From contig JABSRN010000007.1 in the NCBI GenBank assembly GCA_013214025.1, positions 62,001 to 126,000 of the forward strand: 64,000 nt of DNA, written 5' to 3'. Source of the stretch: Polyangiaceae bacterium. Its GTDB lineage: Bacteria; Myxococcota_A; Polyangia; Polyangiales; Polyangiaceae. Made by a program: the position numbers and the translations under genes. A model generated the notes under the pieces. It searched no databases, had not been told where the DNA came from, and saw only the letters and a program-made list of their open reading frames with translations. Numbering within the stretch: the stretch's first letter is position 1; each line of letters begins with the position of its first letter. This document shows, one piece after another, positions 1-64,000 of the stretch.

Positions 1-1756
1 CAAAGTGAATTTCACCCTTGCCGCTCTTGGAGGTGATCTTGAGCGAACCCGTCTTGCGCCCATGCCACAACACTTGAACGATCTCCGGCAGGCCCATCTC
101 TTCTAGGGAACCGGAAACACCTCGCGTGCGTCGTTGGCCGCGCGCCTCCCGCTCCATGATTTGCTTGAGCTTCGCCACCAAGATATCCGTGGTGACGGGT
201 TTGGTCATGAAATCCGCAGCGCCCATTTCGAATGCCTTGGTGGCATCTGCTCGGGCAGTCCGCCCGGTTACAAACACCCAGGGCACTTTCTCTCCCCACT
301 CATGCTTCCGAGCCTCCGCGAGCAGCGCGAAGCCATCTTGCGGCTTGAGGTCGAGTTCGCTCACTACGATCTCGACCGCGCCCTTCTCAAGAATCTTCAC
401 CGCCTGATCGACGGTACGTGCAATCGCGACTTCGAAGCCCTGCTCAATCAGCCGCAGCTCGAGAACCGTGGTCTCCTCCGGATCCGGATCCACAACGAGA
501 GCGAGATGACGGTCTGCCAGTAGGCGAGCCTTCAGGTCCTCGCCGGTGACGGTGTGTTTGAACAAGTCGACGAGGTTCGGGTCAAAAATCGATCCCTTGT
601 AACGTTCCAAGACTTCGCACGCCTGAATCGGGCGAAGTGTCTTCCGGAAGGGATTGCGCGGGTTCTGCGTCAGGTCGGCGTATGTGTCGGAAATCGCCAA
701 GAGCCTCGCGCCCAGGGGGATATCTTTGCCGGAGGCTTCGCCCGGGATGCCCTTGCCATCGAAGCGCTCGTACATGCTTTCCAACGTGTGAATGGTGTCC
801 CGCGGCAGATCCACGGACTCCATCAAACGAAGCGGCGAGCGCACCGCTTTGGCGGCCGAGGTACGATGCCCCTCGTACTCAGATACATTGAGTGCGGTCA
901 GATGGTAGGCACTCATCTTGCCGATGTCGTGCAAGTGCGCGGCGATGGCAAACGCTGAAGCTTGGGTGTCCGATACGCCGATGCGCTCGGCAATTTTTTT
1001 GATCAATCTCGCGACCTGCGCGGAGTGTCCACGCAGGTCTGCCCGCGCGTTCTCGATTAGACTCACCAGTACGTTGAGCGTTTCAGCGTAAGCTTCACTG
1101 GCAATGCCACGCGAACCGGCGGAGCCCGTGGCGGATCCGCCTTGGGATAGATCGCCCTCAGACAGTACGCGTTCTCTACTGGTCTCGTCCGCCAGGGAGA
1201 CCGTCATCGACTCCTCGCTGACCAGGTTTCGCTCGAACACGTTGAGCATGTTCGTGAACTGTTCGTGTGCGCCTTTGTCGAGCACCGCGAAAGCGTGGAT
1301 ATCTCCGCCGTAGGCCTTACCGATCGCAGCTTTCACCGCCAGCGGCCGTCCAACGAAGGCGTTGACCTTCCGAACGCCAGAGCTCATCTGGATTTCTTGG
1401 AGAGCTTCTTTGTTATCCGGATCCGGCGTAACAACGCTCAGAACAGATTTCTTGCTGTCGAATAGAACAGGGAAGATGGTCTGAGATTCGGCGATCGCCT
1501 TCGGAACTTTTTCCAACGTGAGCCGATCGATATCAGCCTTGGAAAGCTTCTCGGTGGAGACGAAACGAGTGTTGTAGATGCCGGCAATAAACTTCAGCAG
1601 TACGGCCTCATCGACAACGCTGGTGTCGATGAGCGCCTCTTCAATTCGCCCGCCCATCATCTGGTGATGGTTAAGCGCGCCTTCTTGTTGCTCGGCAGTG
1701 ATCACTCCCTCTTTAACGAGAGAGTCGAGGAGCCGGACATTACCAGTCGGATGCAT
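1..1756 (-). CDS. HD-GYP/receiver/DUF4388 signalling protein (3' end missing)
   Basis: The minus-strand frame is open from an ATG at 1756 to the window edge (585 residues, no stop). Residues 1-150 look like the N-terminal domain of GspE/PilB-type proteins. Residues 225-410 form an HD domain with the motif HLHDIGK at 274-280. Residues 418-535 are a receiver domain, and from about 547 a DUF4388 (PATAN) domain begins. HD-GYP proteins hydrolyse cyclic di-GMP, but the usual HHER-DG-GYP signature is reduced here to YERFDGKGIPGE. The receiver has Glu467 where the phosphorylated Asp normally sits, while the acidic pair near 423, Thr497 and Lys519 are kept. I infer a cytoplasmic regulator whose phosphorylation and hydrolysis may both be altered. 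No clear ribosome site precedes the start. It is divergent from rplM. Confidence 0.85.
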   Translation of the reverse strand, partial: MHPTGNVRLLDSLVKEGVITAEQQEGALNHHQMMGGRIEEALIDTSVVDEAVLLKFIAGIYNTRFVSTEKLSKADIDRLTLEKVPKAIAESQTIFPVLFDSKKSVLSVVTPDPDNKEALQEIQMSSGVRKVNAFVGRPLAVKAAIGKAYGGDIHAFAVLDKGAHEQFTNMLNVFERNLVSEESMTVSLADETSRERVLSEGDLSQGGSATGSAGSRGIASEAYAETLNVLVSLIENARADLRGHSAQVARLIKKIAERIGVSDTQASAFAIAAHLHDIGKMSAYHLTALNVSEYEGHRTSAAKAVRSPLRLMESVDLPRDTIHTLESMYERFDGKGIPGEASGKDIPLGARLLAISDTYADLTQNPRNPFRKTLRPIQACEVLERYKGSIFDPNLVDLFKHTVTGEDLKARLLADRHLALVVDPDPEETTVLELRLIEQGFEVAIARTVDQAVKILEKGAVEIVVSELDLKPQDGFALLAEARKHEWGEKVPWVFVTGRTARADATKAFEMGAADFMTKPVTTDILVAKLKQIMEREARGQRRTRGVSGSLEEMGLPEIVQVLWHGRKTGSLKITSKSGKGEIHF

Positions 1757-2296
1757 GAGCTAACTGAGGAGTATAGTTCATACTTTTCGTCTGTGGGCCG
1801 AGAACTCGCACCGCTTTGGGACGCACGCACGCGCGGTTACGGTCGGCGACGATTCGGCCGCTGCCGGGGGGTGGCCGGACGTAACCGCTTCGTGGCGCCT
1901 GTGCAGGCACCCTCCGACCATCGCGTCCACCGTCGTCGGGCTCGGTTCCGTGTGGACGACGGACCGATCTAAACAAAGGTCGGCATTTCACTCGGAAATT
2001 GACAGCCAGGGCGAGCAATCCCTGCTCCCGCCGGCCGGCCGCAAGTCAGATAAGCTTCTGGTGGCACCCCCCGCGCGGAGCCCTACACTTATCAACGGAG
2101 GCCGCCACCGGTACGGCAAGCGCCCGGAACCACCGTGGGCCCACGGGCCGGCCCGCCGGCACTGTTTCACGAGATCGGCAAGGCTCCTTGACTCTCTGCA
2201 GCCTGGGAGCTACTTGATGCGCCCTTTTTCCCCAAAGCTAGGCCGCCGATTTCCGTGCCGTTCTAGCCCGGGACTAGCCGAGATTCTGAGCAAAAC
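1757..2296. other. 540-base gene-free region between divergent genes
   Basis: No reading frame here has protein-like composition. It must hold the promoters of the HD-GYP gene and of rplM-rpsI. A perfect 14-base palindrome (CCGTGGGCCCACGG) lies at 2133-2146, in a stretch rich in GGCC/CCGG steps from 2030 to 2160. A TTGACA at 1999-2004 has no matching -10. No riboswitch or tRNA was recognised. Confidence 0.6.
2188..2216 (+). promoter_or_regulatory. Possible promoter of rplM-rpsI
   Basis: TTGACT (2188-2193), 17 bases, then TACTTG (2211-2216), about 80 bases before rplM. The -35 is good and the spacing ideal, but the -10 is poor. This is only a candidate. Confidence 0.3.
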
Positions 2297-2731
2297 ATGC
2301 GTACTTTTGTCGCGAAACCCGCCGACGTACTCCCCGCCCGAAAGTGGTGGGTCATCGATGCCAAAGGGCAACCCTTGGGACGTCTCGCCAGCACCGCAGC
2401 CCAACTGCTCCGCGGCAAGCACAAGCCCGAGTTTACACCCCATGTCGATACCGGCGATTTCGTCATCGTCGTGAACGCCAAAGAGGTGAAGGTCACCGGG
2501 CGCAAAGCAACGGACAAGATCTACTACCGCCACAGCGGTTACATCGGCGGACTAAAGTCTGCGACCTTCGAAGAAGTCATCGCGAAGACTCCGGAGCGAC
2601 CCATTCGAACTGCCGTCAGCGGCATGCTTCCCAAAGGGCCGCTCGGTCGCGCCCAACTCGGCAAACTAAAGATTTACCCCACGGCAGAGCACCCGCATGC
2701 GGCGCAAAAGCCCCAAGCCCGCTCACTGTAA
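2297..2731 (+). CDS. rplM: 50S ribosomal protein L13
   Basis: 144 residues, the normal length for L13, an early-assembly protein of the large ribosomal subunit. Recognisable family features are the WWVIDA start region, LGRLAS near residue 30, and the C-terminal block from the [11 protein letters not shown] motif through the EHPHAAQKP motif. It is followed 21 bases later by rpsI, the standard L13-S9 pair, so the two are expected to be one transcript. An upstream non-coding leader of several hundred bases separates it from a divergent signalling gene. The ATG at 2297 matches the usual L13 N-terminus. Confidence 0.97.
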
Positions 2732-2752
2732 GTAAAATAGGAATCTGACAAG

Positions 2753-3151
2753 ATGGTTGTTGAAAACACTGCTCAGTACGCCACCGGCAAACGAAAGCGC
2801 GCGATCGCTCGCGTATGGTTGAGCCCCGGAACCGGCAATATCACCGTCAACGGCATCCAAGCCGACGACTACTTCGAACGAGCCACGTCTCGCATGATCG
2901 TTCGCCAGTCATTCGCCATCCTCGAGAAGGACGACAAGTTCGACGTCAAGGCGACTGTTCGGGGCGGAGGGCATAGCGCCCAAGCCGATGCCATGCGCCA
3001 CGGCATCGCCCGAGCGCTCATCGCCTCGGATCCCGAGCTTCGCGGCGTCCTCAAAAAGGCCGGTCACCTAACACGAGATTCTCGTCAGAAAGAGCGGAAG
3101 AAGTATGGTCAGCCTGGTGCCCGTAAGCGCTTCCAGTACTCCAAGCGCTAA
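2753..3151 (+). CDS. rpsI: 30S ribosomal protein S9
   Basis: 132 residues, typical for S9, which contacts the P-site tRNA with its basic C-terminal tail. The [12 protein letters not shown] start, the [19 protein letters not shown] block and the ending [16 protein letters not shown] are all diagnostic; the final Lys-Arg is the conserved tail that reaches the P site. It lies 21 bases after rplM in the classical pair and is followed by a strong hairpin at 3200-3228 that probably ends the transcript. Confidence 0.98.
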
Positions 3152-3199
3152 AACCGCCTAGGTCCCGTCGGCGAGTTGATTCTCCGTACGGGCGCCCCC

Positions 3200-3234
3200 A
3201 ACAATGCACGCCTGAGGCGTGCATTGTTCGTTTG
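3200..3234 (+). terminator. Hairpin terminator after rpsI
   Basis: A perfect 13-base stem (AACAATGCACGCC at 3200-3212, its complement at 3216-3228) with the 3-base loop TGA, followed by CGTTTG. The stem is strong but the T tract is weak. It lies 48 bases after the rpsI stop. Confidence 0.65.
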
Positions 3235-3275
3235 TGCCGTCACTGCCAACCGCTGTGCCGTCACTGCCAACCGCT
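3234..3275. repeat. Two exact 21-base tandem copies
   Basis: The 21-base unit starting GTGCCGTCACTGCC occurs at 3234-3254 and again at 3255-3275 with no mismatch, just after the rpsI terminator. It is non-coding as far as I can see. The identity of the copies points to a recent duplication. Confidence 0.9.
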
Positions 3276-3307
3276 GGAGCTGCTGGAAGCATATTTGTTG
3301 CCTAGCC

Positions 3308-3332
3308 CGCATGCGCGGCCCCCGCGCATGCG
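3308..3332 (+). repeat. Perfect inverted repeat just before argC
   Basis: CGCATGCGCGG (3308-3318), loop CCC, then its exact complement (3322-3332). The 11-base stem ends 13 bases before the argC ATG, so in RNA it would sit next to the ribosome-binding region. It could be an operator or leader hairpin; function unknown. Confidence 0.75.
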
Positions 3333-3345
3333 CTATTGAAGGCGA

Positions 3346-4410
3346 ATGAGCGAAACCTTGAGAGCAGGAATCGTCGGGGCCGCTGGCTACACGGGCGCCG
3401 AACTGTTGCGGCTGATCACGGATCATCCCAAGTTGGATCTCTGCTGGGTCGCGGCTCGGGACAATGCCGGCAAACAACTCGCCGATGTCTTGCCCCACAC
3501 CCGTGGCGTAGCAGGCATCGGCGATATGACGCTTGAGAGCTTCGACCCGGCGCAAGCCGGAAAGCTCAAGTCGCGCATCGACGTTGCTTTTTCGGCACTC
3601 CCCCACGGCGCCAGCGCAAACATTTGCGACTCCTTACTCAAGGCGGGCATTCGCGTGCTGGATCTCTCGGCAGATTTCAGGCTGAAGGATCTCGGCACCT
3701 ACGAGGCTTGGTACAATAAACATCCGGTACCCGGCCGGATCAGCGAAGCCGTCTACGGACAACCGGAGCTGCACCGCGATGAGCTGGCTGGCGCTCGCCT
3801 GATCGCCGTGCCGGGCTGTTACCCAACCTCCGCCATCCTGCCGCTCTCGCCCCTGCTCGAAGAGAAACTGGTCGAGAGCGATGGGATCATCATCGACTCC
3901 AAGAGCGGTGTAAGCGGCGCAGGAAAATCGCCAAAACGAGGCTCTCACTACCCGGAGACAGCCGAGGGACTGCGACCCTACGGCGTGGCCGGCACGCACC
4001 GCCACACCCCGGAAATCGAACAGGAGCTGAGCCGAGCCGCCGGTACCGCTGTCGAGGTGATTTTTACGCCCCAGCTCCTGCCCATGACTCGGGGGATCTT
4101 GACGATCGCTTACGCCAAGGCCCTGCCCGGTGTGACCGCCGAGCAGTGTCGGCAGGCCGCCTCCAAACGCTACCCGGGAGCGCTCATTACTGTTCTGCAA
4201 GACGAGCAATTGCCCGATACGCTTTGGGTGCGAGGCTCAGCCAGGGCTCAAATCGCCTACGCCATGGATCCGCGAAGCCAAACCGTGATTTCGATGTGCG
4301 TCATCGACAATTTGGCCCGAGGCGCTTCCGCCCAGGCCATCCAGGCCCTCAATGTCTCCATGGGGTGGGCCGAAGAACTGGGCTTGCCCACGCTGGCGAT
4401 GTTTCCCTAA
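3346..4410 (+). CDS. argC: N-acetyl-gamma-glutamyl-phosphate reductase
   Basis: 354 residues. This cytoplasmic NADPH enzyme makes N-acetylglutamate semialdehyde, the third step of arginine (ornithine) synthesis. The nucleotide-binding motif [16 protein letters not shown] lies at about 8-23 and the catalytic cysteine is Cys158 in the VPGCYPT motif. The segments [12 protein letters not shown] and the [10 protein letters not shown] motif are family hallmarks. The ATG at 3346 is preceded by GAAGG. No other arginine gene is nearby; uvrB follows 40 bases later and may be cotranscribed. An inverted repeat lies immediately upstream. Confidence 0.96.
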
Positions 4411-4450
4411 GGCCCCCCGCCCGCTCCTGTGCCATGAAAAGCTTCGATCG

Positions 4451-6583
4451 ATGACCGCACAGTTCAAATTGCGCAGTGAGTTCGAACCCAAGGGCGACCA
4501 GCCCCAGGCGATCGAACACCTGATCCAAGGTTTGAAAGACGACAAGCGTTTTCAAACGCTGGTGGGCATCACCGGTAGCGGTAAAACATTTACGCTCGCC
4601 AACGTCATTGAATACTACCAAAAACCGACGCTCATCATGGCGCCGAACAAGACCCTGGCCGCTCAGCTCTACGGCGAAATGAAGGATCTGTTTCCGGATA
4701 ACGCGGTCAGCTACTTCGTCAGCTACTACGACTACTACCAACCGGAAGCCTACCTACCGACCTCGGATACGTTCATCGAGAAAGACGCCATCGTCAACGA
4801 CACCATCGATCGCATGCGGCATTCAGCTACCCACGCGCTGCTCTCCAGGCCCGACGTCATCATCGTAGCGAGCGTTAGTTGCATCTACGGTATCGGATCC
4901 GCCGAGAGCTACCACGGCTTGGTTGTCGAAATCGAGGTGGGCGCCGATCTCCCACGAGACCAACTATTGCGGCGCTTGGTGGATATTCAATACGAGCGCA
5001 ATGACATCGATTTTCATCGCGGCACGTTTCGCGTGCGTGGCGATGTTGTCGAGATTTTCCCTGTTTACGAGGACTCCGTCGCCATCCGCGTCGAATATTT
5101 CGGCGACGACATCGATGCGATTCGTGTGGTCGACCCTCTGCGCGGCCGCGTCATCGACTCCATCAAGCGCTACTCTGTGTTCCCGGGGTCCCACTACGTC
5201 ACGCCGAAACAAAAGCTGACGAAAGCGACCGAGACCATCCGACTGGAATTGATTGAGCGTCTCGCTTGGTACGACAAACAAGGTCGTTTCGTCGAGAAAC
5301 AGCGGGTCGAACAGCGCACTCTGTACGATCTCGAGATGATGGAACAGATGGGATTTGTGCAAGGTATCGAGAACTACTCTCGCCATCTCGCCCAACGCGC
5401 CCCCGGGGAGCCCGCCACCACTCTCATCGACTACTTCCCAGACGACTTCTTGCTCATCGTGGACGAGTCTCATCAGACCATTCCGCAAATCGGGTCGATG
5501 TACAAAGGCGATCGCTCACGAAAAGAAACGCTGATCGATTACGGCTTCCGATTGCCCAGCGCCATCGACAACCGTCCTTTGCGTTTCGAGGAGTTCGAGA
5601 GCCACATCAAACACGCCATCCTCGTGTCAGCGACCCCCGGGGACTACGATTTGGAGAAGTGCCAAGGCCCCCCAGTCCAACAGATAATTCGCCCGACGGG
5701 ATTGATGGATCCGGAAATCAGCATACACCCCGTGGACGGTCAGGTCGATCACCTACTCGGCGAGATTCGCGATCGAGTGGCCGATGGCGACCGAGTCCTC
5801 GTCACCACTCTCACTAAGCGCATGGCCGAGGATTTGACCGAGTACTACACCGAGCTGGGAGTACGCGTTCGCTATCTGCACTCCGACGTGGAGACATTAG
5901 ACCGCATCGAATTGCTACGGGATCTCCGCTCGGGACATTTCGATGTTCTCGTGGGCATCAACCTATTGCGTGAAGGTCTCGATTTACCTGAAGTAAGCCT
6001 TGTCGCCATCCTCGACGCCGACAAGGAGGGCTTTCTTCGCTCCGCCCGATCTCTGATTCAGACTTCTGGCCGCGCTGCGCGAAATGCTCGCGGGCACGTC
6101 AATATGTACGCCGACCGGATCACGAAATCCATGCAGCTATGTTTGGACGAAACCAAACGCCGCCGAAAGATCCAAGCCGCCTACAACGAGAAACACGGCA
6201 TCACGCCCTCGACGATTCAGCGCGCCGTCCTCGATATCAATCCCAATAGCGGGCAGACCGACTATTACGCCGTCGGCAAGAGTGCCAGCGGTCCGACGGA
6301 CAAGAAGTCAAAGAAGAACGAAACGCCCGCGAAAAAGGCCTCGCGTTCTAAGAAGCAGGACAAGCCAGTCAAAGAAAGCGCAGCCCCAAGTGCCGCGACG
6401 GCAGACCAGATCGATCAAATACGACAGGAGATGTTCCTGGCCGCCGAGGGGCTCGAATTCGAACGGGCCGCGCGCCTCCGGGACGACCTACGCAAGCTGA
6501 CGGAAGGTATTCCCTCTTCGGCTAGCCGCGAATCCGCCGCCCCCGCCCGCACGAAAAAGAAGAAACGAACGAAACGCAGCTAG
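4451..6583 (+). CDS. uvrB: Excinuclease ABC subunit B
   Basis: 710 residues from the ATG at 4451. UvrB is the damage-verifying helicase-like subunit of nucleotide excision repair, working with UvrA and UvrC. It shows the Walker A motif GITGSGKT (39-46), the beta-hairpin region starting [12 protein letters not shown], the DESH motif of the helicase core, and a C-terminal UVR domain that binds UvrC. The start at 4451 was preferred over 4352 because the longer version runs inside argC and its extra 33 residues do not look like UvrB. Between the helicase core and UVR domain is a Lys/Ala/Ser-rich insertion of about 50 residues, making the protein slightly longer than usual. Confidence 0.97.
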
Positions 6584-6612
6584 AGCCGCGCCGACTCAGC
6601 TGGCTCTCAAGA

Positions 6613-7695
6613 CTACAGGAGCTCGTTGCTGCCGCGAGCCTTGAGCACGTCCACTGCCGCGCGGACATCCTGCGAGCGCTCGCGCGGAATGATCAAGATC
6701 GCATCGTCCGTTTCGATGACGCACAAGTCATCGACGCCCACCAAAGCGATCACTCGTTTCTGGTCCTTCGACGTACGCAGATCTCGCGTTAGGTTTCGGG
6801 CAGCATCCACCAGCACCGTGCCCTCTGGACACACATTGCCTTGGGCGTCTTTGTCACCTAGCTCCCAGGCCACTTCCCAACTGCCGACGTCACTCCAACC
6901 GAAATCTGCTGGCACGACTCTCATGTCATCGAGTTTTTCCATTACAGCGTAGTCGATGCTGACGGACTCAGCCTCTGAGAATGCGCTTTGCACCAAGGAG
7001 GACGCATCGCCGGGGGAATTGGCGATAGCCGCCATCGCGGTCCAGAGCGACGGACAGAATCGTTCCAGTGCTGCCTTCATCACGCTGGCGCGAAAAAAGA
7101 ACATGCCGGCATTCCAGTAGTAGTCATCGCTCGCTAGGTATTTTTGAGCTGTTGGTTTGTCTGGCTTCTCGACAAAGCGTTCGACCCTACGCACGCCTTC
7201 TGACCCAACGCTGCCCGCCTGAATGTAGCCATAACCCGTCTCAGGGCGTGTGGGAGTCAAACCCACGGTCGTCACATTACCCTGCTTCGCTGACTCAAGG
7301 GCCAGCTGGATCGCGCACAGATAGGCTTCGTTGTCACTGACGTGCTGATCGCTGGGTAAGACCATGACCAGTGCCTCGGGATCTTTGGCGTGGATCAGCG
7401 CGGTCGCCCAGGCGATGCACGGCGCCGTGTTCTTCGCGAGGGGCTCCCCCAAGAACGACTCGGGTGGCAACCACGGCAGAGCTCGCTTCGTGCCGTCGAT
7501 CAGGTGCCTTCCGGTGGCGATGAGCGTACGCTCCGGAGTGGCTAGACTCTCAATTCGGCGGACCGTTTGCTCGATTAGGGTCTGATCGCTCCCCGGCGTG
7601 ATGCTCAGTAGCTGCTTGGGCCGAAGCTTTCTGGAAGCCGGCCAAAATCGTGTCCCACTGCCACCCGCCAATACTACCGCGTAAAACTCGTTCAT
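6613..7695 (-). CDS. manC: Mannose-1-phosphate guanylyltransferase
   Basis: 360 residues. It should make GDP-mannose from mannose-1-phosphate and GTP, feeding polysaccharide and glycolipid synthesis in the cytoplasm. Evidence: the nucleotidyltransferase motif LAGGSGTRFWPASR at 10-23 with Lys27 in RPKQLL, the VEKP motif, WNAGMFFF and the WSDVGSW motif. It has only the transferase domain, without the C-terminal isomerase domain of bifunctional ManC/AlgA proteins. It is convergent with uvrB, 29 bases away; a weak inverted repeat (AGAGCC/GGCTCT, 6582-6607) lies between. The DPM1-like glycosyltransferase at 21056 is a possible consumer of GDP-mannose, which is an inference. Confidence 0.92.
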   Translation of the reverse strand: MNEFYAVVLAGGSGTRFWPASRKLRPKQLLSITPGSDQTLIEQTVRRIESLATPERTLIATGRHLIDGTKRALPWLPPESFLGEPLAKNTAPCIAWATALIHAKDPEALVMVLPSDQHVSDNEAYLCAIQLALESAKQGNVTTVGLTPTRPETGYGYIQAGSVGSEGVRRVERFVEKPDKPTAQKYLASDDYYWNAGMFFFRASVMKAALERFCPSLWTAMAAIANSPGDASSLVQSAFSEAESVSIDYAVMEKLDDMRVVPADFGWSDVGSWEVAWELGDKDAQGNVCPEGTVLVDAARNLTRDLRTSKDQKRVIALVGVDDLCVIETDDAILIIPRERSQDVRAAVDVLKARGSNELL

Positions 7696-7784
7696 CGTAG
7701 CCTAGGACTTAGACGTCAATCGGCATGCCGGCAAGGCCTGAGCTGTGGCGGATGGGCGACTCGCCCCGCTAGCTGGCAGCGTTA

Positions 7785-8597
7785 TCAGCTCGGCCAGGCT
7801 CGGCCCAGGGCCAAGGTCGCGATCGCTAGTGGAAAGACCCACAGCGCAAACATCGCGAAGCGCCCTTGGGTCACAGCGCGACGCACGAGTTCGAGCGCGA
7901 GCAATCCCACCAGAAAAGCCGACGTGGCGCCGGCTATCAATACGCCAACGCTGTAGCCGAGCTCAGAAACGTGTCGCAACTCAAGCAATACCGCGCCAAA
8001 CACCACCGGCAGGCTCATCAGCATACTCAGCTCAAAGGCGCGTTCTGAACGGATCCCCAACCACAGGGCCACCGCAATGGTCGAACCACTCCGGGAGACA
8101 CCCGGTATTACGGCGATGCCTTGAGCGATACCAATCGCCACCGCCATCCACCAAGGAGGCGCAATGCGCTCTCCGGATGGTGCGCGCAGGGTGGAGAGAA
8201 GAAGCAACGAGGTAAACAAGAATCCGCATCCGAGTACGCTGGGGGCTCCGCCTGACTCCGCTACAAAATCTCGTAGAGGAAACGCGAACAATGCCGTTGG
8301 CAACGTGGCCAGGAGGACGAAGGAGATATCCTGCAAACCCGGCGAGCGGCCTCGGTACTCCGGATCGCGGATCCCGCGCCAGCTATCTGTGACAATGGCG
8401 ACCAAGCGCTTCCGCAGTACCACCACGGTGGCCAGTAGGGTGCCACCGTGCAACATGACGTTGAGGGTCAGTCCGCCTTCTTGAATGCCAAACAGAAGCT
8501 GCGCCAGAGCCAAATGGCCCGAACTCGATACCGGTAAGAACTCCGTCAACCCTTGAAGAGCACCGAGGAGGAGGGCTTCGCCCAGGCCGGAATTCAT
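7785..8597 (-). CDS. uppP: Undecaprenyl-diphosphate phosphatase
   Basis: 270 residues, the usual size. UppP (BacA) is an inner-membrane enzyme that removes a phosphate from undecaprenyl diphosphate, recycling the lipid carrier of peptidoglycan and other glycans. The two signature segments are present: LQGLTEFLPVSSSGHL near residues 14-29 and PGVSRSGSTIAVALWLG near 165. The rest is a series of hydrophobic helices. The ATG at 8597 fits the family N-terminus. It lies 89 bases upstream of manC on the same strand and may form a small envelope-polysaccharide group with it. Confidence 0.96.
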   Translation of the reverse strand: MNSGLGEALLLGALQGLTEFLPVSSSGHLALAQLLFGIQEGGLTLNVMLHGGTLLATVVVLRKRLVAIVTDSWRGIRDPEYRGRSPGLQDISFVLLATLPTALFAFPLRDFVAESGGAPSVLGCGFLFTSLLLLSTLRAPSGERIAPPWWMAVAIGIAQGIAVIPGVSRSGSTIAVALWLGIRSERAFELSMLMSLPVVFGAVLLELRHVSELGYSVGVLIAGATSAFLVGLLALELVRRAVTQGRFAMFALWVFPLAIATLALGRAWPS

Positions 8598-8664
8598 ACC
8601 GTAGCTGTACTGAAACTGCCCCCTGGCTTGAAGAAAAATCCCCAGAGTCAGCGATTCCCAGCAC

Positions 8665-8696
8665 TGCGGCCGAGATCACTTGCGGCCGAGATCACT
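8665..8696. repeat. Two exact 16-base tandem copies
   Basis: TGCGGCCGAGATCACT occurs at 8665-8680 and 8681-8696. It lies in the 165-base gap between uppP and the DUF962 gene, which holds no gene that I can see. Confidence 0.85.
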
Positions 8697-8762
8697 TGCG
8701 ACGCCAGTGGGGGCAACTGCCGCTGAGCCGGTTTTTTCCGGAAGCCGAATCAAAAACGCCGC

Positions 8763-9167
8763 TCAGTGAAGCGTGCGGTCCGTCATCATGTTCGGACGAA
8801 TATCCGGAGGCATCGGAGCTGCCATAGCGTCGTCAACGACTCGCTCGACCTCGGCATCCATCGTGCCCTCCACCATCATCCGATACATTTTCATGCCCGC
8901 ACGCGCGCTGAATATTGGATTTCCGAAGGTCGCCGGCACGTTCTCTTCGTACACAAAGTGACCGATCCAAGCAGGCAGGTAGCCAACCACGGGAATCAGG
9001 AACGCTGTCCACTTGTGGGGCGTGAGGATTGCCGTCGCCGCGCAGGCCAAGGCAGCTGTAGCCCCAGCGAAATGCAGTTGCCGAGTGATCTTCTTGGAGT
9101 GCTCCAGCACGTAGTACTCCCAAAAGTCCTCGAAACTATCGAATTCCCGCCCCTCGCTATCTTCCAC
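8763..9167 (-). CDS. DUF962 (Mpo1-like) small membrane protein
   Basis: 134 residues. The N-terminus has the DUF962 pattern: FEDFWEYYVLEHSKKITRQL followed by HFAG and a hydrophobic hairpin (about 32-70), then IGHFVYEENVPATFGNP. Related yeast Mpo1 is an iron-dependent dioxygenase acting on 2-hydroxy fatty acids, and the His residues of the EHS, LHF and GHF motifs are the ones expected to bind metal. Whether the bacterial protein does the same reaction is unknown. It stands alone between uppP and a TlpA-like gene, all on the minus strand. Confidence 0.8.
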   Translation of the reverse strand: MEDSEGREFDSFEDFWEYYVLEHSKKITRQLHFAGATAALACAATAILTPHKWTAFLIPVVGYLPAWIGHFVYEENVPATFGNPIFSARAGMKMYRMMVEGTMDAEVERVVDDAMAAPMPPDIRPNMMTDRTLH

Positions 9168-9347
9168 CAGGCTTTCCTCCCAACGACGTACTTATCACGC
9201 TCCGAGCCGTGATCCAACGTCGGAGCCCGGCGGGGTCAACGCCCTCTCCCCAACTGCTTACGGGGCAGCCTATCGTCCAGAAATTATCTCCGAGATGCCG
9301 CTGCAGTCCGCTAGTCAACGAGGCTATGTGTTTCATTGCGGAGCTGG

Positions 9348-9914
9348 CTATTGCCCCAGATCCGACCCCGAAACCGAACCTGGGGAGGCTCCCTGTGGAC
9401 GCTTGCTGGCAGCCGCGGCGGCGCTCCGGAGACGGCTTAGCGGGACAACCCCCGACCAACGCCGCATGATCGTTCCGTCCGCGTTGAGCACCACCAGAGT
9501 GGGCAAGGTATGGGCGCCATAACTCCTGGCCACTTGGCCTTCGTCGAATGCCACCGTGTAATTGAGCTGGTGAGCGGCAGCGTACTGCTGCGCGCTAGCG
9601 CGTCGATCACCGGTCGCGATGCCGAGCACTACCACCTCACTCATCTCGGGGTCCGCTGCTAGCTGCTTGAGTATGGGAATTTGGACCCGACACGGTGCGC
9701 ACCAGCTCGCCCAAAAATCGATCACCACCACGTGACCCCGCAAGTCAGCCAATCGGATACGGTTGCCCTCCTCCCCGTTGTGAATCACCGGTAGGACGAA
9801 ATCCGGCGCCTCGCCGAACTCCTCCACCGAGCCAAATCGGGGGAGAACCAAGGCACCGAATAGCGCCGCCACCAGGAACAACAAGGCGATGGCGCGCAGG
9901 TCTCGACCTGGCAT
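9348..9914 (-). CDS. TlpA/ResA-like membrane-anchored thioredoxin
   Basis: 188 residues from the ATG at 9914. A single N-terminal hydrophobic helix (about 8-25) should place the thioredoxin fold on the outer face of the inner membrane. The redox motif is WCAPC (Cys72, Cys75) in the sequence DFWASWCAPC, and the HTLPTLV motif supplies the cis-proline. Such proteins reduce periplasmic disulfides, often for cytochrome c maturation, but no cytochrome gene is near. The start at 9914, 7 bases after the kinase stop, was preferred to an upstream start at 10025 that would overlap the kinase gene by 104 bases. It is probably translated with the kinase gene. Confidence 0.88.
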   Translation of the reverse strand: MPGRDLRAIALLFLVAALFGALVLPRFGSVEEFGEAPDFVLPVIHNGEEGNRIRLADLRGHVVVIDFWASWCAPCRVQIPILKQLAADPEMSEVVVLGIATGDRRASAQQYAAAHQLNYTVAFDEGQVARSYGAHTLPTLVVLNADGTIMRRWSGVVPLSRLRSAAAAASKRPQGASPGSVSGSDLGQ

Positions 9915-9921
9915 GGAGTCG

Positions 9922-11517
9922 TTAGCGGACGGCAATAGGAACCTCCTCAGCGCCGAGCGCTTCGCGAGCTTTGGGGAAGCGCACAGCGAATCGTGCTCCC
10001 CCCAGAGCGCTCTCCCCTGCTTCAATGGTACCCGAGTGCTCCACGATCACCTTCTTGACGATGGCTAGTCCCAAGCCGGTGCCCTCGGCTTTGCTGGTTA
10101 CATAGGGGTCGAACACTCGGGCTCGATGATCTTGAGGGATGCCGGGACCGTCGTCCTCCACCGCAAAATACACATAGTCTCGATCCGAACCGGCTGTGAT
10201 TCGAATGGTCCCGCCGGCTTTCCCGTCCCCCGATACGGCTTGGGAGGCGTTCCCGATAATGTTGATCAGACAGCGACGCAACATCTGGCGATCGAGCAGT
10301 ACTGGAGCCGCCCCGCTCGGGCGTTCATACTCCAAACCAACTCCTGCAGACAGCAGTGGGGCTTCGCCATCCTCCATCTCTCGGCTGGACAGGCCCAGCT
10401 GTCCGTATTGATCGGCCAAAAATTCGAAGAGATCGTCCGCTTCAGGTCGAGACTCCGACAGCCGAGCGAAGTCTGAAAAATCGCCCACCAAGCGCCGCAG
10501 GGTCCCCACTTCCGCTTCCACAATCTCAAGAGTCACATCGAGCAATTTGCGATAGCTCTCATCCGCGTCGGGATAACGCTGATGGATCTCTTGAACCGCC
10601 AACTGAATCGGCGTCAGCGGGTTCTTGATCTCATGGGCCAAGCGTCGAGCCATTTCCTGCCAGGCAGCGATTCGCTCCATATATTCGAGCCGGGCCCGCG
10701 CGTCCTCTACTTCGCCGACCATGCGGTTGAAAGCGACGGCGAGATCCGTGATCTCATCTTGCCCACGTTCTTCAACCCGGATGCTCATGTCGCCGGCGCC
10801 CACCAGTCGCGTTGCCGAGGCCAGCTCGCCGATACGACTCGAGACGCCACGGGCTAATCGAGTGCCGACGCCCATCGCCGCGAGAATCGTGATTCCGAGC
10901 AGCAATCCGAAGGCGAGCAGATAGCTTTCTTCGTCGTGCTCGCGCCGACTCTCCACGGTGGCGTACTGATCCAGGAATCGACTCATTTCGTCTCGCTGTT
11001 CGAAACGAGCCTTCTCCGCCGCGAAGACGACCACCAGGGTGGCCTCCGAATCCCCCCCCAGGGGGCGAGGAACCAGCAGGCGATTCTCGCGGGCCGGCTC
11101 GAGAGGTCGGCCGCGGTCCGCCTCCGCAATCACCTCACCGTCCTTTTCGACTCCCACGCTCACCAAGCTCGGGTTCCGCCGAATCTGATCTTCTAGAATA
11201 GTTTCGAGCTGGGCGTGGTCCGCCTCCCGCACTGCCAGCCGAAGTTCGCTGTTCTCTGCCAGCGCCGTTGCTTGGTGACGCATACGCGACTTCACCTCTT
11301 TGGCCAGCTCCTTGTACAGCTCAAGAGACGCGTCCAATCGCTCCCCGATTTCAGGAAGGAAAAACCGGGCCGAACTTTGCCGGACCATGCTCTGGGCGAG
11401 CAGCAAGGAGACGAGCACCGGGATCAAGGCGGTGAGCAACAGCGCCAGATTGATGCGCCGGGCAATTCGGCTGCTCTTCACTCCCCCGCCCCCCACCGAA
11501 GGGTCGGCACCCGCCAT
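9922..11517 (-). CDS. NtrY-like membrane sensor histidine kinase
   Basis: 531 residues. Order: N-terminal membrane helix (about 22-43), a periplasmic sensor region of about 150 residues, a second helix (about 199-219), HAMP domain (220-275), dimerisation/phosphoacceptor domain with His295 in RRLAHEIKNPLTPIQLA, and an ATP-binding domain with the DDGPGI and GTGLGLAIV boxes. The phosphoacceptor box is of the NtrY type, usually paired with NtrC-family sigma-54 regulators. No response regulator is adjacent; the partial sigma-54 regulator at the far end of the window is too distant to call a partner. It is followed by the TlpA-like gene after 7 bases. A GTG 12 codons downstream is an alternative start. 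Confidence 0.92.
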   Translation of the reverse strand: MAGADPSVGGGGVKSSRIARRINLALLLTALIPVLVSLLLAQSMVRQSSARFFLPEIGERLDASLELYKELAKEVKSRMRHQATALAENSELRLAVREADHAQLETILEDQIRRNPSLVSVGVEKDGEVIAEADRGRPLEPARENRLLVPRPLGGDSEATLVVVFAAEKARFEQRDEMSRFLDQYATVESRREHDEESYLLAFGLLLGITILAAMGVGTRLARGVSSRIGELASATRLVGAGDMSIRVEERGQDEITDLAVAFNRMVGEVEDARARLEYMERIAAWQEMARRLAHEIKNPLTPIQLAVQEIHQRYPDADESYRKLLDVTLEIVEAEVGTLRRLVGDFSDFARLSESRPEADDLFEFLADQYGQLGLSSREMEDGEAPLLSAGVGLEYERPSGAAPVLLDRQMLRRCLINIIGNASQAVSGDGKAGGTIRITAGSDRDYVYFAVEDDGPGIPQDHRARVFDPYVTSKAEGTGLGLAIVKKVIVEHSGTIEAGESALGGARFAVRFPKAREALGAEEVPIAVR

Positions 11518-11631
11518 GCCAGCAAAACGACAGCTTCAAGCCGGATCGGACAATCTTGATCAGAGACGGACAGTTTCATAAGCAATATGGCGAGTGAGTG
11601 AAGCAGGAGGAGGGAGTATACTGCCAAGACC

Positions 11632-12960
11632 ATGCCGGAACCGAGCAGCTTGAGCCTCACCAGCGACCTAATCGATTACATCAACCGCTCCCCCTCCCCC
11701 TACCACGCAGTATCAGAAACCCGCCGAAGACTGCTCGACGCCGGTTTCAGCCAGCTGGACGAGCGCGAAAGTTGGAATTTGAAGCCGGGGGGCCGGGCCT
11801 TCGTGATTCGCGCTGGCGGGACCATCGCCGCATTCATCACCGGAACACTCGGGCCCGAGGAATCCGGCGTCCTAATGATCGGCGCCCACACAGACTCTCC
11901 CAACCTGCGGGTCAAACCACTGCCGGACATAAAAAATCACGGCTACGTGCAAGTGGGCGTCGAAACCTACGGCGGGTTGCTACGCAGCACCTGGATGGAC
12001 CGCGATTTGTCCATCGCCGGACGGGTCGCCACCAGTAAAGGCGATATCCACCTGGTGCGTTTTGATTCTCCGCTGTGCCGAATATCCAACGTCGCGATCC
12101 ACCTCAATCGCACCGTCAACACTGACGGGCTCAAGCTCAACCCCCAGAAACACCTCATCCCCACATTGGGTTTGGATCACGAAGATGAAGACGGACTCCG
12201 TGGTTTGTTAGCCCGTCGTCTGAACGAAGAAGGCATCAACGCGGAAGCTGACACCCTGACCGGGCTGGAACTCTGCCTATACGATACCCAGGCTGGCACT
12301 CTGGGCGGCGCCGACAACGAATTTATCAACACCGCGCGACTCGATAATTTGGCGTCCTGTCATGCCGCGCTGACGGCCCTCCTGGACTCCGGCGAGGCGA
12401 CCGAACACACGCGAATGATCGTGCTTTACGATCACGAAGAGGTCGGCAGCCAAAGTCAGGCCGGTGCCAAGGGTCGTTTCGTACTGCATCTGTTGGAGCG
12501 AATCGCTCATGTGTACGGCGACGTCACACCCGAGAACCAGGCCCGCACTGCCGCTCGCTCGCTTCTCGTCAGCGCCGACATGGCCCACGCGGTGCACCCC
12601 AATTACTCCGACAAACACGACCAGCAGCACCTCCCGAAAATGGGGCAGGGCCCCGTTATCAAAATCAATGTGAACCAATCCTACGCAACCGATGCTGTGG
12701 GCACGGCGTTCTTTGAGAAGGCCTGCCAAACTTGCGGATTCAGCGCCCAGCGCTTCGTCTCTCGAAACGACATGGGCTGTGGCAGCACCATCGGACCGAT
12801 ATCGGCTGCCAGAATCGGAATCCGCACGGTGGACGTCGGCAACCCGATGCTCAGTATGCATTCTTGTCGAGAAACGGCAGGAACTGGCGATGTCGCCAAG
12901 ATGATCGCGGTGATGACTCACATTTTACGGGCTGGGAATGTGCCACCGCCGGAAGCTTGA
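11632..12960 (+). CDS. apeB: M18 family aspartyl aminopeptidase
   Basis: 442 residues, the usual length. M18 enzymes are cytoplasmic dodecameric zinc aminopeptidases that prefer acidic N-terminal residues. The metal ligands sit in the GAHTDSP motif (His near 84), in ARLDNLASCHA, in the DHEEVGS motif, in SADMAHAVHPNY and in the final MHSCRE block. The overall pattern closely follows the Pseudomonas ApeB type as I remember it. It is divergent from the histidine kinase gene (114 bases apart) and convergent with the decayed SprA-like gene, whose end lies 5 bases away. Confidence 0.95.
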   Translation: MPEPSSLSLTSDLIDYINRSPSPYHAVSETRRRLLDAGFSQLDERESWNLKPGGRAFVIRAGGTIAAFITGTLGPEESGVLMIGAHTDSPNLRVKPLPDIKNHGYVQVGVETYGGLLRSTWMDRDLSIAGRVATSKGDIHLVRFDSPLCRISNVAIHLNRTVNTDGLKLNPQKHLIPTLGLDHEDEDGLRGLLARRLNEEGINAEADTLTGLELCLYDTQAGTLGGADNEFINTARLDNLASCHAALTALLDSGEATEHTRMIVLYDHEEVGSQSQAGAKGRFVLHLLERIAHVYGDVTPENQARTAARSLLVSADMAHAVHPNYSDKHDQQHLPKMGQGPVIKINVNQSYATDAVGTAFFEKACQTCGFSAQRFVSRNDMGCGSTIGPISAARIGIRTVDVGNPMLSMHSCRETAGTGDVAKMIAVMTHILRAGNVPPPEA

Positions 12961-12965
12961 TCGGC

Positions 12966-13636
12966 TCAGGCTACGAATTGTAGGCTCGCCGGGCGGATTT
13001 CGCCGGATCTTCCGTTCCCGCGCAGCGCAAGAGAGCGCGCAGCTGCGTTGTTCAAGCCCGACTCCGATCCCTCAGACTCGTCGGACTTGGCGGCGGCGTC
13101 ACTCCGGGCTTCCGAACGGGTCTCGTATTCCTCTATTCGCGCTTTGTTTTCCTCGTAACGCTGAGCGACGATTTCGGCCCGAGCTTTCTGAGCTGTCGTC
13201 GCTGCACTCGAGGCGACCGAGCGGTCCGCTCCGAGCGGGTTCGCCGGCGCGCTCGCCTCCCGCTGAACCACCTGCATCTTGCGCAGAGTCGCCTGATGAT
13301 CCCCCGCGACAACAGACACGTCGATCGACACTTCACCGCCCACCGCATAGCGCTGGTTGTCCGGACCCCGAGCCCAGCCGCTCCGAAGACCTTCACCGGT
13401 CGCTCCTCGATCCCCTCGCTTGGATTGCCCAAGTGAGCGGCCTCGGAATCAGAACCACTGGCGCCGCCACCAAAGAGCGAGCCCGCGTCGGCAGCACTTG
13501 CGGAGGCGCTCGCTAAGCGGCGAGCGGCTTCCCCGAATTGGACGACAGCGGCAACTGGTTGAGCAGTGTGCGGGGGAGGCCTCCGTCGGTCCGTGGCTGC
13601 TGTACTCGCCGGGCGCTGACAGTCCGCGGAAGCCAT
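12966..13636 (-). pseudogene. Decayed SprA-like metalloprotease gene
   Basis: The C-terminal half is clearly of the SprA-related family (PF12118 as remembered): it reads GPDNQRYAVGGEVSIDVS, then DHQATLRKMQVVQ, then ADRSVASSAATTAQKARAE. The intact family has an HExxH zinc motif some 30 residues before this block. That segment is absent, and the N-terminal half (13636 to about 13400) is in a different reading frame, with a TGA upstream in the C-terminal frame. I read this as a deletion plus frameshift that removed the catalytic site. A 125-residue protein from a GTG at 13343 could still be made. A sequencing error could explain the frameshift but not the missing motif. Confidence 0.65.
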
Positions 13637-13822
13637 CGAGGCGATCCGTAGGCGAAACAGAGTGAACCAAATCGGTACACCCAAATAGTGGGCTGCTCTG
13701 ATCTCTGAGAACGGTTGGGAGCCGTTGCTCTGAAACAGCTAGCACAACAACGGCACAGACCGCCTCAAACCGGCACAGATCGCCACGAGATCGCACGAGC
13801 CGGCACGAGCGGCCCCCGCCGC

Positions 13823-15145
13823 TCACCCCATATTCATCATCCCAATCAGGGCGAACAGGAAGAATCCCAGGCCGAAGCACAAGAACATGGCGAGCCACCC
13901 CCAGAAGCCCAGGCTCTGGACGGGGGCCGTTCGTGTCGCAGAGTCGGACTCCAGAGAGGAGCGCTCCATGTGCTCACGCAGACGACTCTCCGCGCGCTTG
14001 GCGCCAAACAGAAACAGCACCCAACCCAGCAGACCCGCCACCAGGCTGAATCCCCCCGCCAGCGCCTTCGCTCGAAAGCGACGCCTCACACTTTCATCCC
14101 GCGCCGCCGAGGCGCCGTTCAACAATAGGTGGTCCCGAAGGTCCCAGTTAAACGGCGCCTCCAACGGCTCAGAGGAGTGCAGCGGCCAGGCAACAAATCC
14201 CATGGATTGACTATCCGCCTCACTGGAGACCGCCGCCCAGAGGGGGCCCGATACACTGGGAAGACTGACCGAACCGACAGCGCCGCCGGCGTCATCCGCA
14301 CGCAAGCGCACCACGGCGCCGAATTCACGTTGCTGCAGACTGAGCAGACTTAAGAACGCGCGCTCGCGGGGCACCGGCGAACGAATGGTCAATTTATTAC
14401 CGGTTCTCTCCACATGGATAGCTCCCACACGGATTGCTAAGCGGCGATGAAATCGACCCGTCTCGCCATCAGCGTTCACCTCCACAGTGGCCGACACCAC
14501 ATGTTCGAAGGGGGCGATATGAGCCGAGCTACGGCCCCGGGCGTCGGTGGCTGACACCGGAGCGAGCAATTTCGCTCCATCCAGCTGGACGCTAACGCTG
14601 GCGCCCGGCACCGGCTTCCCGTCCCGCTGCACCAGTATCCTCAGCTCGTCTGGGAACGGTGCGGCGAAGGTGCCCCGCTCCGGGGCGACTCGGACCTGGA
14701 GCCCGGGAGTGGGGCCGTTGCTGGCCCAACTCCCATGCGCCTGACCCTCGCCCACCCAATGTTTGCGGCTCAGAGTGACCCGCCCACGGGCCAAGGCACG
14801 CAGCGGCTGCCCCGCAGACACCTCCAGCTCATAGGACTGGCTACTGGGGCTCTTCAGTACGAATAACGCCTCCAGCGTCCCGGAGTCGTCGGAGACGCCG
14901 CTCCAATCCAAAGATTCCGTAGGGGTCTTCAGTTGGACGCGAACAGCCTTCCCGGGCAGTCGAGCGACAACCCCCTGGTACTCCTCGTTTAGGAGTAGCC
15001 TCAGAGCAACCCGATCGACGGCCTCGGAGGTGCCGCCGTACACCCGAGCGGACTGCACGGGCACAGATTTGCCGACCACAAATAGCGCGAAGGCGATGAC
15101 CGCCATGGTCAGCGCCGGCAAGCTCAGCAGGGCCGTCCGAATCAC
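13823..15145 (-). CDS. Membrane-anchored protein with Ig-like region, function unknown
   Basis: 440 residues from a GTG at 15145; an ATG at 15202 would extend it into the divergent gene and was rejected for that reason. Residues 5-25 are a membrane helix. Residues 160-270 resemble an Ig-like/carboxypeptidase-regulatory fold (segments such as PDELRILVQRDGKPVPGASV). Two further helices lie near 345-370 and at the extreme C-terminus (about 410-435). Most of the chain should therefore be outside the cytoplasm. Similar large Ig-containing membrane proteins are common in Myxococcota, but I recognise no specific family. It is divergent from the zinc-ribbon membrane protein. Confidence 0.7.
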   Translation of the reverse strand: MIRTALLSLPALTMAVIAFALFVVGKSVPVQSARVYGGTSEAVDRVALRLLLNEEYQGVVARLPGKAVRVQLKTPTESLDWSGVSDDSGTLEALFVLKSPSSQSYELEVSAGQPLRALARGRVTLSRKHWVGEGQAHGSWASNGPTPGLQVRVAPERGTFAAPFPDELRILVQRDGKPVPGASVSVQLDGAKLLAPVSATDARGRSSAHIAPFEHVVSATVEVNADGETGRFHRRLAIRVGAIHVERTGNKLTIRSPVPRERAFLSLLSLQQREFGAVVRLRADDAGGAVGSVSLPSVSGPLWAAVSSEADSQSMGFVAWPLHSSEPLEAPFNWDLRDHLLLNGASAARDESVRRRFRAKALAGGFSLVAGLLGWVLFLFGAKRAESRLREHMERSSLESDSATRTAPVQSLGFWGWLAMFLCFGLGFFLFALIGMMNMG

Positions 15146-15195
15146 AAGACTATTGTTACCGAATGGGGACTCCTTTGATAGAGTCCCGCCGCAAA

Positions 15196-15897
15196 ATGGC
15201 ATCCAAGAAACGCGCTAAGAAGAGGAACGCGAAGAAGCTCGAGCGCAAGGAGCAGCGCTTCGAACCAGCCCCGACCCACGCCTCTTGGGGATCATTCGCT
15301 GTCGGGGCAGTGGGTGCTGCCCTGCTCGGCGCTGGGGTCTACGCCCAATGGCTCGTCGACGAACCCTACGGATACGGGCTCAGTCTAGTCGGTGTCGGCG
15401 CTGCCGGACTGCTCGGCGGGCTCTGGTTGGGCAATCAAGGCCTCGGGCCGCTGCATGTCGGAGACGCCGGAATCGCGACAGAGCAGGGCGAAGAGCTCAC
15501 CCGCATTCCCTGGTGCGAGATCCAATCGGTAAGTCTCAGTACCGATACTTTAATCGTGAAAACCGGGGACTCGACCCTAAGCATCGCTCTCGGTGAGCAC
15601 CCCCAAGGCACCTCGCTTATCGTAAAAGAAATCGCCAAGCGGCTCCCTGCGCGTCTCAAACTCTCCGAAGCTCAGCGAGATGCGCTGCCGAAGGTAAGCC
15701 GTCGCGATGGGGAGACTCGCATCGTCACAGAGCTACAAGTTGCCGGCAAACGCTGCGCGGCGAGCAGCGAAATCGTCACATTTGAAAAAGACGCGCGGCT
15801 TTGTCCCAACTGTGGAGAGCTATTCGCGCGGTCCCACACTCCCAACGAATGCGTCACCTGCGCCCAACCCCTGGGCAGCGCCGCGGTCGCGATCTGA
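15196..15897 (+). CDS. Two-helix membrane protein with C-terminal zinc ribbon
   Basis: 233 residues from the ATG at 15196. It starts with a strongly basic segment (MASKKRAKKRNAKKLERK), followed by two membrane helices (about 30-50 and 58-78). A soluble region (about 85-165) has the strand pattern of a bacterial PH-like domain (TRIPWCEIQSVSL). The C-terminus has two Cys pairs, CPNC and CVTC, forming a probable zinc ribbon. Function unknown. An ATG 33 bases upstream is an alternative start but would overlap the promoter side of the divergent gene. A weak hairpin with six Ts follows at 15973-16001. Confidence 0.75.
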   Translation: MASKKRAKKRNAKKLERKEQRFEPAPTHASWGSFAVGAVGAALLGAGVYAQWLVDEPYGYGLSLVGVGAAGLLGGLWLGNQGLGPLHVGDAGIATEQGEELTRIPWCEIQSVSLSTDTLIVKTGDSTLSIALGEHPQGTSLIVKEIAKRLPARLKLSEAQRDALPKVSRRDGETRIVTELQVAGKRCAASSEIVTFEKDARLCPNCGELFARSHTPNECVTCAQPLGSAAVAI

Positions 15898-15972
15898 GCC
15901 GACGTCAATCTGCGTCCTGGCCCCGCTCAGCCGCCCCGCGGAGTCCAAAGGACGAGGCAATCGGCTATTCCC

Positions 15973-16001
15973 GCTATGCCTGCATAACTTATAGCTTTTT
16001 T
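15973..16001 (+). terminator. Weak hairpin with T6 tract
   Basis: GCTAT (15973-15977) pairs with ATAGC (15991-15995), with an internal ATGC/GCAT pairing, followed directly by six Ts. It lies 75 bases after the zinc-ribbon protein gene. Confidence 0.4.
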
Positions 16002-16191
16002 GGTTCATCGTCGCCCGAAACTGGGGCAGCGACCACCGCCGGCCCGCAAGGGGATGCGGCCTTGGACCCCCTGCTGGCGCCGTTTGCACGACCTGGGCTT
16101 TCGTTCTACAAGGGCCCCGTAACTGGCCTCCCCGATCGCTAAAGCGATCCGGTTCCAGTCCCGCACCCACCCACCGAGGAACGCACTCACC

Positions 16192-16791
16192 ATGGCAGAA
16201 CCCACCTTCCCACCCATCGACATCGCCGGCAGCGGGCAGCTCTACGCCCGCCTGACCACCACCCAGGGCGTTGTCGTCGTGAAGTTGGAAGAGGCGCGCA
16301 CGCCCAAAACCGTCGCCAACTTTGTCGGCCTCGCCACGGGAAGCATCGACTGGAAAGATCCCAAAACTGGCGACAGCATGAAGGGCACCCCCATGTACGA
16401 CGGCATCCGCTTTCATCGCGTGATCCCCGGCTTCATGGTGCAGGTCGGCGATCCCTTGAGTCGTCACCCGGACACTTCCAGCCGCTGGGGCACCGGCGGA
16501 CCGGGCTATCGCTTCGGCGATGAATTTCACCCCGATCTCAAGCACGGGAAAGAAGGCGTTCTGTCGATGGCCAACGCCGGTCCGGGCACAAACGGCTCGC
16601 AGTTCTTCATCACCGAGGGCAAAACGCCCCATCTGGACGGTCGCCACTCGGTGTTCGGCTCGGTGGTGCTCGGGCAAGACGTGGTCAGCAAGCTAGCGCG
16701 CTTCCCCCGTGGACCCGGTGACCGCCCGACGACAGATCAGATCATCGAGAAGATGGAGATCTTTCGGAGCGAGCCCTCTCCCACCGGCTGA
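16192..16791 (+). CDS. Cyclophilin-type peptidyl-prolyl isomerase
   Basis: 199 residues. Cyclophilins speed cis-trans isomerisation of prolyl bonds during folding. The active-site motif FHRVIPGFMVQVGDP starts near residue 74, and the MANAGPGTNGSQFFIT block and HLDGRHSVFG are family signatures. There is no signal peptide, so it is cytoplasmic, as for PpiB. The ATG at 16192 is preceded by GAGG at 12 bases. A short inverted repeat (GATCGC/GCGATC, 16134-16149) lies in its leader. A good hairpin terminator follows. Confidence 0.95.
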   Translation: MAEPTFPPIDIAGSGQLYARLTTTQGVVVVKLEEARTPKTVANFVGLATGSIDWKDPKTGDSMKGTPMYDGIRFHRVIPGFMVQVGDPLSRHPDTSSRWGTGGPGYRFGDEFHPDLKHGKEGVLSMANAGPGTNGSQFFITEGKTPHLDGRHSVFGSVVLGQDVVSKLARFPRGPGDRPTTDQIIEKMEIFRSEPSPTG

Positions 16792-16807
16792 TACGATCCT
16801 CAGCTGC

Positions 16808-16846
16808 AAACGCGCCGTGTTCCCATGCGGCGCGTTTTTCGTTTGT
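16808..16846 (+). terminator. Intrinsic terminator after cyclophilin
   Basis: AAACGCGCCG (16808-16817), a 10-base loop, then the exact complement CGGCGCGTTT (16828-16837), continuing TTCGTTT. It starts 17 bases after the stop codon. Confidence 0.8.
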
Positions 16847-16889
16847 CCAGCACGCACAGCTCAACCGCGCGTCGCCCAGAGCCAGCGCG

Positions 16890-16957
16890 GCGATGCGGCG
16901 TAGCCGGGCGATGCGGCGTAGCCGGGCGACTCCGCGACTCCGCGACTCCGCGACTCA
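16890..16957. repeat. Two adjacent tandem arrays (2 x 18 and 4 x 8 bases)
   Basis: GCGATGCGGCGTAGCCGG occurs twice in tandem (16890-16907, 16908-16925), followed at once by four copies of GCGACTCC (16926-16957, last base changed). The arrays fill the gap between two convergent genes. There are no spacers, so it is not a CRISPR. Confidence 0.9.
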
Positions 16958-16966
16958 GTAAGCCGG

Positions 16967-18007
16967 CTAGCGACCGAGAATGCGAACGGCATCGCCGCGG
17001 ATCTCGAGAGCCTCTGACGGACCGCCGTAATGACTCGCCAAACCCACATCGATGCGCCACACTCTGCGGTCACACGCGGAGGTCACGCCCTGCCGTTGGA
17101 CGGTATGCCCGACAACCATGCGGGATACGCCCAGGACCCGAAGGACGTTGCCCAGAGCCTCACAGTCCGCCGCCGCAACGGTGTCGTCCGAAAACTGCCG
17201 CAACCAAACGGGACCTTCGGGATCCGCAACGCTCTGGGGAGCGGGACCCAGACCCCGCATCCACGTGGAAACCTCAGAGTTGATGCGGGCAAGACCCAAA
17301 CGCGCGTATCGCTCTGTTAAGCCGCCGTGCAAGAATACCGAATCGCCAACGATGACGACCGTTTGGCGAGCAGCCATCTTCAGTGCGTAAAATCCGCCAG
17401 GGTGAAACGCCGCTACCCTACCCAGAATATGCGGAGGCGCCTGCTTGACCAGAGTCGCTGGCAGGGCGCTTGAGCTCACGTCGCTGAAATCGGCAAAACC
17501 GCCCTGGGTCACATGGTTGAACTGCAGAGCGACGTTCATCGTCTCGTGGTTCCCGTTCAGAATATGTAGCGCCCCTCCACCGGCCTTCGCCGCAGCCCGC
17601 CAAATATCGAGCAGATCCAGAATTTCCTGCTCGCCATCTCCGCGGTCGAGCTGGTCGCCGGTTTGAACGACCACTAACTTTCCCCCGATCCATTGGCGCT
17701 TGTCATCGATCGCGCCCACTGCATGAAAAATCTTCAGCGTCGCGGCCAGATCGCCGTGAAGATCCCCGATGGCCACGAGACGGGCAGGCGCCGGGTACCG
17801 AGCGCTCTCGGGAGACACCACCGCTACGCTGGCCGAAGCGGTGGCAGGCGCGGGAGCCTGAGTCGGCACCGGCGCGCTGACGATGCTCGCCATCGGGCGC
17901 TGAGCTGGTTGGGGTGCTGCTTCGCCGCCCGGACTCACTTCACTGTGGCAAGCGATCGGTATCCCCGAAAGTGCCACCAGTAGCAGCGCTGCTGTCCACT
18001 TCACCAT
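16967..18007 (-). CDS. Secreted Shewanella-like metallophosphatase
   Basis: 346 residues from the ATG at 18007, preceded by GGAG. The N-terminus is a signal peptide ending GIPIAC (Cys20), so it may be a lipoprotein, though the lipobox is not canonical. An Ala/Pro-rich linker (about 25-68) follows. The metallophosphoesterase motifs are in order: GDLHGD, GDQLDRG, GNHE, HGG and VGHT, the pattern of PPP-like Shewanella-like phosphatases. It should dephosphorylate an unknown substrate outside the cytoplasm. The ATG at 18031 is an alternative start. The gene is 48 bases downstream of the RNase J gene. Confidence 0.88.
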   Translation of the reverse strand: MVKWTAALLLVALSGIPIACHSEVSPGGEAAPQPAQRPMASIVSAPVPTQAPAPATASASVAVVSPESARYPAPARLVAIGDLHGDLAATLKIFHAVGAIDDKRQWIGGKLVVVQTGDQLDRGDGEQEILDLLDIWRAAAKAGGGALHILNGNHETMNVALQFNHVTQGGFADFSDVSSSALPATLVKQAPPHILGRVAAFHPGGFYALKMAARQTVVIVGDSVFLHGGLTERYARLGLARINSEVSTWMRGLGPAPQSVADPEGPVWLRQFSDDTVAAADCEALGNVLRVLGVSRMVVGHTVQRQGVTSACDRRVWRIDVGLASHYGGPSEALEIRGDAVRILGR

Positions 18008-18055
18008 CCCGCTCCGTGCCCTTGCCCTCATAGGGGCAGCATAGCCGACTGGCTG

Positions 18056-19720
18056 CTACAGCTCGAAAATATGTACGTGCAACGCGGGGCGCACACCCAG
18101 CGCGTGGTCGAAGCGGTTGCGCAGGAAGGCGCGTATCTTGTGTGCCGGATCTGAGTCGTTCTTGTGCCAACGACGGCCATCTCGAAGAATCAGCTGCTCG
18201 ATGCGCCGCTCCCAATCGGCTTCGAACTTGTCGCGGTCGCTGATCCCCGGCAATCCCTCGCATTGAAGGCTCAAATCACGCACCTCAAGACAATCCACGG
18301 AGATGGCGGCCGCCAGCGATACTACCCCGGTGCGCCCCAGCCAGCGACGTTGACCGATAGCAGCTTCATCGATCCCCTCGCCCCCACGAGCGATATGTAC
18401 GCGTCCCGCGGGCACCCGTAGACCGTCCGTTAGACCGTCCGATGACAAACACAAGCCGTGACCGTTTTCGACCACTCGAACACCGCTGACGCCTAGGGAC
18501 GACGCGAGAGCGCCGTGGGCGCGCAAATGATGCAAGGTTCCGTGAAGCGGCAAGAAGTGTCGCGGGCGCAGCAACTTGATCATTTTTGCCTGCTCCGATC
18601 GGGTCGCGTGACCGCTGGTGTGCACCGCCGGATCCGTTCGGCTAGTGTGCAAAGAGACCCCCAGACGCAGCAGCGAGGAGATCATCCGGGACACGAGTCG
18701 TTCGTTGCCCGGGATGATGCGGCTCGAAAGAATTACCGTATCTCCGCTGTCGATTTTTAGCGACGAGTGAGAGCCCTCCGCGAGCCGCGTCATTGCGGCA
18801 GCACTCTCGCCCTGGGTCCCGCCGGCCAGCACCAGTAGCTCCGAGGGGGGATAACTGCTGAGCTGCTCGGGAGCTATCATCAGATCGCTCGGCCAATCCA
18901 ATAAGCCCAACGGCGTCGCGACAGCCAGGTGATTGCTCAGACTCCGCCCCAACAAGCAGATCTTTCGCCCCACAGCGCTCGCTATCTGCCCAAGGCTGAT
19001 CAGCCTCTGCACGTTACTGGAAAACAACGACACCACCACGCGCCCCGGGGCTGCTGAAATCAGCTCCGATAAGCGCTCCTTGACAATCGATTCCGCCCCC
19101 CCCTCATCACGTCGATCGATGTTGGTGCTGTCACTCATCAGCAAGGCAACTCCACGATCGCCAATCTCTGACAGCCTGCTTTCGTCGGTGGGCTCCCCGT
19201 CGGAGGGCGCCGGGTCAAAATTGAAGTCCCCGCTATGAACAATAACGCCCGCGGGAGTATCGATACACAAGGCGGTGGCCTGGGCGATGGAATGCGCAAC
19301 TCGCACAGGCTCGATCCGAAAGGGCCCGATTGTCAGCTGCTCACCCGGGGCCACAGTTCGCAAGTCCACCGCCGATCGCGCGACCTTGTGTTCATCGAGT
19401 CGCCGGCGCACGAGCGCCAATGCATGGGCGGGCCCATAAACAGGAAGCTTCAATCGCCGGAGCAAGTACGGCACCGCCCCAATGTGATCTTCGTGCCCGT
19501 GGGTCAGGACGATGGCTCGAACCTTGTCTCCTTGTTCTTCCAACCATCGAAAATCAGGGTGGATCACATCCAAACCTAAATCTTCTTCCGGGAACGTGAT
19601 GCCACAGTCCAGCACCAGCACTGAGAGCTCGCCGTCGGCATCGACAGCGCGCAGTGCGAGGCAATTCATGCCAACTTCACCGAGCCCCCCGAGGGGTACA
19701 ACGTCCACCGATGATTCCAT
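18056..19720 (-). CDS. rnj: Ribonuclease J
   Basis: 554 residues from the ATG at 19720. RNase J is a metallo-beta-lactamase/beta-CASP nuclease with endonuclease and 5'-3' exonuclease activity in RNA decay and rRNA maturation. The PLGGLGEVGMN start, the zinc motif HGHEDHIGAVP, HSGDFNFDPAP, and the beta-CASP segments around the HTSGHA motif and PLHGTLHH are diagnostic. The start at 19720 places the family-typical sequence at the N-terminus; a longer version would need a TTG codon. The N-terminal end is divergent from the rhodanese gene. Confidence 0.94.
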   Translation of the reverse strand: MESSVDVVPLGGLGEVGMNCLALRAVDADGELSVLVLDCGITFPEEDLGLDVIHPDFRWLEEQGDKVRAIVLTHGHEDHIGAVPYLLRRLKLPVYGPAHALALVRRRLDEHKVARSAVDLRTVAPGEQLTIGPFRIEPVRVAHSIAQATALCIDTPAGVIVHSGDFNFDPAPSDGEPTDESRLSEIGDRGVALLMSDSTNIDRRDEGGAESIVKERLSELISAAPGRVVVSLFSSNVQRLISLGQIASAVGRKICLLGRSLSNHLAVATPLGLLDWPSDLMIAPEQLSSYPPSELLVLAGGTQGESAAAMTRLAEGSHSSLKIDSGDTVILSSRIIPGNERLVSRMISSLLRLGVSLHTSRTDPAVHTSGHATRSEQAKMIKLLRPRHFLPLHGTLHHLRAHGALASSLGVSGVRVVENGHGLCLSSDGLTDGLRVPAGRVHIARGGEGIDEAAIGQRRWLGRTGVVSLAAAISVDCLEVRDLSLQCEGLPGISDRDKFEADWERRIEQLILRDGRRWHKNDSDPAHKIRAFLRNRFDHALGVRPALHVHIFEL

Positions 19721-19865
19721 GGCGACCCCAGCCGTATCTGTGCGGCCCAGGCGCCGCAAGCGCCACGACGGCTTCCCGGCGCGCCGCCTGCCCCGAGGCC
19801 AGGCAGGGCCCAGAACGCGCCATTTGCGCCTGGAGCGGGCGAGACGTTCATGGCAGCCTGGGAGA

Positions 19866-20324
19866 GTGATCTGGCAACGAGTGTCCGTAGAAGACGCCCA
19901 ACGATTAATCGCCGATGGGTGGATTTACCTCGATGTCCGTTCCGAAGAGGAATTCGAGCTCGCCCGCGTGCCGGGCTCGCTCAACGTGCCTTTCGAGATC
20001 GTCCAAGGTGAGCAGCTCATCCCCAACGACCAGTTTATCGACTGCATGAACCAGCATTTCGGACGGGGCGAGCGCCTACTACTGGGCTGCCGATCGGGTC
20101 GGCGCTCACTGCACGCAGCCGCGGTACTCGAGAAACTCGGCTTCACCGAATTGCGCGAGCTCCAGACCGGCTTCGAAGGCAGTCGCGACGCCTTCGGTCA
20201 GTTGACGCCGGGCTGGTCTCGGGCGGGCTTGCCCGTCGAGACCGGTGAATCCGATGGCCGAAGCTACCGCGATATCCTGAGCAGGCGAGAGCCACCGCCT
20301 AAGGACGAAGCGGGCCCGCCCTAG
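19866..20324 (+). CDS. Rhodanese-like sulfurtransferase
   Basis: 152 residues from the GTG at 19866. A single rhodanese domain: YLDVRSEEEFELARVPGSLN near 21-40 and the active-site loop GCRSGRRS with catalytic Cys75. Such single-domain proteins carry a sulfane sulfur on the Cys and pass it on; the physiological partner is not evident. The start is inferred: the frame is open for 118 codons further upstream, but that part overlaps the RNase J gene on the other strand and does not resemble protein. GGGAGA lies directly before the GTG. Confidence 0.85.
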   Translation: MIWQRVSVEDAQRLIADGWIYLDVRSEEEFELARVPGSLNVPFEIVQGEQLIPNDQFIDCMNQHFGRGERLLLGCRSGRRSLHAAAVLEKLGFTELRELQTGFEGSRDAFGQLTPGWSRAGLPVETGESDGRSYRDILSRREPPPKDEAGPP

Positions 20325-20338
20325 GGCACCAGCGAACT

Positions 20339-20998
20339 CTACGGGGCGACAGCGCGCGGCTGCGCACCGCCCCCGTCGCTCACGGCGGATCGAGTTCTCC
20401 GATAGTCCGCAGCAGAGGATTCGATGAGAGAATAGTCGCGCGCGGCTTTCTCCGCATCGAGCTGTAGGGTCGCGGTGAACCACGTCAGTCCCCAGATCCC
20501 ATTCGGCCGACGACGGAAGGGATATCGTGTTCCCCGCGCGGTAACGATGGTGGCGCGCTCGCCTTCGACGACCACTTCAGCGATGCCTGACAAGTCGCGA
20601 CTCAATCGCTCGATCCACGCGTGGTTTCTCGCGTACACCTCGAACAACTCAGGCCCGTCCGTGGTCGCGGCTTCGGCCTGATAGGGCAACAGCACCGCGG
20701 CACGCAACGCCGGCGGATAATCTCGTTCGACTAACTTCTGTGAACGTCTGCGGTAATCGCTGATGCTAAAACACGCGTGCTGCGCCCCTAACTCAATGTA
20801 CGCGAAGAGCTCCTGGGGTTGCCCGCGGTTGACCCCGCTCACAATCCGCAGATAGGCGCCCTCCGGCGTGCGGTCCGATGGGTAACGATCCCATTCGGCC
20901 AGCAGCCCCACCAACGCCAACAAGAGCAGACTGCCGGCGACGAAAATGCCGGGATTACGACGTAAAGCCGAGAATATTCGTGCACCTCTGCCGCTCAC
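20339..20998 (-). CDS. Membrane-anchored conserved protein, function unknown
   Basis: 219 residues from a GTG at 20998. The start is chosen by the strong ribosome site GGGAGGG 7-8 bases upstream; the frame is open further but there it is the shadow of the glycosyltransferase gene. One membrane helix at about 18-36 is followed by a soluble domain of about 160 residues. The segment TRYPFRRRPNGIWGLTWFTA suggests an NTF2-like or ABC-transporter-substrate-like alpha/beta fold, but I do not recognise the family. It is convergent with rhodanese (14 bases) and divergent from the glycosyltransferase (57 bases). Confidence 0.75.
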   Translation of the reverse strand: MSGRGARIFSALRRNPGIFVAGSLLLLALVGLLAEWDRYPSDRTPEGAYLRIVSGVNRGQPQELFAYIELGAQHACFSISDYRRRSQKLVERDYPPALRAAVLLPYQAEAATTDGPELFEVYARNHAWIERLSRDLSGIAEVVVEGERATIVTARGTRYPFRRRPNGIWGLTWFTATLQLDAEKAARDYSLIESSAADYRRTRSAVSDGGGAQPRAVAP

Positions 20999-21005
20999 GG
21001 CTGCA

Positions 21006-21012
21006 CCCTCCC
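21006..21012 (-). promoter_or_regulatory. Ribosome-binding site deciding the start at 20998
   Basis: The minus strand reads GGGAGGG here, about 7 bases before the GTG at 20998. No comparable site precedes any upstream start in this frame. Confidence 0.7.
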
Positions 21013-21055
21013 AAACCCTCTTGCGGGACGCAATCGGTGCCGCTATTCCCCGCAC

Positions 21056-21811
21056 ATGTGGAAGAATCAGCGAATCGCAGTCGTGATCCCCGCCTACTGC
21101 GAAGAGGCGCTGCTCGACGCCACGCTGTCGACCATTCCCGCATTCGTCGACAGAATTTACGTCGTCGACGACGCGAGCCCGGATGGCACCTTCGCGGTAG
21201 CGGAGCGCTGCTCCGATCCCCGCGTGCACCCCCTCCGCCACCGCAACAATCGCGGAGTCGGAGGCGCCATCATCACGGGTTACCAACGGGCTCTGAGCGA
21301 CGGCTATGACGTCTTCTGCGTCATGGCCGGGGACAATCAGATGCACCCCGACGATCTGATTCCCCTGGTGGACAAGCTGATTACCGATCGCCTGGACTAC
21401 GTGAAGGGCAATCGTTTCAATCACCCCGATCGCAAACGCATGCCAGCCGCCCGACGCCTTGGGGGCCGCGCCCTGGGACAACTCACCTCCTGGGCCTCCG
21501 GCACTAAAATCACGGATTCTCAGTGCGGCTACACGGCCATGTCCGCTCGCTGCGCCGCCGATATTGATCTCTTCGATATTTGGCCACGCTACGGCTACCC
21601 GAACGACCTATTGATGGTTCTCACCGCGCGCGGAGCCCGCGTCGGTGAAGTATCCGTACGCCCAGTATACGCCAACGAACAGAGCGGCCTTCGCCCCTGG
21701 CATACCGCAGCCATCGCGATGTTGATCGGTCGCCGTTGGTGGGCACTACGACAAGAGCGCCGGGCTTCGCCGTCGCGCTTCTCTGCGCCATTCTCACCGC
21801 GAATCGGCTGA
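21056..21811 (+). CDS. DPM1-like family 2 glycosyltransferase
   Basis: 251 residues. The GT-A fold is shown by AVVIPAYCEEALLDATLS (8-25), the VVDDASPDGT motif with the metal/UDP-binding Asp residues, and the MAGDNQMHP block. The pattern is that of dolichol/polyprenol-phosphate mannose or glucose synthases, which load a lipid carrier on the cytoplasmic face. It has no C-terminal membrane helices. The donor could be GDP-mannose (manC is in the window) or UDP-glucose; the sequence does not decide. The gene is alone on its strand between two minus-strand genes. Confidence 0.9.
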   Translation: MWKNQRIAVVIPAYCEEALLDATLSTIPAFVDRIYVVDDASPDGTFAVAERCSDPRVHPLRHRNNRGVGGAIITGYQRALSDGYDVFCVMAGDNQMHPDDLIPLVDKLITDRLDYVKGNRFNHPDRKRMPAARRLGGRALGQLTSWASGTKITDSQCGYTAMSARCAADIDLFDIWPRYGYPNDLLMVLTARGARVGEVSVRPVYANEQSGLRPWHTAAIAMLIGRRWWALRQERRASPSRFSAPFSPRIG

Positions 21812-21853
21812 GGTCGGGTCGCGAGTTTTCAGGCAGCCACCGGGGCTCCCAAC

Positions 21854-23152
21854 CTATTCTCTGCAGGCGCGATCGACGATGGCATCCGCGTAGCGGAGGG
21901 CATGTTCCAAATCGAAACATCGATCCAGTTCACCGGCGTCGAGATGCTCGCCGATTGCCGCGTCGTCTCCCAGCAACGCGCGAAACTCACCCTCGCCGTG
22001 AAATGCCTTCATGGCGTTGCGCTGAACCAGCACATACGCCGCTTGACGAGCGATGCCCTTGCCCACAAGTGCCAACATGATGGCTTCGCTGAAGTACAAG
22101 CCCCCGCTCATATCGAGATTCTTCTTTAGCTTCTCCGGGTAGACGACCAGCCCCTCCACCACCAGCGTGACTCGGTCCAACATGAACGCGAGAGTCGCCG
22201 TAGCGTCCGGTGCCATCATGCGCTCCACAGAGGAGTGGGAAATGTCGCGCTCATGCCAGAGAGCGATATTCTCAAAGGCCGGCGTAACAGCGGCCCGAAC
22301 CACGCGTGCGAGACCACAGAGGTTTTCGCTCAAAATCGGATTTCGCTTGTGCGGCATCGCACTGGAGCCTTTTTGCCCCTTGGAGAACTTCTCTTCTGCC
22401 TCACCCACTTCGTTTCGTTGCCAGTGACGCACATTGATGCTGAATCGCTCGATGCCAGAAGCCAACAATCCCATGGCACAGAAGAATGCCGCATGGCGGT
22501 CCCTCGCGACTACCTGGGTCGAAACGGTTTCCGCCGTCAGGCCCAGTTTGATCAGGGTCGCAGCTTCGATTTCCGGGCTCAGGTGAGCGTAGGTACCGAC
22601 GGCTCCTGCGATCTTCCCCACGGCGATTTCGGCACGCGCATCGATGAGTCGGCTGCGACCTCGCTTGATTTCCGCGAGGTGACCCGCCAACACAACGCCA
22701 AAAGTCAGCGGCTCGGCATGAATGGCGTGCGAGCGGCCGATCATCGGCGTGCGAACGTGCTCACGCGCTCGCAGTTCGAGGGCCTTCACCAACTTATCGG
22801 TTCGCTCGATGAGTTGGTCGGCGGCCCGAGTCAGCTGAATAGCGAAGCTTGTATCGAGTACATCGCTCGACGTCATGCCTCGATGTAACCAGCGGGCCGG
22901 CGGCCCAGCGAGCTCTTCTACGTGTGTCAGGAAGGCGATCACATCATGGCGCGTCTCCCGTTCGATTTCGCTGATCTTGTCGGCGTTGAGCTTCAGCTTC
23001 ATGTCGCGGATCGATTGCGCGGTTCCGGAGGGGACCAGCTCAGCGCTTTCCATCGCCTCGCAGGCGCTCAGCTCCACTTCGAGCCAAATATCAAAACGGG
23101 TCTGATCGGACCAGAGGGAAACGAACTCTTTGGGACTGTATCGCGGGATCAT
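21854..23152 (-). CDS. purB: Adenylosuccinate lyase
   Basis: 432 residues. PurB cleaves SAICAR and adenylosuccinate, releasing fumarate in purine synthesis. The fumarase/lyase signature [20 protein letters not shown] lies near residue 262 with the catalytic Ser loop; earlier conserved segments are [14 protein letters not shown] and [11 protein letters not shown]. Length and N-terminus ([20 protein letters not shown]) match the bacterial short PurB type. No other purine gene is close; it is convergent with the glycosyltransferase gene, 42 bases apart. Confidence 0.97.
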
Positions 23153-23215
23153 AGCGGCCGGCCTAGCGCATCGCTCGCTAGCTGACCATCGGGAAAGAGG
23201 CCGATGCTCAAACGG

Positions 23216-26200
23216 TTAAAATTCCGCTGCCCGCCTCCGCACACGGGTGCCGGCGACTCGGTACACCGACTCCGGAACCTCCGCCGTGGGGTCGAATCGG
23301 CAGCTCATCATCCGGTACTGACTCGCCGGACGTTCGGGACTCTGCCCCTTGACCGACCGAAACAACCAGGAGTGTGCCAGGTCCGCCAGCGGCAACAGGG
23401 CCGACTCCCGGGGATTATTCGAGGACTCCTCTGTAGACTCGAGTTTCGCGTCTAGGGCGGCAGCACAGGGTCGTTCGCGGGTGCCGAACATCACTGCTGC
23501 ATCGGTCACCATCACCCGAAAAGGCTCTCGGGGATCTCGAATCAGCACCGGGTGTCGCGTCCCAGGCTGGGTCCGTGCATAGAGCCGGCCCGTGTTCTTG
23601 CGCTCCGCGACTGAACAGCGCCGGGGGGGATCCGACAGGTCCCGCTGGGTCGGCGCGGCAAGCGGAGCCTCCACTATGTTGGAGCTCGATCCGAACGTAA
23701 ACAACTGCGCCCAATCCCCCCGGGTAGGATCCCGTACTTCCAAGTAAAGCCCGGGCTCCGTTCCGCGGTAGCTGATGCGCCCGACCTGATCGAGCCCGAA
23801 ACTTTGCGGGTTCGGCACCCCGAGGGTCATGGCGGAAACCTTCCAGCTTCCGTCCACCAACCAGGCCCGCAACATGCCCGCACTGCGCTCCATCATGTAA
23901 AATGCGAAGTGCTCGCCCCCCACCTGGATCATTTCATCGAAGCCGGAGGGGCGCGGCTTTCGGGGCCAAGTAACCGGCGGAAGCTGAACGAGCTTTCGGC
24001 CATCCAAGAACCACGTTTGCTGTGACACCGCCGAGCCGTGCACCCTCAAGTAAACGCCATCACCGCCGATGGTCAGCAGGGCTGGCCTCGCCTCTAAGCG
24101 CCGTCCCACGTATTTCGCATCGTCTCGTTTGATAGTCTCGGACAGCGGGAGTCGCGCTCTGGCGTGGCGCCCGCGCACCACATTGTCCCACGCCACCTCG
24201 ATGTTTCGCATGATGCCCCCCACCAGAGGTCTGCCAAGGCTTCGCGACATTCGCTCGCGGTGACGACTCCCCATATCCACCGAATAGCGAAGTGCTGCGA
24301 TTCCTTCGACTTGGTGCGTCACGTGGAATGCATAATCGTGGACCCCTGTTTGCGCCCGAAACAACGGGATCCGTTCAATCTGAGGTTTGCCCCGGCTCGT
24401 AGCGTGCAGGGCCGTGACCGACCCTCGGTCGCGATCGATCTCGGCCGCAAACCAATCGACGTCACCAAGAAAGGCTTCGGCCGCGTCAGGTAACGCGTCC
24501 AAGCCCACCCCGAGATCCACCCATCCGGAATCGTCAAATTGGCAAACCAAAGGGGTCCGCAGCTTGCGCTCCAGCACAAACTGACCCGCGTTCGGGGGCG
24601 CCAACTGAACGGCCGTCTCATTTTCGATTTGGCCCCGCCAGCCATCTCGAGAAAATCCGTCACCGACGACGCAGCCCGCGGCGAAACAGTTCACCCGTAA
24701 CTCGCATTCGGAAGCACCCAAACACGGCTCTCGCGGGAGTCGCCCCAGCGACTGCCAACTATTGCCACTATCGATAGTTTCCCAGGCTTCGCCGCTATCG
24801 GGCGCCACCGCCAGCGCCAGAGAACCATAGGCCCCGAGGGCAGCGTTGTGGCCCGGCACGGACGACCGCGCCAACAGGCGACCGTCCGCATCGGTCACCA
24901 CGAGTGTGGTCGACAGGCTTTCGCGGGCTATGGCTATGGCTAGCGCCCCATCGTCCCCCGGCGCAAAGCCGGTGATTCGAAATTTTGAGCTCTTCCACTC
25001 GCGATCTTCGACGCGCACCGATTCGATCGGTCGCGCCCGAAAACTCTGCCCCCCGTCGCTCGAGAGGAACACGGTCAAGGCATCGCTCTTGGTGCGTCGG
25101 CCCAGGGCGTACAGCTTCGAGCCATCGACGGAGAAACTGAGGCGCAATGCCGTGCCCCTCAGGGCGGGAGCGACCGAAGGCGCAAAAGCCTCAGCGCTGT
25201 CCGGGTCGCTGGGCTCGGCGCCCGCCAAGTGAATACCAAAGGGAGTGCAACCCGCGACCGCTGCCCCTGCCCGAGATCCGCAGATCCCGCTCACCACGAG
25301 GCGCGATTTGGGCCCCAGCGCCATCGCTAGTTGGCGAATGTCTCCCGTGGCAGACAAGGGGCGTAGTTTCCAGGACGCACCTCCGTCGTCGCTCTGGAAA
25401 AAACTCAGCTGCAATCCGCTACTCTTCGAACACGCCGCGACAAGCGTGGAACCGTAGCCGGCCAGGCGGACCTGCCCGCATCGCTTGAACTGCAGAGCGC
25501 CTCTTGGAGCGAGAGCGTCTCCCAAACGGCCACTGAAGAGTCGATAGCCCCTCCCCAACTTAGGCGCGCGCAACTCCCAATAGACCCCGCCCAAGACAAT
25601 GGCTTCTCCTGTCTCCAGCGCTTCCGCAGTTGGGCCGCGAAGAGGCGCCGAGGGCAATTTCAGTCGTTCGCGCTTGGTCCCGGGCTGCGGCAGGAATTCG
25701 CCGTCGCTGTTCGGTCCCTGGTAGACGCCCAACAGCGTCTCGAGACTCAGCGTTGCTTCATGTCGTTGCCGGATGGCTCGTGCCCCCAAAGGGCGCTGCT
25801 CGGTCAACAGTTTCCAGCTACGGCCGTCGTCGGTACTCCGCCACAAGGCTTCCGGAACGCTCAACGCTAAACCGCCGCTGCCGCTGCCACCGACGTTGAC
25901 GCTGTAACCAACGTCCACAAAGCGCCGTCGCTCAGGACCCACGACCTGCCAAGTCGCGCCAGCATTCTCTGTCCGCATCAAGCGGCCATCGCCTCGGATC
26001 CCCACCAACTTCGTGCCGAAGGCCGCGATCTGCGTCAGCGCCATGGGGGGTGCACTCGACCGCACAAAAGGGCCGAGCGCCGTGCGCGACTCGTAGGCCG
26101 TGCCGCTGGCACCGACGAACAAGAATCCCAACGACAGCGGGACTGATATAAGTAGTCCCTCAGGCGCCAGAAAGGACGACGGCGTCACGCCAGTCTTATC

Positions 26201-26455
26201 GGTGAGCCATCTCTCGCCATGGTCGCCGACAAACAAGTGGTCTCCCCCGGGCAGGGACAGCTGACCGCGAAGCACCGATGACTGCGGCGGGTGGTATCTC
26301 CAGCGGGCTGGTGATTGTCCGCTCTCGATGGGAGCAGAATCGTCCAGCAGCGAGGCCCGGGAGTGCTCAGCCGACGGTGCGCCGGAACTGCACGCCGCCA
26401 GCGCGCCACCAGCGGCGATGCCAGCGATGGCCCAGTATTGCTGTGCGATTCCCAT
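23216..26455 (-). CDS. Very large Asp-box beta-propeller lipoprotein
   Basis: 1079 residues. The signal peptide ends in the lipobox LAAC (Cys near 22), so it should be anchored to a membrane. At least five Asp-box motifs of sialidase/Ycf48-type propellers are visible in the first 600 residues: RTENAGATW, STDDGRSW, SDDGGASW, SSDGGQSF and TIDSGNSW. Between them are many short beta-strand repeats. The C-terminal 450 residues have fewer motifs. Propellers of this kind often bind ligands or act as scaffolds rather than as sialidases, and I see no catalytic set. Function unknown. It is downstream of trxA, separated by a strong hairpin, and 63 bases before purB. Confidence 0.8.
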   Translation of the reverse strand: MGIAQQYWAIAGIAAGGALAACSSGAPSAEHSRASLLDDSAPIESGQSPARWRYHPPQSSVLRGQLSLPGGDHLFVGDHGERWLTDKTGVTPSSFLAPEGLLISVPLSLGFLFVGASGTAYESRTALGPFVRSSAPPMALTQIAAFGTKLVGIRGDGRLMRTENAGATWQVVGPERRRFVDVGYSVNVGGSGSGGLALSVPEALWRSTDDGRSWKLLTEQRPLGARAIRQRHEATLSLETLLGVYQGPNSDGEFLPQPGTKRERLKLPSAPLRGPTAEALETGEAIVLGGVYWELRAPKLGRGYRLFSGRLGDALAPRGALQFKRCGQVRLAGYGSTLVAACSKSSGLQLSFFQSDDGGASWKLRPLSATGDIRQLAMALGPKSRLVVSGICGSRAGAAVAGCTPFGIHLAGAEPSDPDSAEAFAPSVAPALRGTALRLSFSVDGSKLYALGRRTKSDALTVFLSSDGGQSFRARPIESVRVEDREWKSSKFRITGFAPGDDGALAIAIARESLSTTLVVTDADGRLLARSSVPGHNAALGAYGSLALAVAPDSGEAWETIDSGNSWQSLGRLPREPCLGASECELRVNCFAAGCVVGDGFSRDGWRGQIENETAVQLAPPNAGQFVLERKLRTPLVCQFDDSGWVDLGVGLDALPDAAEAFLGDVDWFAAEIDRDRGSVTALHATSRGKPQIERIPLFRAQTGVHDYAFHVTHQVEGIAALRYSVDMGSRHRERMSRSLGRPLVGGIMRNIEVAWDNVVRGRHARARLPLSETIKRDDAKYVGRRLEARPALLTIGGDGVYLRVHGSAVSQQTWFLDGRKLVQLPPVTWPRKPRPSGFDEMIQVGGEHFAFYMMERSAGMLRAWLVDGSWKVSAMTLGVPNPQSFGLDQVGRISYRGTEPGLYLEVRDPTRGDWAQLFTFGSSSNIVEAPLAAPTQRDLSDPPRRCSVAERKNTGRLYARTQPGTRHPVLIRDPREPFRVMVTDAAVMFGTRERPCAAALDAKLESTEESSNNPRESALLPLADLAHSWLFRSVKGQSPERPASQYRMMSCRFDPTAEVPESVYRVAGTRVRRRAAEF

Positions 26456-26634
26456 TGGCGACTAGATTATGAGGGCAGTAGCCCATGCCCGCCAGAGCAC
26501 CGATGGATTTCGAGCCGCCGACTGCCCCGCAGCCGAGACCGCGCCCCCCCGTCCTGCAACGCGCTGCCATACGCCGCGCCGCCTCGTCAGTGTGGCTTCA
26601 CATGACCGCGAAACCACAGGGTCCACACAGCAAA

Positions 26635-26673
26635 CGGTTGGGAGCCTGCCCCCAGAGGGCAGGCTCCCAACCG
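26635..26673 (-). terminator. 17-base perfect hairpin after trxA
   Basis: A 17-base arm at 26635-26651 pairs exactly with 26657-26673 around the loop CCAGA. On the minus strand it starts 55 bases after the trxA stop and is followed by TTTG. It probably separates trxA from the beta-propeller gene, and could act in both directions. The rest of the 273-base gap holds no gene. Confidence 0.7.
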
Positions 26674-26728
26674 CACAGGTCTTCGCCGATCGCCATCACG
26701 GCGGTCGAGGCCTATCTGCCGCGCTCAA

Positions 26729-27052
26729 TCAATCGTTGAGCAGATTGACGATCTTCGCCTTGCTGGTAACGCCGAGATGCTGAGCGGCCTTTTCGCCGTT
26801 CTTGAACACCATCAACGTGGGCACAGAGCGGATGCCAAACTTGGCAGCCGTCATCGGAGACTCGTCGATATCGAGCTTTCCGATAATCGCCTTGCCGACG
26901 AGCTCATCGGCAACCTGCTCCACGATAGGGGCGAGCTGCTTGCAGGGCCCGCACCACGTAGCGGTAAAGTCCACGAGGACAGCACCGTCCGCCTTGAGTA
27001 CTTCTTCTTCAAAGTTTAAGTCGTTGAAGACCTTTACGTTTGCACTTGCCAT
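26729..27052 (-). CDS. trxA: Thioredoxin
   Basis: 107 residues, a typical cytoplasmic thioredoxin that reduces protein disulfides. The redox motif is WCGPC (Cys34, Cys37) in DFTATWCGPCKQLAP, with RSVPTLMVFKNGE supplying the cis-proline. The ATG at 27052 is preceded by AGGAG at a good distance. The gene stands alone between a divergent trmH and a strong hairpin terminator. Confidence 0.98.
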   Translation of the reverse strand: MASANVKVFNDLNFEEEVLKADGAVLVDFTATWCGPCKQLAPIVEQVADELVGKAIIGKLDIDESPMTAAKFGIRSVPTLMVFKNGEKAAQHLGVTSKAKIVNLLND

Positions 27053-27216
27053 AGTTTTGCTGAACTCCTAACTCGCCGGAACATAGTCATCGCTTTAGGG
27101 GTGCGAAAGCCCCTGCACCGCAAAAATTTGGGTTCTTCGTCGGCCCCCAAGAATGCGGGATAAATTGAGCGTTTCAGACGCCGGGCCAGCAAAAATCAGT
27201 AAAACCGTACCGCTTT

Positions 27217-27966
27217 GTGCCCGCTCAGCGGGAGCCCGTCCGTGCTACCCCCCCCCGGGTAGTGCGACGCGATTTTCCTGAAGTCATCGAACTCGGCGGT
27301 CCCGGCATCGAAATGCCCTGGGGTGATGACTGGCAAACGGAAGAGGTCATCGCGTTGCTGGAGCCGATGGTGCAGCCGGCCCGGCAAGAGCGAATCAATC
27401 GAGTGCTCGATGCCCGCCTTTCGAGCGTCACTATATTGCTCGACGCGCCCCACGACCCCCACAACGGAGCGGCGATCCTTCGGTCGGCAGATGCCTTCGG
27501 GGTCCAGTGTGTGCACGTGGTCCCTCGGGAGGAGAGCTTTCAGGCATCGCCCAACATTGCGAAGGGGACCGAGCGCTGGGTCGACGTAATTCGGCACACG
27601 AAGCCTGAATCAGCCGCGGAAGGCCTCAAGGCCGAGGGCTACCAGCTGGTGGCCACGCATCCGGAGGGTAGGCTTAGGCCCGCCGACCTACGAGACCTGC
27701 CGAAATTCGCCCTGATAATGGGGAACGAACACGACGGCATCCGACCAGAAATCGAGAAACACGTGGATCAGACGGTGCAGATCCCCATGGTTGGCTTCGT
27801 GGAAAGTCTTAACGTCAGTGTCTCTGCGGCAATTCTGCTTCACGCGGGTACCCTGAACCGCCCGGGCGACCTTCCTGACAGTTTGAAACGCCGATTGTAC
27901 GCCCGCGGCCTTTACCGCTCTATCAACCGCGGAAAAGAAGTACTCGAGGGCGCTCGGGCCCGGTGA
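27217..27966 (+). CDS. trmH: tRNA (guanosine-18-2'-O)-methyltransferase, SpoU family
   Basis: 249 residues from a GTG at 27217 (a second GTG at 27262 is possible). SpoU motifs are clear: DPHNGAAILRSADAFGV, then the IMGNEHDGI block, then IPMVGFVESLNVSVSAA, which form the knotted SAM-binding site. The segments LKAEGYQLVATHPEG and the C-terminal extension resemble E. coli TrmH, which methylates G18 of tRNA. A related rRNA methyltransferase cannot be fully excluded. Divergent from trxA; the 164-base gap between them must carry both promoters. Confidence 0.9.
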   Translation: MPAQREPVRATPPRVVRRDFPEVIELGGPGIEMPWGDDWQTEEVIALLEPMVQPARQERINRVLDARLSSVTILLDAPHDPHNGAAILRSADAFGVQCVHVVPREESFQASPNIAKGTERWVDVIRHTKPESAAEGLKAEGYQLVATHPEGRLRPADLRDLPKFALIMGNEHDGIRPEIEKHVDQTVQIPMVGFVESLNVSVSAAILLHAGTLNRPGDLPDSLKRRLYARGLYRSINRGKEVLEGARAR

Positions 27967-28050
27967 CAGCCTGCTCGCCCTGTACTAGCTTGCTCTCGCC
28001 AGCACTGGCTGCGCAAATCCCACCTGCGCATATCCACACGGAGACGAGTA

Positions 28051-28365
28051 ATGACAGGCACAGTAATCGCAACAGGGCTCACCATAGAAGGTGAAATCAC
28101 GAGCGATGGTGAAGTGGTCGTACACGGTTCAGTCCGTGGCAGCCTCAGCAGCAATGACGCGGTTTCCATCGCCTCAGGCGGTAGCGTGGAAGCGGACATC
28201 CAAGCGGATTCCATCAGCGTAGCGGGCCAGCTCACTGGCAACGTGACCGCCACCGAGCGGGTAGACATTCAAACTGGCGGGCGCTTGATTGGCGACGTCA
28301 AAGCGTCGCGCTTGACGATCGCCGATGGCGCGTCGTTCAAGGGCAACGTCGATATGGACGTGTGA
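28051..28365 (+). CDS. Bactofilin (short)
   Basis: 104 residues, almost entirely a bactofilin (DUF583) domain: repeated short beta-strands with regular Gly/Val/Ile spacing, as in GLTIEGEITSDGEVVVHGSV and ASRLTIADGASFKGNV. Bactofilins polymerise without nucleotides into cytoskeletal filaments that position envelope machines and, in Myxococcus, ParABS and cell-shape proteins. It has no tail beyond the domain. The ATG at 28051 is preceded by GGAGACGAG. A second bactofilin gene begins 7 bases after its stop, so the two are cotranscribed and may copolymerise. Confidence 0.93.
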   Translation: MTGTVIATGLTIEGEITSDGEVVVHGSVRGSLSSNDAVSIASGGSVEADIQADSISVAGQLTGNVTATERVDIQTGGRLIGDVKASRLTIADGASFKGNVDMDV

Positions 28366-28372
28366 GTAACGA

Positions 28373-28894
28373 ATGAGTGATCAATCAGTCATCGGAGCGG
28401 GCAGCCTTGTCCGCGGTAACCTCAGCGGCGAAGGCTCCCTAGAAATAGCGGGCTCCGTCGAAGGGGACATCAGCCTCAGCGGCGACGTCAATATCGCTGA
28501 ATCTGGCAGCGTCAGCGGCTCCATCAGCGGAGCCCTCATCACTATCTCAGGCGAAGTTTCCGGAGACGTAACGAGCAGCGAAAGCATCACAGTCGACGCG
28601 AACTCTAGCGTCACCGGCGCACTCTCCGCCCCCCGAATTGGCATCGCCGAGGGCGCCGCTATCGACGGGCAGGTTCGCACGGGTGGCGGCGCGAAAGCCG
28701 CCGCTCCCCGGACTGCTGCAGCCGAAAGCGCAGCCCCCGCACGACCCGTTGCCAATCGACCGGCAGCTGCCAAACGACCGGCAGCCGCGAAGGCTACACC
28801 GAAGAAAAAGGCCGCTCAGCGTCGCCCACCACCCCCGGTCGTGCCTGCACCTCGTAAGGGCAGCAAGGCCCGCAAAAAAACGCGTCGTCGATAA
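28373..28894 (+). CDS. Bactofilin with basic Ala/Pro-rich tail
   Basis: 173 residues. Residues 1-100 are a bactofilin domain (repeats such as GSLVRGNLSGEGSLEIAGSV and GEVSGDVTSSESITV). Residues 105-173 form a low-complexity tail of Ala, Pro, Lys and Arg, ending KARKKTRRR; a positively charged tail like this could bind DNA or the inner membrane, which is an inference. In Myxococcus several bactofilins of different lengths act in one filament; the short partner lies 7 bases upstream. The following outer-membrane protein gene is 46 bases downstream. Confidence 0.93.
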   Translation: MSDQSVIGAGSLVRGNLSGEGSLEIAGSVEGDISLSGDVNIAESGSVSGSISGALITISGEVSGDVTSSESITVDANSSVTGALSAPRIGIAEGAAIDGQVRTGGGAKAAAPRTAAAESAAPARPVANRPAAAKRPAAAKATPKKKAAQRRPPPPVVPAPRKGSKARKKTRRR

Positions 28895-28940
28895 GTCACT
28901 TACCACCGGCACAGCTAGAGCAGCGGAACGGGCAGACACC

Positions 28941-29642
28941 ATGGCACAGGCAGGCTTCTTCAGTTTTCAGCTGGTCGCCCTGACTGCCGCCGGTGTGCTG
29001 CTCAGCGTTCCTAGTCATGGCGCCCAAGAAAAGGGGGAACTGTCCGAGACTGAGATCATCAGCTGGCTGGACGCATCCCCGGAAGAGAAAGCCGATCGCG
29101 AGGCGGATTTGTCCGAGGTGCCACCTCCGCCACCTCGACACCATGGCTTCACCATCGCGAGCGACATCGGTGCCCTCGGTCATCTCGGGGATCTAAAAAA
29201 CGTCAGCCCAGCCTCCCCCTGGCTGCACATGCTGGTCGGCTACGAGGTGTTCTCCTGGGCCATGGTGTTCACGAGCGCTGACGTCGCTTTTAGCGATACG
29301 TCCTACGTCGAGGGCCCCTCGCGAGCCTTCGCCATGTACGGACTGGGAGGAGGCTTTCGCCTTACAATCCCGATGTCGCAAATGGGTATTTTTGCGCAGT
29401 TCGACGCCGGCGCCGCCAAGGTTTCCCAGGATGTACTGACCACCCTTGGCTACAACAAGGCGCACGAATTCGCGCCCTATTTCGGCGGTATGCTCGGCGC
29501 GGAGTTTTATCAGATCAACCCCCGCTACGCCTTGGTCGCCCAAGGCGGTGTACGCAATCTCAACGCAGGTTTCGATAGCATCAACAGCACGCAGGTAGCC
29601 CTCGCGTGGCTCGGTTCGGCCGGCCTTCGATATACCTTTTAG
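28941..29642 (+). CDS. CglE-like outer-membrane beta-barrel protein
   Basis: 233 residues from the ATG at 28941. A signal peptide (about 1-27) is followed by an acidic, Pro-rich linker and then a beta-barrel-like domain with alternating aromatic strands (FTIASDIGALGHLGDLKNVS, then PWLHMLVGYEVFSWAMVF) that ends with the aromatic LRYTF typical of outer-membrane barrels. The pattern matches, from memory, proteins called CglE in adventurous gliding of Myxococcus; such Cgl proteins can be shared between cells. Position after two bactofilins and before the Glt-like cluster supports a motility or envelope role. The name is an inference. Confidence 0.65.
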   Translation: MAQAGFFSFQLVALTAAGVLLSVPSHGAQEKGELSETEIISWLDASPEEKADREADLSEVPPPPPRHHGFTIASDIGALGHLGDLKNVSPASPWLHMLVGYEVFSWAMVFTSADVAFSDTSYVEGPSRAFAMYGLGGGFRLTIPMSQMGIFAQFDAGAAKVSQDVLTTLGYNKAHEFAPYFGGMLGAEFYQINPRYALVAQGGVRNLNAGFDSINSTQVALAWLGSAGLRYTF

Positions 29643-29663
29643 CGGCGCCGGCTCCGAATGCCT

Positions 29664-31031
29664 CTAGCTCAAGTCACGGCGAACGACACACAGCATGAAT
29701 TTTAGGTAGCGCCCTTCCGGGTGGCAAGTCTGGATGGGGTGGTCCACCGCGTGCCCACGGTCGGCGATGATCTGCAAGCTCACCCCCGCCTCCGCGGCAG
29801 CTCGCGCCAGGCTCTGACGGAACAGCTCCGGGCTCATCTGACTGGTGCAGCTGGCAGCAGCGAAGAGGCCCCCATCCTCGGTGCACTCCAACGCGGCCCG
29901 GTGAAGGCGGTCGTAGGCCCGCTGGGCTCCTCGCAACTGGGTCTTGCGGCGAGCGAAACTTGGGGGATCCGAAATGACGATACCAAATCGTTTCTTGAGC
30001 TTCGCTTGGGCTCGCAGGTAGTCGAAGACATCCGCACAGACAGCCTCGTGGTGCTCTCCAGAGAAGCCGTTTTTTTCTAGATTGCTCGATGCGGCTCGGC
30101 TGGCGTCCTCGGCCACATCGACCGACGTGACATGGCTCGCCCCGCCCCGAAGCGCGTAGAGCGAAAACGCCCCGGTGTAAGAGAACAGATTGAGTACTTC
30201 ACAGCCATCGGCGTGCTGCTCGATGAGCTCGCGATTCTCACGATGATCGAGAAACAAACCCGTTTTTTGGCCGGACCAAAGCTCAACAGACAGGGAGAGC
30301 CCGTTCTCTCGCACCGAAAAGCGCGGTGGCGGTTCTTTACCCCACACAGAGCTGAGCCGAGGAGTCTCCTCCTCATCGCTCGCGCGACGTTTGAGCAAAA
30401 TCCCCCGCACGCCGACCACGTCACGGATCGCGTCGACCACCCAAGGCACAAGGGATTCCGTTGCCGCGCCATCACAACTGATTACAGCGAAAGGGCCGTA
30501 CACGTCCACGACGATACCCGGCAGTCTGTCACCTTCACCGGAGACCAAGCGGTAACAATCCGTACGCTCGAAATTGAGACAGCGTTGGCGTAACTGGTAG
30601 GCGGTGCGCACACGCTGCTTCAGCCAATCGCTGTCGGGCTGCTGCATCCTCGAATAGATCCGGAGAGCGATGGGAGAATCGTGATCGTACAAGGCCCATG
30701 CCATCGACCCGCCGGCGCGTACCTGTACCCAGGATCCCGTGGGAGCCGCCATGCCCACCGGCACATGATTTCTGTATACCCACGGGTGACCCGCATCGAT
30801 GGCTCCGCCCAGCGCTGCGGGCAGCACCCACGGGCCCGACTCCACCTCTCCGGTAGCCGAAGCTTGAGCGCTCAAGCCCTTCGCCGGCGCCACCTGTCTC
30901 TCAGCATTCGACGGCTTTTTCGCGGCTGGCTGAGAACGGCGCGGTCGACTATTCCTACCGGATTGCCGCGGCCCTGGCTCTGGATTCGATTTCTTAGCGC
31001 GGGCTTCCCGCCTCTTTTTTCCAGCTGCCAC
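29664..31031 (-). CDS. rlmI: RlmI-like 23S rRNA methyltransferase
   Basis: 455 residues. A basic, Ala/Pro-rich extension (about 1-65) precedes a PUA-like domain (about 70-145, HPWVYRNHV) and a Rossmann SAM-binding domain. Hallmarks are SGQKTGLFLDHRENR, VLNLFSYTGAFSLYALRGGA, ISDPPSFARRK and the AAASCTSQ motif, whose Cys would be catalytic for C5 methylation. RlmI makes m5C1962 of 23S rRNA in E. coli. The basic extension is longer than usual and may contact rRNA. It is the last gene of a long minus-strand run, 70 bases after the GltE-like gene. Confidence 0.9.
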   Translation of the reverse strand: MAAGKKRREARAKKSNPEPGPRQSGRNSRPRRSQPAAKKPSNAERQVAPAKGLSAQASATGEVESGPWVLPAALGGAIDAGHPWVYRNHVPVGMAAPTGSWVQVRAGGSMAWALYDHDSPIALRIYSRMQQPDSDWLKQRVRTAYQLRQRCLNFERTDCYRLVSGEGDRLPGIVVDVYGPFAVISCDGAATESLVPWVVDAIRDVVGVRGILLKRRASDEEETPRLSSVWGKEPPPRFSVRENGLSLSVELWSGQKTGLFLDHRENRELIEQHADGCEVLNLFSYTGAFSLYALRGGASHVTSVDVAEDASRAASSNLEKNGFSGEHHEAVCADVFDYLRAQAKLKKRFGIVISDPPSFARRKTQLRGAQRAYDRLHRAALECTEDGGLFAAASCTSQMSPELFRQSLARAAAEAGVSLQIIADRGHAVDHPIQTCHPEGRYLKFMLCVVRRDLS

Positions 31032-31101
31032 AGCCGTTTCTAGCAGAGCTGAGGGCGGTGCATAGCCCTGGCGCCTTTCAACCGCTTTTCGAGCGCTCCT
31101 G

Positions 31102-32235
31102 TTAGCGCGCAGGCTGTCCCACCCCGTCCGCTTCGCGCTGGGCCTGAGTCTTGAGCCACGCTCTAGCGCCCGGGCGTGCCGGATGGGACTCCCGGGACTT
31201 TTTTAGAAACTGCGTGTACAGCTTCTTGGCGTCAGCGGGGTTGTCGAGGAAATCCGCGTACAACACAGCCAGATTATGGGTGGCCGCTACATGCCCGGGT
31301 CGTCGGGCGAGAATGCCCTTGAGCAAGGACTCGGCTTCTCGGTACGATTCGGTCTTGTCTCGGGCCCCTTGGCCCCGCAACGCTGCTGCCAGCCCCAAAG
31401 TGGCTTCCTCTCCATCGGGCTCCACCTCTAAAACCGCGCGAAAATGCGGGACCGCAGCGTCGTAAACCCCCGCCTGTACCAACACCATTCCCATATTCAG
31501 CCGAGCCGTCGTGTCCTTTGAGTCCAGGGACGACGCCTTCGCGAAGTGATGAAAGGCCACGGCGTCGTCGCCTTGATGCAGCGCGATCATCGCTGCCGTG
31601 CGCTCCGCCGTCGCTGTCTTTGGCTCTGCCTTAAGCGCCTCTTCGCTGAGCAATTTCGCTGTGTCAACTTCATCCTGCTCCAGATAGGACATCGCCATCT
31701 CTGCGAGAGCGTTGGAGTCTCGGGAACGCCGCAGCAACACTTGCCGCGCCTGCTCGATAGCCTCCGGGATGCGACCCGCCTCGCGGAAGGCACTCACCAA
31801 CGCCGTCCGGGCCGTCAGAGCTTCCGGGGCTGATTTAACGAAACCCTCCAATGCTTTGACGGCACCCTTCGGATCGCCGGCACGACGCCGAACCTCAGCC
31901 AAGGCCACCACAACGTCCTCCGCGTTCGGCGCCAACTTGACCGCTCCCGCCAGGTGACGTTCCGCGGATTCTAGTTCACCGCGCTCCGCGAGCAGCACGC
32001 CCAAGTTATATTGCGCCTCCCACAATTGAGGGTCGGCCTTCACGGCTTCGGTGAAGAGGCTTTCCGCTCGTTTGCGCCCATCCGGCTGTTGCGCCGCCTC
32101 GACGCCTCGAACCATCTTGGAGAGGGCGCTCGCGTTCACCACCGCCAGCGTCGGCGCCTGGACAGTGCTGGCACTGCCGCCACAGCCGGCGCCTAACAAG
32201 GCGCCCACCAGGATTGAGGCTCGACACCACTTCAT
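31102..32235 (-). CDS. GltE-like TPR lipoprotein
   Basis: 377 residues. The signal peptide ends in the lipobox LGAGC (Cys18), giving a lipid-anchored protein. The rest is about eight tetratricopeptide repeats, for example EAQYNLGVLLAERGELESAE, ALAEMAMSYLEQDEVDTAK and TARLNMGMVLVQAGVYDAAV. In Myxococcus the TPR lipoprotein GltE (AglT) works with GltD in adventurous gliding. The ATG overlaps the stop of the GltD-like gene (ATGA), so the two are translationally coupled. Generic TPR content means the assignment rests on context. Role in gliding is an inference. Confidence 0.7.
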   Translation of the reverse strand: MKWCRASILVGALLGAGCGGSASTVQAPTLAVVNASALSKMVRGVEAAQQPDGRKRAESLFTEAVKADPQLWEAQYNLGVLLAERGELESAERHLAGAVKLAPNAEDVVVALAEVRRRAGDPKGAVKALEGFVKSAPEALTARTALVSAFREAGRIPEAIEQARQVLLRRSRDSNALAEMAMSYLEQDEVDTAKLLSEEALKAEPKTATAERTAAMIALHQGDDAVAFHHFAKASSLDSKDTTARLNMGMVLVQAGVYDAAVPHFRAVLEVEPDGEEATLGLAAALRGQGARDKTESYREAESLLKGILARRPGHVAATHNLAVLYADFLDNPADAKKLYTQFLKKSRESHPARPGARAWLKTQAQREADGVGQPAR

Positions 32236-35200
32236 GGCGTCGCTCCTCCGGCGGCCTTCGGCGCCGCTTTCGCCCCAAGCTTCGACCCAACAGCGCCACC
32301 GTTCTTCTTAGCGCTCACCTCCCTCGAGCTCTCTGGCTCGGCTTCGCCAGAGCCTGCCTCGTCCTTGTCGGGCTCATCCGACTTCAGAGCTTTCACTCGA
32401 AACTTCGCGCTGGCGCCGTTCTTGGCGCGGCGCGACGACTCGATAAGCACAGGAAAGGGCCTAGGTCCGCGAGAGCGCAGGCCGAAACCCACCTCTTTGA
32501 GCGGCGGATACATTTCCGTGTTCAAGCGACCGAGGGCCTCACGCATCTTGGCGGTCCACTGATTAAAAATACCGAGCTCGATGGCCTTGTCCCACCCACT
32601 CTCATAGGCCTCGATGCTGCGTTCCTCGATGGGAATCACGAACTCGTCGATTTGCTGCATATAGAGGTCCTGCTGCACCGGCGACAAATTCGCCGGTGCG
32701 GGCGAGTCCAGCAGCGCCTGAGAGAAGGTCTCGTAAGTCACACCAATTTGATAGAGCGCTGCGGTGGTCCACTCCGCCACGCCAATCTTCGCTGTGTCCA
32801 GGAAGCTGTTCGCCGACTTCTTCAACAGGGCAGCCTTCTTCTTGAGACGTGTCTTGAGCATTTTCACGTCGCCTTCTATTTTGACCGCCTTGTACTCCTC
32901 CAAAATTCGTTCGCCCTGCATGTAGCGGGCCTTGGCTGCGAAGTACTTGCCGTCATCGCTCAACTTGCCCTTGTAGATTTGATAGTTCTGCATGGCGCGC
33001 GTCAACGCGCTGCTCGCCCCTCGTCCGTCTTTCAAGCGGATGCGAACCGTGGCGAGACGAACCAAGGCTTCGATGCGCGCGTTGGATGATTTCGCCGACC
33101 GGGAGTAGCGATTGTAGAGTTTCTCGGCGTCCTTCCAGTGCTCGGCCTTCTCGTGAGCCTTGCCCATGACAAATACGACCTGGTCGGTGTCTTCTCCGCG
33201 CGCGTAAACACCTTTGTAGCGATTGCCCGCCTCGATAGCGCGCGAGTGCTCCCCCACCGCCGCGTGAAGCAGCACCGCGTTGAATGCCGCGGCTTTGTGG
33301 TGGTCACTCTTGCGCCACGTCCGCGCCAAAACATCGTGATAGGCGGCGGCCTCGGAGAACAGCCCCACGGATTGAAACGCCGTCGCGGCAATCCAAACGC
33401 CTTGCGGCGCTTCGGGCCGGTTCTTGTGATGCTCGATGAGCAGCTGAACCGCCTCTTTGAGCGCCACCATATTCGCCGCGCGTCGAGCCTCAATCTCGGC
33501 GTTGACCGCAGCCTGCGCCGCCCTGGGCTCCTTGGGAAACTCGCGAGCCGCGCGCAGATACGCATCCGATGCCTTCGCGTGTTTTCCGGCGTTTGCGAAT
33601 TGCTCCCCTTGCTTGAACACCGCCTCAACGATGAAACCCACGAGACGCTTCTGAGCCGACGGCTCTTGGAATGCAGGGGCGGATTTGAGCCGGCGAGCCC
33701 AAACTTCGATATTTTCGTAGTCGGCACTCTTGTTGAACGAATCGAGAATCAACTCACCGGCACCCTTGGTGTACTGGCTGTTCGGATACCTCTCCAGCAG
33801 TAGGCCCCACTGGCGTACGGCGGGGTCATAAACTTCGTAGTCATAGTAGAGCTTACCCTGCCGAAACAGCAGCGCCGGCACGTCTTTGTCATTGGGGTAC
33901 GACTTGACGTAGAGCTCCATCGCTTGAGTGAGCTTCTTGTCGGTAGGGCTCTCCTTGGAGCTCTTCCCGGCCTTCTTCGCCAGCTCAAATTCCTTCTGGC
34001 GAGCCCCCTCCAATGACGCGATAGCATTGTACAAGGCGTCCTTGGAATACTTGCTGCGCGGATTGATACGTACCGCCGCCATATAGGCGTCTGCCGCTCG
34101 GAGACCGTTGCCGAGGTGATAGAACTGGATCTCGCCTAGATTGAAGTAGGCTTCGTAAGCCCTGGGGCTTTTATCGAATTGGGCGACGTAGACGTAATAC
34201 AAGCGTGCCGCCGCGACGTACTCCGCACGGCTCTTCTTGTCGGCCTGAGCCTTGGCGTGCAGACCCACCGCGTCCTGGAACAGCTGCTTTTCGATGACCG
34301 TGGCCGCCTTCTTCAGCTGCTTCGCTGACTGCGTCTGGGTCCAGGCGCTCTTCTTGACACCGCGCTTCGTCTGACTCTTAGAGGGAACGGTGAAGCCAGC
34401 CAGAGTTTGCTGATAACTGGCTTCTAGCTTCTCCCACTCCTCCATTGTCGAATAGCCCATCGCCACTGCGAGGGAGAACTTGTACGCGTCCGGCGCGGTG
34501 GGCTCCAACTTGAGCAACAGCTTGTAGGCTTCCACACCGCGTTCGTAATGGGCCTGATCGTAAAACGCCGACGCCAGTGCGCGCACGATGCGGCCGGCGA
34601 ATTTTTCCCCGCCCGCTTTTTCCAAAAAACGATGCATGTCGTCAGCGGAGTTCTTCTCGTCCTCGACAAACACTGCGACCAGATTCTTCAGGGCTTCGGC
34701 CTGAAGCTCTTCCAGCTCGTCTATCTTTTTCTGGGATAGCTTGTTGCCGGTTTCCGTCGCCTGGAACACGACGAGGAAGCGGCGAGCCGCCTCGTCCGTC
34801 TGGCCCAGCCGCCAAAGACACCAGGCGCTCTTGAAGAGCGCCAGCTCGTAGAGATCGGATCCCTTGAAGCTGAGAACTTTCTCGTACTCACCCAACGCCG
34901 CCTCGTAATCGGGAAAGTCCTTTGTGAACTCCGACTCGGCACGAATCATGTGGGCGTCGGGGACAAACTTACTCTTAGGAAACCACGCCAGGATCTTGTT
35001 AAAGCGATCCAGAGACTCGGCCATCTTGCCTTCTTCGGTCGCCAAGAATCCGTCTACGTAGAGCGCCAAGTCGTAATCCGGAAAATCCTTATGCTCCCTG
35101 AGTACCTGGGCGAAGCGACGCCTCGGGCTCCCGTACTTAGGATGGGGGGGGGCGCCTCGACCGTCCGCCGGCAACTTTTCCCAGCGTTCGAAGTCCACCA

Positions 35201-35687
35201 GAAACTGATCCCGCGCCGCTTCCCACTCCAACTCTCCTAGGCGAAGCAGTGCCTCGGGCAACTCGGTTTCTGTCTTGGGTGTTTCGTCAACGAAGAGGGT
35301 CAGCAATCGGATGGCTTCGAGGCGAAGCTTTTTTGCATGCGTCAGATTACGAGTAATTCGCCGCTCGATCTTGCGTTCCAAGCTGGCCCGGAGAACCTTC
35401 GGAATTTGGTGGGCCACGCGTTTCGAGGCCTTGGCTCGCTTCTTCGCGGTGGCTCGCTGTGACACCGTGGGTCGCTCAATCTTCCCCAACTTTCGTTCGC
35501 TGACGTTATTTCTGGACGAGCCGCTAGTCAGCTGAAGTTCTGAGGCAGCGTCCGTCTTGCCCTCCGCGGTGGACGACAGCAGTAGGCTGAGGGGGAGCAG
35601 CCACAATACAGGCAGCAGAAATCGAGCGGGCAGCAGAAACCGCGCCGACATCGGAGCATGGGTGCCACATCGAATCATCGCTCTCAT
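32232..35687 (-). CDS. GltD/AgmU-like giant TPR protein
   Basis: 1151 residues from the ATG at 35687, which overlaps the stop of the upstream gene (ATGA) and is preceded by GAGG. A long N-terminal hydrophobic segment (about 12-38) should export it. More than ten TPR units follow, and the end carries DEFVIPIEERSIEAYESGWD and KAIELGIFNQWTAKMREALG, which fits my memory of the conserved C-terminus of GltD/AgmU, a periplasmic scaffold of the Myxococcus gliding machine. The last 90 residues are a charged, Ala-rich tail. Some N-terminal basic repeats (RATAKKRAKASKRV) are also present. Confidence 0.72.
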   Translation of the reverse strand: MRAMIRCGTHAPMSARFLLPARFLLPVLWLLPLSLLLSSTAEGKTDAASELQLTSGSSRNNVSERKLGKIERPTVSQRATAKKRAKASKRVAHQIPKVLRASLERKIERRITRNLTHAKKLRLEAIRLLTLFVDETPKTETELPEALLRLGELEWEAARDQFLVDFERWEKLPADGRGAPPHPKYGSPRRRFAQVLREHKDFPDYDLALYVDGFLATEEGKMAESLDRFNKILAWFPKSKFVPDAHMIRAESEFTKDFPDYEAALGEYEKVLSFKGSDLYELALFKSAWCLWRLGQTDEAARRFLVVFQATETGNKLSQKKIDELEELQAEALKNLVAVFVEDEKNSADDMHRFLEKAGGEKFAGRIVRALASAFYDQAHYERGVEAYKLLLKLEPTAPDAYKFSLAVAMGYSTMEEWEKLEASYQQTLAGFTVPSKSQTKRGVKKSAWTQTQSAKQLKKAATVIEKQLFQDAVGLHAKAQADKKSRAEYVAAARLYYVYVAQFDKSPRAYEAYFNLGEIQFYHLGNGLRAADAYMAAVRINPRSKYSKDALYNAIASLEGARQKEFELAKKAGKSSKESPTDKKLTQAMELYVKSYPNDKDVPALLFRQGKLYYDYEVYDPAVRQWGLLLERYPNSQYTKGAGELILDSFNKSADYENIEVWARRLKSAPAFQEPSAQKRLVGFIVEAVFKQGEQFANAGKHAKASDAYLRAAREFPKEPRAAQAAVNAEIEARRAANMVALKEAVQLLIEHHKNRPEAPQGVWIAATAFQSVGLFSEAAAYHDVLARTWRKSDHHKAAAFNAVLLHAAVGEHSRAIEAGNRYKGVYARGEDTDQVVFVMGKAHEKAEHWKDAEKLYNRYSRSAKSSNARIEALVRLATVRIRLKDGRGASSALTRAMQNYQIYKGKLSDDGKYFAAKARYMQGERILEEYKAVKIEGDVKMLKTRLKKKAALLKKSANSFLDTAKIGVAEWTTAALYQIGVTYETFSQALLDSPAPANLSPVQQDLYMQQIDEFVIPIEERSIEAYESGWDKAIELGIFNQWTAKMREALGRLNTEMYPPLKEVGFGLRSRGPRPFPVLIESSRRAKNGASAKFRVKALKSDEPDKDEAGSGEAEPESSREVSAKKNGGAVGSKLGAKAAPKAAGGATP

Positions 35688-37750
35688 CGGAGCCCCTCGC
35701 CACCCACGTACTCGTCCGCCCAATCTTCTCCATCGAAGGGCCAGTACTCTTCGTCCGGCTGTAGATACCGAGCCGCATCCAGCGAGTCCACCGCCCCGCG
35801 AGGCAAGAAGCCCTGGGACAACGCGTCTATCTCGACTTCCAGAGCTCGCTTCTTGCCGAGCACCGTTTCGATGCGTCCGAGGCGGGCGCGACGTAACAAT
35901 CGAGACAGACGCAAATCGAGCCTCCCCAAGGCTTCCCGAGCTAAGGTTTCCTGGTCGAGGATGAGCTGGCGTCGGAGCTGTCGACCCTCGGCATACAGGG
36001 CGCTGGCTCGCTCGCGATCTTGCCCCACCAAAGCCGGCAAGTCTTTGCCCTTCGCTCCCGACTTCGTCGCGGCGGCTTGCACGTGACTCTTGAGGTTCCG
36101 TTGGCGGGTTTCCAATTTGGCGAGCGCTGTCCGTAGCTCGGACGTCTTCTTCTTGTTCGCGGCGGTCTGGTTCTGCTCCAGTGCGCGCAGCAACGAGCGG
36201 ACCTCTCGCAGCTGGGCAGACGCCACATCGAGCCTCTCCAACTCGGAGCCAGCCAGTGCCTCATCGGATCGAGGGCGTAACTCTTTGGGCGTCGCTAGGC
36301 GCCGCCCCACGTCGTCCAGCTCCGTCATGGAACGGCGCAAACCACTCAGCTGGTGATCCAATTGCGCCAACCGCTGGGCCTTCTTGGAATAATCCGCCTC
36401 TACGCGGAGCAATCCACCCAAGGCCCTCGCTTCCGCAGCCGACAATCCCGTGCCCGCCTCTGCAGGATCCGTCGACGCACGGATGGCTTCGACCAACTCC
36501 CGCAATGCGCCCGGATCCTTCGCCAACTTCCGAGCCGCATCGCGCGCGGGTTCATACTCCTCGATGAAGCCGCGAAGTTTCTTGTCCGCGGCCGGGAACT
36601 CACACATCGCGAGATCGAGATAGGCGGCAAACACCTGCACCTCATCAGCGTACACATGATCCTCGAAGGCCGTGAGCTCGTCGAGTAAGTCTCGAGCCCC
36701 CCGGTAGTCTTTGGCTTCGTAGCGGCTGGTGGCAGATTCGTAGAGAGCTTCCGGGAACCGCTCGGAGTCGGCCGGAACCAGATAGTAGTAGTAGCGGGAA
36801 TCGCCGAAACGATATTGCTCGTGGGCAACCCTCCCCAAGCCGAGTCTCGATAGATCTCGAATCTGAAAGAACTTCGTCCCTCCATACAGCGGCGCCAGCT
36901 TCGGCGTCTTCTTCGGATCAGCGACTTTGCAGAACAGCTGCTCGCCCTGTTTGAACTGTTTTTTTGCAACGCGAATCAGCGCCGAACGATAGGTGGCCTG
37001 CGCCCAGAAGCGACTCACCAGGGAAACAGAAGCGTATCGCTTGAGCGCGCGCTTTTCATCCCCGCCAGCTTCCGCGACTCGGCCCGCCAAGTAGGCGACA
37101 TCCCCGGTCAGCTCCTTGGGCGCGTCACCCGGCACCCCTTTGAGATCGTCGAGCATCATCGCGCCATGATCGGTCGCAAGGCCCAAGTCCACTAGCGATC
37201 GCACCGCTCGCCGATACCAGGTATCGAGTTTCTTGGAAGTGAGCAAGGGCAACAGATAGCCGCGCGCCGGGCCCAGCGCCCCGGATCGCCCCAAGGTATC
37301 GCCAAGAAGAAACAACGCGGCTCGCCCCTCGTCAAATTTGGCGAAGGGCTCGAAACGTTTGTCCTCAATCAGGTACACCAAGTCGCCGACGGCCTCATCG
37401 GTACGCCCACTGTTGAGGTGCTGTTCCACCCGGCTGATCGATTCCTGAAGGAGCTGACGGTTCAGCTTAGCGCTTGTCCCCAGTCGCCGCTTCTTGAGTG
37501 CCGCCTGATAGGCGCGCATGGTCGAAGCACGGGTGTCTCGTCCGATTTTCACGTCGCTTTTAGGCTCTTCGGCGCTCTCGATAGACACCTCAACGGCTTC
37601 CGTCGCGGCTGATTCGGCATCACCCTCAGAGGCCGATGCCGCAGCGGACTCAGCTGGGCTGTTTTCAGCATCGGGCTGAGCTCCCACCGGCAGGGACCAG
37701 CCAAAAGAGAGACCGAGCGCAACCGCAGTAACAGAAAGGATCCGGTACAT
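35684..37750 (-). CDS. GltC-like periplasmic TPR protein
   Basis: 688 residues with a signal peptide (about 1-24, ending VGAQP). A short acidic, Ala-rich stretch is followed by helical repeats (DARKLAKDPGALRELVEAI, YESATSRYEAKDYRGARDLL) and a coiled-coil region (about 445-640, with ELERLDVASAQLREVRSLLR). GltC of Myxococcus is a TPR protein of the outer-membrane part of the gliding complex and I believe this is its relative, from gene order and size. It is 13 bases after the upstream periplasmic protein gene and overlaps the GltD-like gene by 4 bases. Confidence 0.68.
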   Translation of the reverse strand: MYRILSVTAVALGLSFGWSLPVGAQPDAENSPAESAAASASEGDAESAATEAVEVSIESAEEPKSDVKIGRDTRASTMRAYQAALKKRRLGTSAKLNRQLLQESISRVEQHLNSGRTDEAVGDLVYLIEDKRFEPFAKFDEGRAALFLLGDTLGRSGALGPARGYLLPLLTSKKLDTWYRRAVRSLVDLGLATDHGAMMLDDLKGVPGDAPKELTGDVAYLAGRVAEAGGDEKRALKRYASVSLVSRFWAQATYRSALIRVAKKQFKQGEQLFCKVADPKKTPKLAPLYGGTKFFQIRDLSRLGLGRVAHEQYRFGDSRYYYYLVPADSERFPEALYESATSRYEAKDYRGARDLLDELTAFEDHVYADEVQVFAAYLDLAMCEFPAADKKLRGFIEEYEPARDAARKLAKDPGALRELVEAIRASTDPAEAGTGLSAAEARALGGLLRVEADYSKKAQRLAQLDHQLSGLRRSMTELDDVGRRLATPKELRPRSDEALAGSELERLDVASAQLREVRSLLRALEQNQTAANKKKTSELRTALAKLETRQRNLKSHVQAAATKSGAKGKDLPALVGQDRERASALYAEGRQLRRQLILDQETLAREALGRLDLRLSRLLRRARLGRIETVLGKKRALEVEIDALSQGFLPRGAVDSLDAARYLQPDEEYWPFDGEDWADEYVGGEGLR

Positions 37751-37763
37751 CCGATGAAACCTC

Positions 37764-38546
37764 TCAGTCCACCACTTCGGCTTCGATGTTGATCTCGAGG
37801 GAGTACTCCCCCTCCTGGTCCTCAGGGAAGTCCTCGCCCATGTCTGAATCGTCTTCCACGTAGATCAACGTTCTTAGGACCTTCCGTTCCGGAACCACCA
37901 CCGAAAATCTCGTGGTCTGCCAGGTCTTGTAGGCCTTGTTTGCGATGGCATAGCGCTCGATGGTAACGCCCACCACATGGTGTCCGGGGGCGACCGCGTG
38001 CTCGTAAACGATCTTCTCGTCTTCGGCGTTAAAAACGCTGCCCTTGGACTGAAACACGACACCCTCGTCCAGGGTCACGACGAATCGCTTGATCCGGTTG
38101 TCGTCTCCGTCCGTCTCAGTGACGATCTGGATCTTGCTAGAGAACAGCGAAGTGGTGAGCGCTCCCACCCGACTACGGAGCGCTGCGATGTCTCCGAGCA
38201 ACACGTCCAGTTCAGTTGGGCTTTTGGGGGCTGGCTTCGTCGGAAATTCGTTCGGTTTTGGGTTAAGCGGCGACATTGGCTTTTTAGGTTTCGCCCGGGG
38301 CGTTGGCGGCTCCTCGTCGATCACGACGTCGTCAGCGGCGCCCTCAGTAGCGCCGTCGGCGGTCTCCTCGGCGCGCTCCCCAGCTTTGGCGGACTCGCCC
38401 TTGGCCGCGTCAGTCTCTGACTTGGCCTCGGCTTTGGCCTTAGACTCAGCGTGGGCGACGCCGGGTATCAGCGTCACCCAGAACACTCCTAGAGTGCCCG
38501 AAAGAAGTGCCAACCCCAAGAATGCCCAAGGAAATCGCGCGTTCAT
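37764..38546 (-). CDS. Periplasmic protein of the Glt-like cluster, function unknown
   Basis: 260 residues from the ATG at 38546; a TTG seven codons upstream is possible. The N-terminus is a signal peptide ending GVAHAES. Residues 32-100 are low complexity (Ala/Glu/Lys, then Pro/Lys). A short helix (LLGDIAALRSRVGALTTSLF) leads into a beta-rich domain of about 130 residues (KIQIVTETDGDDNRIKRFVV), and the end is strongly acidic. Similar neighbours of gltC in myxobacteria are, as I recall, misnamed dihydrolipoamide acetyltransferase because of the Ala/Pro-rich linker. It starts the tightly packed part of the cluster. Confidence 0.75.
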   Translation of the reverse strand: MNARFPWAFLGLALLSGTLGVFWVTLIPGVAHAESKAKAEAKSETDAAKGESAKAGERAEETADGATEGAADDVVIDEEPPTPRAKPKKPMSPLNPKPNEFPTKPAPKSPTELDVLLGDIAALRSRVGALTTSLFSSKIQIVTETDGDDNRIKRFVVTLDEGVVFQSKGSVFNAEDEKIVYEHAVAPGHHVVGVTIERYAIANKAYKTWQTTRFSVVVPERKVLRTLIYVEDDSDMGEDFPEDQEGEYSLEINIEAEVVD

Positions 38547-38690
38547 TCCACCCAGAGTAACACGCAATATCCCTAGCCAGGCCGCCGGGAACGAGCAGTT
38601 CGGGGCTAGGACTGGGGGGTCCTCACACCAGCGAGGGGATGGCCCCCCGTAGGACCGCGAGCCGAATGCGAGTAGCCCGTAGAAGTCCGC

Positions 38691-39431
38691 TCAGGCTCCT
38701 TCTTTTGCCACGGCCTCCGCCCGGCCCGCGATCGCTGCGGCATCCCCCGCATAAAAGTGACGGATCGGCTTGAGGTCGTCGTCCAACTCGTAAATCAGCG
38801 GGGCGCCGGTCGGAATGTTCAACTCGACGATGTCTTCGTCGCTGATCTGATCGAGATGTTTGATCAGCGCACGGAGGCTATTGCCGTGAGCGACCAGCAG
38901 TACCCGTTGGCCCGCGCGCAGGGCGGGAACGATCTCACTCTCGTAGTACGGCAAGAAGCGATCGACGGTGTCCTTGAGACACTCCGAGCGTGGGACTTGG
39001 CTATCGTCGAGATTTGCGTATCGAGGATCCTTGCCCGGGTAGAGCGGATCCGTCGTGTCCATGGGCGGCGGCGGCGTGTCGTAGCTTCGGCGCCAAACCT
39101 TGACCTGGTCGGCGCCATGTTTGTCCGTCGTCTCTTGTTTGTTGAGCCCTTGCAAGGCACCGTACATGCGCTCATTCACGCGCCAGCTTCGATGCACCGG
39201 CAGCCACATCTGATCGAGCTCTTCTAGGGAGAGCCAGAGTGTCTTGATGGCGCGCTTGAGCAACGAGGTATGGGCGACATCAAACTGATACCCCTCTTTC
39301 TTGAGCAAAGCACCCGCGGCCCGAGCCTCCTCGATGCCCTGTTCACTCAGCGGGACGTCCACCCAACCGGTGAAGCGATTCTCTTTGTTCCATTGGCTCT
39401 GGCCGTGGCGCAACAACACGAGGATTTTCAT
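38691..39431 (-). CDS. gpmA: 2,3-bisphosphoglycerate-dependent phosphoglycerate mutase
   Basis: 246 residues, normal length. It interconverts 3- and 2-phosphoglycerate in glycolysis. The catalytic motif [20 protein letters not shown] lies at 6-25 with the phosphohistidine near residue 9, and the second His sits in [13 protein letters not shown]. The ATG at 39431 is preceded by GGAG at 6 bases. This housekeeping gene is set between the beta-barrel genes and the periplasmic part of the Glt-like cluster on the same strand, and may have its own promoter at about 39490. Confidence 0.97.
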
Positions 39432-39486
39432 GGCATCTCCTAGCGGACAGCGATCCGTCCGGTGACGGCTCGTGACAACTCAACTC

Positions 39487-39492
39487 ATTATA
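39487..39492 (-). promoter_or_regulatory. Possible -10 box for gpmA
   Basis: The minus strand reads TATAAT here, about 56 bases before the gpmA start, a striking match in such GC-rich DNA. No recognisable -35 lies 16-18 bases upstream, so this is tentative. Confidence 0.35.
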
Positions 39493-39566
39493 GTGAAGCC
39501 CCGGAGGGCCGCCCCCATATGGCGAAAACCGACCGCCGAATCAATCGGCATTTCTCGCGACCGGGA

Positions 39567-40565
39567 CTAAAACCAGAGTACAGCGAGCGATGCCGCCACG
39601 CTCAGGATCCCCTCGTCGCTGGCTAGTCTCGCCTCGCCGGCATTGAGGTACTGACGGAGCGAATCGTCGCCCCAATGTTGAACATCTTGCTCGCCGGAGG
39701 TCCAGGCTCTTGACACCGTCAAGAAACCACCCAGCGCCCATTGATCGCTCAGCGAAAAATCATAGCCACCGAGCGCAGTCAGCGAGTAGCCGTCAGATTT
39801 CAGAACGCCGTCTTCCGTTCCCTCTTGTTTTGGCGTCCTCAGCACGAAACTGGCGAAGCTGGCTCCTCCCCCCAAGTGCCAGCCACTATCGTCAGACGGA
39901 TACCAATCCACCACGGGCCCAACGCTAGACACTGCCATGCTCCAGCCATCGTCCACTTCCGTCTGATCCGGGGGCCGTCCATCATCGACAGTTGACTCGA
40001 TCTCGGCGCCACCGAGGGCACTGAACATTGCCGCGACCACCAGACCCTCGCCCACACCCCAGCCCAGCGCCAAATGGATATTCCCCGCGCCTGTCGTGTA
40101 CTTGCGGCGACCAGCAACCAACGCCAGGGCCTCATCACCATGGATAGCCTGGGAAGACGCCGCGCTGATCGAACCCAAGCCCAATCCCAGACGTGCGTAG
40201 AAACCGCTGCGGGCACGGAACTCCGGCGGTGGCGGCGGCGGTGGCGGTGCCAGGGGCTGCTGCCAAGCCCTCTGCGCGTGCACCGGCGGTCCCGCGACAA
40301 GCGGGTAAACCGGTGGCGGCGGTGCCGGGGCGACAGCGTTGCCAGCGGAGGCAGAGGGAGCCACAGTCGGAGGCGGCGCAGCGGATTGAGCCGGGACCGG
40401 CGTCGGCGGGGGCAGCGGCGCAGGACTCATGATGGGCGGCGGGGCGTAGCCCCGAATCGGCGCAGGCGGTGGAGCCGAGGCTTGCGCCAACCCAAGGCTG
40501 GTAGCAGTCAGCTGCGCTGTGCAGAGCCCCACACAAAGTTCTACGCGAAGGTATCGAGTGCTCAC
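39567..40565 (-). CDS. Outer-membrane beta-barrel with long Pro-rich N-terminal arm
   Basis: 332 residues from a GTG at 40565. After a signal peptide (about 1-30) comes a Pro/Ala-rich segment of about 85 residues (31-115), with runs such as PPPPPPPP. The C-terminal two thirds has alternating strands of an outer-membrane barrel (SGFYARLGLGLGSISAAS) and ends AVLWF, a good barrel C-terminus. The gene follows the TIGR04565-type barrel gene after 9 bases. In Myxococcus two barrel proteins (GltA and GltB) accompany gltC, which suggests a related arrangement, but the sequence alone does not prove it. Confidence 0.7.
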   Translation of the reverse strand: MSTRYLRVELCVGLCTAQLTATSLGLAQASAPPPAPIRGYAPPPIMSPAPLPPPTPVPAQSAAPPPTVAPSASAGNAVAPAPPPPVYPLVAGPPVHAQRAWQQPLAPPPPPPPPEFRARSGFYARLGLGLGSISAASSQAIHGDEALALVAGRRKYTTGAGNIHLALGWGVGEGLVVAAMFSALGGAEIESTVDDGRPPDQTEVDDGWSMAVSSVGPVVDWYPSDDSGWHLGGGASFASFVLRTPKQEGTEDGVLKSDGYSLTALGGYDFSLSDQWALGGFLTVSRAWTSGEQDVQHWGDDSLRQYLNAGEARLASDEGILSVAASLAVLWF

Positions 40566-40574
40566 GGCGCGCCG

Positions 40575-41258
40575 CTAATTGGTAAAGGGAATGAACACGC
40601 TGAGTCCACCCAGCGCCATGACATCGTTGACCACAAACTCTTCGCCTAAGGGGGCGCGGATGGCACGAACTTGATCCCGCACGTCGAGTCGCAATGCCAT
40701 CCACTGCGCTAGATGAAACTTCATTCCGAACCCGCCGGAGCCGGCAAGACCCAAACTACCCGATTCGTCGGCAGCTCCAGCGCCCACGGATAGGTAGAAA
40801 TCGAAGCGACCAATTGGCCCACCGAACCAACGGACCTTGCCGTAGGCCATCGACCAAACGAGATGGCCCATGTACATCTCGATGGTCTCCTGGGAGACGA
40901 TCGTGCCGAGGGTCGGGTTCGCGGCCTCAAAGGCCTCGACGAGCCGGAAGCGCCGTTCGCTACGCAAATAAGAAGCCTCAAGCCCCAGATCTTCCGTGAA
41001 GTGGAAGGTGTAGGCCCCTCCGTAGGCGGGAGCTCCATCGGAGTAGTCACCGGCGTACCATCCGCCCATGCCAGATAACTCATGGCGCAGCGCCTTCTTG
41101 AACACCCGCGGGACGACCCCGCGATAGGCTCGCTTGCCGACAAGCTGCTCCTTGAGCGCCTCGTCAACGCACTGGGCGTTGGCGAGTCGTGGATCGGCGA
41201 TAAGCCCGAAGGCAAAACTCGCAATCACAGAGAAGAAGAGAATGCTCCGAGCTAACAA
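40575..41258 (-). CDS. Myxococcal outer-membrane beta-barrel (TIGR04565-like), GltA/B-like
   Basis: 227 residues from a TTG at 41258; no in-frame ATG precedes the conserved region. Signal peptide about 1-28. The segments KRAYRGVVPRVFKKALRHEL, AYTFHFTEDLGLEASYLRSE, IGRFDFYLSVGAGA and the ending GGLSVFIPFTN match the beta-barrel family that is frequent in Myxococcota and includes the gliding proteins GltA/GltB as I recall. It heads the minus-strand cluster, and the 131-base gap to the divergent gene at 41390 must contain its promoter. Role in an envelope complex is an inference. Confidence 0.78.
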   Translation of the reverse strand: MLARSILFFSVIASFAFGLIADPRLANAQCVDEALKEQLVGKRAYRGVVPRVFKKALRHELSGMGGWYAGDYSDGAPAYGGAYTFHFTEDLGLEASYLRSERRFRLVEAFEAANPTLGTIVSQETIEMYMGHLVWSMAYGKVRWFGGPIGRFDFYLSVGAGAADESGSLGLAGSGGFGMKFHLAQWMALRLDVRDQVRAIRAPLGEEFVVNDVMALGGLSVFIPFTN

Positions 41259-41389
41259 GGCGTCTCATCGGATATCATAGGTTCGCCTTGATTGACTCGG
41301 ACAGTTTGTGCCGGATAATTCCAGTGCTCCATGCCGGGAGGAGAATAGCCGACGCCCACGAGTCCCCAATAACACCCTATCCCACTGAA

Positions 41390-42769
41390 ATGAACGAGAA
41401 AATTACCACACCGAGGGGCAGCCGCAAACCCATGGGCCGACCTTCCGGGCGGAAGGCAACCGGCCGCGCCAGCTCGCCGGTAGGGGTTGCTGCCACGCTG
41501 ATGCTTCTCGCCAGCCCCGTCTCGGCGGACTGCCGTACCGGGACAGCCACCGCACAGTTGAGCTGCGAGCTGGCGCTGAAGCTCAAGAGCCTCCCAGGCA
41601 AGAGCCTGCTCAACGCCTCGTCGTCTCCCGAGCACAACGCGACTTCCAAAATCGCGACGGAGCTTCAGTCTGAACTAGCCAAGCGCCTGAACGCCCAACC
41701 CGCACCCCGGATGATGAGCGTCGATGAGGCCACCCGCGAACGAGGCTACGCGCAGGTGATCCAACTATCCCCAGTACTCGACCGGCGCGGACTCACGTTG
41801 CGCGCCGACGTCTACCCGCGGCGTACCGTGTGGGATCGAGTACTGGGTCCCGCCAAGACCATCGCGAGCTACGAAGCCTTTCGCCGCCGTGATCCGCACT
41901 TGCGACAATTCCTCACGGCCATTGCTCTCACCGCGAGTCCACCCGTAGGCTTGAACATCAAGTTGAACGGACCCGTTTCCCTCGCCTGCGGCTCCGCACC
42001 AATCGAGTCAACCGCCGGCAGACTCAGCGAGCCGACCCTCCGCTCTGAGCTCCAGATCGCGGTCGTCGAACGACATCAGATCAGACTCTTTGCACTCCAA
42101 GGCAAAACACTGACTCGTCTCGCATCGGTGCCTTGGAAGCGGCTATCAGGTGTTCGCGGCACGCCGTTTCGGCAGCCTCTCACTGTAGCGACACTCAGCG
42201 ACGGGCTCCTACGCGTCGGAACGAGTGACCGCAGCGACGGCTTGGATCTCAGCTCGAAGCTCGAAGTGCTCAAGCGCTATCCGGATCTTCTGCCCGTCGG
42301 CGCGAAGCACTGTGCCAAGCTCAGCTTCCCCGGTCTGGTCGGACCTCAGCCGTGTGAGAGCCGGGCGCTGCGGAAGGGGCAACGACCGCAGGACGCCTTG
42401 GCTAGCCTTCAACTCACCGACGACGACGGCACCGTGAGTGAGCTCATGGTCGGGCGTGACTCCGTGACACACGTGGCCATCGTCGCCCACAACGGGCGAG
42501 AGTTGTTTCGCCTAACCAACACAGGCGCAGCCTTGGCACTCGGCGATCTCAACGGTGACGGCAACGCCGAGCTCGTCAGTAGCGCCAACACTCAGCTGCC
42601 AATCGAAGACGCATTAACTGTGTCGCGCAACGAATCCGGCAAGGCCACTCTTGTCTACCAAGTCCCGTTCCCTTCGGGCGTGCAAGCCATCGCGAGTTGC
42701 CCCACCCAGGGCGACCGGCAGGCAGCCATCCTCGTCGCATCCGGAGGGCGCCTATGGCGACTCCACTGA
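41390..42769 (+). CDS. Secreted protein with FG-GAP-like end, function unknown
   Basis: 459 residues from the ATG at 41390; a TTG at 41288 would give a longer, unlikely N-terminus. A basic N-region and hydrophobic segment (about 30-48, ending VSADC) form a long signal peptide. The middle has no family I recognise. The C-terminal part contains LALGDLNGDGNAELV, the calcium-binding loop pattern of FG-GAP/VCBS propeller repeats, within about 180 residues of repeating beta-strands. The stop overlaps the start of the solute-binding-like gene by 16 bases, so the two proteins are made together and probably act together. Confidence 0.78.
   Translation: MNEKITTPRGSRKPMGRPSGRKATGRASSPVGVAATLMLLASPVSADCRTGTATAQLSCELALKLKSLPGKSLLNASSSPEHNATSKIATELQSELAKRLNAQPAPRMMSVDEATRERGYAQVIQLSPVLDRRGLTLRADVYPRRTVWDRVLGPAKTIASYEAFRRRDPHLRQFLTAIALTASPPVGLNIKLNGPVSLACGSAPIESTAGRLSEPTLRSELQIAVVERHQIRLFALQGKTLTRLASVPWKRLSGVRGTPFRQPLTVATLSDGLLRVGTSDRSDGLDLSSKLEVLKRYPDLLPVGAKHCAKLSFPGLVGPQPCESRALRKGQRPQDALASLQLTDDDGTVSELMVGRDSVTHVAIVAHNGRELFRLTNTGAALALGDLNGDGNAELVSSANTQLPIEDALTVSRNESGKATLVYQVPFPSGVQAIASCPTQGDRQAAILVASGGRLWRLH
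42743..42747 (+). promoter_or_regulatory. Ribosome-binding site deciding the start at 42754
   Basis: GGAGG, 6 bases before the ATG at 42754, inside the end of the upstream gene. It supports this start over an ATG at 42697. Confidence 0.8.
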
Positions 42770-44073
42770 GCGGACGGTTGGGCCCACAGATAGGCCGGCG
42801 CGTCTGGCTCGCTGCGAGCCTCGCTACCCCCCTGACATTGGCAATGGGCCGCACGCCGGTAGGCGGGCATCTCCGTTGGGACCTACCATGGCAGCTCAGT
42901 GGCCTCGATCCCCACTCCCCTTACGATTTCGCTTCGGCCTTGTTCGCCCCCGCAGTGTTTGATTCGCTGTACGATTTGGACGGCCAGGGACGGCCCTACC
43001 CCAGCCTGGCAGTGGATGCGCCGGTGGCCTCCAACGGAGGACTGATGATTCGCCTCCGCAGCGGTCTCCAGACCTCCCGGGCTCGCTCTCTGAGCGCCCG
43101 GGAGGTCGTGCACTCGCTCCAGAGAGCCAAGAGCGCCGGTAATCGTTGGCTAGGAGCACTCGGCGAGCCCACGCTAGTTCCTGGAGATCCGCTCGCGGTG
43201 CGATTCTCCACGAGTAATTCGCGACTATTGACCCAGCGTCTTGCCAGTCCGCTCGCTGCCATCGCGAGCCGTCAAAGTACCGCCATTCGCCCGGACGGCA
43301 CCGGTAGCTTCCGAGTCAGCGGTGTGGGGAGACAGCTCGTGCTCGTCCGTAATCTACGCGCGGCGAGAGGTTCTGCGTTTCTGGAGAGAATGAGCATCCG
43401 GTCGGTGGCCGATCTCCGCCAATCCCTCAAGAGCTTTGAGTCGGGCAGTACCGACATTGGGTGGCTGGGCGCGGGGCTTTACAAAGCGAGATCTCAATCC
43501 ATCAAGTTTCAACTCCCTTCGCCCGCTTGGGTCGTGCTGAGGACCGGAAAAGACGCCGGCGCTTGGGGAGCACCGGGGGCGGCGCAGCTACTGAGCAACG
43601 CTGTGCCAGCAGCTCAGCTGGGCGCCTGGGGCGTGCGGCGTGAGTTCTCCCCCAACGAACAGACTCGCTGGGGCGGGTATGCCACAACCATCCTGGTACC
43701 GCGCAACGAACCCCAGCTGCTCGGCATCGCCCAGTCTGTGGCCGGCGCGCTAAGCACGGCCATGGCCCCGCTAACGGTCGACACCACGGCGAACATCGCT
43801 GCCAAACGCCAGCGACGGGACTATTCCCTCATGCTTGATGTCGTTCGCAATCCCCGGTTCTTGGGGGGAACTGCCGAGGCTCTCTACGCCGCCGACGGAG
43901 CCCGGCTAACCCGGGCAGGGAGCGCTGCCACGAAGAACGAATACGAGCTCACGCGGCTTCTGCGACTGGGTGTGCTGGGGGAACTCGAGTTCCGTGGCGC
44001 CACAATCCCCAGCATGCACGGCATCAGCCAGCCAGCGATGGGCGATTGGTGGCTGGCTCCCAGCAAGCCCTAA
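42754..44073 (+). CDS. Solute-binding (SBP family 5)-like protein
   Basis: 439 residues. The N-terminus has a probable export signal (RRVWLAASLATPLTLAMG). The body follows the pattern of peptide/nickel-binding proteins of ABC transporters: LSGLDPHSPYDFASALFAP, VFDSLYDLDGQGRPYPSLAV, then IRLRSGLQ and ARSLSAREVVHSLQRAK. It is shorter and more diverged than usual (about 500-600 residues), and no permease or ATPase gene lies nearby, so it may bind a ligand without transport. It overlaps the FG-GAP-like gene by 16 bases. Convergent with the diguanylate cyclase gene, 7 bases away. Confidence 0.75.
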   Translation: MATPLSGRLGPQIGRRVWLAASLATPLTLAMGRTPVGGHLRWDLPWQLSGLDPHSPYDFASALFAPAVFDSLYDLDGQGRPYPSLAVDAPVASNGGLMIRLRSGLQTSRARSLSAREVVHSLQRAKSAGNRWLGALGEPTLVPGDPLAVRFSTSNSRLLTQRLASPLAAIASRQSTAIRPDGTGSFRVSGVGRQLVLVRNLRAARGSAFLERMSIRSVADLRQSLKSFESGSTDIGWLGAGLYKARSQSIKFQLPSPAWVVLRTGKDAGAWGAPGAAQLLSNAVPAAQLGAWGVRREFSPNEQTRWGGYATTILVPRNEPQLLGIAQSVAGALSTAMAPLTVDTTANIAAKRQRRDYSLMLDVVRNPRFLGGTAEALYAADGARLTRAGSAATKNEYELTRLLRLGVLGELEFRGATIPSMHGISQPAMGDWWLAPSKP

Positions 44074-44080
44074 CGCCGGC

Positions 44081-44617
44081 TCATACGCTCGCTATACGTT
44101 CGCTCAAGGTGCTGAAATCAACCGATGCCCGATCTCGCCCCCCGCCCTTCGCCGCATAGAGAGCAGCATCCGCCCTGGCCACCAATAGCTCACGAGACAC
44201 TTCAGCTCTGGGAGTTAAAGCCGAGACACCGATGCTCACGGTCAAGTCATGCACGTCGTTACCGCTCCGGAAGGGGTCGCGCCGAACCGCCGCGAGTAGG
44301 CGCTCGGCTGCGCCGAGTCCGCTGATCTCGCCGGCGTCTCGCAACAACACGGCGAATTCTTCGCCGCCCACCCGGAACGCGCAATCTTCGGCGCGCAAGG
44401 AGCCCTCGATAGTCTGGGCTAGATGAGCCAACACTTCGTCGCCCCGACGATGCCCAAATTGGTCGTTCACACGCTTAAAATGATCTGCGTCGATCATCAG
44501 CAGGCAAAAAGAATTCTTATGACGACGCGAATGCGCCATTTCACGATCTAGGTAGGCGTCGAACTGGCGGCGGTTGGCCAAACCGGTGAGCGTATCGGTG
44601 ACCGCGAGCAGTTCCAT
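44081..44617 (-). CDS. Diguanylate cyclase (GGDEF domain alone)
   Basis: 178 residues, a complete GGDEF domain that makes cyclic di-GMP from two GTP. It begins TDTLTGLANRRQFDAYL, has the active site GGEEF near residue 84, and keeps the inhibitory I-site RAED exactly five residues before it, so it should be active and product-regulated. It has no sensor of its own: the receiver gene upstream is in the same frame, and its TAG stop is followed by CAG and then this ATG. In usual PleD/WspR-like proteins these are one polypeptide. AAGGAG lies 12 bases before the ATG and could allow reinitiation. Confidence 0.88.
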   Translation of the reverse strand: MELLAVTDTLTGLANRRQFDAYLDREMAHSRRHKNSFCLLMIDADHFKRVNDQFGHRRGDEVLAHLAQTIEGSLRAEDCAFRVGGEEFAVLLRDAGEISGLGAAERLLAAVRRDPFRSGNDVHDLTVSIGVSALTPRAEVSRELLVARADAALYAAKGGGRDRASVDFSTLSERIASV

Positions 44618-44620
44618 CTG

Positions 44621-45073
44621 CTACAGCCGCTCCTTCACCGATAGCTGCCGGCCCCGCTGCTCAAGCAACGCCTTCACTCGGGCTTGGAGGACGGGCCCGC
44701 GGAACGGCTTTTCCAACTGAGCTGAGGCACCCAGTTGGATGCCCTCCACGACGTCTTCTTCTCGGTTCGCATGCGCTGAGAGCATTATCACAGGAATATC
44801 CGATGTTGCCGATCCGGCACGCAGCCGCTGCAGTACTTCAAAACCTGCGACGTCGGGCATCATCACATCGAGAACCACGACGCCGACCGAGCGCGCTCGG
44901 TCTCTGACCAGCTCCAGTCCAGCAGCGCCGCCAGGCGCATCCCACACATTCATGCCTCCGCGCTCTAGCCATCGCCGTACCAACAAACGGGTGGTATCGT
45001 CGTCGTCGATCACGACCACGTGCAGCCCTAGGTCTAGGATCGCGGAACTCGCTGGCTCGGATGCATCTCTCAT
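44621..45073 (-). CDS. Response regulator receiver protein (amber-terminated)
   Basis: 150 residues from the ATG at 45073. The receiver fold is intact: acidic cluster VVVIDDDDTTR, phosphorylated Asp69 in VVVLDVMMPD, Ser99 and Lys122 in QLEKPF. The protein ends VKERL-stop, in the middle of what would be the coiled linker to a GGDEF domain. The codons read CTG TAG CAG ATG GAA, and the frame continues straight into the cyclase gene. Without the TAG the product would be a receiver-GGDEF protein of about 330 residues. The frame is open upstream to 45178, but that part overlaps the neighbouring lipoprotein gene. No kinase is adjacent. Confidence 0.85.
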   Translation of the reverse strand: MRDASEPASSAILDLGLHVVVIDDDDTTRLLVRRWLERGGMNVWDAPGGAAGLELVRDRARSVGVVVLDVMMPDVAGFEVLQRLRAGSATSDIPVIMLSAHANREEDVVEGIQLGASAQLEKPFRGPVLQARVKALLEQRGRQLSVKERL

Positions 45074-45149
45074 GAGGCCGGGCTCATATATACCCCTATC
45101 TAACAAAGCGCGACCGCGGCAGGACGAAGGGCCCAGGTGGCCGAAACGC

Positions 45150-45923
45150 TTAGGGTTTGCGGTGCGTCGCCGCGCCACCGCCCCCAGGTAGTGTCTCCGG
45201 GAGAGCTACTGAGCCACCGGACTTGATGTACGTAACCACGAGGGAGCTCAACTTCGCATGGGCTTTCACGCACGCGCGGCTCACGTCCCCCATGGTCACG
45301 CCCTTGCACTCTTTTCGGCGAGCTCGATAGGCGGCGGTGATGCCCTCGTCTTCTCGCAGGGAATCCCGAACCCCCGGTTCCAACCAGTTCCATTTGATCG
45401 GGGCCTGCTTCGCGGACGGAGGTTTCGTTTTCGTCACCTCACCGCCCTCGAGGCTCACACAGGCTCCGTTCCAACGAAGAGCGTCGAAGCCTTCGTCGGA
45501 ACCGCTGACGGAAAATCCACCTTCCTGGGTCTTACGATGGCGCAGCACCAAGACTTCTTCATCGAAGGCCAGCTCTCCTTCGACCGACGCGCCACCGGAC
45601 GCATTCCATGCCCGAATCTTGCCTCGCAGATAGACTCGCGTCCAAGGCGTGTCCGGTCCAAACATCCAAAGAGCCACACTGGAGTACACTCCGTCGCATA
45701 GCTCAGATACGAAGCGTGCCGGAGGAAGACAATACCCGTCTGCGTCTGTCTTCGCGCATTTGGCGGGGATCTCAACCGTTTCGGCGACGGGCTCCTCGGA
45801 CTCTGTCGGAGCGCCACGATCCACGGGCCCCGCGGACGCAACATCGACCGTAGGCGCTTTCAGCTCGGTCGCCGTCGCGCCGCCACAAGCAACAGTCCAG
45901 GCCGCGCCAAAGAGCACGCACAT
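45150..45923 (-). CDS. Probable lipoprotein, function unknown
   Basis: 257 residues from an ATG at 45923. The N-terminus MCVLFGAAWTVACGG is short for a lipoprotein signal but ends in a lipobox-like TVAC; upstream codons STRT in the same frame would supply a positive charge, so the start could be further upstream (open to 46154). A Thr/Glu/Pro linker follows. The conserved-looking core has four Cys (AKCAKTDADGYC, ELCDGVY, NGACVSLEG) and motifs FDALRWNGACVS and PIKWNWLEPGVRDSLRE. I recognise no family. It lies upstream of the receiver gene (76 bases), possibly in one transcript. Confidence 0.65.
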   Translation of the reverse strand: MCVLFGAAWTVACGGATATELKAPTVDVASAGPVDRGAPTESEEPVAETVEIPAKCAKTDADGYCLPPARFVSELCDGVYSSVALWMFGPDTPWTRVYLRGKIRAWNASGGASVEGELAFDEEVLVLRHRKTQEGGFSVSGSDEGFDALRWNGACVSLEGGEVTKTKPPSAKQAPIKWNWLEPGVRDSLREDEGITAAYRARRKECKGVTMGDVSRACVKAHAKLSSLVVTYIKSGGSVALPETLPGGGGAATHRKP

Positions 45924-46214
45924 CGTGCGTGTACTACCGACGCCACGGGTGCGAATCGCACTTGATGTAGATACTGCAGCCTCGGCCGCTGCTTGCCCGT
46001 CACCGTTCCAAAAATACCTCACGCGCCACCTCGTCCTTAGGCGGTCAATCCGCCGTGCCGAGAGAGTGTAGCGAACGACGGCCGCCCACTGACGGTCGCC
46101 GGTATCTTCTAGTGCTGACGTGACACTCAACCGGGAGCGGAACGCGACGGGCAAAACCCCGTCTACGCTCCGCCGTTTCGCCAGCGTTGTGCCAAAACGA
46201 GCAGCTGCCAGACG

Positions 46215-46895
46215 TCAGCCCTCCCCGCTGAGCGCCTTTTCGTCGTAGTAATCCAGCTTGTGCAGAGGCATCAGGACACTGCTGAGCAAGTTCAACAGGT
46301 GAGATTCCATGCGCTTATAAAATCGCGTTCCTATAGTGATGTAGACCACCGTCGCGGCTGGGTAATCGCTCTTTGCCACATCGCGAATGAGCTGGTCGCA
46401 GCGCTTGGTTACCCCTCTGCCCTCGACGGTGAGCTCACGGGCGCGGTCAACATCCGATTCGCTGTAAACACGAGCGGCTTCTTTGACCAGTACCACTACC
46501 GCCCGAGCCACTTCACGCAGTTCACCCACCAGAGCATCGTCCGGCAATTCGCAGGGCGCGAAACCGGGCACCTCGGATAGGTTCTTGGCGTAGTCGCCGA
46601 GGCGCTCCACGTCCTTGACCAAGCTCATCAACAGCAGGGCGTAGGGGACATCCCGACGCACCGGACCGGTCATATGAGCCACCACAGCCTTACGAATGCG
46701 TCGCTCCAGCTTGTTCACCTGCACGTCTTTTTCATACAGCGCAGTTCGTTCTTCCGGCGTTGGTTTTTTGCCCCAATACACAGCGCTCGACTCCAGGACC
46801 ATTTCCTGCGTGAGCTCGAGCATTATCGTGAAATTTTTCGACGCCGATTGGAGTGGGAAATCCCCCGTAAATACGGCCAATAATTGTTTGAGCAA
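46215..46895 (-). CDS. PhoU-like regulatory protein
   Basis: 226 residues, all helical, with a PhoU-type pattern of acidic and aromatic residues (LLLMSLVKDVERLGDYAKNL contains the E/DxxxD metal site). PhoU proteins bind metal ions and restrain phosphate transporters. It starts at TTG (46895), supported by GGAGG four bases upstream. It is 15 bases downstream of the Na/Pi cotransporter gene, and in many bacteria a PhoU domain is fused to the NptA type transporter, so here they probably form a transporter plus regulator pair. It lacks the tandem repeat of full-length PhoU and may dimerise. Confidence 0.85.
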   Translation of the reverse strand: MLKQLLAVFTGDFPLQSASKNFTIMLELTQEMVLESSAVYWGKKPTPEERTALYEKDVQVNKLERRIRKAVVAHMTGPVRRDVPYALLLMSLVKDVERLGDYAKNLSEVPGFAPCELPDDALVGELREVARAVVVLVKEAARVYSESDVDRARELTVEGRGVTKRCDQLIRDVAKSDYPAATVVYITIGTRFYKRMESHLLNLLSSVLMPLHKLDYYDEKALSGEG

Positions 46896-46899
46896 AACC

Positions 46900-46904
46900 C
46901 CTCC
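46900..46904 (-). promoter_or_regulatory. Ribosome-binding site supporting TTG start of the PhoU-like gene
   Basis: The minus strand reads GGAGG here, four bases before the TTG at 46895. No ATG or GTG in the frame has a comparable site. Confidence 0.65.
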
Positions 46905-46910
46905 TCTTCA

Positions 46911-48113
46911 TCAAATCATGCGAGAGACGAAAATCAACAGGGCCGGAAGCCCATAAAATAATAGCAGGACGTAGACCAAAGCGAGCGAACGAGACCGCAC
47001 CGCCAAAGCTGCCAGCTTTTCTGCCAATTTCAACGGAATTTCTCGAATCGCCTCCACTGGGTAGACCAGGGCCATGCCCGTCAGATTGAACAACAGGTGC
47101 ACAATAGCGATCTGAATCGCCAAATGCGCGGTCTCCGCAGGGGCGGCCATCGACGCCAGGAGGGCCGTCACGGTGGTGCCGATATTGGAGCCGAGCGTTA
47201 CGGGGAACGCCTGGCGCAGCGTGATGATACCGGCGCCGGCCATCGGAACGAGGACGGACGTCGTGATCGAGCTGGACTGCACCATTACCGTGACCACCGC
47301 CCCGACAATGATGGCGACAACAGCGCTCGAGTCCAGGGACCGAGTGATATAGGTCTGCATCCGAGTCGCGGCCAGGACCCGGAGAGTCCGCACGATCGCG
47401 CCCAGGGATCCGAAAATGATGCCCGCTGACATCACGATCAACAGCACCGTCGCGACGGTCTGATCGTCACTCAGCGCTTGGCTTAAACTTTGGACGGGCT
47501 CAAGCGCCGCCTTGGTGGCCACCTTCAGCGGATTCGACATCTTGCCACCACCGCCCAGGGAGCCCACGAAGCCTGCGACCACATGACTGCTTTGGGAGAG
47601 AAAGCCGGTCATGATTTCAAGTGGCAGCAACACCGCCACCACCAAGAAATTAAAAAAATCGTGGCAAGTGGCGGCAGCAAAGGCGCGCTTGAACTCCTGG
47701 GCGTGGCCCATGTGTCCTAGCGACACCACCGTGTTCGTCACCGTAGTGCCAATATTCGCTCCCATGATCATGGGGATGGCGTTCGCCACCGGCAGAGGAT
47801 TCTCCGGTGCGGCGACGAGAGCCACAATCATCGAAGTGGTGACCGACGAACTTTGCACCAAGGTGGTCGCCAGAATCCCGACGACCAATCCCATGAAGGG
47901 ATTTTCAGTTTGGTGAAAAAACGTGTGTAGCGCTTCTTTGCCGAGGCCCTTGAAGCCAGTCCCCATGCCCCGGATGCCGACCAAGAAAATGAACAGCAAG
48001 AAGAGGACGAAAATAAACCGTGTCCACGCTTCTCGCTTCCCGATTTCACCGGGAGGTATCGAACGCTGGGCAGCGGACGGTAACGTCATAACTCTCAGCC
48101 CGGGTACAGCCAT
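46911..48113 (-). CDS. Na/Pi cotransporter family protein
   Basis: 400 residues (or 392 from the ATG at 48089). An integral membrane protein with two inverted repeats, each containing the signature QSSS: TLVQSSSVTTSM near 85-96 and VMVQSSSITTSV near 280, followed by the GANIGTT and GSNIGTT motifs. This is the NptA/PNaS family, sodium-coupled phosphate uptake. The PhoU-like gene lies 15 bases downstream. The N-terminal 30 residues are hydrophilic. No phosphate-specific ABC genes are in the window. Confidence 0.93.
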   Translation of the reverse strand: MAVPGLRVMTLPSAAQRSIPPGEIGKREAWTRFIFVLFLLFIFLVGIRGMGTGFKGLGKEALHTFFHQTENPFMGLVVGILATTLVQSSSVTTSMIVALVAAPENPLPVANAIPMIMGANIGTTVTNTVVSLGHMGHAQEFKRAFAAATCHDFFNFLVVAVLLPLEIMTGFLSQSSHVVAGFVGSLGGGGKMSNPLKVATKAALEPVQSLSQALSDDQTVATVLLIVMSAGIIFGSLGAIVRTLRVLAATRMQTYITRSLDSSAVVAIIVGAVVTVMVQSSSITTSVLVPMAGAGIITLRQAFPVTLGSNIGTTVTALLASMAAPAETAHLAIQIAIVHLLFNLTGMALVYPVEAIREIPLKLAEKLAALAVRSRSLALVYVLLLFYGLPALLIFVSRMI

Positions 48114-48195
48114 CCCCCAGCGGGCGCAAGCCTTTGCCGCGCGTGATTTCTAAATGTCGCAGCGCCGGCAAGGAGCGCTGGTCCGCCCAATTCGG

Positions 48196-50025
48196 CTATT
48201 CAACCGTCACTGTTTTTGCGAGGTTTCTGGGCTGATCGATGTCGGTGCCCTTCAAATCTGCAATATAATAGGCGAGGAGCTGGAGCGGCACGACCGTCAG
48301 CAGCGGTTGTACGACATCAGGCGCCACCGGCACCTCCAGCACGTGTTCTGCGATCTTCGCGGATTCCGGATCGCCGGCGCTAACGATGGCTATGACTTGG
48401 CCGTCCCGGGCGCGAACTTCCTGTAAATTGGACAGGGTTTTTTCGTATTGACTGTCCCGAGGCATAACGACCGCCACAGGCATGTCCTCGTCGATCAGCG
48501 CGATCGGGCCATGCTTCATTTCCCCAGCAGCATATCCCTCCGCATGGGCGTAGGATATTTCCTTCAGCTTCAGGGCCCCCTCCAGTGCGGTCGGAAATCC
48601 CAGTCCTCGGCCGAGAAACAACATGTGCTGCACATGCTGATAGCGCCGGGCCACCTCGAAAACCTTGTCTTTACTCTCAAGGGTGATTCGGATCTTCTCG
48701 GGGACCTCGACCAGGGCCTGCAGTACGTCTCGCCCCTTGTCGGCCGAGAGGGTGCCCCGGCGGCGCCCCAGATACACCGACAGCATCAACAGTGCGACCA
48801 GTTGAGCCGTGTAACATTTCGTCGATGCCACGCCGATTTCAGGTCCAGCGTGGGTGTACAGCGTGCCATCGGCAGCGCGCGGGATGGCACTTTCCAGCAC
48901 GTTCACCACGCTAATGACTCGGGCTCCCGCTTCCTTGGCCGACTTCATTGCCGCCAAGGTGTCCGCGGTTTCTCCCGACTGACTCACGGCTATCACTAGA
49001 TCTTCGGGACCGAAGACCGGCTCACGATAGCGGACCTCGCTCGCTAGCTCAGCATGGGCGGGAACTCGGGCGAGCTGCTCCATCCAATACCGCCCCGCCA
49101 AGCAAGCGTGATAGCTGGTGCCACAAGCCAACAGGCACACCCGCTTGATCTGTTTGGCCGCCGCTTCATCGATGCCCATTTCTCGGGGCACAACGTCGCC
49201 GTTCTCAAGATCCAGCCGTCCGCGCAGCGTGTCCTCAACCGCACGCGGCTGGTCGAAGATTTCCTTGAGCATGAAGTGCTTGAAGCCGCCCTTCTCTGCC
49301 TGCATCGGGCTCCAATTGATCCGCTTGGGCTCGCGCGTCACCGACTCGCCCTCCAAGGTCTCAATCTTGATCCCGTCGGCGCTGAGCTGTGCCAGCTCAC
49401 CATCTTCAAGGAAGATGACATCCCGGGTGTGCTCCAGCAGCGCCGGAATATCGCTCGCGCAAAGGCTTTCGCCGTCGCCGACGCCCAACACCAAGGGAGA
49501 AGCATTCCGGGCGACCACCAGCTGCCCCGGCTCACTCTCACTCAGCACCGCCAAGGCGTAGGCGCCCCGGATCTGACGGAGTGCAACGCGTACGGCGTCC
49601 AGTAGACGTTCACTGTCCTTCAGCGCTCGGTGGATCAGGTGAGCGACGATCTCGGTGTCCGTATCGCTAGAAAACTCGATCCCTCCCGAGGCTAGCTCCG
49701 CCTTCAGCTCGAGGTGATTCTCGATAATGCCGTTGTGAACGACCGCCACCCCCCCGGCGACATGGGGGTGCGCATTCTCTTCGCTGGGCCGGCCGTGGGT
49801 AGCCCACCGGGTGTGGCCCAGGCCCGTGGTGCCCTTCAACGGGGATTCCTGCAGCACCGAGGCGAGGTTCTTAAGCTTGCCGACAGCGCGAACAACCTGA
49901 AGTTGCTTGCCATCGTGGACCGCGACACCCGCTGAGTCGTACCCCCGATATTCCAACTTCCGCAACCCGTCGACCAGGATGCCAGCCGACTCTTGCGAGC
50001 CTACGTAACCTACAATTCCACACAT
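48196..50025 (-). CDS. glmS: Glutamine-fructose-6-phosphate aminotransferase
   Basis: 609 residues. GlmS makes glucosamine-6-phosphate, the first step to UDP-GlcNAc for peptidoglycan and lipopolysaccharide. The start at 50025 is chosen because Cys must be residue 2 (MCGIVGYVGS; catalytic after Met removal), and because GGAGG lies 5 bases before it. The glutaminase domain (HTRWATHG, NEDENAHPH-like SEENAHPH) is followed by two SIS domains and the C-terminal PRNLAKTVTVE. It is downstream of the ATP synthase genes on the same strand. I see no glmS ribozyme in the 138-base leader. Confidence 0.98.
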   Translation of the reverse strand: MCGIVGYVGSQESAGILVDGLRKLEYRGYDSAGVAVHDGKQLQVVRAVGKLKNLASVLQESPLKGTTGLGHTRWATHGRPSEENAHPHVAGGVAVVHNGIIENHLELKAELASGGIEFSSDTDTEIVAHLIHRALKDSERLLDAVRVALRQIRGAYALAVLSESEPGQLVVARNASPLVLGVGDGESLCASDIPALLEHTRDVIFLEDGELAQLSADGIKIETLEGESVTREPKRINWSPMQAEKGGFKHFMLKEIFDQPRAVEDTLRGRLDLENGDVVPREMGIDEAAAKQIKRVCLLACGTSYHACLAGRYWMEQLARVPAHAELASEVRYREPVFGPEDLVIAVSQSGETADTLAAMKSAKEAGARVISVVNVLESAIPRAADGTLYTHAGPEIGVASTKCYTAQLVALLMLSVYLGRRRGTLSADKGRDVLQALVEVPEKIRITLESKDKVFEVARRYQHVQHMLFLGRGLGFPTALEGALKLKEISYAHAEGYAAGEMKHGPIALIDEDMPVAVVMPRDSQYEKTLSNLQEVRARDGQVIAIVSAGDPESAKIAEHVLEVPVAPDVVQPLLTVVPLQLLAYYIADLKGTDIDQPRNLAKTVTVE

Positions 50026-50030
50026 AGTGT

Positions 50031-50035
50031 CCTCC
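50031..50035 (-). promoter_or_regulatory. Ribosome-binding site deciding the glmS start
   Basis: GGAGG on the minus strand, 5 bases before the ATG at 50025, which makes Cys2 the first catalytic residue. An upstream ATG at 50037 would add four residues before it. Confidence 0.8.
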
Positions 50036-50163
50036 ACCGGACTCTAACGCGGATAGAGCTAGCTGCCAGAAGCAATTGAGTCCGCTCGCTCCCCGACTGG
50101 ACAACACCCGACGCCCGCGATCCCATTCGGTTCGCCGATCACCGTTCCGGGGAATATCGGACG

Positions 50164-51075
50164 CTAGGCGTTGAGGGCTTCGGCGCCGCCGATGATCTCA
50201 AGGATCTCGGTGGTGATCGCAGCCTGCCGCACACGGTTGTACTTGAGCGTGAGCTCGGCGATCATTTCAGTGGCATTCTTGGTGGCCGCATCCATCGCAG
50301 TCATGCGCGCGCCCAACTCGGAGGCCACAGACTCGTACAATGCCCTGAGAATAGTGATCTCTACGTACATCGGTACGAGACGGTCCAACAGGGCCGTTCG
50401 ATCCGGCTCAAACATGTACTCAGTCACCGCTGCCACGTCGGAGCTCTCGATCTCGCTGATCGAAGCCTGAAGGGGAAACAGCGGGTGAAAAGTCACCGTC
50501 TGAGTCATGGCACTCTTGAACTCGTTATAGACCAGGTAGATGGAGTCGGCTTCGCCGGCCAAAAACGGCTTCACTAACTGTTGGGCCAACTCGCCGGCAG
50601 TCTCCACGCTGAGATTGTCCCAGACGGAGTCAAACACCTGAAACACGGGTGCGTTGCGGCGACGGAAGTAGTCTCTGCCTTTTCGACCGATGAGACCCAG
50701 CTGGACGGTCTTATCGGCGTCCTCTTGCTCATGCCAGTATCGTTCGACAGCCTTGTTGATGCTCGAGTTGAAGGAGCCGCACAGGCCGCGGTCGCTCGTG
50801 ATCACGACAACGAGAATATTCTTCTCCGGGCGTTGCGCGAGCAAGGGGTGCTCCAACTCGCCACCGCCATCGCCACTCTCAACCTGGGCCTGCTGGGCGG
50901 AATCGACCACACGGCGCAGAACCGAATCGATTTCTACCGCGTAGGGCCGCATCGAAGTGATGCGTACCTGAGCTTTGTTGAGCCGCGCCCCCGCCACCAT
51001 TTTCATGGCGCGGGTGATCTTTTGCGTGCTCTTTACGCTAGTGATCCGTTTGCGGATTTCCTTGAGGTTAGCCAT
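50164..51075 (-). CDS. atpG: ATP synthase gamma subunit
   Basis: 303 residues. Gamma is the rotating central shaft linking the membrane ring to the catalytic head. The N-terminus LKEIRKRITSVKSTQKITRA and the C-terminus ITTEILEIIGGAEALNA are the family's coiled-coil ends, and SDRGLCGSFN near residue 95 is a signature. It lies 32 bases after atpA. In most bacteria atpD and atpC follow, but here the next gene on this strand is glmS, so beta and epsilon are encoded elsewhere. Confidence 0.98.
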   Translation of the reverse strand: MANLKEIRKRITSVKSTQKITRAMKMVAGARLNKAQVRITSMRPYAVEIDSVLRRVVDSAQQAQVESGDGGGELEHPLLAQRPEKNILVVVITSDRGLCGSFNSSINKAVERYWHEQEDADKTVQLGLIGRKGRDYFRRRNAPVFQVFDSVWDNLSVETAGELAQQLVKPFLAGEADSIYLVYNEFKSAMTQTVTFHPLFPLQASISEIESSDVAAVTEYMFEPDRTALLDRLVPMYVEITILRALYESVASELGARMTAMDAATKNATEMIAELTLKYNRVRQAAITTEILEIIGGAEALNA

Positions 51076-51107
51076 CAGATGCTTTCAGGTTTCGATACGA
51101 CGCGGAT

Positions 51108-52784
51108 TTACTTCTGACTGGCGACGAAGGAATCAGTGAACTCCTTCAAAACAGCGTTCAACTTCTCCGCGTCGTCACCCTTGACGACCTTCTTGGTCCG
51201 GATGGTCTCGAAGACCTCCGGGTGCTTCGAATCGATGAAGCTGAAGAGTTCTTTTTCGTAGGTCTTCAGAGCGCCCAGGGGCAAGTCGTCGACGTAACCC
51301 TTGGTACCGGCGTAGATAATGACGACCTGGCGCTCGACCGGCATGGGCACGTACTGGCCCTGCTTCAAGAGCTCGGTCAGTCGCTTGCCACGTTCCAGCT
51401 GGGCGCGGGTAGTGGCGTCCAGATCGCTCGCGAACTGAGCGAAGGCTGCCATCTCTCGGTACTGGGCCAGATCGAGGCGAAGAGTACCGGCGACGGCCTT
51501 CATCGCTTTGATTTGGGCGTTACCGCCGACTCGACTCACGGAAATACCGACGTTAATGGCCGGGCGGACGCCGGAGTAGAACAGGTCACCTTCGAGGAAG
51601 ATCTGGCCGTCCGTAATCGAAATAACGTTGGTCGGAATGTAGGCAGAGACATCGCCCGCCTGGGTCTCGATGATCGGCAGCGCGGTCAACGAGCCGCCGG
51701 AGAATGGATCCCGCACGATTTCGCAATCGGCCTTGTCGTCACGGCTCTCGAGAGACTCCTTAGACTGGTCGGGGGCCAGCGCGCCAATATGCACTTTGCC
51801 GTCGATACCGCGGAACTTGTGGTCTCCGGGGGGCACTTTGGTGCCCTTCTTGACCACGAAGAATCGGTCCGCCAGCTTGGCTGCGCGCTCCAGGAGGCGA
51901 GAGTGAACGTAGAACACATCACCCGGGTAGGCTTCACGGCCCGGCGGGCGACGAAGTAGCAAGGACATCTGACGGTAGGCAACGGCCTGCTTGCTCAGGT
52001 CGTCGTAGATGCAGAGCACGTGCTCGCCACGGTCGCGGAAGTACTCGCCGACCGAGACACCCGCGTAGGGCGCCAAGAACTGAAGCGGTGCAGCCTCAGT
52101 CGCCGTCGCACAAACGACGGTGGTGTATTCCATCGCGCCGACCTCGGTGAGCTTGGCGACGATCTGGGCGACAGTGGAAGATTTTTGTCCGATGGCCACG
52201 TAGATGCATTTAACGCCCGTGCCCTTCTGGTTGATGATGGTGTCGAGAGCGATAGCGGTCTTGCCTGTCTGGCGGTCGCCGATGATCAGCTCTCGCTGGC
52301 CGCGGCCGATGGGGATCATGGCATCAACAGCCTTGAGACCCGTTTGCATGGGTTCGGTGACCGGCTGGCGTTCCATGATGCCGGGGGCTTTCACCTCGAT
52401 GCGGCGTCGGTCTTTGGTCTCAATAGGGCCCTTGCCGTCGATGGGCTGCCCGAGCGCATTGATGACTCGACCCAGCACGGCTTCTCCGGCGGGCACGTCA
52501 GCGATTCGGCCGGTTCGCTTGCAGCTCGAACCCTCGCGGATGCCGGCGGGGTTACCCAGAATGGCCACACCGACGTTGTCCTGCTCGAGGTTGAGCACCA
52601 AGCCGAAGACTCCGCCGTCAAACTCAACCAGCTCGCCGGCCATGGCCTTTTGCAGCCCATACACGCGAGCGATGCCGTCGCCCGTGGTGAGGACCGTACC
52701 TGTTTCAGTGACAAGAGCTGTGCGATCGAAGTTCTGAATTTGCTTCTTGATGATCTGCGAAATTTCGTCGGCGCTAAGCTGCAT
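51108..52784 (-). CDS. atpA: ATP synthase alpha subunit
   Basis: 558 residues from the ATG at 52784, supported by AAGGA upstream; a longer frame to 52949 overlaps the spacer and is not like AtpA. Alpha subunits carry the regulatory nucleotide sites of F1. Evidence: the Walker A motif [11 protein letters not shown] near 170, [48 protein letters not shown]. It is somewhat longer than the usual 500-515 residues; the extra is in an insertion around residues 335-410 and at the C-terminus. It lies 106 bases after atpH. Confidence 0.97.
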
Positions 52785-52890
52785 GGTGTCCTTCTTGTCT
52801 GGCTCGCGGTCTGTGTGTCCGCTGTGTAATCTGGGTCTGCGTCGGGGACGGCTGTCTGACGCGGGGAAAACTGTTGAGGGTGGTGAGGGC

Positions 52891-53436
52891 TCAGGGAGCC
52901 GAGAGCAGTTGACGCTCAAGCTCTTGGAGGCGCCCCTTGAGGCTGCCATCGATAATGTGATCGCCGATGCGGGTAATGGCTCCGGCGATCAGGCTTGAGT
53001 CTTCCTTTTTCTCAAGGATGATCTTGCGGGAGGTCGACTTCTCCAGTTCCGCACTGAGCTTCGTGTAGAAGGAGGGAGACATCTTCTTAGCGGTGGTCAC
53101 GGTGGCTCGGAGCACACCCGCCTTTTCATCGGCCAGCCCTTGCAAACGAAGCGCGATGGCTGGCAAAAACTCCAAACGCTGACGACGAGCCAAGAGTCGG
53201 ATGGCGTTTTTTGCGGTCTCAGCGAGCCCCAGTTTGGCAGCGAGTTCCGTGAGAATGGCTTCCCGTTTGGCTTCGGTCACGACCGGGTTGTGCAGGATGG
53301 ACTGCAACTCGTTGCTGGAGGCGTAGGCATTCGCCATCCGACGGATCTGCTCGGTCAGGAGCGCGAGCTGTTTGGCTTCCTCGCCAAGTTCGAGAATGGC
53401 TCGCGCGTAGCGTTCAACAATGGCGCCGTTACTCAT
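52891..53436 (-). CDS. atpH: ATP synthase delta subunit
   Basis: 181 residues, normal length. Delta links the peripheral stalk to F1. It starts [18 protein letters not shown] and has the C-terminal pattern [20 protein letters not shown] followed by [20 protein letters not shown], the usual end of the family. Its ATG overlaps the stop of atpF by four bases (ATGA). Confidence 0.95.
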
Positions 53437-54161
53437 GCTCGGCCTCCTTTGGCGTTCACGGAGGAACCGAGACCGGCCAGGTAATCATCCACCAAGCGTT
53501 GGTGGTCGGCCTCGCTGAGTTGTTTAGTGAGCAATTGCTCGGCGGCCGCCAATGCGGCCTTGGAAGTATTAGCCAGGACTTGCTCTCGCGCCGCTTTCAG
53601 TTCCTGCTGAATGACCAGTTTGGCGTCGTTTTCCAGGCGCTCCCGGCGGGCTTCCGCATCCTTCACGATGCGCACGCGCTCCGATTCGGCCGCCTCCTTC
53701 ATCTCTTTGCGAACGCGTTCGATCTCATCGTCCACGTGAGCCAGTTTGGCTTCGTATTTTTCCAACTGGGCTTCCGCCTCGGACTTCATCTTGGCAGCGT
53801 CTTCCATGCCGCCCATGATGTCCGCCTTCCGCTTTTTGAGACCGTCCACCAGAGGCTGCTTACCGAGCTTGAGCAGCAGCAACAGCAGCAGACCTGTATT
53901 GAAGAACTGTGCGCCTAGGGGAACAGGCATGCCCTTGGGGCGGATCCAGAAAGTAGGCGTCGCGTGGGGATCGCTGGACTCGGAAATCATGCCCTGAAAC
54001 CAGTTCAGATCCCCAATGCCGTGGCCGTGACTGTCGCCGTGGCCGTGACTGTCGCCGTGGCCGTGACTGTCGCCGTGGGCTGCGGGCTCGTGGTTGTCGG
54101 CAAACGCGGGCGTCGCCGTGAGGCCGATTGCCAAACAGAAAACGAAGGATGCCGCGCGCAT
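53433..54161 (-). CDS. atpF: ATP synthase b subunit with exported His-rich N-terminus
   Basis: 242 residues, longer than the usual 155-170. It begins with a signal peptide (1-21, ending PAFAD), then a His-rich segment (23-48) with three copies of the six-residue unit DSHGHG, a linker, a membrane helix at about 82-100 (AQFFNTGLLLLLLLKLGKQP) and a long stalk helix. The cleaved N-terminus should lie in the periplasm and could bind Zn, Ni or Cu; this is an inference. Its ATG shares one base with the stop of the b' gene, and its stop overlaps atpH. The pairing of b and b' is seen in several proteobacterial groups. Confidence 0.93.
   Translation of the reverse strand: MRAASFVFCLAIGLTATPAFADNHEPAAHGDSHGHGDSHGHGDSHGHGIGDLNWFQGMISESSDPHATPTFWIRPKGMPVPLGAQFFNTGLLLLLLLKLGKQPLVDGLKKRKADIMGGMEDAAKMKSEAEAQLEKYEAKLAHVDDEIERVRKEMKEAAESERVRIVKDAEARRERLENDAKLVIQQELKAAREQVLANTSKAALAAAEQLLTKQLSEADHQRLVDDYLAGLGSSVNAKGGRA
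54018..54071. repeat. Three exact 18-base repeats in atpF
   Basis: Three tandem copies of an 18-base unit (GCCGTGGCCGTGACTGTC on the plus strand) encode the repeated DSHGHG motif of the b subunit. Copy number may vary between strains. Confidence 0.95.
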
Positions 54162-54670
54162 CAGCTGAGCTCCCGACCGAGCAAGCGAGTCGCGATAACG
54201 CGAGCCAGTTCGTCGTTCTTGCGTTTGAGGTCGAAGTGAATTGACTGCACCTCTTCTTGAATCGTCGCGCGGCCGTCCTCTACGATCTTGGCGGCTGCCT
54301 CTCGGGCTTCCGTCAGAATGGCGGCCTCTACTTTGGCGGCCTCCGCTCGCATCTCGTCTCGCTGAGCGCCTGCAACCACTCGAACCCGCTCCAGCTCGGC
54401 TTCGTATTTCGTCAGCAGCTCGCCGGCCTTCTCTTGCATGGTGCGCGCCTCAGCCCGAGCGCCGTCAGTGCGTTTTTCTCGCTCTTCAAAAATCCTGAGT
54501 ACCGGCTCGAAGAGCAATGGACGGAGCACCAATATCAGCACAGAGAAGATGATCATCTGCGCGAAGAAGGTGAGATCGAAATCAATGTTCACCCCCGAAC
54601 TCAGCAATTGGTCGCGGAGGGGAGCGCTGTCCGGCACGATCTGATCGATCGATGCGAGAGTAGAGAACAT
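54161..54670 (-). CDS. ATP synthase b' subunit
   Basis: 169 residues: a short N-terminus, one membrane helix (about 33-52, FFAQMIIFSVLILVLRPLLF) and a long charged helix typical of the peripheral stalk. It differs from the downstream b in having no signal peptide or His-rich region, so the two should form a heterodimer (b-b'). It is the first ATP synthase gene of this run and its stop shares one base with the next start. No a or c subunit gene precedes it: the gene upstream is folK. Confidence 0.93.
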   Translation of the reverse strand: MFSTLASIDQIVPDSAPLRDQLLSSGVNIDFDLTFFAQMIIFSVLILVLRPLLFEPVLRIFEEREKRTDGARAEARTMQEKAGELLTKYEAELERVRVVAGAQRDEMRAEAAKVEAAILTEAREAAAKIVEDGRATIQEEVQSIHFDLKRKNDELARVIATRLLGRELS

Positions 54671-54813
54671 CTGGGCTTGCCTTGGCTTTCTCTCCCGGGA
54701 AATTCACCGGGAAACGCGCCGCACGTACCACCTCGCCAGGAACATGTCTAGATGAGCCCGGAGCCCGCGTGCGCCGGCCCCCGATACGCTGAAATTCCTC
54801 AGGAAATCATGGG

Positions 54814-55350
54814 TCAGCCCGGCACGTTTTTGTCTGCCCAGTTTCTGGAAACCAGGCTGATCTGCTGGTCAGCGACGGCTGGGAGCGACTCGACGTAACG
54901 GCATCCGGTCAGCGGGTCGATTGCGTCAGGGACGAGGTCCAGGAGCGGTTGCAGCGCAAACCGTCGCTGGGTGAGACGAGGGTGCGGTACCTCGCATGCT
55001 GGATTTTCATTGCGTTGCTGCCCCGCCCACAAAATGTCCAAATCGAGGGTGCGCGGGCCCCACCTGAGCGTGCCCGCCCGCTTCGCGTCCGACTCAGTCG
55101 CACGGGTCCTTCCCGCCTGGCGCTCCAGCTCAAGCAATTGCACAAGCAGAGTTTCCGCTGGGCTGTCTGTTTCGAGTCGAACCGCCGCGTTGAGGAAGTT
55201 TTTCTGCCGGGGCCCGCCGATGGGAGACGATTCGTACAGCGGGGATACAGCTTTGAGTTGAGCGACATCTCCCAGAAGCCCAACCGCCAACTGAAGAATG
55301 CTGAGGCTGTCTCCCTCGTTGGAGCCGAGCCCCACGATGTATTCCCGCAT
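54814..55350 (-). CDS. folK: 2-amino-4-hydroxy-6-hydroxymethyldihydropteridine pyrophosphokinase
   Basis: 178 residues. FolK transfers pyrophosphate from ATP to the pterin in folate synthesis. The motifs are clear: YIVGLGSNEGDS at 4-15, SSPIGGPRQKNFLNAAVRLE, RWGPRTLDLDIL and PHPRLTQRRFALQPLLDL, which hold the metal- and pterin-binding residues. It lies 143 bases upstream of the ATP synthase b' gene on the same strand. Confidence 0.97.
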   Translation of the reverse strand: MREYIVGLGSNEGDSLSILQLAVGLLGDVAQLKAVSPLYESSPIGGPRQKNFLNAAVRLETDSPAETLLVQLLELERQAGRTRATESDAKRAGTLRWGPRTLDLDILWAGQQRNENPACEVPHPRLTQRRFALQPLLDLVPDAIDPLTGCRYVESLPAVADQQISLVSRNWADKNVPG

Positions 55351-55587
55351 GCCCCCCCCTAGCGAGCGCGCGGGTCGGCGCCTAGAGAGCGGGAAGAATC
55401 AAGACTTCATAAGTCATCCCGAACACTTACGGCGGTTCTGGCATCAGCCCCTAGCGGCGCTCTAGGCTCAAGACAGCCAGGGCCCCCCATTTTCTATGTC
55501 CTAAGCCCGGCCAAACGACTTTTCCCCGCATCGGCTCTGCCGGCAGAATTCCTCGTGTTTGCCATGGGCGGGTCGTAGAGTTCACCC

Positions 55588-55743
55588 GTGAACGATACCG
55601 GTAGCTACCTTCCAGCGCTGACCCAAGGGGAGCTCTTCATGGTCGTCTTCATCTTCGGCATCGTGGCCACGGCCACCTCGTGGCCGAGAGCTGGCGAACG
55701 CCTGGCCATGCTCGGGCAGTCAAAACACAAGGACTCAAGCTAA
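55588..55743 (+). CDS. 51-residue single-helix membrane protein, TatA-like in outline
   Basis: A GTG at 55588 opens a frame of 51 codons ending TAA at 55741. The product has a short polar N-terminus, one hydrophobic helix (GELFMVVFIFGIVATATSW) and a short amphipathic, basic end (PRAGERLAMLGQSK). The arrangement of an acidic residue before the helix, then a hinge, then PRAGERLA resembles the layout of TatA-type translocase proteins, but the usual FGPKKLP hinge is not conserved, so this is only a likeness. It lies 40 bases before the receiver/DUF4388 gene and may share its transcript. No strong ribosome site is visible. Confidence 0.55.
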   Translation: MNDTGSYLPALTQGELFMVVFIFGIVATATSWPRAGERLAMLGQSKHKDSS

Positions 55744-55783
55744 GGGCGCCGCTAGGGCCCGGGACGGTGTTAGGGTCCTGCGC

Positions 55784-58282
55784 GTGGGCTCAACACCCCC
55801 GAATTTCAAGCCTCCTTCAGACGAAGCCTCCGCTCGGGCGCTGATCTTCGTCTGCGATGCTTCGGCCGAAGCAGAAAGCCTGTGCCGTACGCTGGGGGAC
55901 TACGGCTATCACGCCGTCGACGTTCCCTTGTCTCTGCTTCGGGGACGGGTATCCGTTCAAGTACCGGACGTCGTCATTTGCGACATCGACGCCCAAGGCT
56001 GCATCGAGACGGTTAACCAGGTCCGAGCGCTGCTCAAAGCGAGGGAGCTAGAAATCCTGTTCATCGGAGACGAGGCGCACCACAGCGAAGACCAGATCGA
56101 CTGGGTCGCCGAAAACGGCAGCGGTTTTTTTGCTCGTCCAGTGAACGTGGAGCTTCTCCGAGAACAGATCAGCGAAATCACCAGCGCGAGCGACAGCCGC
56201 CCCAACGCCACCCAACGCCCGCGCTCATTGTTACCCCCCGCGCCCGGGCATCAGTTGATCCACGAAAAGGACTCGGCGGTTGCACGCAATCGAAAGGCGC
56301 CCCCCAGCCTGCTACCGCTTCCCGACGACGCCGATCGCAACAGCTCCATGGCTCCCGCCGATGTGGATCTGGCGGCACGACGCGTGCCTCAAGCCGAACT
56401 CAGCAAGGAATTGAGCCAACGGCTCAAGGAAGCGGAAGAGCGAGCCCGGGACCAGGCCGTCCCCTCTTCCGTCAACAGTCCTTCCAGCGCGCTACCCGCG
56501 CTAACAGAACAGCTTTCGGAAGACGTCCTGCGCGCGCTGGCAGAACCCCTCGACGGAGAGGCTGAGGAGTCTCGTGACGCTCCTGACGCGAGCCTGCCGG
56601 AACCCCAATCGAATGCGACCGGTACCAACTCCGGTACCAACTCCGGCACTCACTCGGGAACCAGAACCGGCACCAACGCCAGCACTCACTCGGGAACCAG
56701 AACCGGCACCAACTCTGGTTCCCGAGTGAGTGCTGAAGCGCCTGGCCAGATCCAATTGCCGTCGGCTGTGGCTTCGTCCCAGGCGATCCCCGAACGCGAG
56801 GAGCCCACCACCCCGGGACGTCCTTCTGATTCAAGCGAGTTGCGCCCCCCGACGCACAACACAACGGCCGCTAGACCGTCCGCGGCTACCGGATCGGCCG
56901 CTGTAGCGCAGCCGTCCAGCGGCGGCCAGCTAGACGCCACCGGCATCTTGCCGCCTCAGACTCAGCTGACCGCGTCGAAAGCGCCCAGTCCATCCGCACC
57001 GGGACTCAACCCAGAGGCCACACGCACCACGCTAGCCCCTCCATTTACAGTCGCGACGCGATCCGTCGGGGAGCACACCCTTGACACGCCCCCCGCATCG
57101 AGCGCCGAAGGCAGCCGAAAGCTCGTTTCCACCACGCCCCCCAAGCGAGCCCCCACGGCTCCGCCCAGCGCGGCGATCTCCGAGCAGCCCGTCAATCCTG
57201 CGCCACTCACTCGCGGCGACGAACGACCGCTAGCCAGCAGCTACCTTCAACAGAATTCAAAGCCGGAGGCCGTTGGCGGAGTTCGAGCCATCGCCACCGC
57301 AATTCAAGATCGGTTTACCGGATGCATCGCTGTGGAGGTCGATCTAGGAATCCGCCGAGTGCTGTTTCGTGACGGGGATTTCGTCACCGCTTCCTCCGGC
57401 GTCCACAACGAATCGCTAGTGGGTTTCCTCGTCAGTCGCGGAGACTTAAAACCCGAGCTAGCAGCCGACTTGGGGGCTCGCCTGCCCAGTTTCGGGCGAC
57501 ATGCAGGAGCGGCCTTGATCGCCAACGGCCACCTGAGTCAAGATCAACTCTGGAGCGTACTGAGGACTCACGCCGAGTTCATCGTAGGGCAAATCGTCGC
57601 GGCCGATGCCGGCAACGCGAAACGGGAAGCCGACGTTCCCCAACGCTTGTCTGCTGAACCCGGCGTATTCGGCGGTGCCACCGGCGCAGAGGTGTTTCTA
57701 GAAGCTTTGAGACGTCGTCTACCGCCGGAACCGGCGCTCGAACGTATCGGCGGGCTCTCCGCCATGTTCAGCGCCGGGGCGAACATGGCACTCATTGAAG
57801 AATCCGCCCTCAGCCCCGACGAACGGATGCTCGTCGACGCCGTACCTAACCAGCCAATCGACGACATGGTCCGAGGAGAGCCCGCCTTGGCCGTCATTCT
57901 GTACGGGCTGTTGGAACTGGGCGTGCTCCGTCGAGAGTCCATTGCTAAACCGAAAGCCCCTGAACCGTCGAAGAGCCCCGAAGTGCTCGATGACGAAGCC
58001 ATACGGAATCGCATCCGGGCGCGTCTCGCCCTCGTTCAAAACGGCGATTACTTCGCCCTACTGGGGGTTCCCCGCAGAGCCACCGCCTACGACATCCGCC
58101 GGGCCTACTCTGAACTTCGGCGCGGCTTTGAGCCCAGCCTAATCCTTAGCGCTGGCACCGCGGATCTCCAGAGCGAGGTCGACACCATCGTTGAAGTGTT
58201 GGACGAAGCCTACGATATTCTGCGGGACCAAGTGAGACGCGATCGCTACCGGCGCGCCATCGAAGCCACACCGCTGAGCTAG
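55784..58282 (+). CDS. Receiver-like / DUF4388 / J-domain-like multidomain protein
   Basis: 832 residues from a GTG. Residues 19-125 form a receiver-like domain: Asp67 in VVICDIDAQG is kept, but the usual Lys is Arg in FFARPVN. Residues 130-485 are low complexity, rich in Ser, Thr, Pro and Ala, with a Thr-Gly-Asn/His/Arg repeat at about 278-315. Residues 490-720 are a DUF4388 (PATAN) type domain (TGCIAVEVDLGIRRVLFRDG). Residues 755-824 have a DnaJ-like pattern (DYFALLGVPRRATAYDIRRA) without the HPD motif, so it cannot stimulate Hsp70 in the usual way. Such proteins are common signalling scaffolds in Myxococcota. Role unknown. Confidence 0.85.
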   Translation: MGSTPPNFKPPSDEASARALIFVCDASAEAESLCRTLGDYGYHAVDVPLSLLRGRVSVQVPDVVICDIDAQGCIETVNQVRALLKARELEILFIGDEAHHSEDQIDWVAENGSGFFARPVNVELLREQISEITSASDSRPNATQRPRSLLPPAPGHQLIHEKDSAVARNRKAPPSLLPLPDDADRNSSMAPADVDLAARRVPQAELSKELSQRLKEAEERARDQAVPSSVNSPSSALPALTEQLSEDVLRALAEPLDGEAEESRDAPDASLPEPQSNATGTNSGTNSGTHSGTRTGTNASTHSGTRTGTNSGSRVSAEAPGQIQLPSAVASSQAIPEREEPTTPGRPSDSSELRPPTHNTTAARPSAATGSAAVAQPSSGGQLDATGILPPQTQLTASKAPSPSAPGLNPEATRTTLAPPFTVATRSVGEHTLDTPPASSAEGSRKLVSTTPPKRAPTAPPSAAISEQPVNPAPLTRGDERPLASSYLQQNSKPEAVGGVRAIATAIQDRFTGCIAVEVDLGIRRVLFRDGDFVTASSGVHNESLVGFLVSRGDLKPELAADLGARLPSFGRHAGAALIANGHLSQDQLWSVLRTHAEFIVGQIVAADAGNAKREADVPQRLSAEPGVFGGATGAEVFLEALRRRLPPEPALERIGGLSAMFSAGANMALIEESALSPDERMLVDAVPNQPIDDMVRGEPALAVILYGLLELGVLRRESIAKPKAPEPSKSPEVLDDEAIRNRIRARLALVQNGDYFALLGVPRRATAYDIRRAYSELRRGFEPSLILSAGTADLQSEVDTIVEVLDEAYDILRDQVRRDRYRRAIEATPLS
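56646..56735. repeat. Direct repeats and a 22-base perfect inverted repeat inside a gene
   Basis: A 32-base unit occurs twice (56646-56677 and 56682-56713). The 22 bases 56680-56701 (beginning CAGCACTCACTCGGG) are then repeated exactly in inverse at 56714-56735, with a 12-base loop. The result is a very strong hairpin within a coding low-complexity stretch. It looks like a template-switch or duplication product. Confidence 0.92.
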
Positions 58283-58309
58283 TCGGCGACTCGTGCAGCG
58301 GTCGCCGAC

Positions 58310-60769
58310 TCATTCGGCAGCGCTCGAACCACAGCTGACGGCTTCGATACGGATCTCGCCGTCCCGAACGCTCACCGCCGCGGTGTCACCCGATTGCAAT
58401 TCGCTCCGAAGCACGCTCTCCGCCAGCGGAGCTTCGACCAGACGCGCGATCATTCGTCTCATCGGGCGCGCACCCATCGACAAGTCGAAGCCACCGCGGT
58501 CCAGCAGTAGCTCGATCGCCTCGTCTTGAACCTCTAGTTGGATACCCCGCGAGGCAGACAAGCGGGTACTAACGCCGACCAACAGACGTCGGGCGATCTG
58601 GCGAACTTCTTCTCGCGCCAACGGATGAAAGACGAGAACTTCGTCTAGGCGGTTGTACAGCTCCGGTGACAACGCCAACCGTGCGGCCGCAATCACCGCA
58701 TCGTCGCCCTCGCTGACGGCCGCGCTCGCGCCGAATCCCACCCTCCGCTTAGGTCGACTACCCGACACGTCCGCGCCTAGATTTGACGTAAGTACGATCA
58801 CCGTATTTCTGAAATCAACGGTGCGCCCACGACCATCCGTCACTCGGCCTTCGTCGAACATGGCCAGGAAGGTTTGCAGTACATCCGGGTGGGCTTTTTC
58901 GATCTCGTCGAGCAGTATCACTTGATAGGGGCGCCGGCGGACGGCCTCGGTGAGTTGACCGCCGGCTTCATGACCCACGTAACCGGGGGGCGCGCCGATC
59001 AGCCTCGCCACAGCGTGGCCCTCACTAAACTCCGACAAATCAAAGCGCGTCATCGCCGATTCAGTGAAGAAGAGCGCTTCCGCCATGGCTTTAGCCGTTT
59101 CTGTCTTGCCCACGCCGGTGGGACCCAATAACAAGAAGGTACCGATCGGACGCGCCGCGCCCAGGCCGGCAGCGTTGCGTCTCACGATCTGCGACATGCG
59201 ACGCAGCACGTCCTGGTGGCCCACCACCCGGGTCGCGAGAGTCTCTTCAAGCTTGAGCATTCGCTCGTGGTCCGCATTGAGCAATCGTTCGATCGGAACG
59301 TCTGCAATCTCCGAGACCACCTCCGCCACATGTTCTGGCGATACTTCGGCGATGGCACGCCGACGACATCGCGCGCCGGCCAGATCGACAATGCCAATGG
59401 CCTTGTCAGGCAGCGCGCGTTCCGGAATGTATTGAGTGGACCAACTCACGGCAACAGCTAGCGCTTCTTCGCTGAACTTGACCTTGTGATGCTCGCTGAA
59501 TCGCTCGGACAGGGCTTCCAAAATCAGAAACGCATCCTCTCGGCACGGCTCTTCTACGGGCACGATAGAAAACCGGCGCGCCAAGGCGCTGTCGCTCTCG
59601 ATAGAATGTTTGTAACCGTCCCAGGTGACGGCACCAATCATAGGAAACTCACCCTTGGCCATCGATTGCCTGAGATCCGCCGAGAGTTCATCGGCACCGT
59701 CGCCACTGAACAACAAGTGAGTTTCATCGAAGAAGACGACGATGGGCTGCTTGGAAGCCGCCACCTCGCGACGCAACTCCGCGAGACGACCCGCCAGTGC
59801 TCCCCGCACTCCGGTCCCGGCAATTAAATCGGATATAGCGATTTCGATGATTATGTGATCATCCAAGCCTGCAACTCCATCGCCCGCAGCGATTTGCAGC
59901 GCCATGGCTCTCACTACCGCCGTCTTGCCAACGCCGGGCGGCCCGACGAGTATCGGGTTGTTGCCATGCCGCTTCGCCAGCACATCCAAAGCTTGCTCGA
60001 CTTCTAGTTCTCGACCCACCACCGGATCCAACAGTCCTTGTTCGGCCTCTAGAGTTAGGTTCCTCCCTAGCGCACGAAGTGTTTTGAAGCCCTTGGACGG
60101 CAGCGCGAACTTCGATCCGCGAACTTCTTTCGGTTTAGCGCGGCTCTTCTTGGGAGTCGTGCGATCCGTCGCTTTGGCTGCCACCTTCGGGGTGGGAATC
60201 GCAACGACGCGGCCTCTCGCCCGACGCGCGACTGGCGATTTCGGAGCTGCTTTGGGCGACGGCGGCATGATCGACACCGGTTTCGCCCGAGTCGGTGTCT
60301 TAGCCTGCTGCTTCTCGAGGCTCTGAAGACGAGCCTCTTTGCGCGTCACAATTTGCTGGCGACCTACCAAGCCCAGCGCTTGGTTCATGGCAGCCAGACG
60401 CAAACGGCCGATGTCGAGTCCGCACTGGGACAGGGCACGGTGCGCCGCGCAGCGAGAATCACTGAGCAGCGCGATCAGTAAGTGTACCCCGGCCGGTTCC
60501 CGAGCGCCCATGCGATCGGCGACGTCGTGGGCTCGCTGTCCGGCTTGACGCAAGGGCGCGGAAATATCATCCGTAGACGCACGAGCGGCGCTGAGCAGCA
60601 CCTCTTGGCTCAGCTTTCGGGAGGTCAACAGGAGCGATGCGACTCCTCCCTCTGCCACCATCGCCGCCAGCAAGTGGGCGCTGGTAACGCGTTCCTTGCG
60701 GCTTTTCGCGAGGGACTCAGCTAATTTTCGGAGCTTCAATAGCTCGGACTGGCTCACTTTTAACCGCAT
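58310..60769 (-). CDS. Clp-family AAA+ ATPase with long basic linker
   Basis: 819 residues. A double N-terminal Clp repeat domain (1-135) is followed by an unusually long Lys/Ala/Pro linker (about 136-235), then two AAA+ modules: Walker A GPPGVGKT (276-283) with FFDETH, and GPTGVGKT (about 535) with LLDEIEKAHPDV. There is no M-domain between them, so it is not ClpB. A VGF tripeptide (RRVGFGAS) stands where ClpA/ClpC have their ClpP-binding loop, which suggests a protease partner. The linker is the odd part. It is convergent with the receiver/DUF4388 gene, 27 bases away. The exact Clp type is uncertain. Confidence 0.9.
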   Translation of the reverse strand: MRLKVSQSELLKLRKLAESLAKSRKERVTSAHLLAAMVAEGGVASLLLTSRKLSQEVLLSAARASTDDISAPLRQAGQRAHDVADRMGAREPAGVHLLIALLSDSRCAAHRALSQCGLDIGRLRLAAMNQALGLVGRQQIVTRKEARLQSLEKQQAKTPTRAKPVSIMPPSPKAAPKSPVARRARGRVVAIPTPKVAAKATDRTTPKKSRAKPKEVRGSKFALPSKGFKTLRALGRNLTLEAEQGLLDPVVGRELEVEQALDVLAKRHGNNPILVGPPGVGKTAVVRAMALQIAAGDGVAGLDDHIIIEIAISDLIAGTGVRGALAGRLAELRREVAASKQPIVVFFDETHLLFSGDGADELSADLRQSMAKGEFPMIGAVTWDGYKHSIESDSALARRFSIVPVEEPCREDAFLILEALSERFSEHHKVKFSEEALAVAVSWSTQYIPERALPDKAIGIVDLAGARCRRRAIAEVSPEHVAEVVSEIADVPIERLLNADHERMLKLEETLATRVVGHQDVLRRMSQIVRRNAAGLGAARPIGTFLLLGPTGVGKTETAKAMAEALFFTESAMTRFDLSEFSEGHAVARLIGAPPGYVGHEAGGQLTEAVRRRPYQVILLDEIEKAHPDVLQTFLAMFDEGRVTDGRGRTVDFRNTVIVLTSNLGADVSGSRPKRRVGFGASAAVSEGDDAVIAAARLALSPELYNRLDEVLVFHPLAREEVRQIARRLLVGVSTRLSASRGIQLEVQDEAIELLLDRGGFDLSMGARPMRRMIARLVEAPLAESVLRSELQSGDTAAVSVRDGEIRIEAVSCGSSAAE

Positions 60770-60869
60770 AGATACTTACACTCTTGATGCCCATGGCTAG
60801 CCCGCGATGGCCAAGTTTCGGCGGTATCTTCAAGAGCTTGCGCCGATTGGCCAGCCGGCGATGCGGGAT

Positions 60870-61997
60870 CTAGTGACGTCCGGGCAACGCCACACCGCTC
60901 CCGAGCACCCAACTGCGCAGAGCCCTTCCCCGACGGAGCGCCACAATTTGATCTCTGAACGAGACACGGAGTTCCAGCTCCGCCCCCCTGACATCCGCCA
61001 GTCCTCCGTCATCTTCGAAACGGGCATCCCATTTCACAACCCAGCGCTCGGTCCCGTTACGCAAGTACCGGAGCTCTAGCTGATGTTCTGAACGCCCTCG
61101 GCTCAAAGCGACGATTCGCTCTCGGTGCACCGCCAAGTCTAAGATCGCCTCCGGGAGCGCGATGGAACGGATCGATTTGAGCTCGTCGCCGAATCGAAGA
61201 TCGTAGAGCCGGTTCGCGCCCAGCGCCCAGGCCCGTCCCAGGCCATGCGCGGTGAGCAGTCGCTCAGCCCATCCCCACTCCGGGTTCGGCCATGCAGTGC
61301 GCTTTCCTCCTGGAAATAGCCGAAAGTATCCAGTCGCTCCCGACCCGAGAAAACTTCCGTCGCTGAGCGCTGCGAACGCGAGAGGCCGCGCCCCCAACTC
61401 AAATCTGGCCAAGGGCACGAGAAAGCGGCCGTCCCCCTCCAAACTGTAGTGGAAGAGTTCGGTACCCCGTGCATGAAGAAGGTAGAAACGATTCGTGTCT
61501 TGCGGGTCCGAGAAAACTGAACTCGCGCCGAGTAATGCCACCGGCGGGTATTTCTCCGGGGCATCAGAGCCGGCGGACAGCCGATAGCTATGGTCCCGAG
61601 CCAATACGATAAAACTGCCGTCCAGAACCGCAACCGCCGCCTGAAGGTCGTCTGCCGAAAAGGACGCGATCGCTCGGCCGCTCAAGGCATGGTGAACCAG
61701 AGCGTCCGAGCCCATTAGTCGCAACAGACGGCCGCCACTAATGGCGATCCGCTGCCGAGGCCGGGTCGTGACGAGAATACCGCTGTCGGTAGCCGCCGGT
61801 GCTGCCAACAGTGGGGTTCTTTCCCTCGGGAACACCACTGCCGGCATCGGCCCCCCAGAATCCTGCCGGTGCCGTGTCCGGGAAACAGCGGGAGGATAGG
61901 CCTTGGTATCGCGATTCGCAGACGAAGACACCCAGACGCCGCCGCCCACCAACGATGCGGCAATTACTACAAACGAGGCATATCTCCACGGGGTCAT
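60870..61997 (-). CDS. Membrane-anchored beta-propeller-like protein
   Basis: 375 residues from the ATG at 61997; an upstream start at 62051 would reach almost to the divergent gene and was set aside. One N-terminal helix (about 5-26) anchors the protein. The rest is a series of short beta-repeats (SIRSIALPEAILDLAVHRER, LRLMGSDALVHHALSG) suggesting a propeller facing out of the cytoplasm. No catalytic motif and no recognised family. It is divergent from the small lipoprotein gene 57 bases away, so both may share a control region. Confidence 0.72.
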   Translation of the reverse strand: MTPWRYASFVVIAASLVGGGVWVSSSANRDTKAYPPAVSRTRHRQDSGGPMPAVVFPRERTPLLAAPAATDSGILVTTRPRQRIAISGGRLLRLMGSDALVHHALSGRAIASFSADDLQAAVAVLDGSFIVLARDHSYRLSAGSDAPEKYPPVALLGASSVFSDPQDTNRFYLLHARGTELFHYSLEGDGRFLVPLARFELGARPLAFAALSDGSFLGSGATGYFRLFPGGKRTAWPNPEWGWAERLLTAHGLGRAWALGANRLYDLRFGDELKSIRSIALPEAILDLAVHRERIVALSRGRSEHQLELRYLRNGTERWVVKWDARFEDDGGLADVRGAELELRVSFRDQIVALRRGRALRSWVLGSGVALPGRH

Positions 61998-62054
61998 GAG
62001 CGCGTCCCGTCCGCTAGAGTAGCGATGAACGACAATCAGAGCTAGAAGCACGCG

Positions 62055-62486
62055 GTGAGCGCCGCCACCCGCATCCGATCGCTGTGCCTGCTAGCGGCAG
62101 CCACACCCCTCATCGGCTGCGGCCGACTTCAGACCCTGCGGGACTGCGACGAGCTCAGTTCAGCGGTCAACCCCCGGTTGGAGAAGATTGGCGCGACCAA
62201 TTCCGATAGCTCTCCACGAACCGCTTCCAAGCTGGCCGCTGAATACGCGCAGCTGGCGGCACAGGTCGACAATCTGAGAAGCCGCAATTCGGAGCTGAGC
62301 TCTCGCACTGCAGAATACTCAAAACTGCTTCACCAGGCCAGCCATGACCTCGCCATATTCGCCCAACCCCAATCCGACGTCGCTGCCGTTCCCGCAGCCT
62401 CAAAAGAACTCCTCAGTCGACGGCTAGCGGATCTTCGAAACCGGGAACGGCACGTCATATTTCGAATCAACCGAATTTGCCGCTAG
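62055..62486 (+). CDS. Small coiled-coil lipoprotein, function unknown
   Basis: 143 residues from a GTG at 62055. The signal peptide ends in the lipobox LIGC (Cys22), so it should be lipidated. The mature part is mostly helical, with heptad-like spacing from about 55 to 100 (KLAAEYAQLAAQVDNLRSRN). Nothing specific is recognised. Divergent from the propeller-like gene and convergent with the SUMF1-like gene, 17 bases away. Confidence 0.7.
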   Translation: MSAATRIRSLCLLAAATPLIGCGRLQTLRDCDELSSAVNPRLEKIGATNSDSSPRTASKLAAEYAQLAAQVDNLRSRNSELSSRTAEYSKLLHQASHDLAIFAQPQSDVAAVPAASKELLSRRLADLRNRERHVIFRINRICR

Positions 62487-62503
62487 AGTTCGTCGGGACG
62501 CGT

Positions 62504-63688
62504 TCACTTAACATCGCGAGGATTGCGCTGCGCCTCAAAGGTTCGCACGCTCCCCCATGCGTAGGTCAGTCGTTTTCTGTAGTGACTCCGCACGTCGCCG
62601 CCGTACACCCACAGGTACTTCTTGTTCCTCCCCAAATGAACGGTCGGAGCGTATCGCCCGCTGGACGCCCAGTCCAACACTTCAATGCCCGAGGGGTTCT
62701 CCCGGAGCACCAGCAGACCACAACGCCGAGCGTAAGAGGGTCCCGCACATCCGCCCGCTACTGTCAGTGGATCGTTCCCGATGGGCCGCCATTCCCAACG
62801 CTTCCAGATGCGAAATTCGCTTGCCACCTTTACGTCACGCAGAGCTTTTCTTGGTAGCTCCCGGCGGATTTGGTCCGCCAACAGCTTGTCCGTATTCTTC
62901 TTAAGCCAGAGCCCGGCCTTCCCGCTTACCGTCACGCTCACCTCTGCGCTGTTGCGTTCCCCGCTACAGCATCGGAACCCGGTAGTGCCCGACTTAGAGT
63001 CTGGTCCTTTCGGGATAGCGTTCGCGCAGCGGCCCGTAACCTGGCCATTCGGAGAGTTGCCGCCACGTAGGGTCACGCGCGGCTTCTTCGAACCCCGTCC
63101 CCATGGACTATCCGTCCACTCCCATACGCTGCCGTGCATATCGTGCACGCCAAATTCGCTCAGACAAGAGAAATGTAAACCACTGGGCAAGAGCTTTGGC
63201 TTCTGCCCAGTTTCACACGCCTCCGCAGAGTAGCGGTTACCATATTCGTAAACCGTGTTTTCCGGTCCCTTGCATGCCCGCTCCCACTCCAGCTCAGAAC
63301 AAAGCCTTTTGCTCTGTTCTTCGCATGCGGCCTTCGCCTCCCCCTGAACCATATTCGTGTGCGGAATCGCGCCCTCTTCATTCGGGTAGGCGAAAATGTC
63401 GATGAAGAAACCCTTCATCAACACTTGTTCCCCGGGCATTTCCTGATCGGCAATCCGGGGCAGCAGGCTCGGCGGCGTGCCGGCCACTAGCGGGCCCGGG
63501 GGGATCCAGACCATCCCCTTCGGCGCTGCCGGTGAAAGCTTCTTCCGTTCCCAGGGCGGAATCAACTCGGCGACGGACGCTGAGGCAGATGGAGTGGACG
63601 CGGCCTCTGGTGTGTCCTCCGAACACGCGATACCCCAGAGGGCGATCGAGATCCCTAAAATGAGGCATTTATAGCGTATTCTCGACAT
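62504..63688 (-). CDS. SUMF1/formylglycine-generating-like lipoprotein
   Basis: 394 residues from the ATG at 63688. A signal peptide ends GIAC (about Cys22). Residues 58-245 match the SUMF1 (FGE-sulfatase) fold: GMVWIPPGPLVAGT, CSELEWERACKGPENTVYEY, VHDMHGSVWEWTDSPWGRGS, LRGGNS and GFRCCSGE. Members of this fold either make formylglycine or are non-catalytic binding proteins; many lipoprotein versions in Myxococcota are probably of the second kind. The C-terminal 150 residues are beta-rich and unrelated to SUMF1. Upstream lies the end of a sigma-54 regulator gene on the same strand, 102 bases away. Confidence 0.85.
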   Translation of the reverse strand: MSRIRYKCLILGISIALWGIACSEDTPEAASTPSASASVAELIPPWERKKLSPAAPKGMVWIPPGPLVAGTPPSLLPRIADQEMPGEQVLMKGFFIDIFAYPNEEGAIPHTNMVQGEAKAACEEQSKRLCSELEWERACKGPENTVYEYGNRYSAEACETGQKPKLLPSGLHFSCLSEFGVHDMHGSVWEWTDSPWGRGSKKPRVTLRGGNSPNGQVTGRCANAIPKGPDSKSGTTGFRCCSGERNSAEVSVTVSGKAGLWLKKNTDKLLADQIRRELPRKALRDVKVASEFRIWKRWEWRPIGNDPLTVAGGCAGPSYARRCGLLVLRENPSGIEVLDWASSGRYAPTVHLGRNKKYLWVYGGDVRSHYRKRLTYAWGSVRTFEAQRNPRDVK

Positions 63689-63790
63689 CGGCTGTGCTGC
63701 AGCTAGCACGGTATTCCGGCGGAGGCGAAAGGCTCGCGCTCCCCCCCCTAGCTGTAGTGCGCTGTCAGCGCCGCGAGTAGGCCGTTGACG

Positions 63791-64000
63791 CTAATCGCTG
63801 CGTTCCCGCAGCTCTAACTCCTTCATCTTGAGTTGCAGGCCTTTGCGGGAAATCTTGAGCAAACGGGCAGCGTGAGTCACGTTGTTGTGTGTCTGTTCCA
63901 GCGCTCGAACAATCAGTTCACGCTCCAAGACAGATGTCGCTGCTTTCACCTGGGCTTTGAGGCCAACCCCCGGACTGGTCTGCCCAGCTGGCGGCGAGCG
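63791..64000 (-). CDS. C-terminal end of an NtrC-family sigma-54 regulator
   Basis: The minus-strand frame is open from the window edge to a TAG at 63791 (69 residues shown). It reads [20 protein letters not shown] followed by [19 protein letters not shown], the Fis-type helix-turn-helix that ends NtrC-family activators. The AAA+ and receiver domains would lie beyond the window. The frame is not opened by a start inside the window. Confidence 0.85.

Follow-up and report, generated by a model that had tools for sequence, protein, structure and literature searches.

The split receiver-GGDEF gene in the window, the whole 64,000-nucleotide stretch analysed here, is probably the product of a recent nonsense fission, or decay, of an ancestrally fused receiver-GGDEF gene, with probable residual expression of the GGDEF domain as a stand-alone protein. 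In the course of events that we propose, an ancestrally fused receiver-GGDEF diguanylate cyclase would have gained a nonsense codon in its coiled-coil linker on the window lineage. Ribosomes would now halt at this TAG and release a stand-alone receiver, while some of them may reinitiate 3 nt downstream and produce a stand-alone GGDEF domain. Such a protein, with the inter-domain hinge kept but the dimerising stalk almost gone, would be expected to act as a weak and unregulated cyclase.

The locus lies on the minus strand, with both open reading frames (ORFs) in one frame. The receiver ORF (44621–45073, 150 aa) starts with the ATG at 45073 and ends in the TAG at 44621–44623, which takes the place of residue 151. 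A single CAG codon (44618–44620) makes up the entire 3-nt gap between this stop and the ATG (44617–44615, residue 153) of the GGDEF ORF (44081–44617, 178 aa). The initial annotation had already described a TAG that splits a receiver from a GGDEF domain in one frame, followed by CAG and ATG; our coordinates and translation agree with it and add the minus strand, which had been left unstated. In a Pfam search, the receiver ORF matched Response_reg (PF00072, 9.3e-24) over residues 19–133, near full length, and the downstream ORF matched GGDEF (PF00990, 8e-44) over profile positions 1–161 of 161. The receiver retains the acidic cluster, the phosphoacceptor Asp (in a DVMMPD motif) and the conserved lysine of KPF, and the GGDEF ORF carries GGEEF, DTLT (the DxLT motif) and RAED (the RxxD I-site), the last being five residues N-terminal of GGEEF, which is the expected I-site spacing. 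The initial annotation had likewise judged both domains to look functional (Asp69, GGEEF and the RAED I-site). On the receiver side the phosphoacceptor Asp, and on the cyclase side GG(D/E)EF and DxLT, place the gene in the receiver-GGDEF class; the single polypeptide with a continuous coiled-coil linker, as in PleD/WspR-type enzymes, was not found, the TAG standing at a residue for which the orthologues have a sense codon. In front of the receiver ORF there is also a five-codon, out-of-frame mini-ORF (45070–45087, minus strand; ATG AGC CCG GCC TCA TGA) with GGGG before it; its TGA and the receiver ATG share bases in an ATGA, and it could be a leader or a chance occurrence.

From the homologue alignments, it is apparent that the stop falls within the coiled-coil linker helix. 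Taking the DxLT Asp (residue 160) as zero, the TAG stands at −9 and the start Met that follows it at −7; no gap is needed across the stop to align the window gene with the PleD linker, and solved GGDEF domains align from residues 151–162. In Rec-GGDEF enzymes activation is transmitted by the linker coiled coil, and in DgcR, whose linker helices pair in a parallel coiled coil, it is a shift of the register of this coil that relays receiver phosphorylation, with the inter-domain hinge at −3 (PMC8041772). In the last DgcR heptad, position e is at −3 (PMC8041772); from the axxdexx pattern we deduce that d is at −4 and a at −7. Since the stop lies inside this signal-carrying helix, the receiver is expected to be uncoupled from the cyclase. 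The predicted downstream product would retain the hinge and the complete catalytic domain, with the stalk reduced to one heptad. In the case of WspR, a largely monomeric stalk mutant was inactive in the assay used, and the GGDEF domain on its own was active at high expression (PMC2270323). By analogy, we infer that the reinitiated GGDEF protein would be independent of the receiver and, with almost no dimerising stalk, only weakly active and unregulated. As to how easily such an arrangement arises by chance, of the 86 single-base changes that would create a stop at other places in the frame, 12% land in the linker (residues 134–157) and 3.5% lie within two codons of an ATG; a linker stop with a nearby ATG is therefore uncommon, but not extraordinary for one gene chosen from a genome.

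A search of 59 genomes (order-level relatives and the source genome itself) for receiver-GGDEF homologues gave full-length, open-frame homologues with identities of up to 48%, and a wider family search raised the top identity to 50–51%, in G074. The initial annotation had suggested an alignment to close relatives, with a stop shared by them speaking for two separate genes. Instead, the stop column is a sense codon in all 30 homologues aligned over the linker, including the two syntenic orthologues, and the alignment is gap-free among the closest ones. Among the roughly 150 receiver-GGDEF places listed from 183 order-level genomes in a linker-centred search, an in-frame stop occurs only at the window locus. 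Apparent 'stops' in some relatives (for example G110 and G094) were found to lie at residues 321–322 and are natural gene ends.

The two syntenic orthologues (G006 and G074) are both fused with an open frame. The G006 contig has, in the order and orientation of the window, a gpm-like gene, three unnamed genes, the Rec-GGDEF gene, an upstream unnamed gene and glmS, and the G074 contig has the gpm-like gene, the same three unnamed genes and the Rec-GGDEF gene. The neighbourhoods also differ: in the window (38691–50037), PhoU and a Na/Pi-cotransporter-like gene sit between glmS and the upstream unnamed gene, whereas in G006 (4395–14580) these two are missing and extra DNA is present beside the Rec-GGDEF gene instead. 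Because the frame is open in the syntenic orthologues, the homologues and the listed places alike, the fused receiver-GGDEF gene is, by this sequence comparison, the ancestral form, and the TAG is derived on the window lineage.

Programmed amber readthrough, by which some full-length Rec-GGDEF would be made and the cyclase output tuned, is very improbable. TAG ends 16 of the 37 long non-overlapping ORFs in the window, in line with the earlier statement that it is a normal stop elsewhere in this DNA, and RF1 is present and intact (a TGA flagged in prfA is the natural gene end). A CUA anticodon was found in none of the 42 tRNAs, an absence that is not absolute as the draft is without a few expected tRNAs. 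With UAG a common stop, RF1 present and no CUA tRNA found, amber recoding is unlikely; examination of the tRNAs, the window ORFs and RF1 yielded neither a suppressor tRNA nor a reassigned UAG. A C follows the UAG, and this context is considered leaky. Full-length products have in addition been obtained from the nonsense-carrying dgcQ and dgcN genes of Shigella (PMC11327459). However, the RNA directly after the stop is not unusual, the 51- and 71-nt segments folding no better than shuffles (z −0.2 to −0.5), which speaks against a readthrough-promoting structure at that place; the wider 101-nt segment is modestly stable (z −1.9). The stop is also present in none of the receiver-GGDEF places listed for the relatives. 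Among the options raised in the initial annotation, a nonsense mutation that splits the gene thus stands, given the derived stop, and reinitiation is plausible, whereas an inherited two-gene design is ruled out by the fused orthologues and readthrough is left without positive support.

In measurements on E. coli and Haloferax, reinitiation fell off sharply with distance: 30–95% of the efficiency was retained over a gap of 2 nt, while a gap of about 14 nt cost 40–80% in E. coli and one of 38 nt nearly all (PMC10666635). An AAGGAG hexamer with a putative Shine-Dalgarno-like function (44630–44635, minus strand) lies 12 nt 5′ of the GGDEF ATG, a spacer longer than usual; motifs of this class stand upstream of 15 of 2360 codon positions (~0.6%) in seven reading frames of the window. 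Reinitiation at this ATG is made plausible by the AAGGAG, by the position of the ATG next to the stop and by the complete GGDEF domain, whose active-site and I-site motifs are retained; dgcM and dgcQ (see below) provide a direct published parallel (PMC11327459). At −7, where the window gene has its new Met, all nine of the closest orthologues in the first comparison have Ala. The notion that this column is invariant throughout was weakened once more distant homologues with Val or Leu had been added; in the 30 homologues it holds Ala, Val or Leu, and Met in none. Among 99 GGDEF contexts, Met occurs at −7 in two, of which the window gene is possibly one, and is common at −11, −4 and −2. The Met at a conserved Ala column, together with the AAGGAG, is suggestive of an adapted start, although short of proof.

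These features raise the question of whether the fission has been maintained, that is, whether selection keeps the free receiver and a GGDEF protein lacking one as two polypeptides coupled through termination–reinitiation. We regard this as unlikely, though not negligible. The in-frame ATG 3 nt past the stop, at the former Ala column, the infrequent AAGGAG motif in front of it and the conserved residues kept in both halves would be accounted for, but the Shine-Dalgarno spacing is long, Met at −7 is uncommon rather than unique, and linkers often have a Met at some other position. The genome also contains other receiver genes that are plainly broken (see below), and lineage-specific changes in the two halves are, if anything, slightly more numerous than in the closest orthologue. 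The specific form in which the receiver and the reinitiated cyclase are made in a fixed ratio, with translational coupling or an interaction in trans replacing phospho-control, is unlikely.

The constraint on the two halves was also checked. At 56 near-invariant columns defined from 19 homologues, the window gene is altered at one and the homologues at 0–6, so either the break is recent or constraint persists. With four outgroups, lineage-specific changes in the receiver number 16–20 for the window gene versus 8–10 for the closest orthologue, and in the GGDEF domain 16–31 versus 9–15; this excess may be a simple lineage rate effect. Clear erosion is seen in neither half, meaning that the stop is young or that both halves are still kept. 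The lack of erosion, like the Met at the Ala column and the AAGGAG, hints against decay. Still, we consider the locus most likely to be a pseudogene at an early stage or a case of lost signal coupling, with its second half residually expressed; as in an early-stage pseudogene, the disruption is derived and the orthologues are intact.

In addition to the locus itself, we have surveyed signalling domains across the source assembly, a 5.77-Mb draft genome in 184 contigs that is 97% complete. In-frame stops were found in 8 of its 143 receiver-domain places (nine stops, including TAG, TGA and TAA), in none of its 98 protein kinase domains and in one of its 60 HATPase domains. The receiver stops inspected by eye are within the domain, one of them (C122) close to the end of a short match. 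Receivers differ from kinases within this genome both by domain (P = 0.014) and by codon (P = 1e-4; nine stops in ~14,000 receiver codons versus none in ~24,000 kinase codons), whereas the difference between receivers and HATPase domains is not significant (P = 0.20). With a threshold of E <= 1e-12, stops are present in 6 of 113 receivers, compared with 0 of 138 in two relatives whose assemblies are of comparable quality (Fisher one-sided P = 0.008).

Several of the broken genes resemble the window gene. A second Rec-GGDEF gene (C152:58062-58941), which lies about 4 kb before the window start, has a TAG in its receiver (CCT TAG GTC) and a frameshift in its GGDEF domain. A Rec-Rec-GGDEF-EAL gene (C97:193099-194455) has a TAA in its second receiver and another exactly at the GGDEF/EAL junction, with a frameshift in the EAL domain after the junction TAA. 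The broken receivers also include CheY-like (C119, two stops) and CheB-like (C73) genes, and in one GGDEF gene (C163:110683-111044) the domain is spread over two frames by two frameshifts. The other broken receiver genes place the window split in a genome with ongoing loss of such genes, and the presence of similarly broken signalling genes elsewhere argues for ordinary decay or a recent split rather than a new coding trick. A selective loss of two-component outputs in the lineage is possible.

The same survey bears on whether the stop could be an artefact of sequencing, assembly or mixed strains, the assembly being of the metagenome type and the real gene fused. A draft in 184 contigs and a gene in which everything near the stop is intact would fit such an error. 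The absence of any stop in the kinase domains of the same assembly and the intact long genes of the window, however, point to a low assembly error rate, and the stops are concentrated in receivers. A generally error-rich assembly is thus countered by the 98 kinase domains, and we consider an error at this site quite unlikely.

Taken together, the derived stop and the broken receivers elsewhere favour a recent nonsense fission or decay. The locus offers a clear natural instance of a signalling enzyme severed precisely in the helix linking its input to its output, which invites the question of how a bare GGDEF domain behaves in the cell, and it points to a genome that sheds receiver genes but keeps its Ser/Thr kinase domains intact.

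The window gene resembles the PleD/WspR/DgcR-type cyclases in domain order, receiver residues, GGEEF, I-site and DxLT, and its linker is gap-free to that of PleD. These enzymes, however, are one chain, whereas here the linker helix is cut at −9 from DxLT, leaving the phosphorylation signal without a covalent coiled-coil route. With termination–reinitiation pairs (PMC6728339, PMC10666635) it shares a stop and a start a few nucleotides apart on the same strand. In such pairs an overlap of 4 or 1 nt with a change of frame is typical; the window pair has a gap of +3 nt in the same frame and, unlike them, derives from one ancestral gene.

The coding phenomenon itself is already known, as nonsense-split diguanylate cyclases with an adjacent start have been published. 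The dgcM (stop 177, Met 180) and dgcQ (stop 56, Met 59) genes of Shigella flexneri have an intact GGDEF domain downstream and two proteins are made, and dgcE, dgcQ and dgcN still raise c-di-GMP (PMC11327459). Like dgcM and dgcQ, the window gene has a stop, not seen in its orthologues, in front of an intact GGDEF domain, and an in-frame Met shortly after that stop, here two codons on; the dgcQ gene of at least six enteroaggregative E. coli strains (stop 312, Met 314) has the identical stop-to-Met spacing (PMC11327459). The dgcM and dgcQ proteins were demonstrated by experiment; the products of the window gene are predicted from its sequence. The N-terminal parts of these 'degenerate' genes (dgcM, dgcQ, dgcN and dgcE; PMC11327459) are also of other kinds, and the window case thus adds a receiver as the severed partner to this published kind of nonsense-split diguanylate cyclase.
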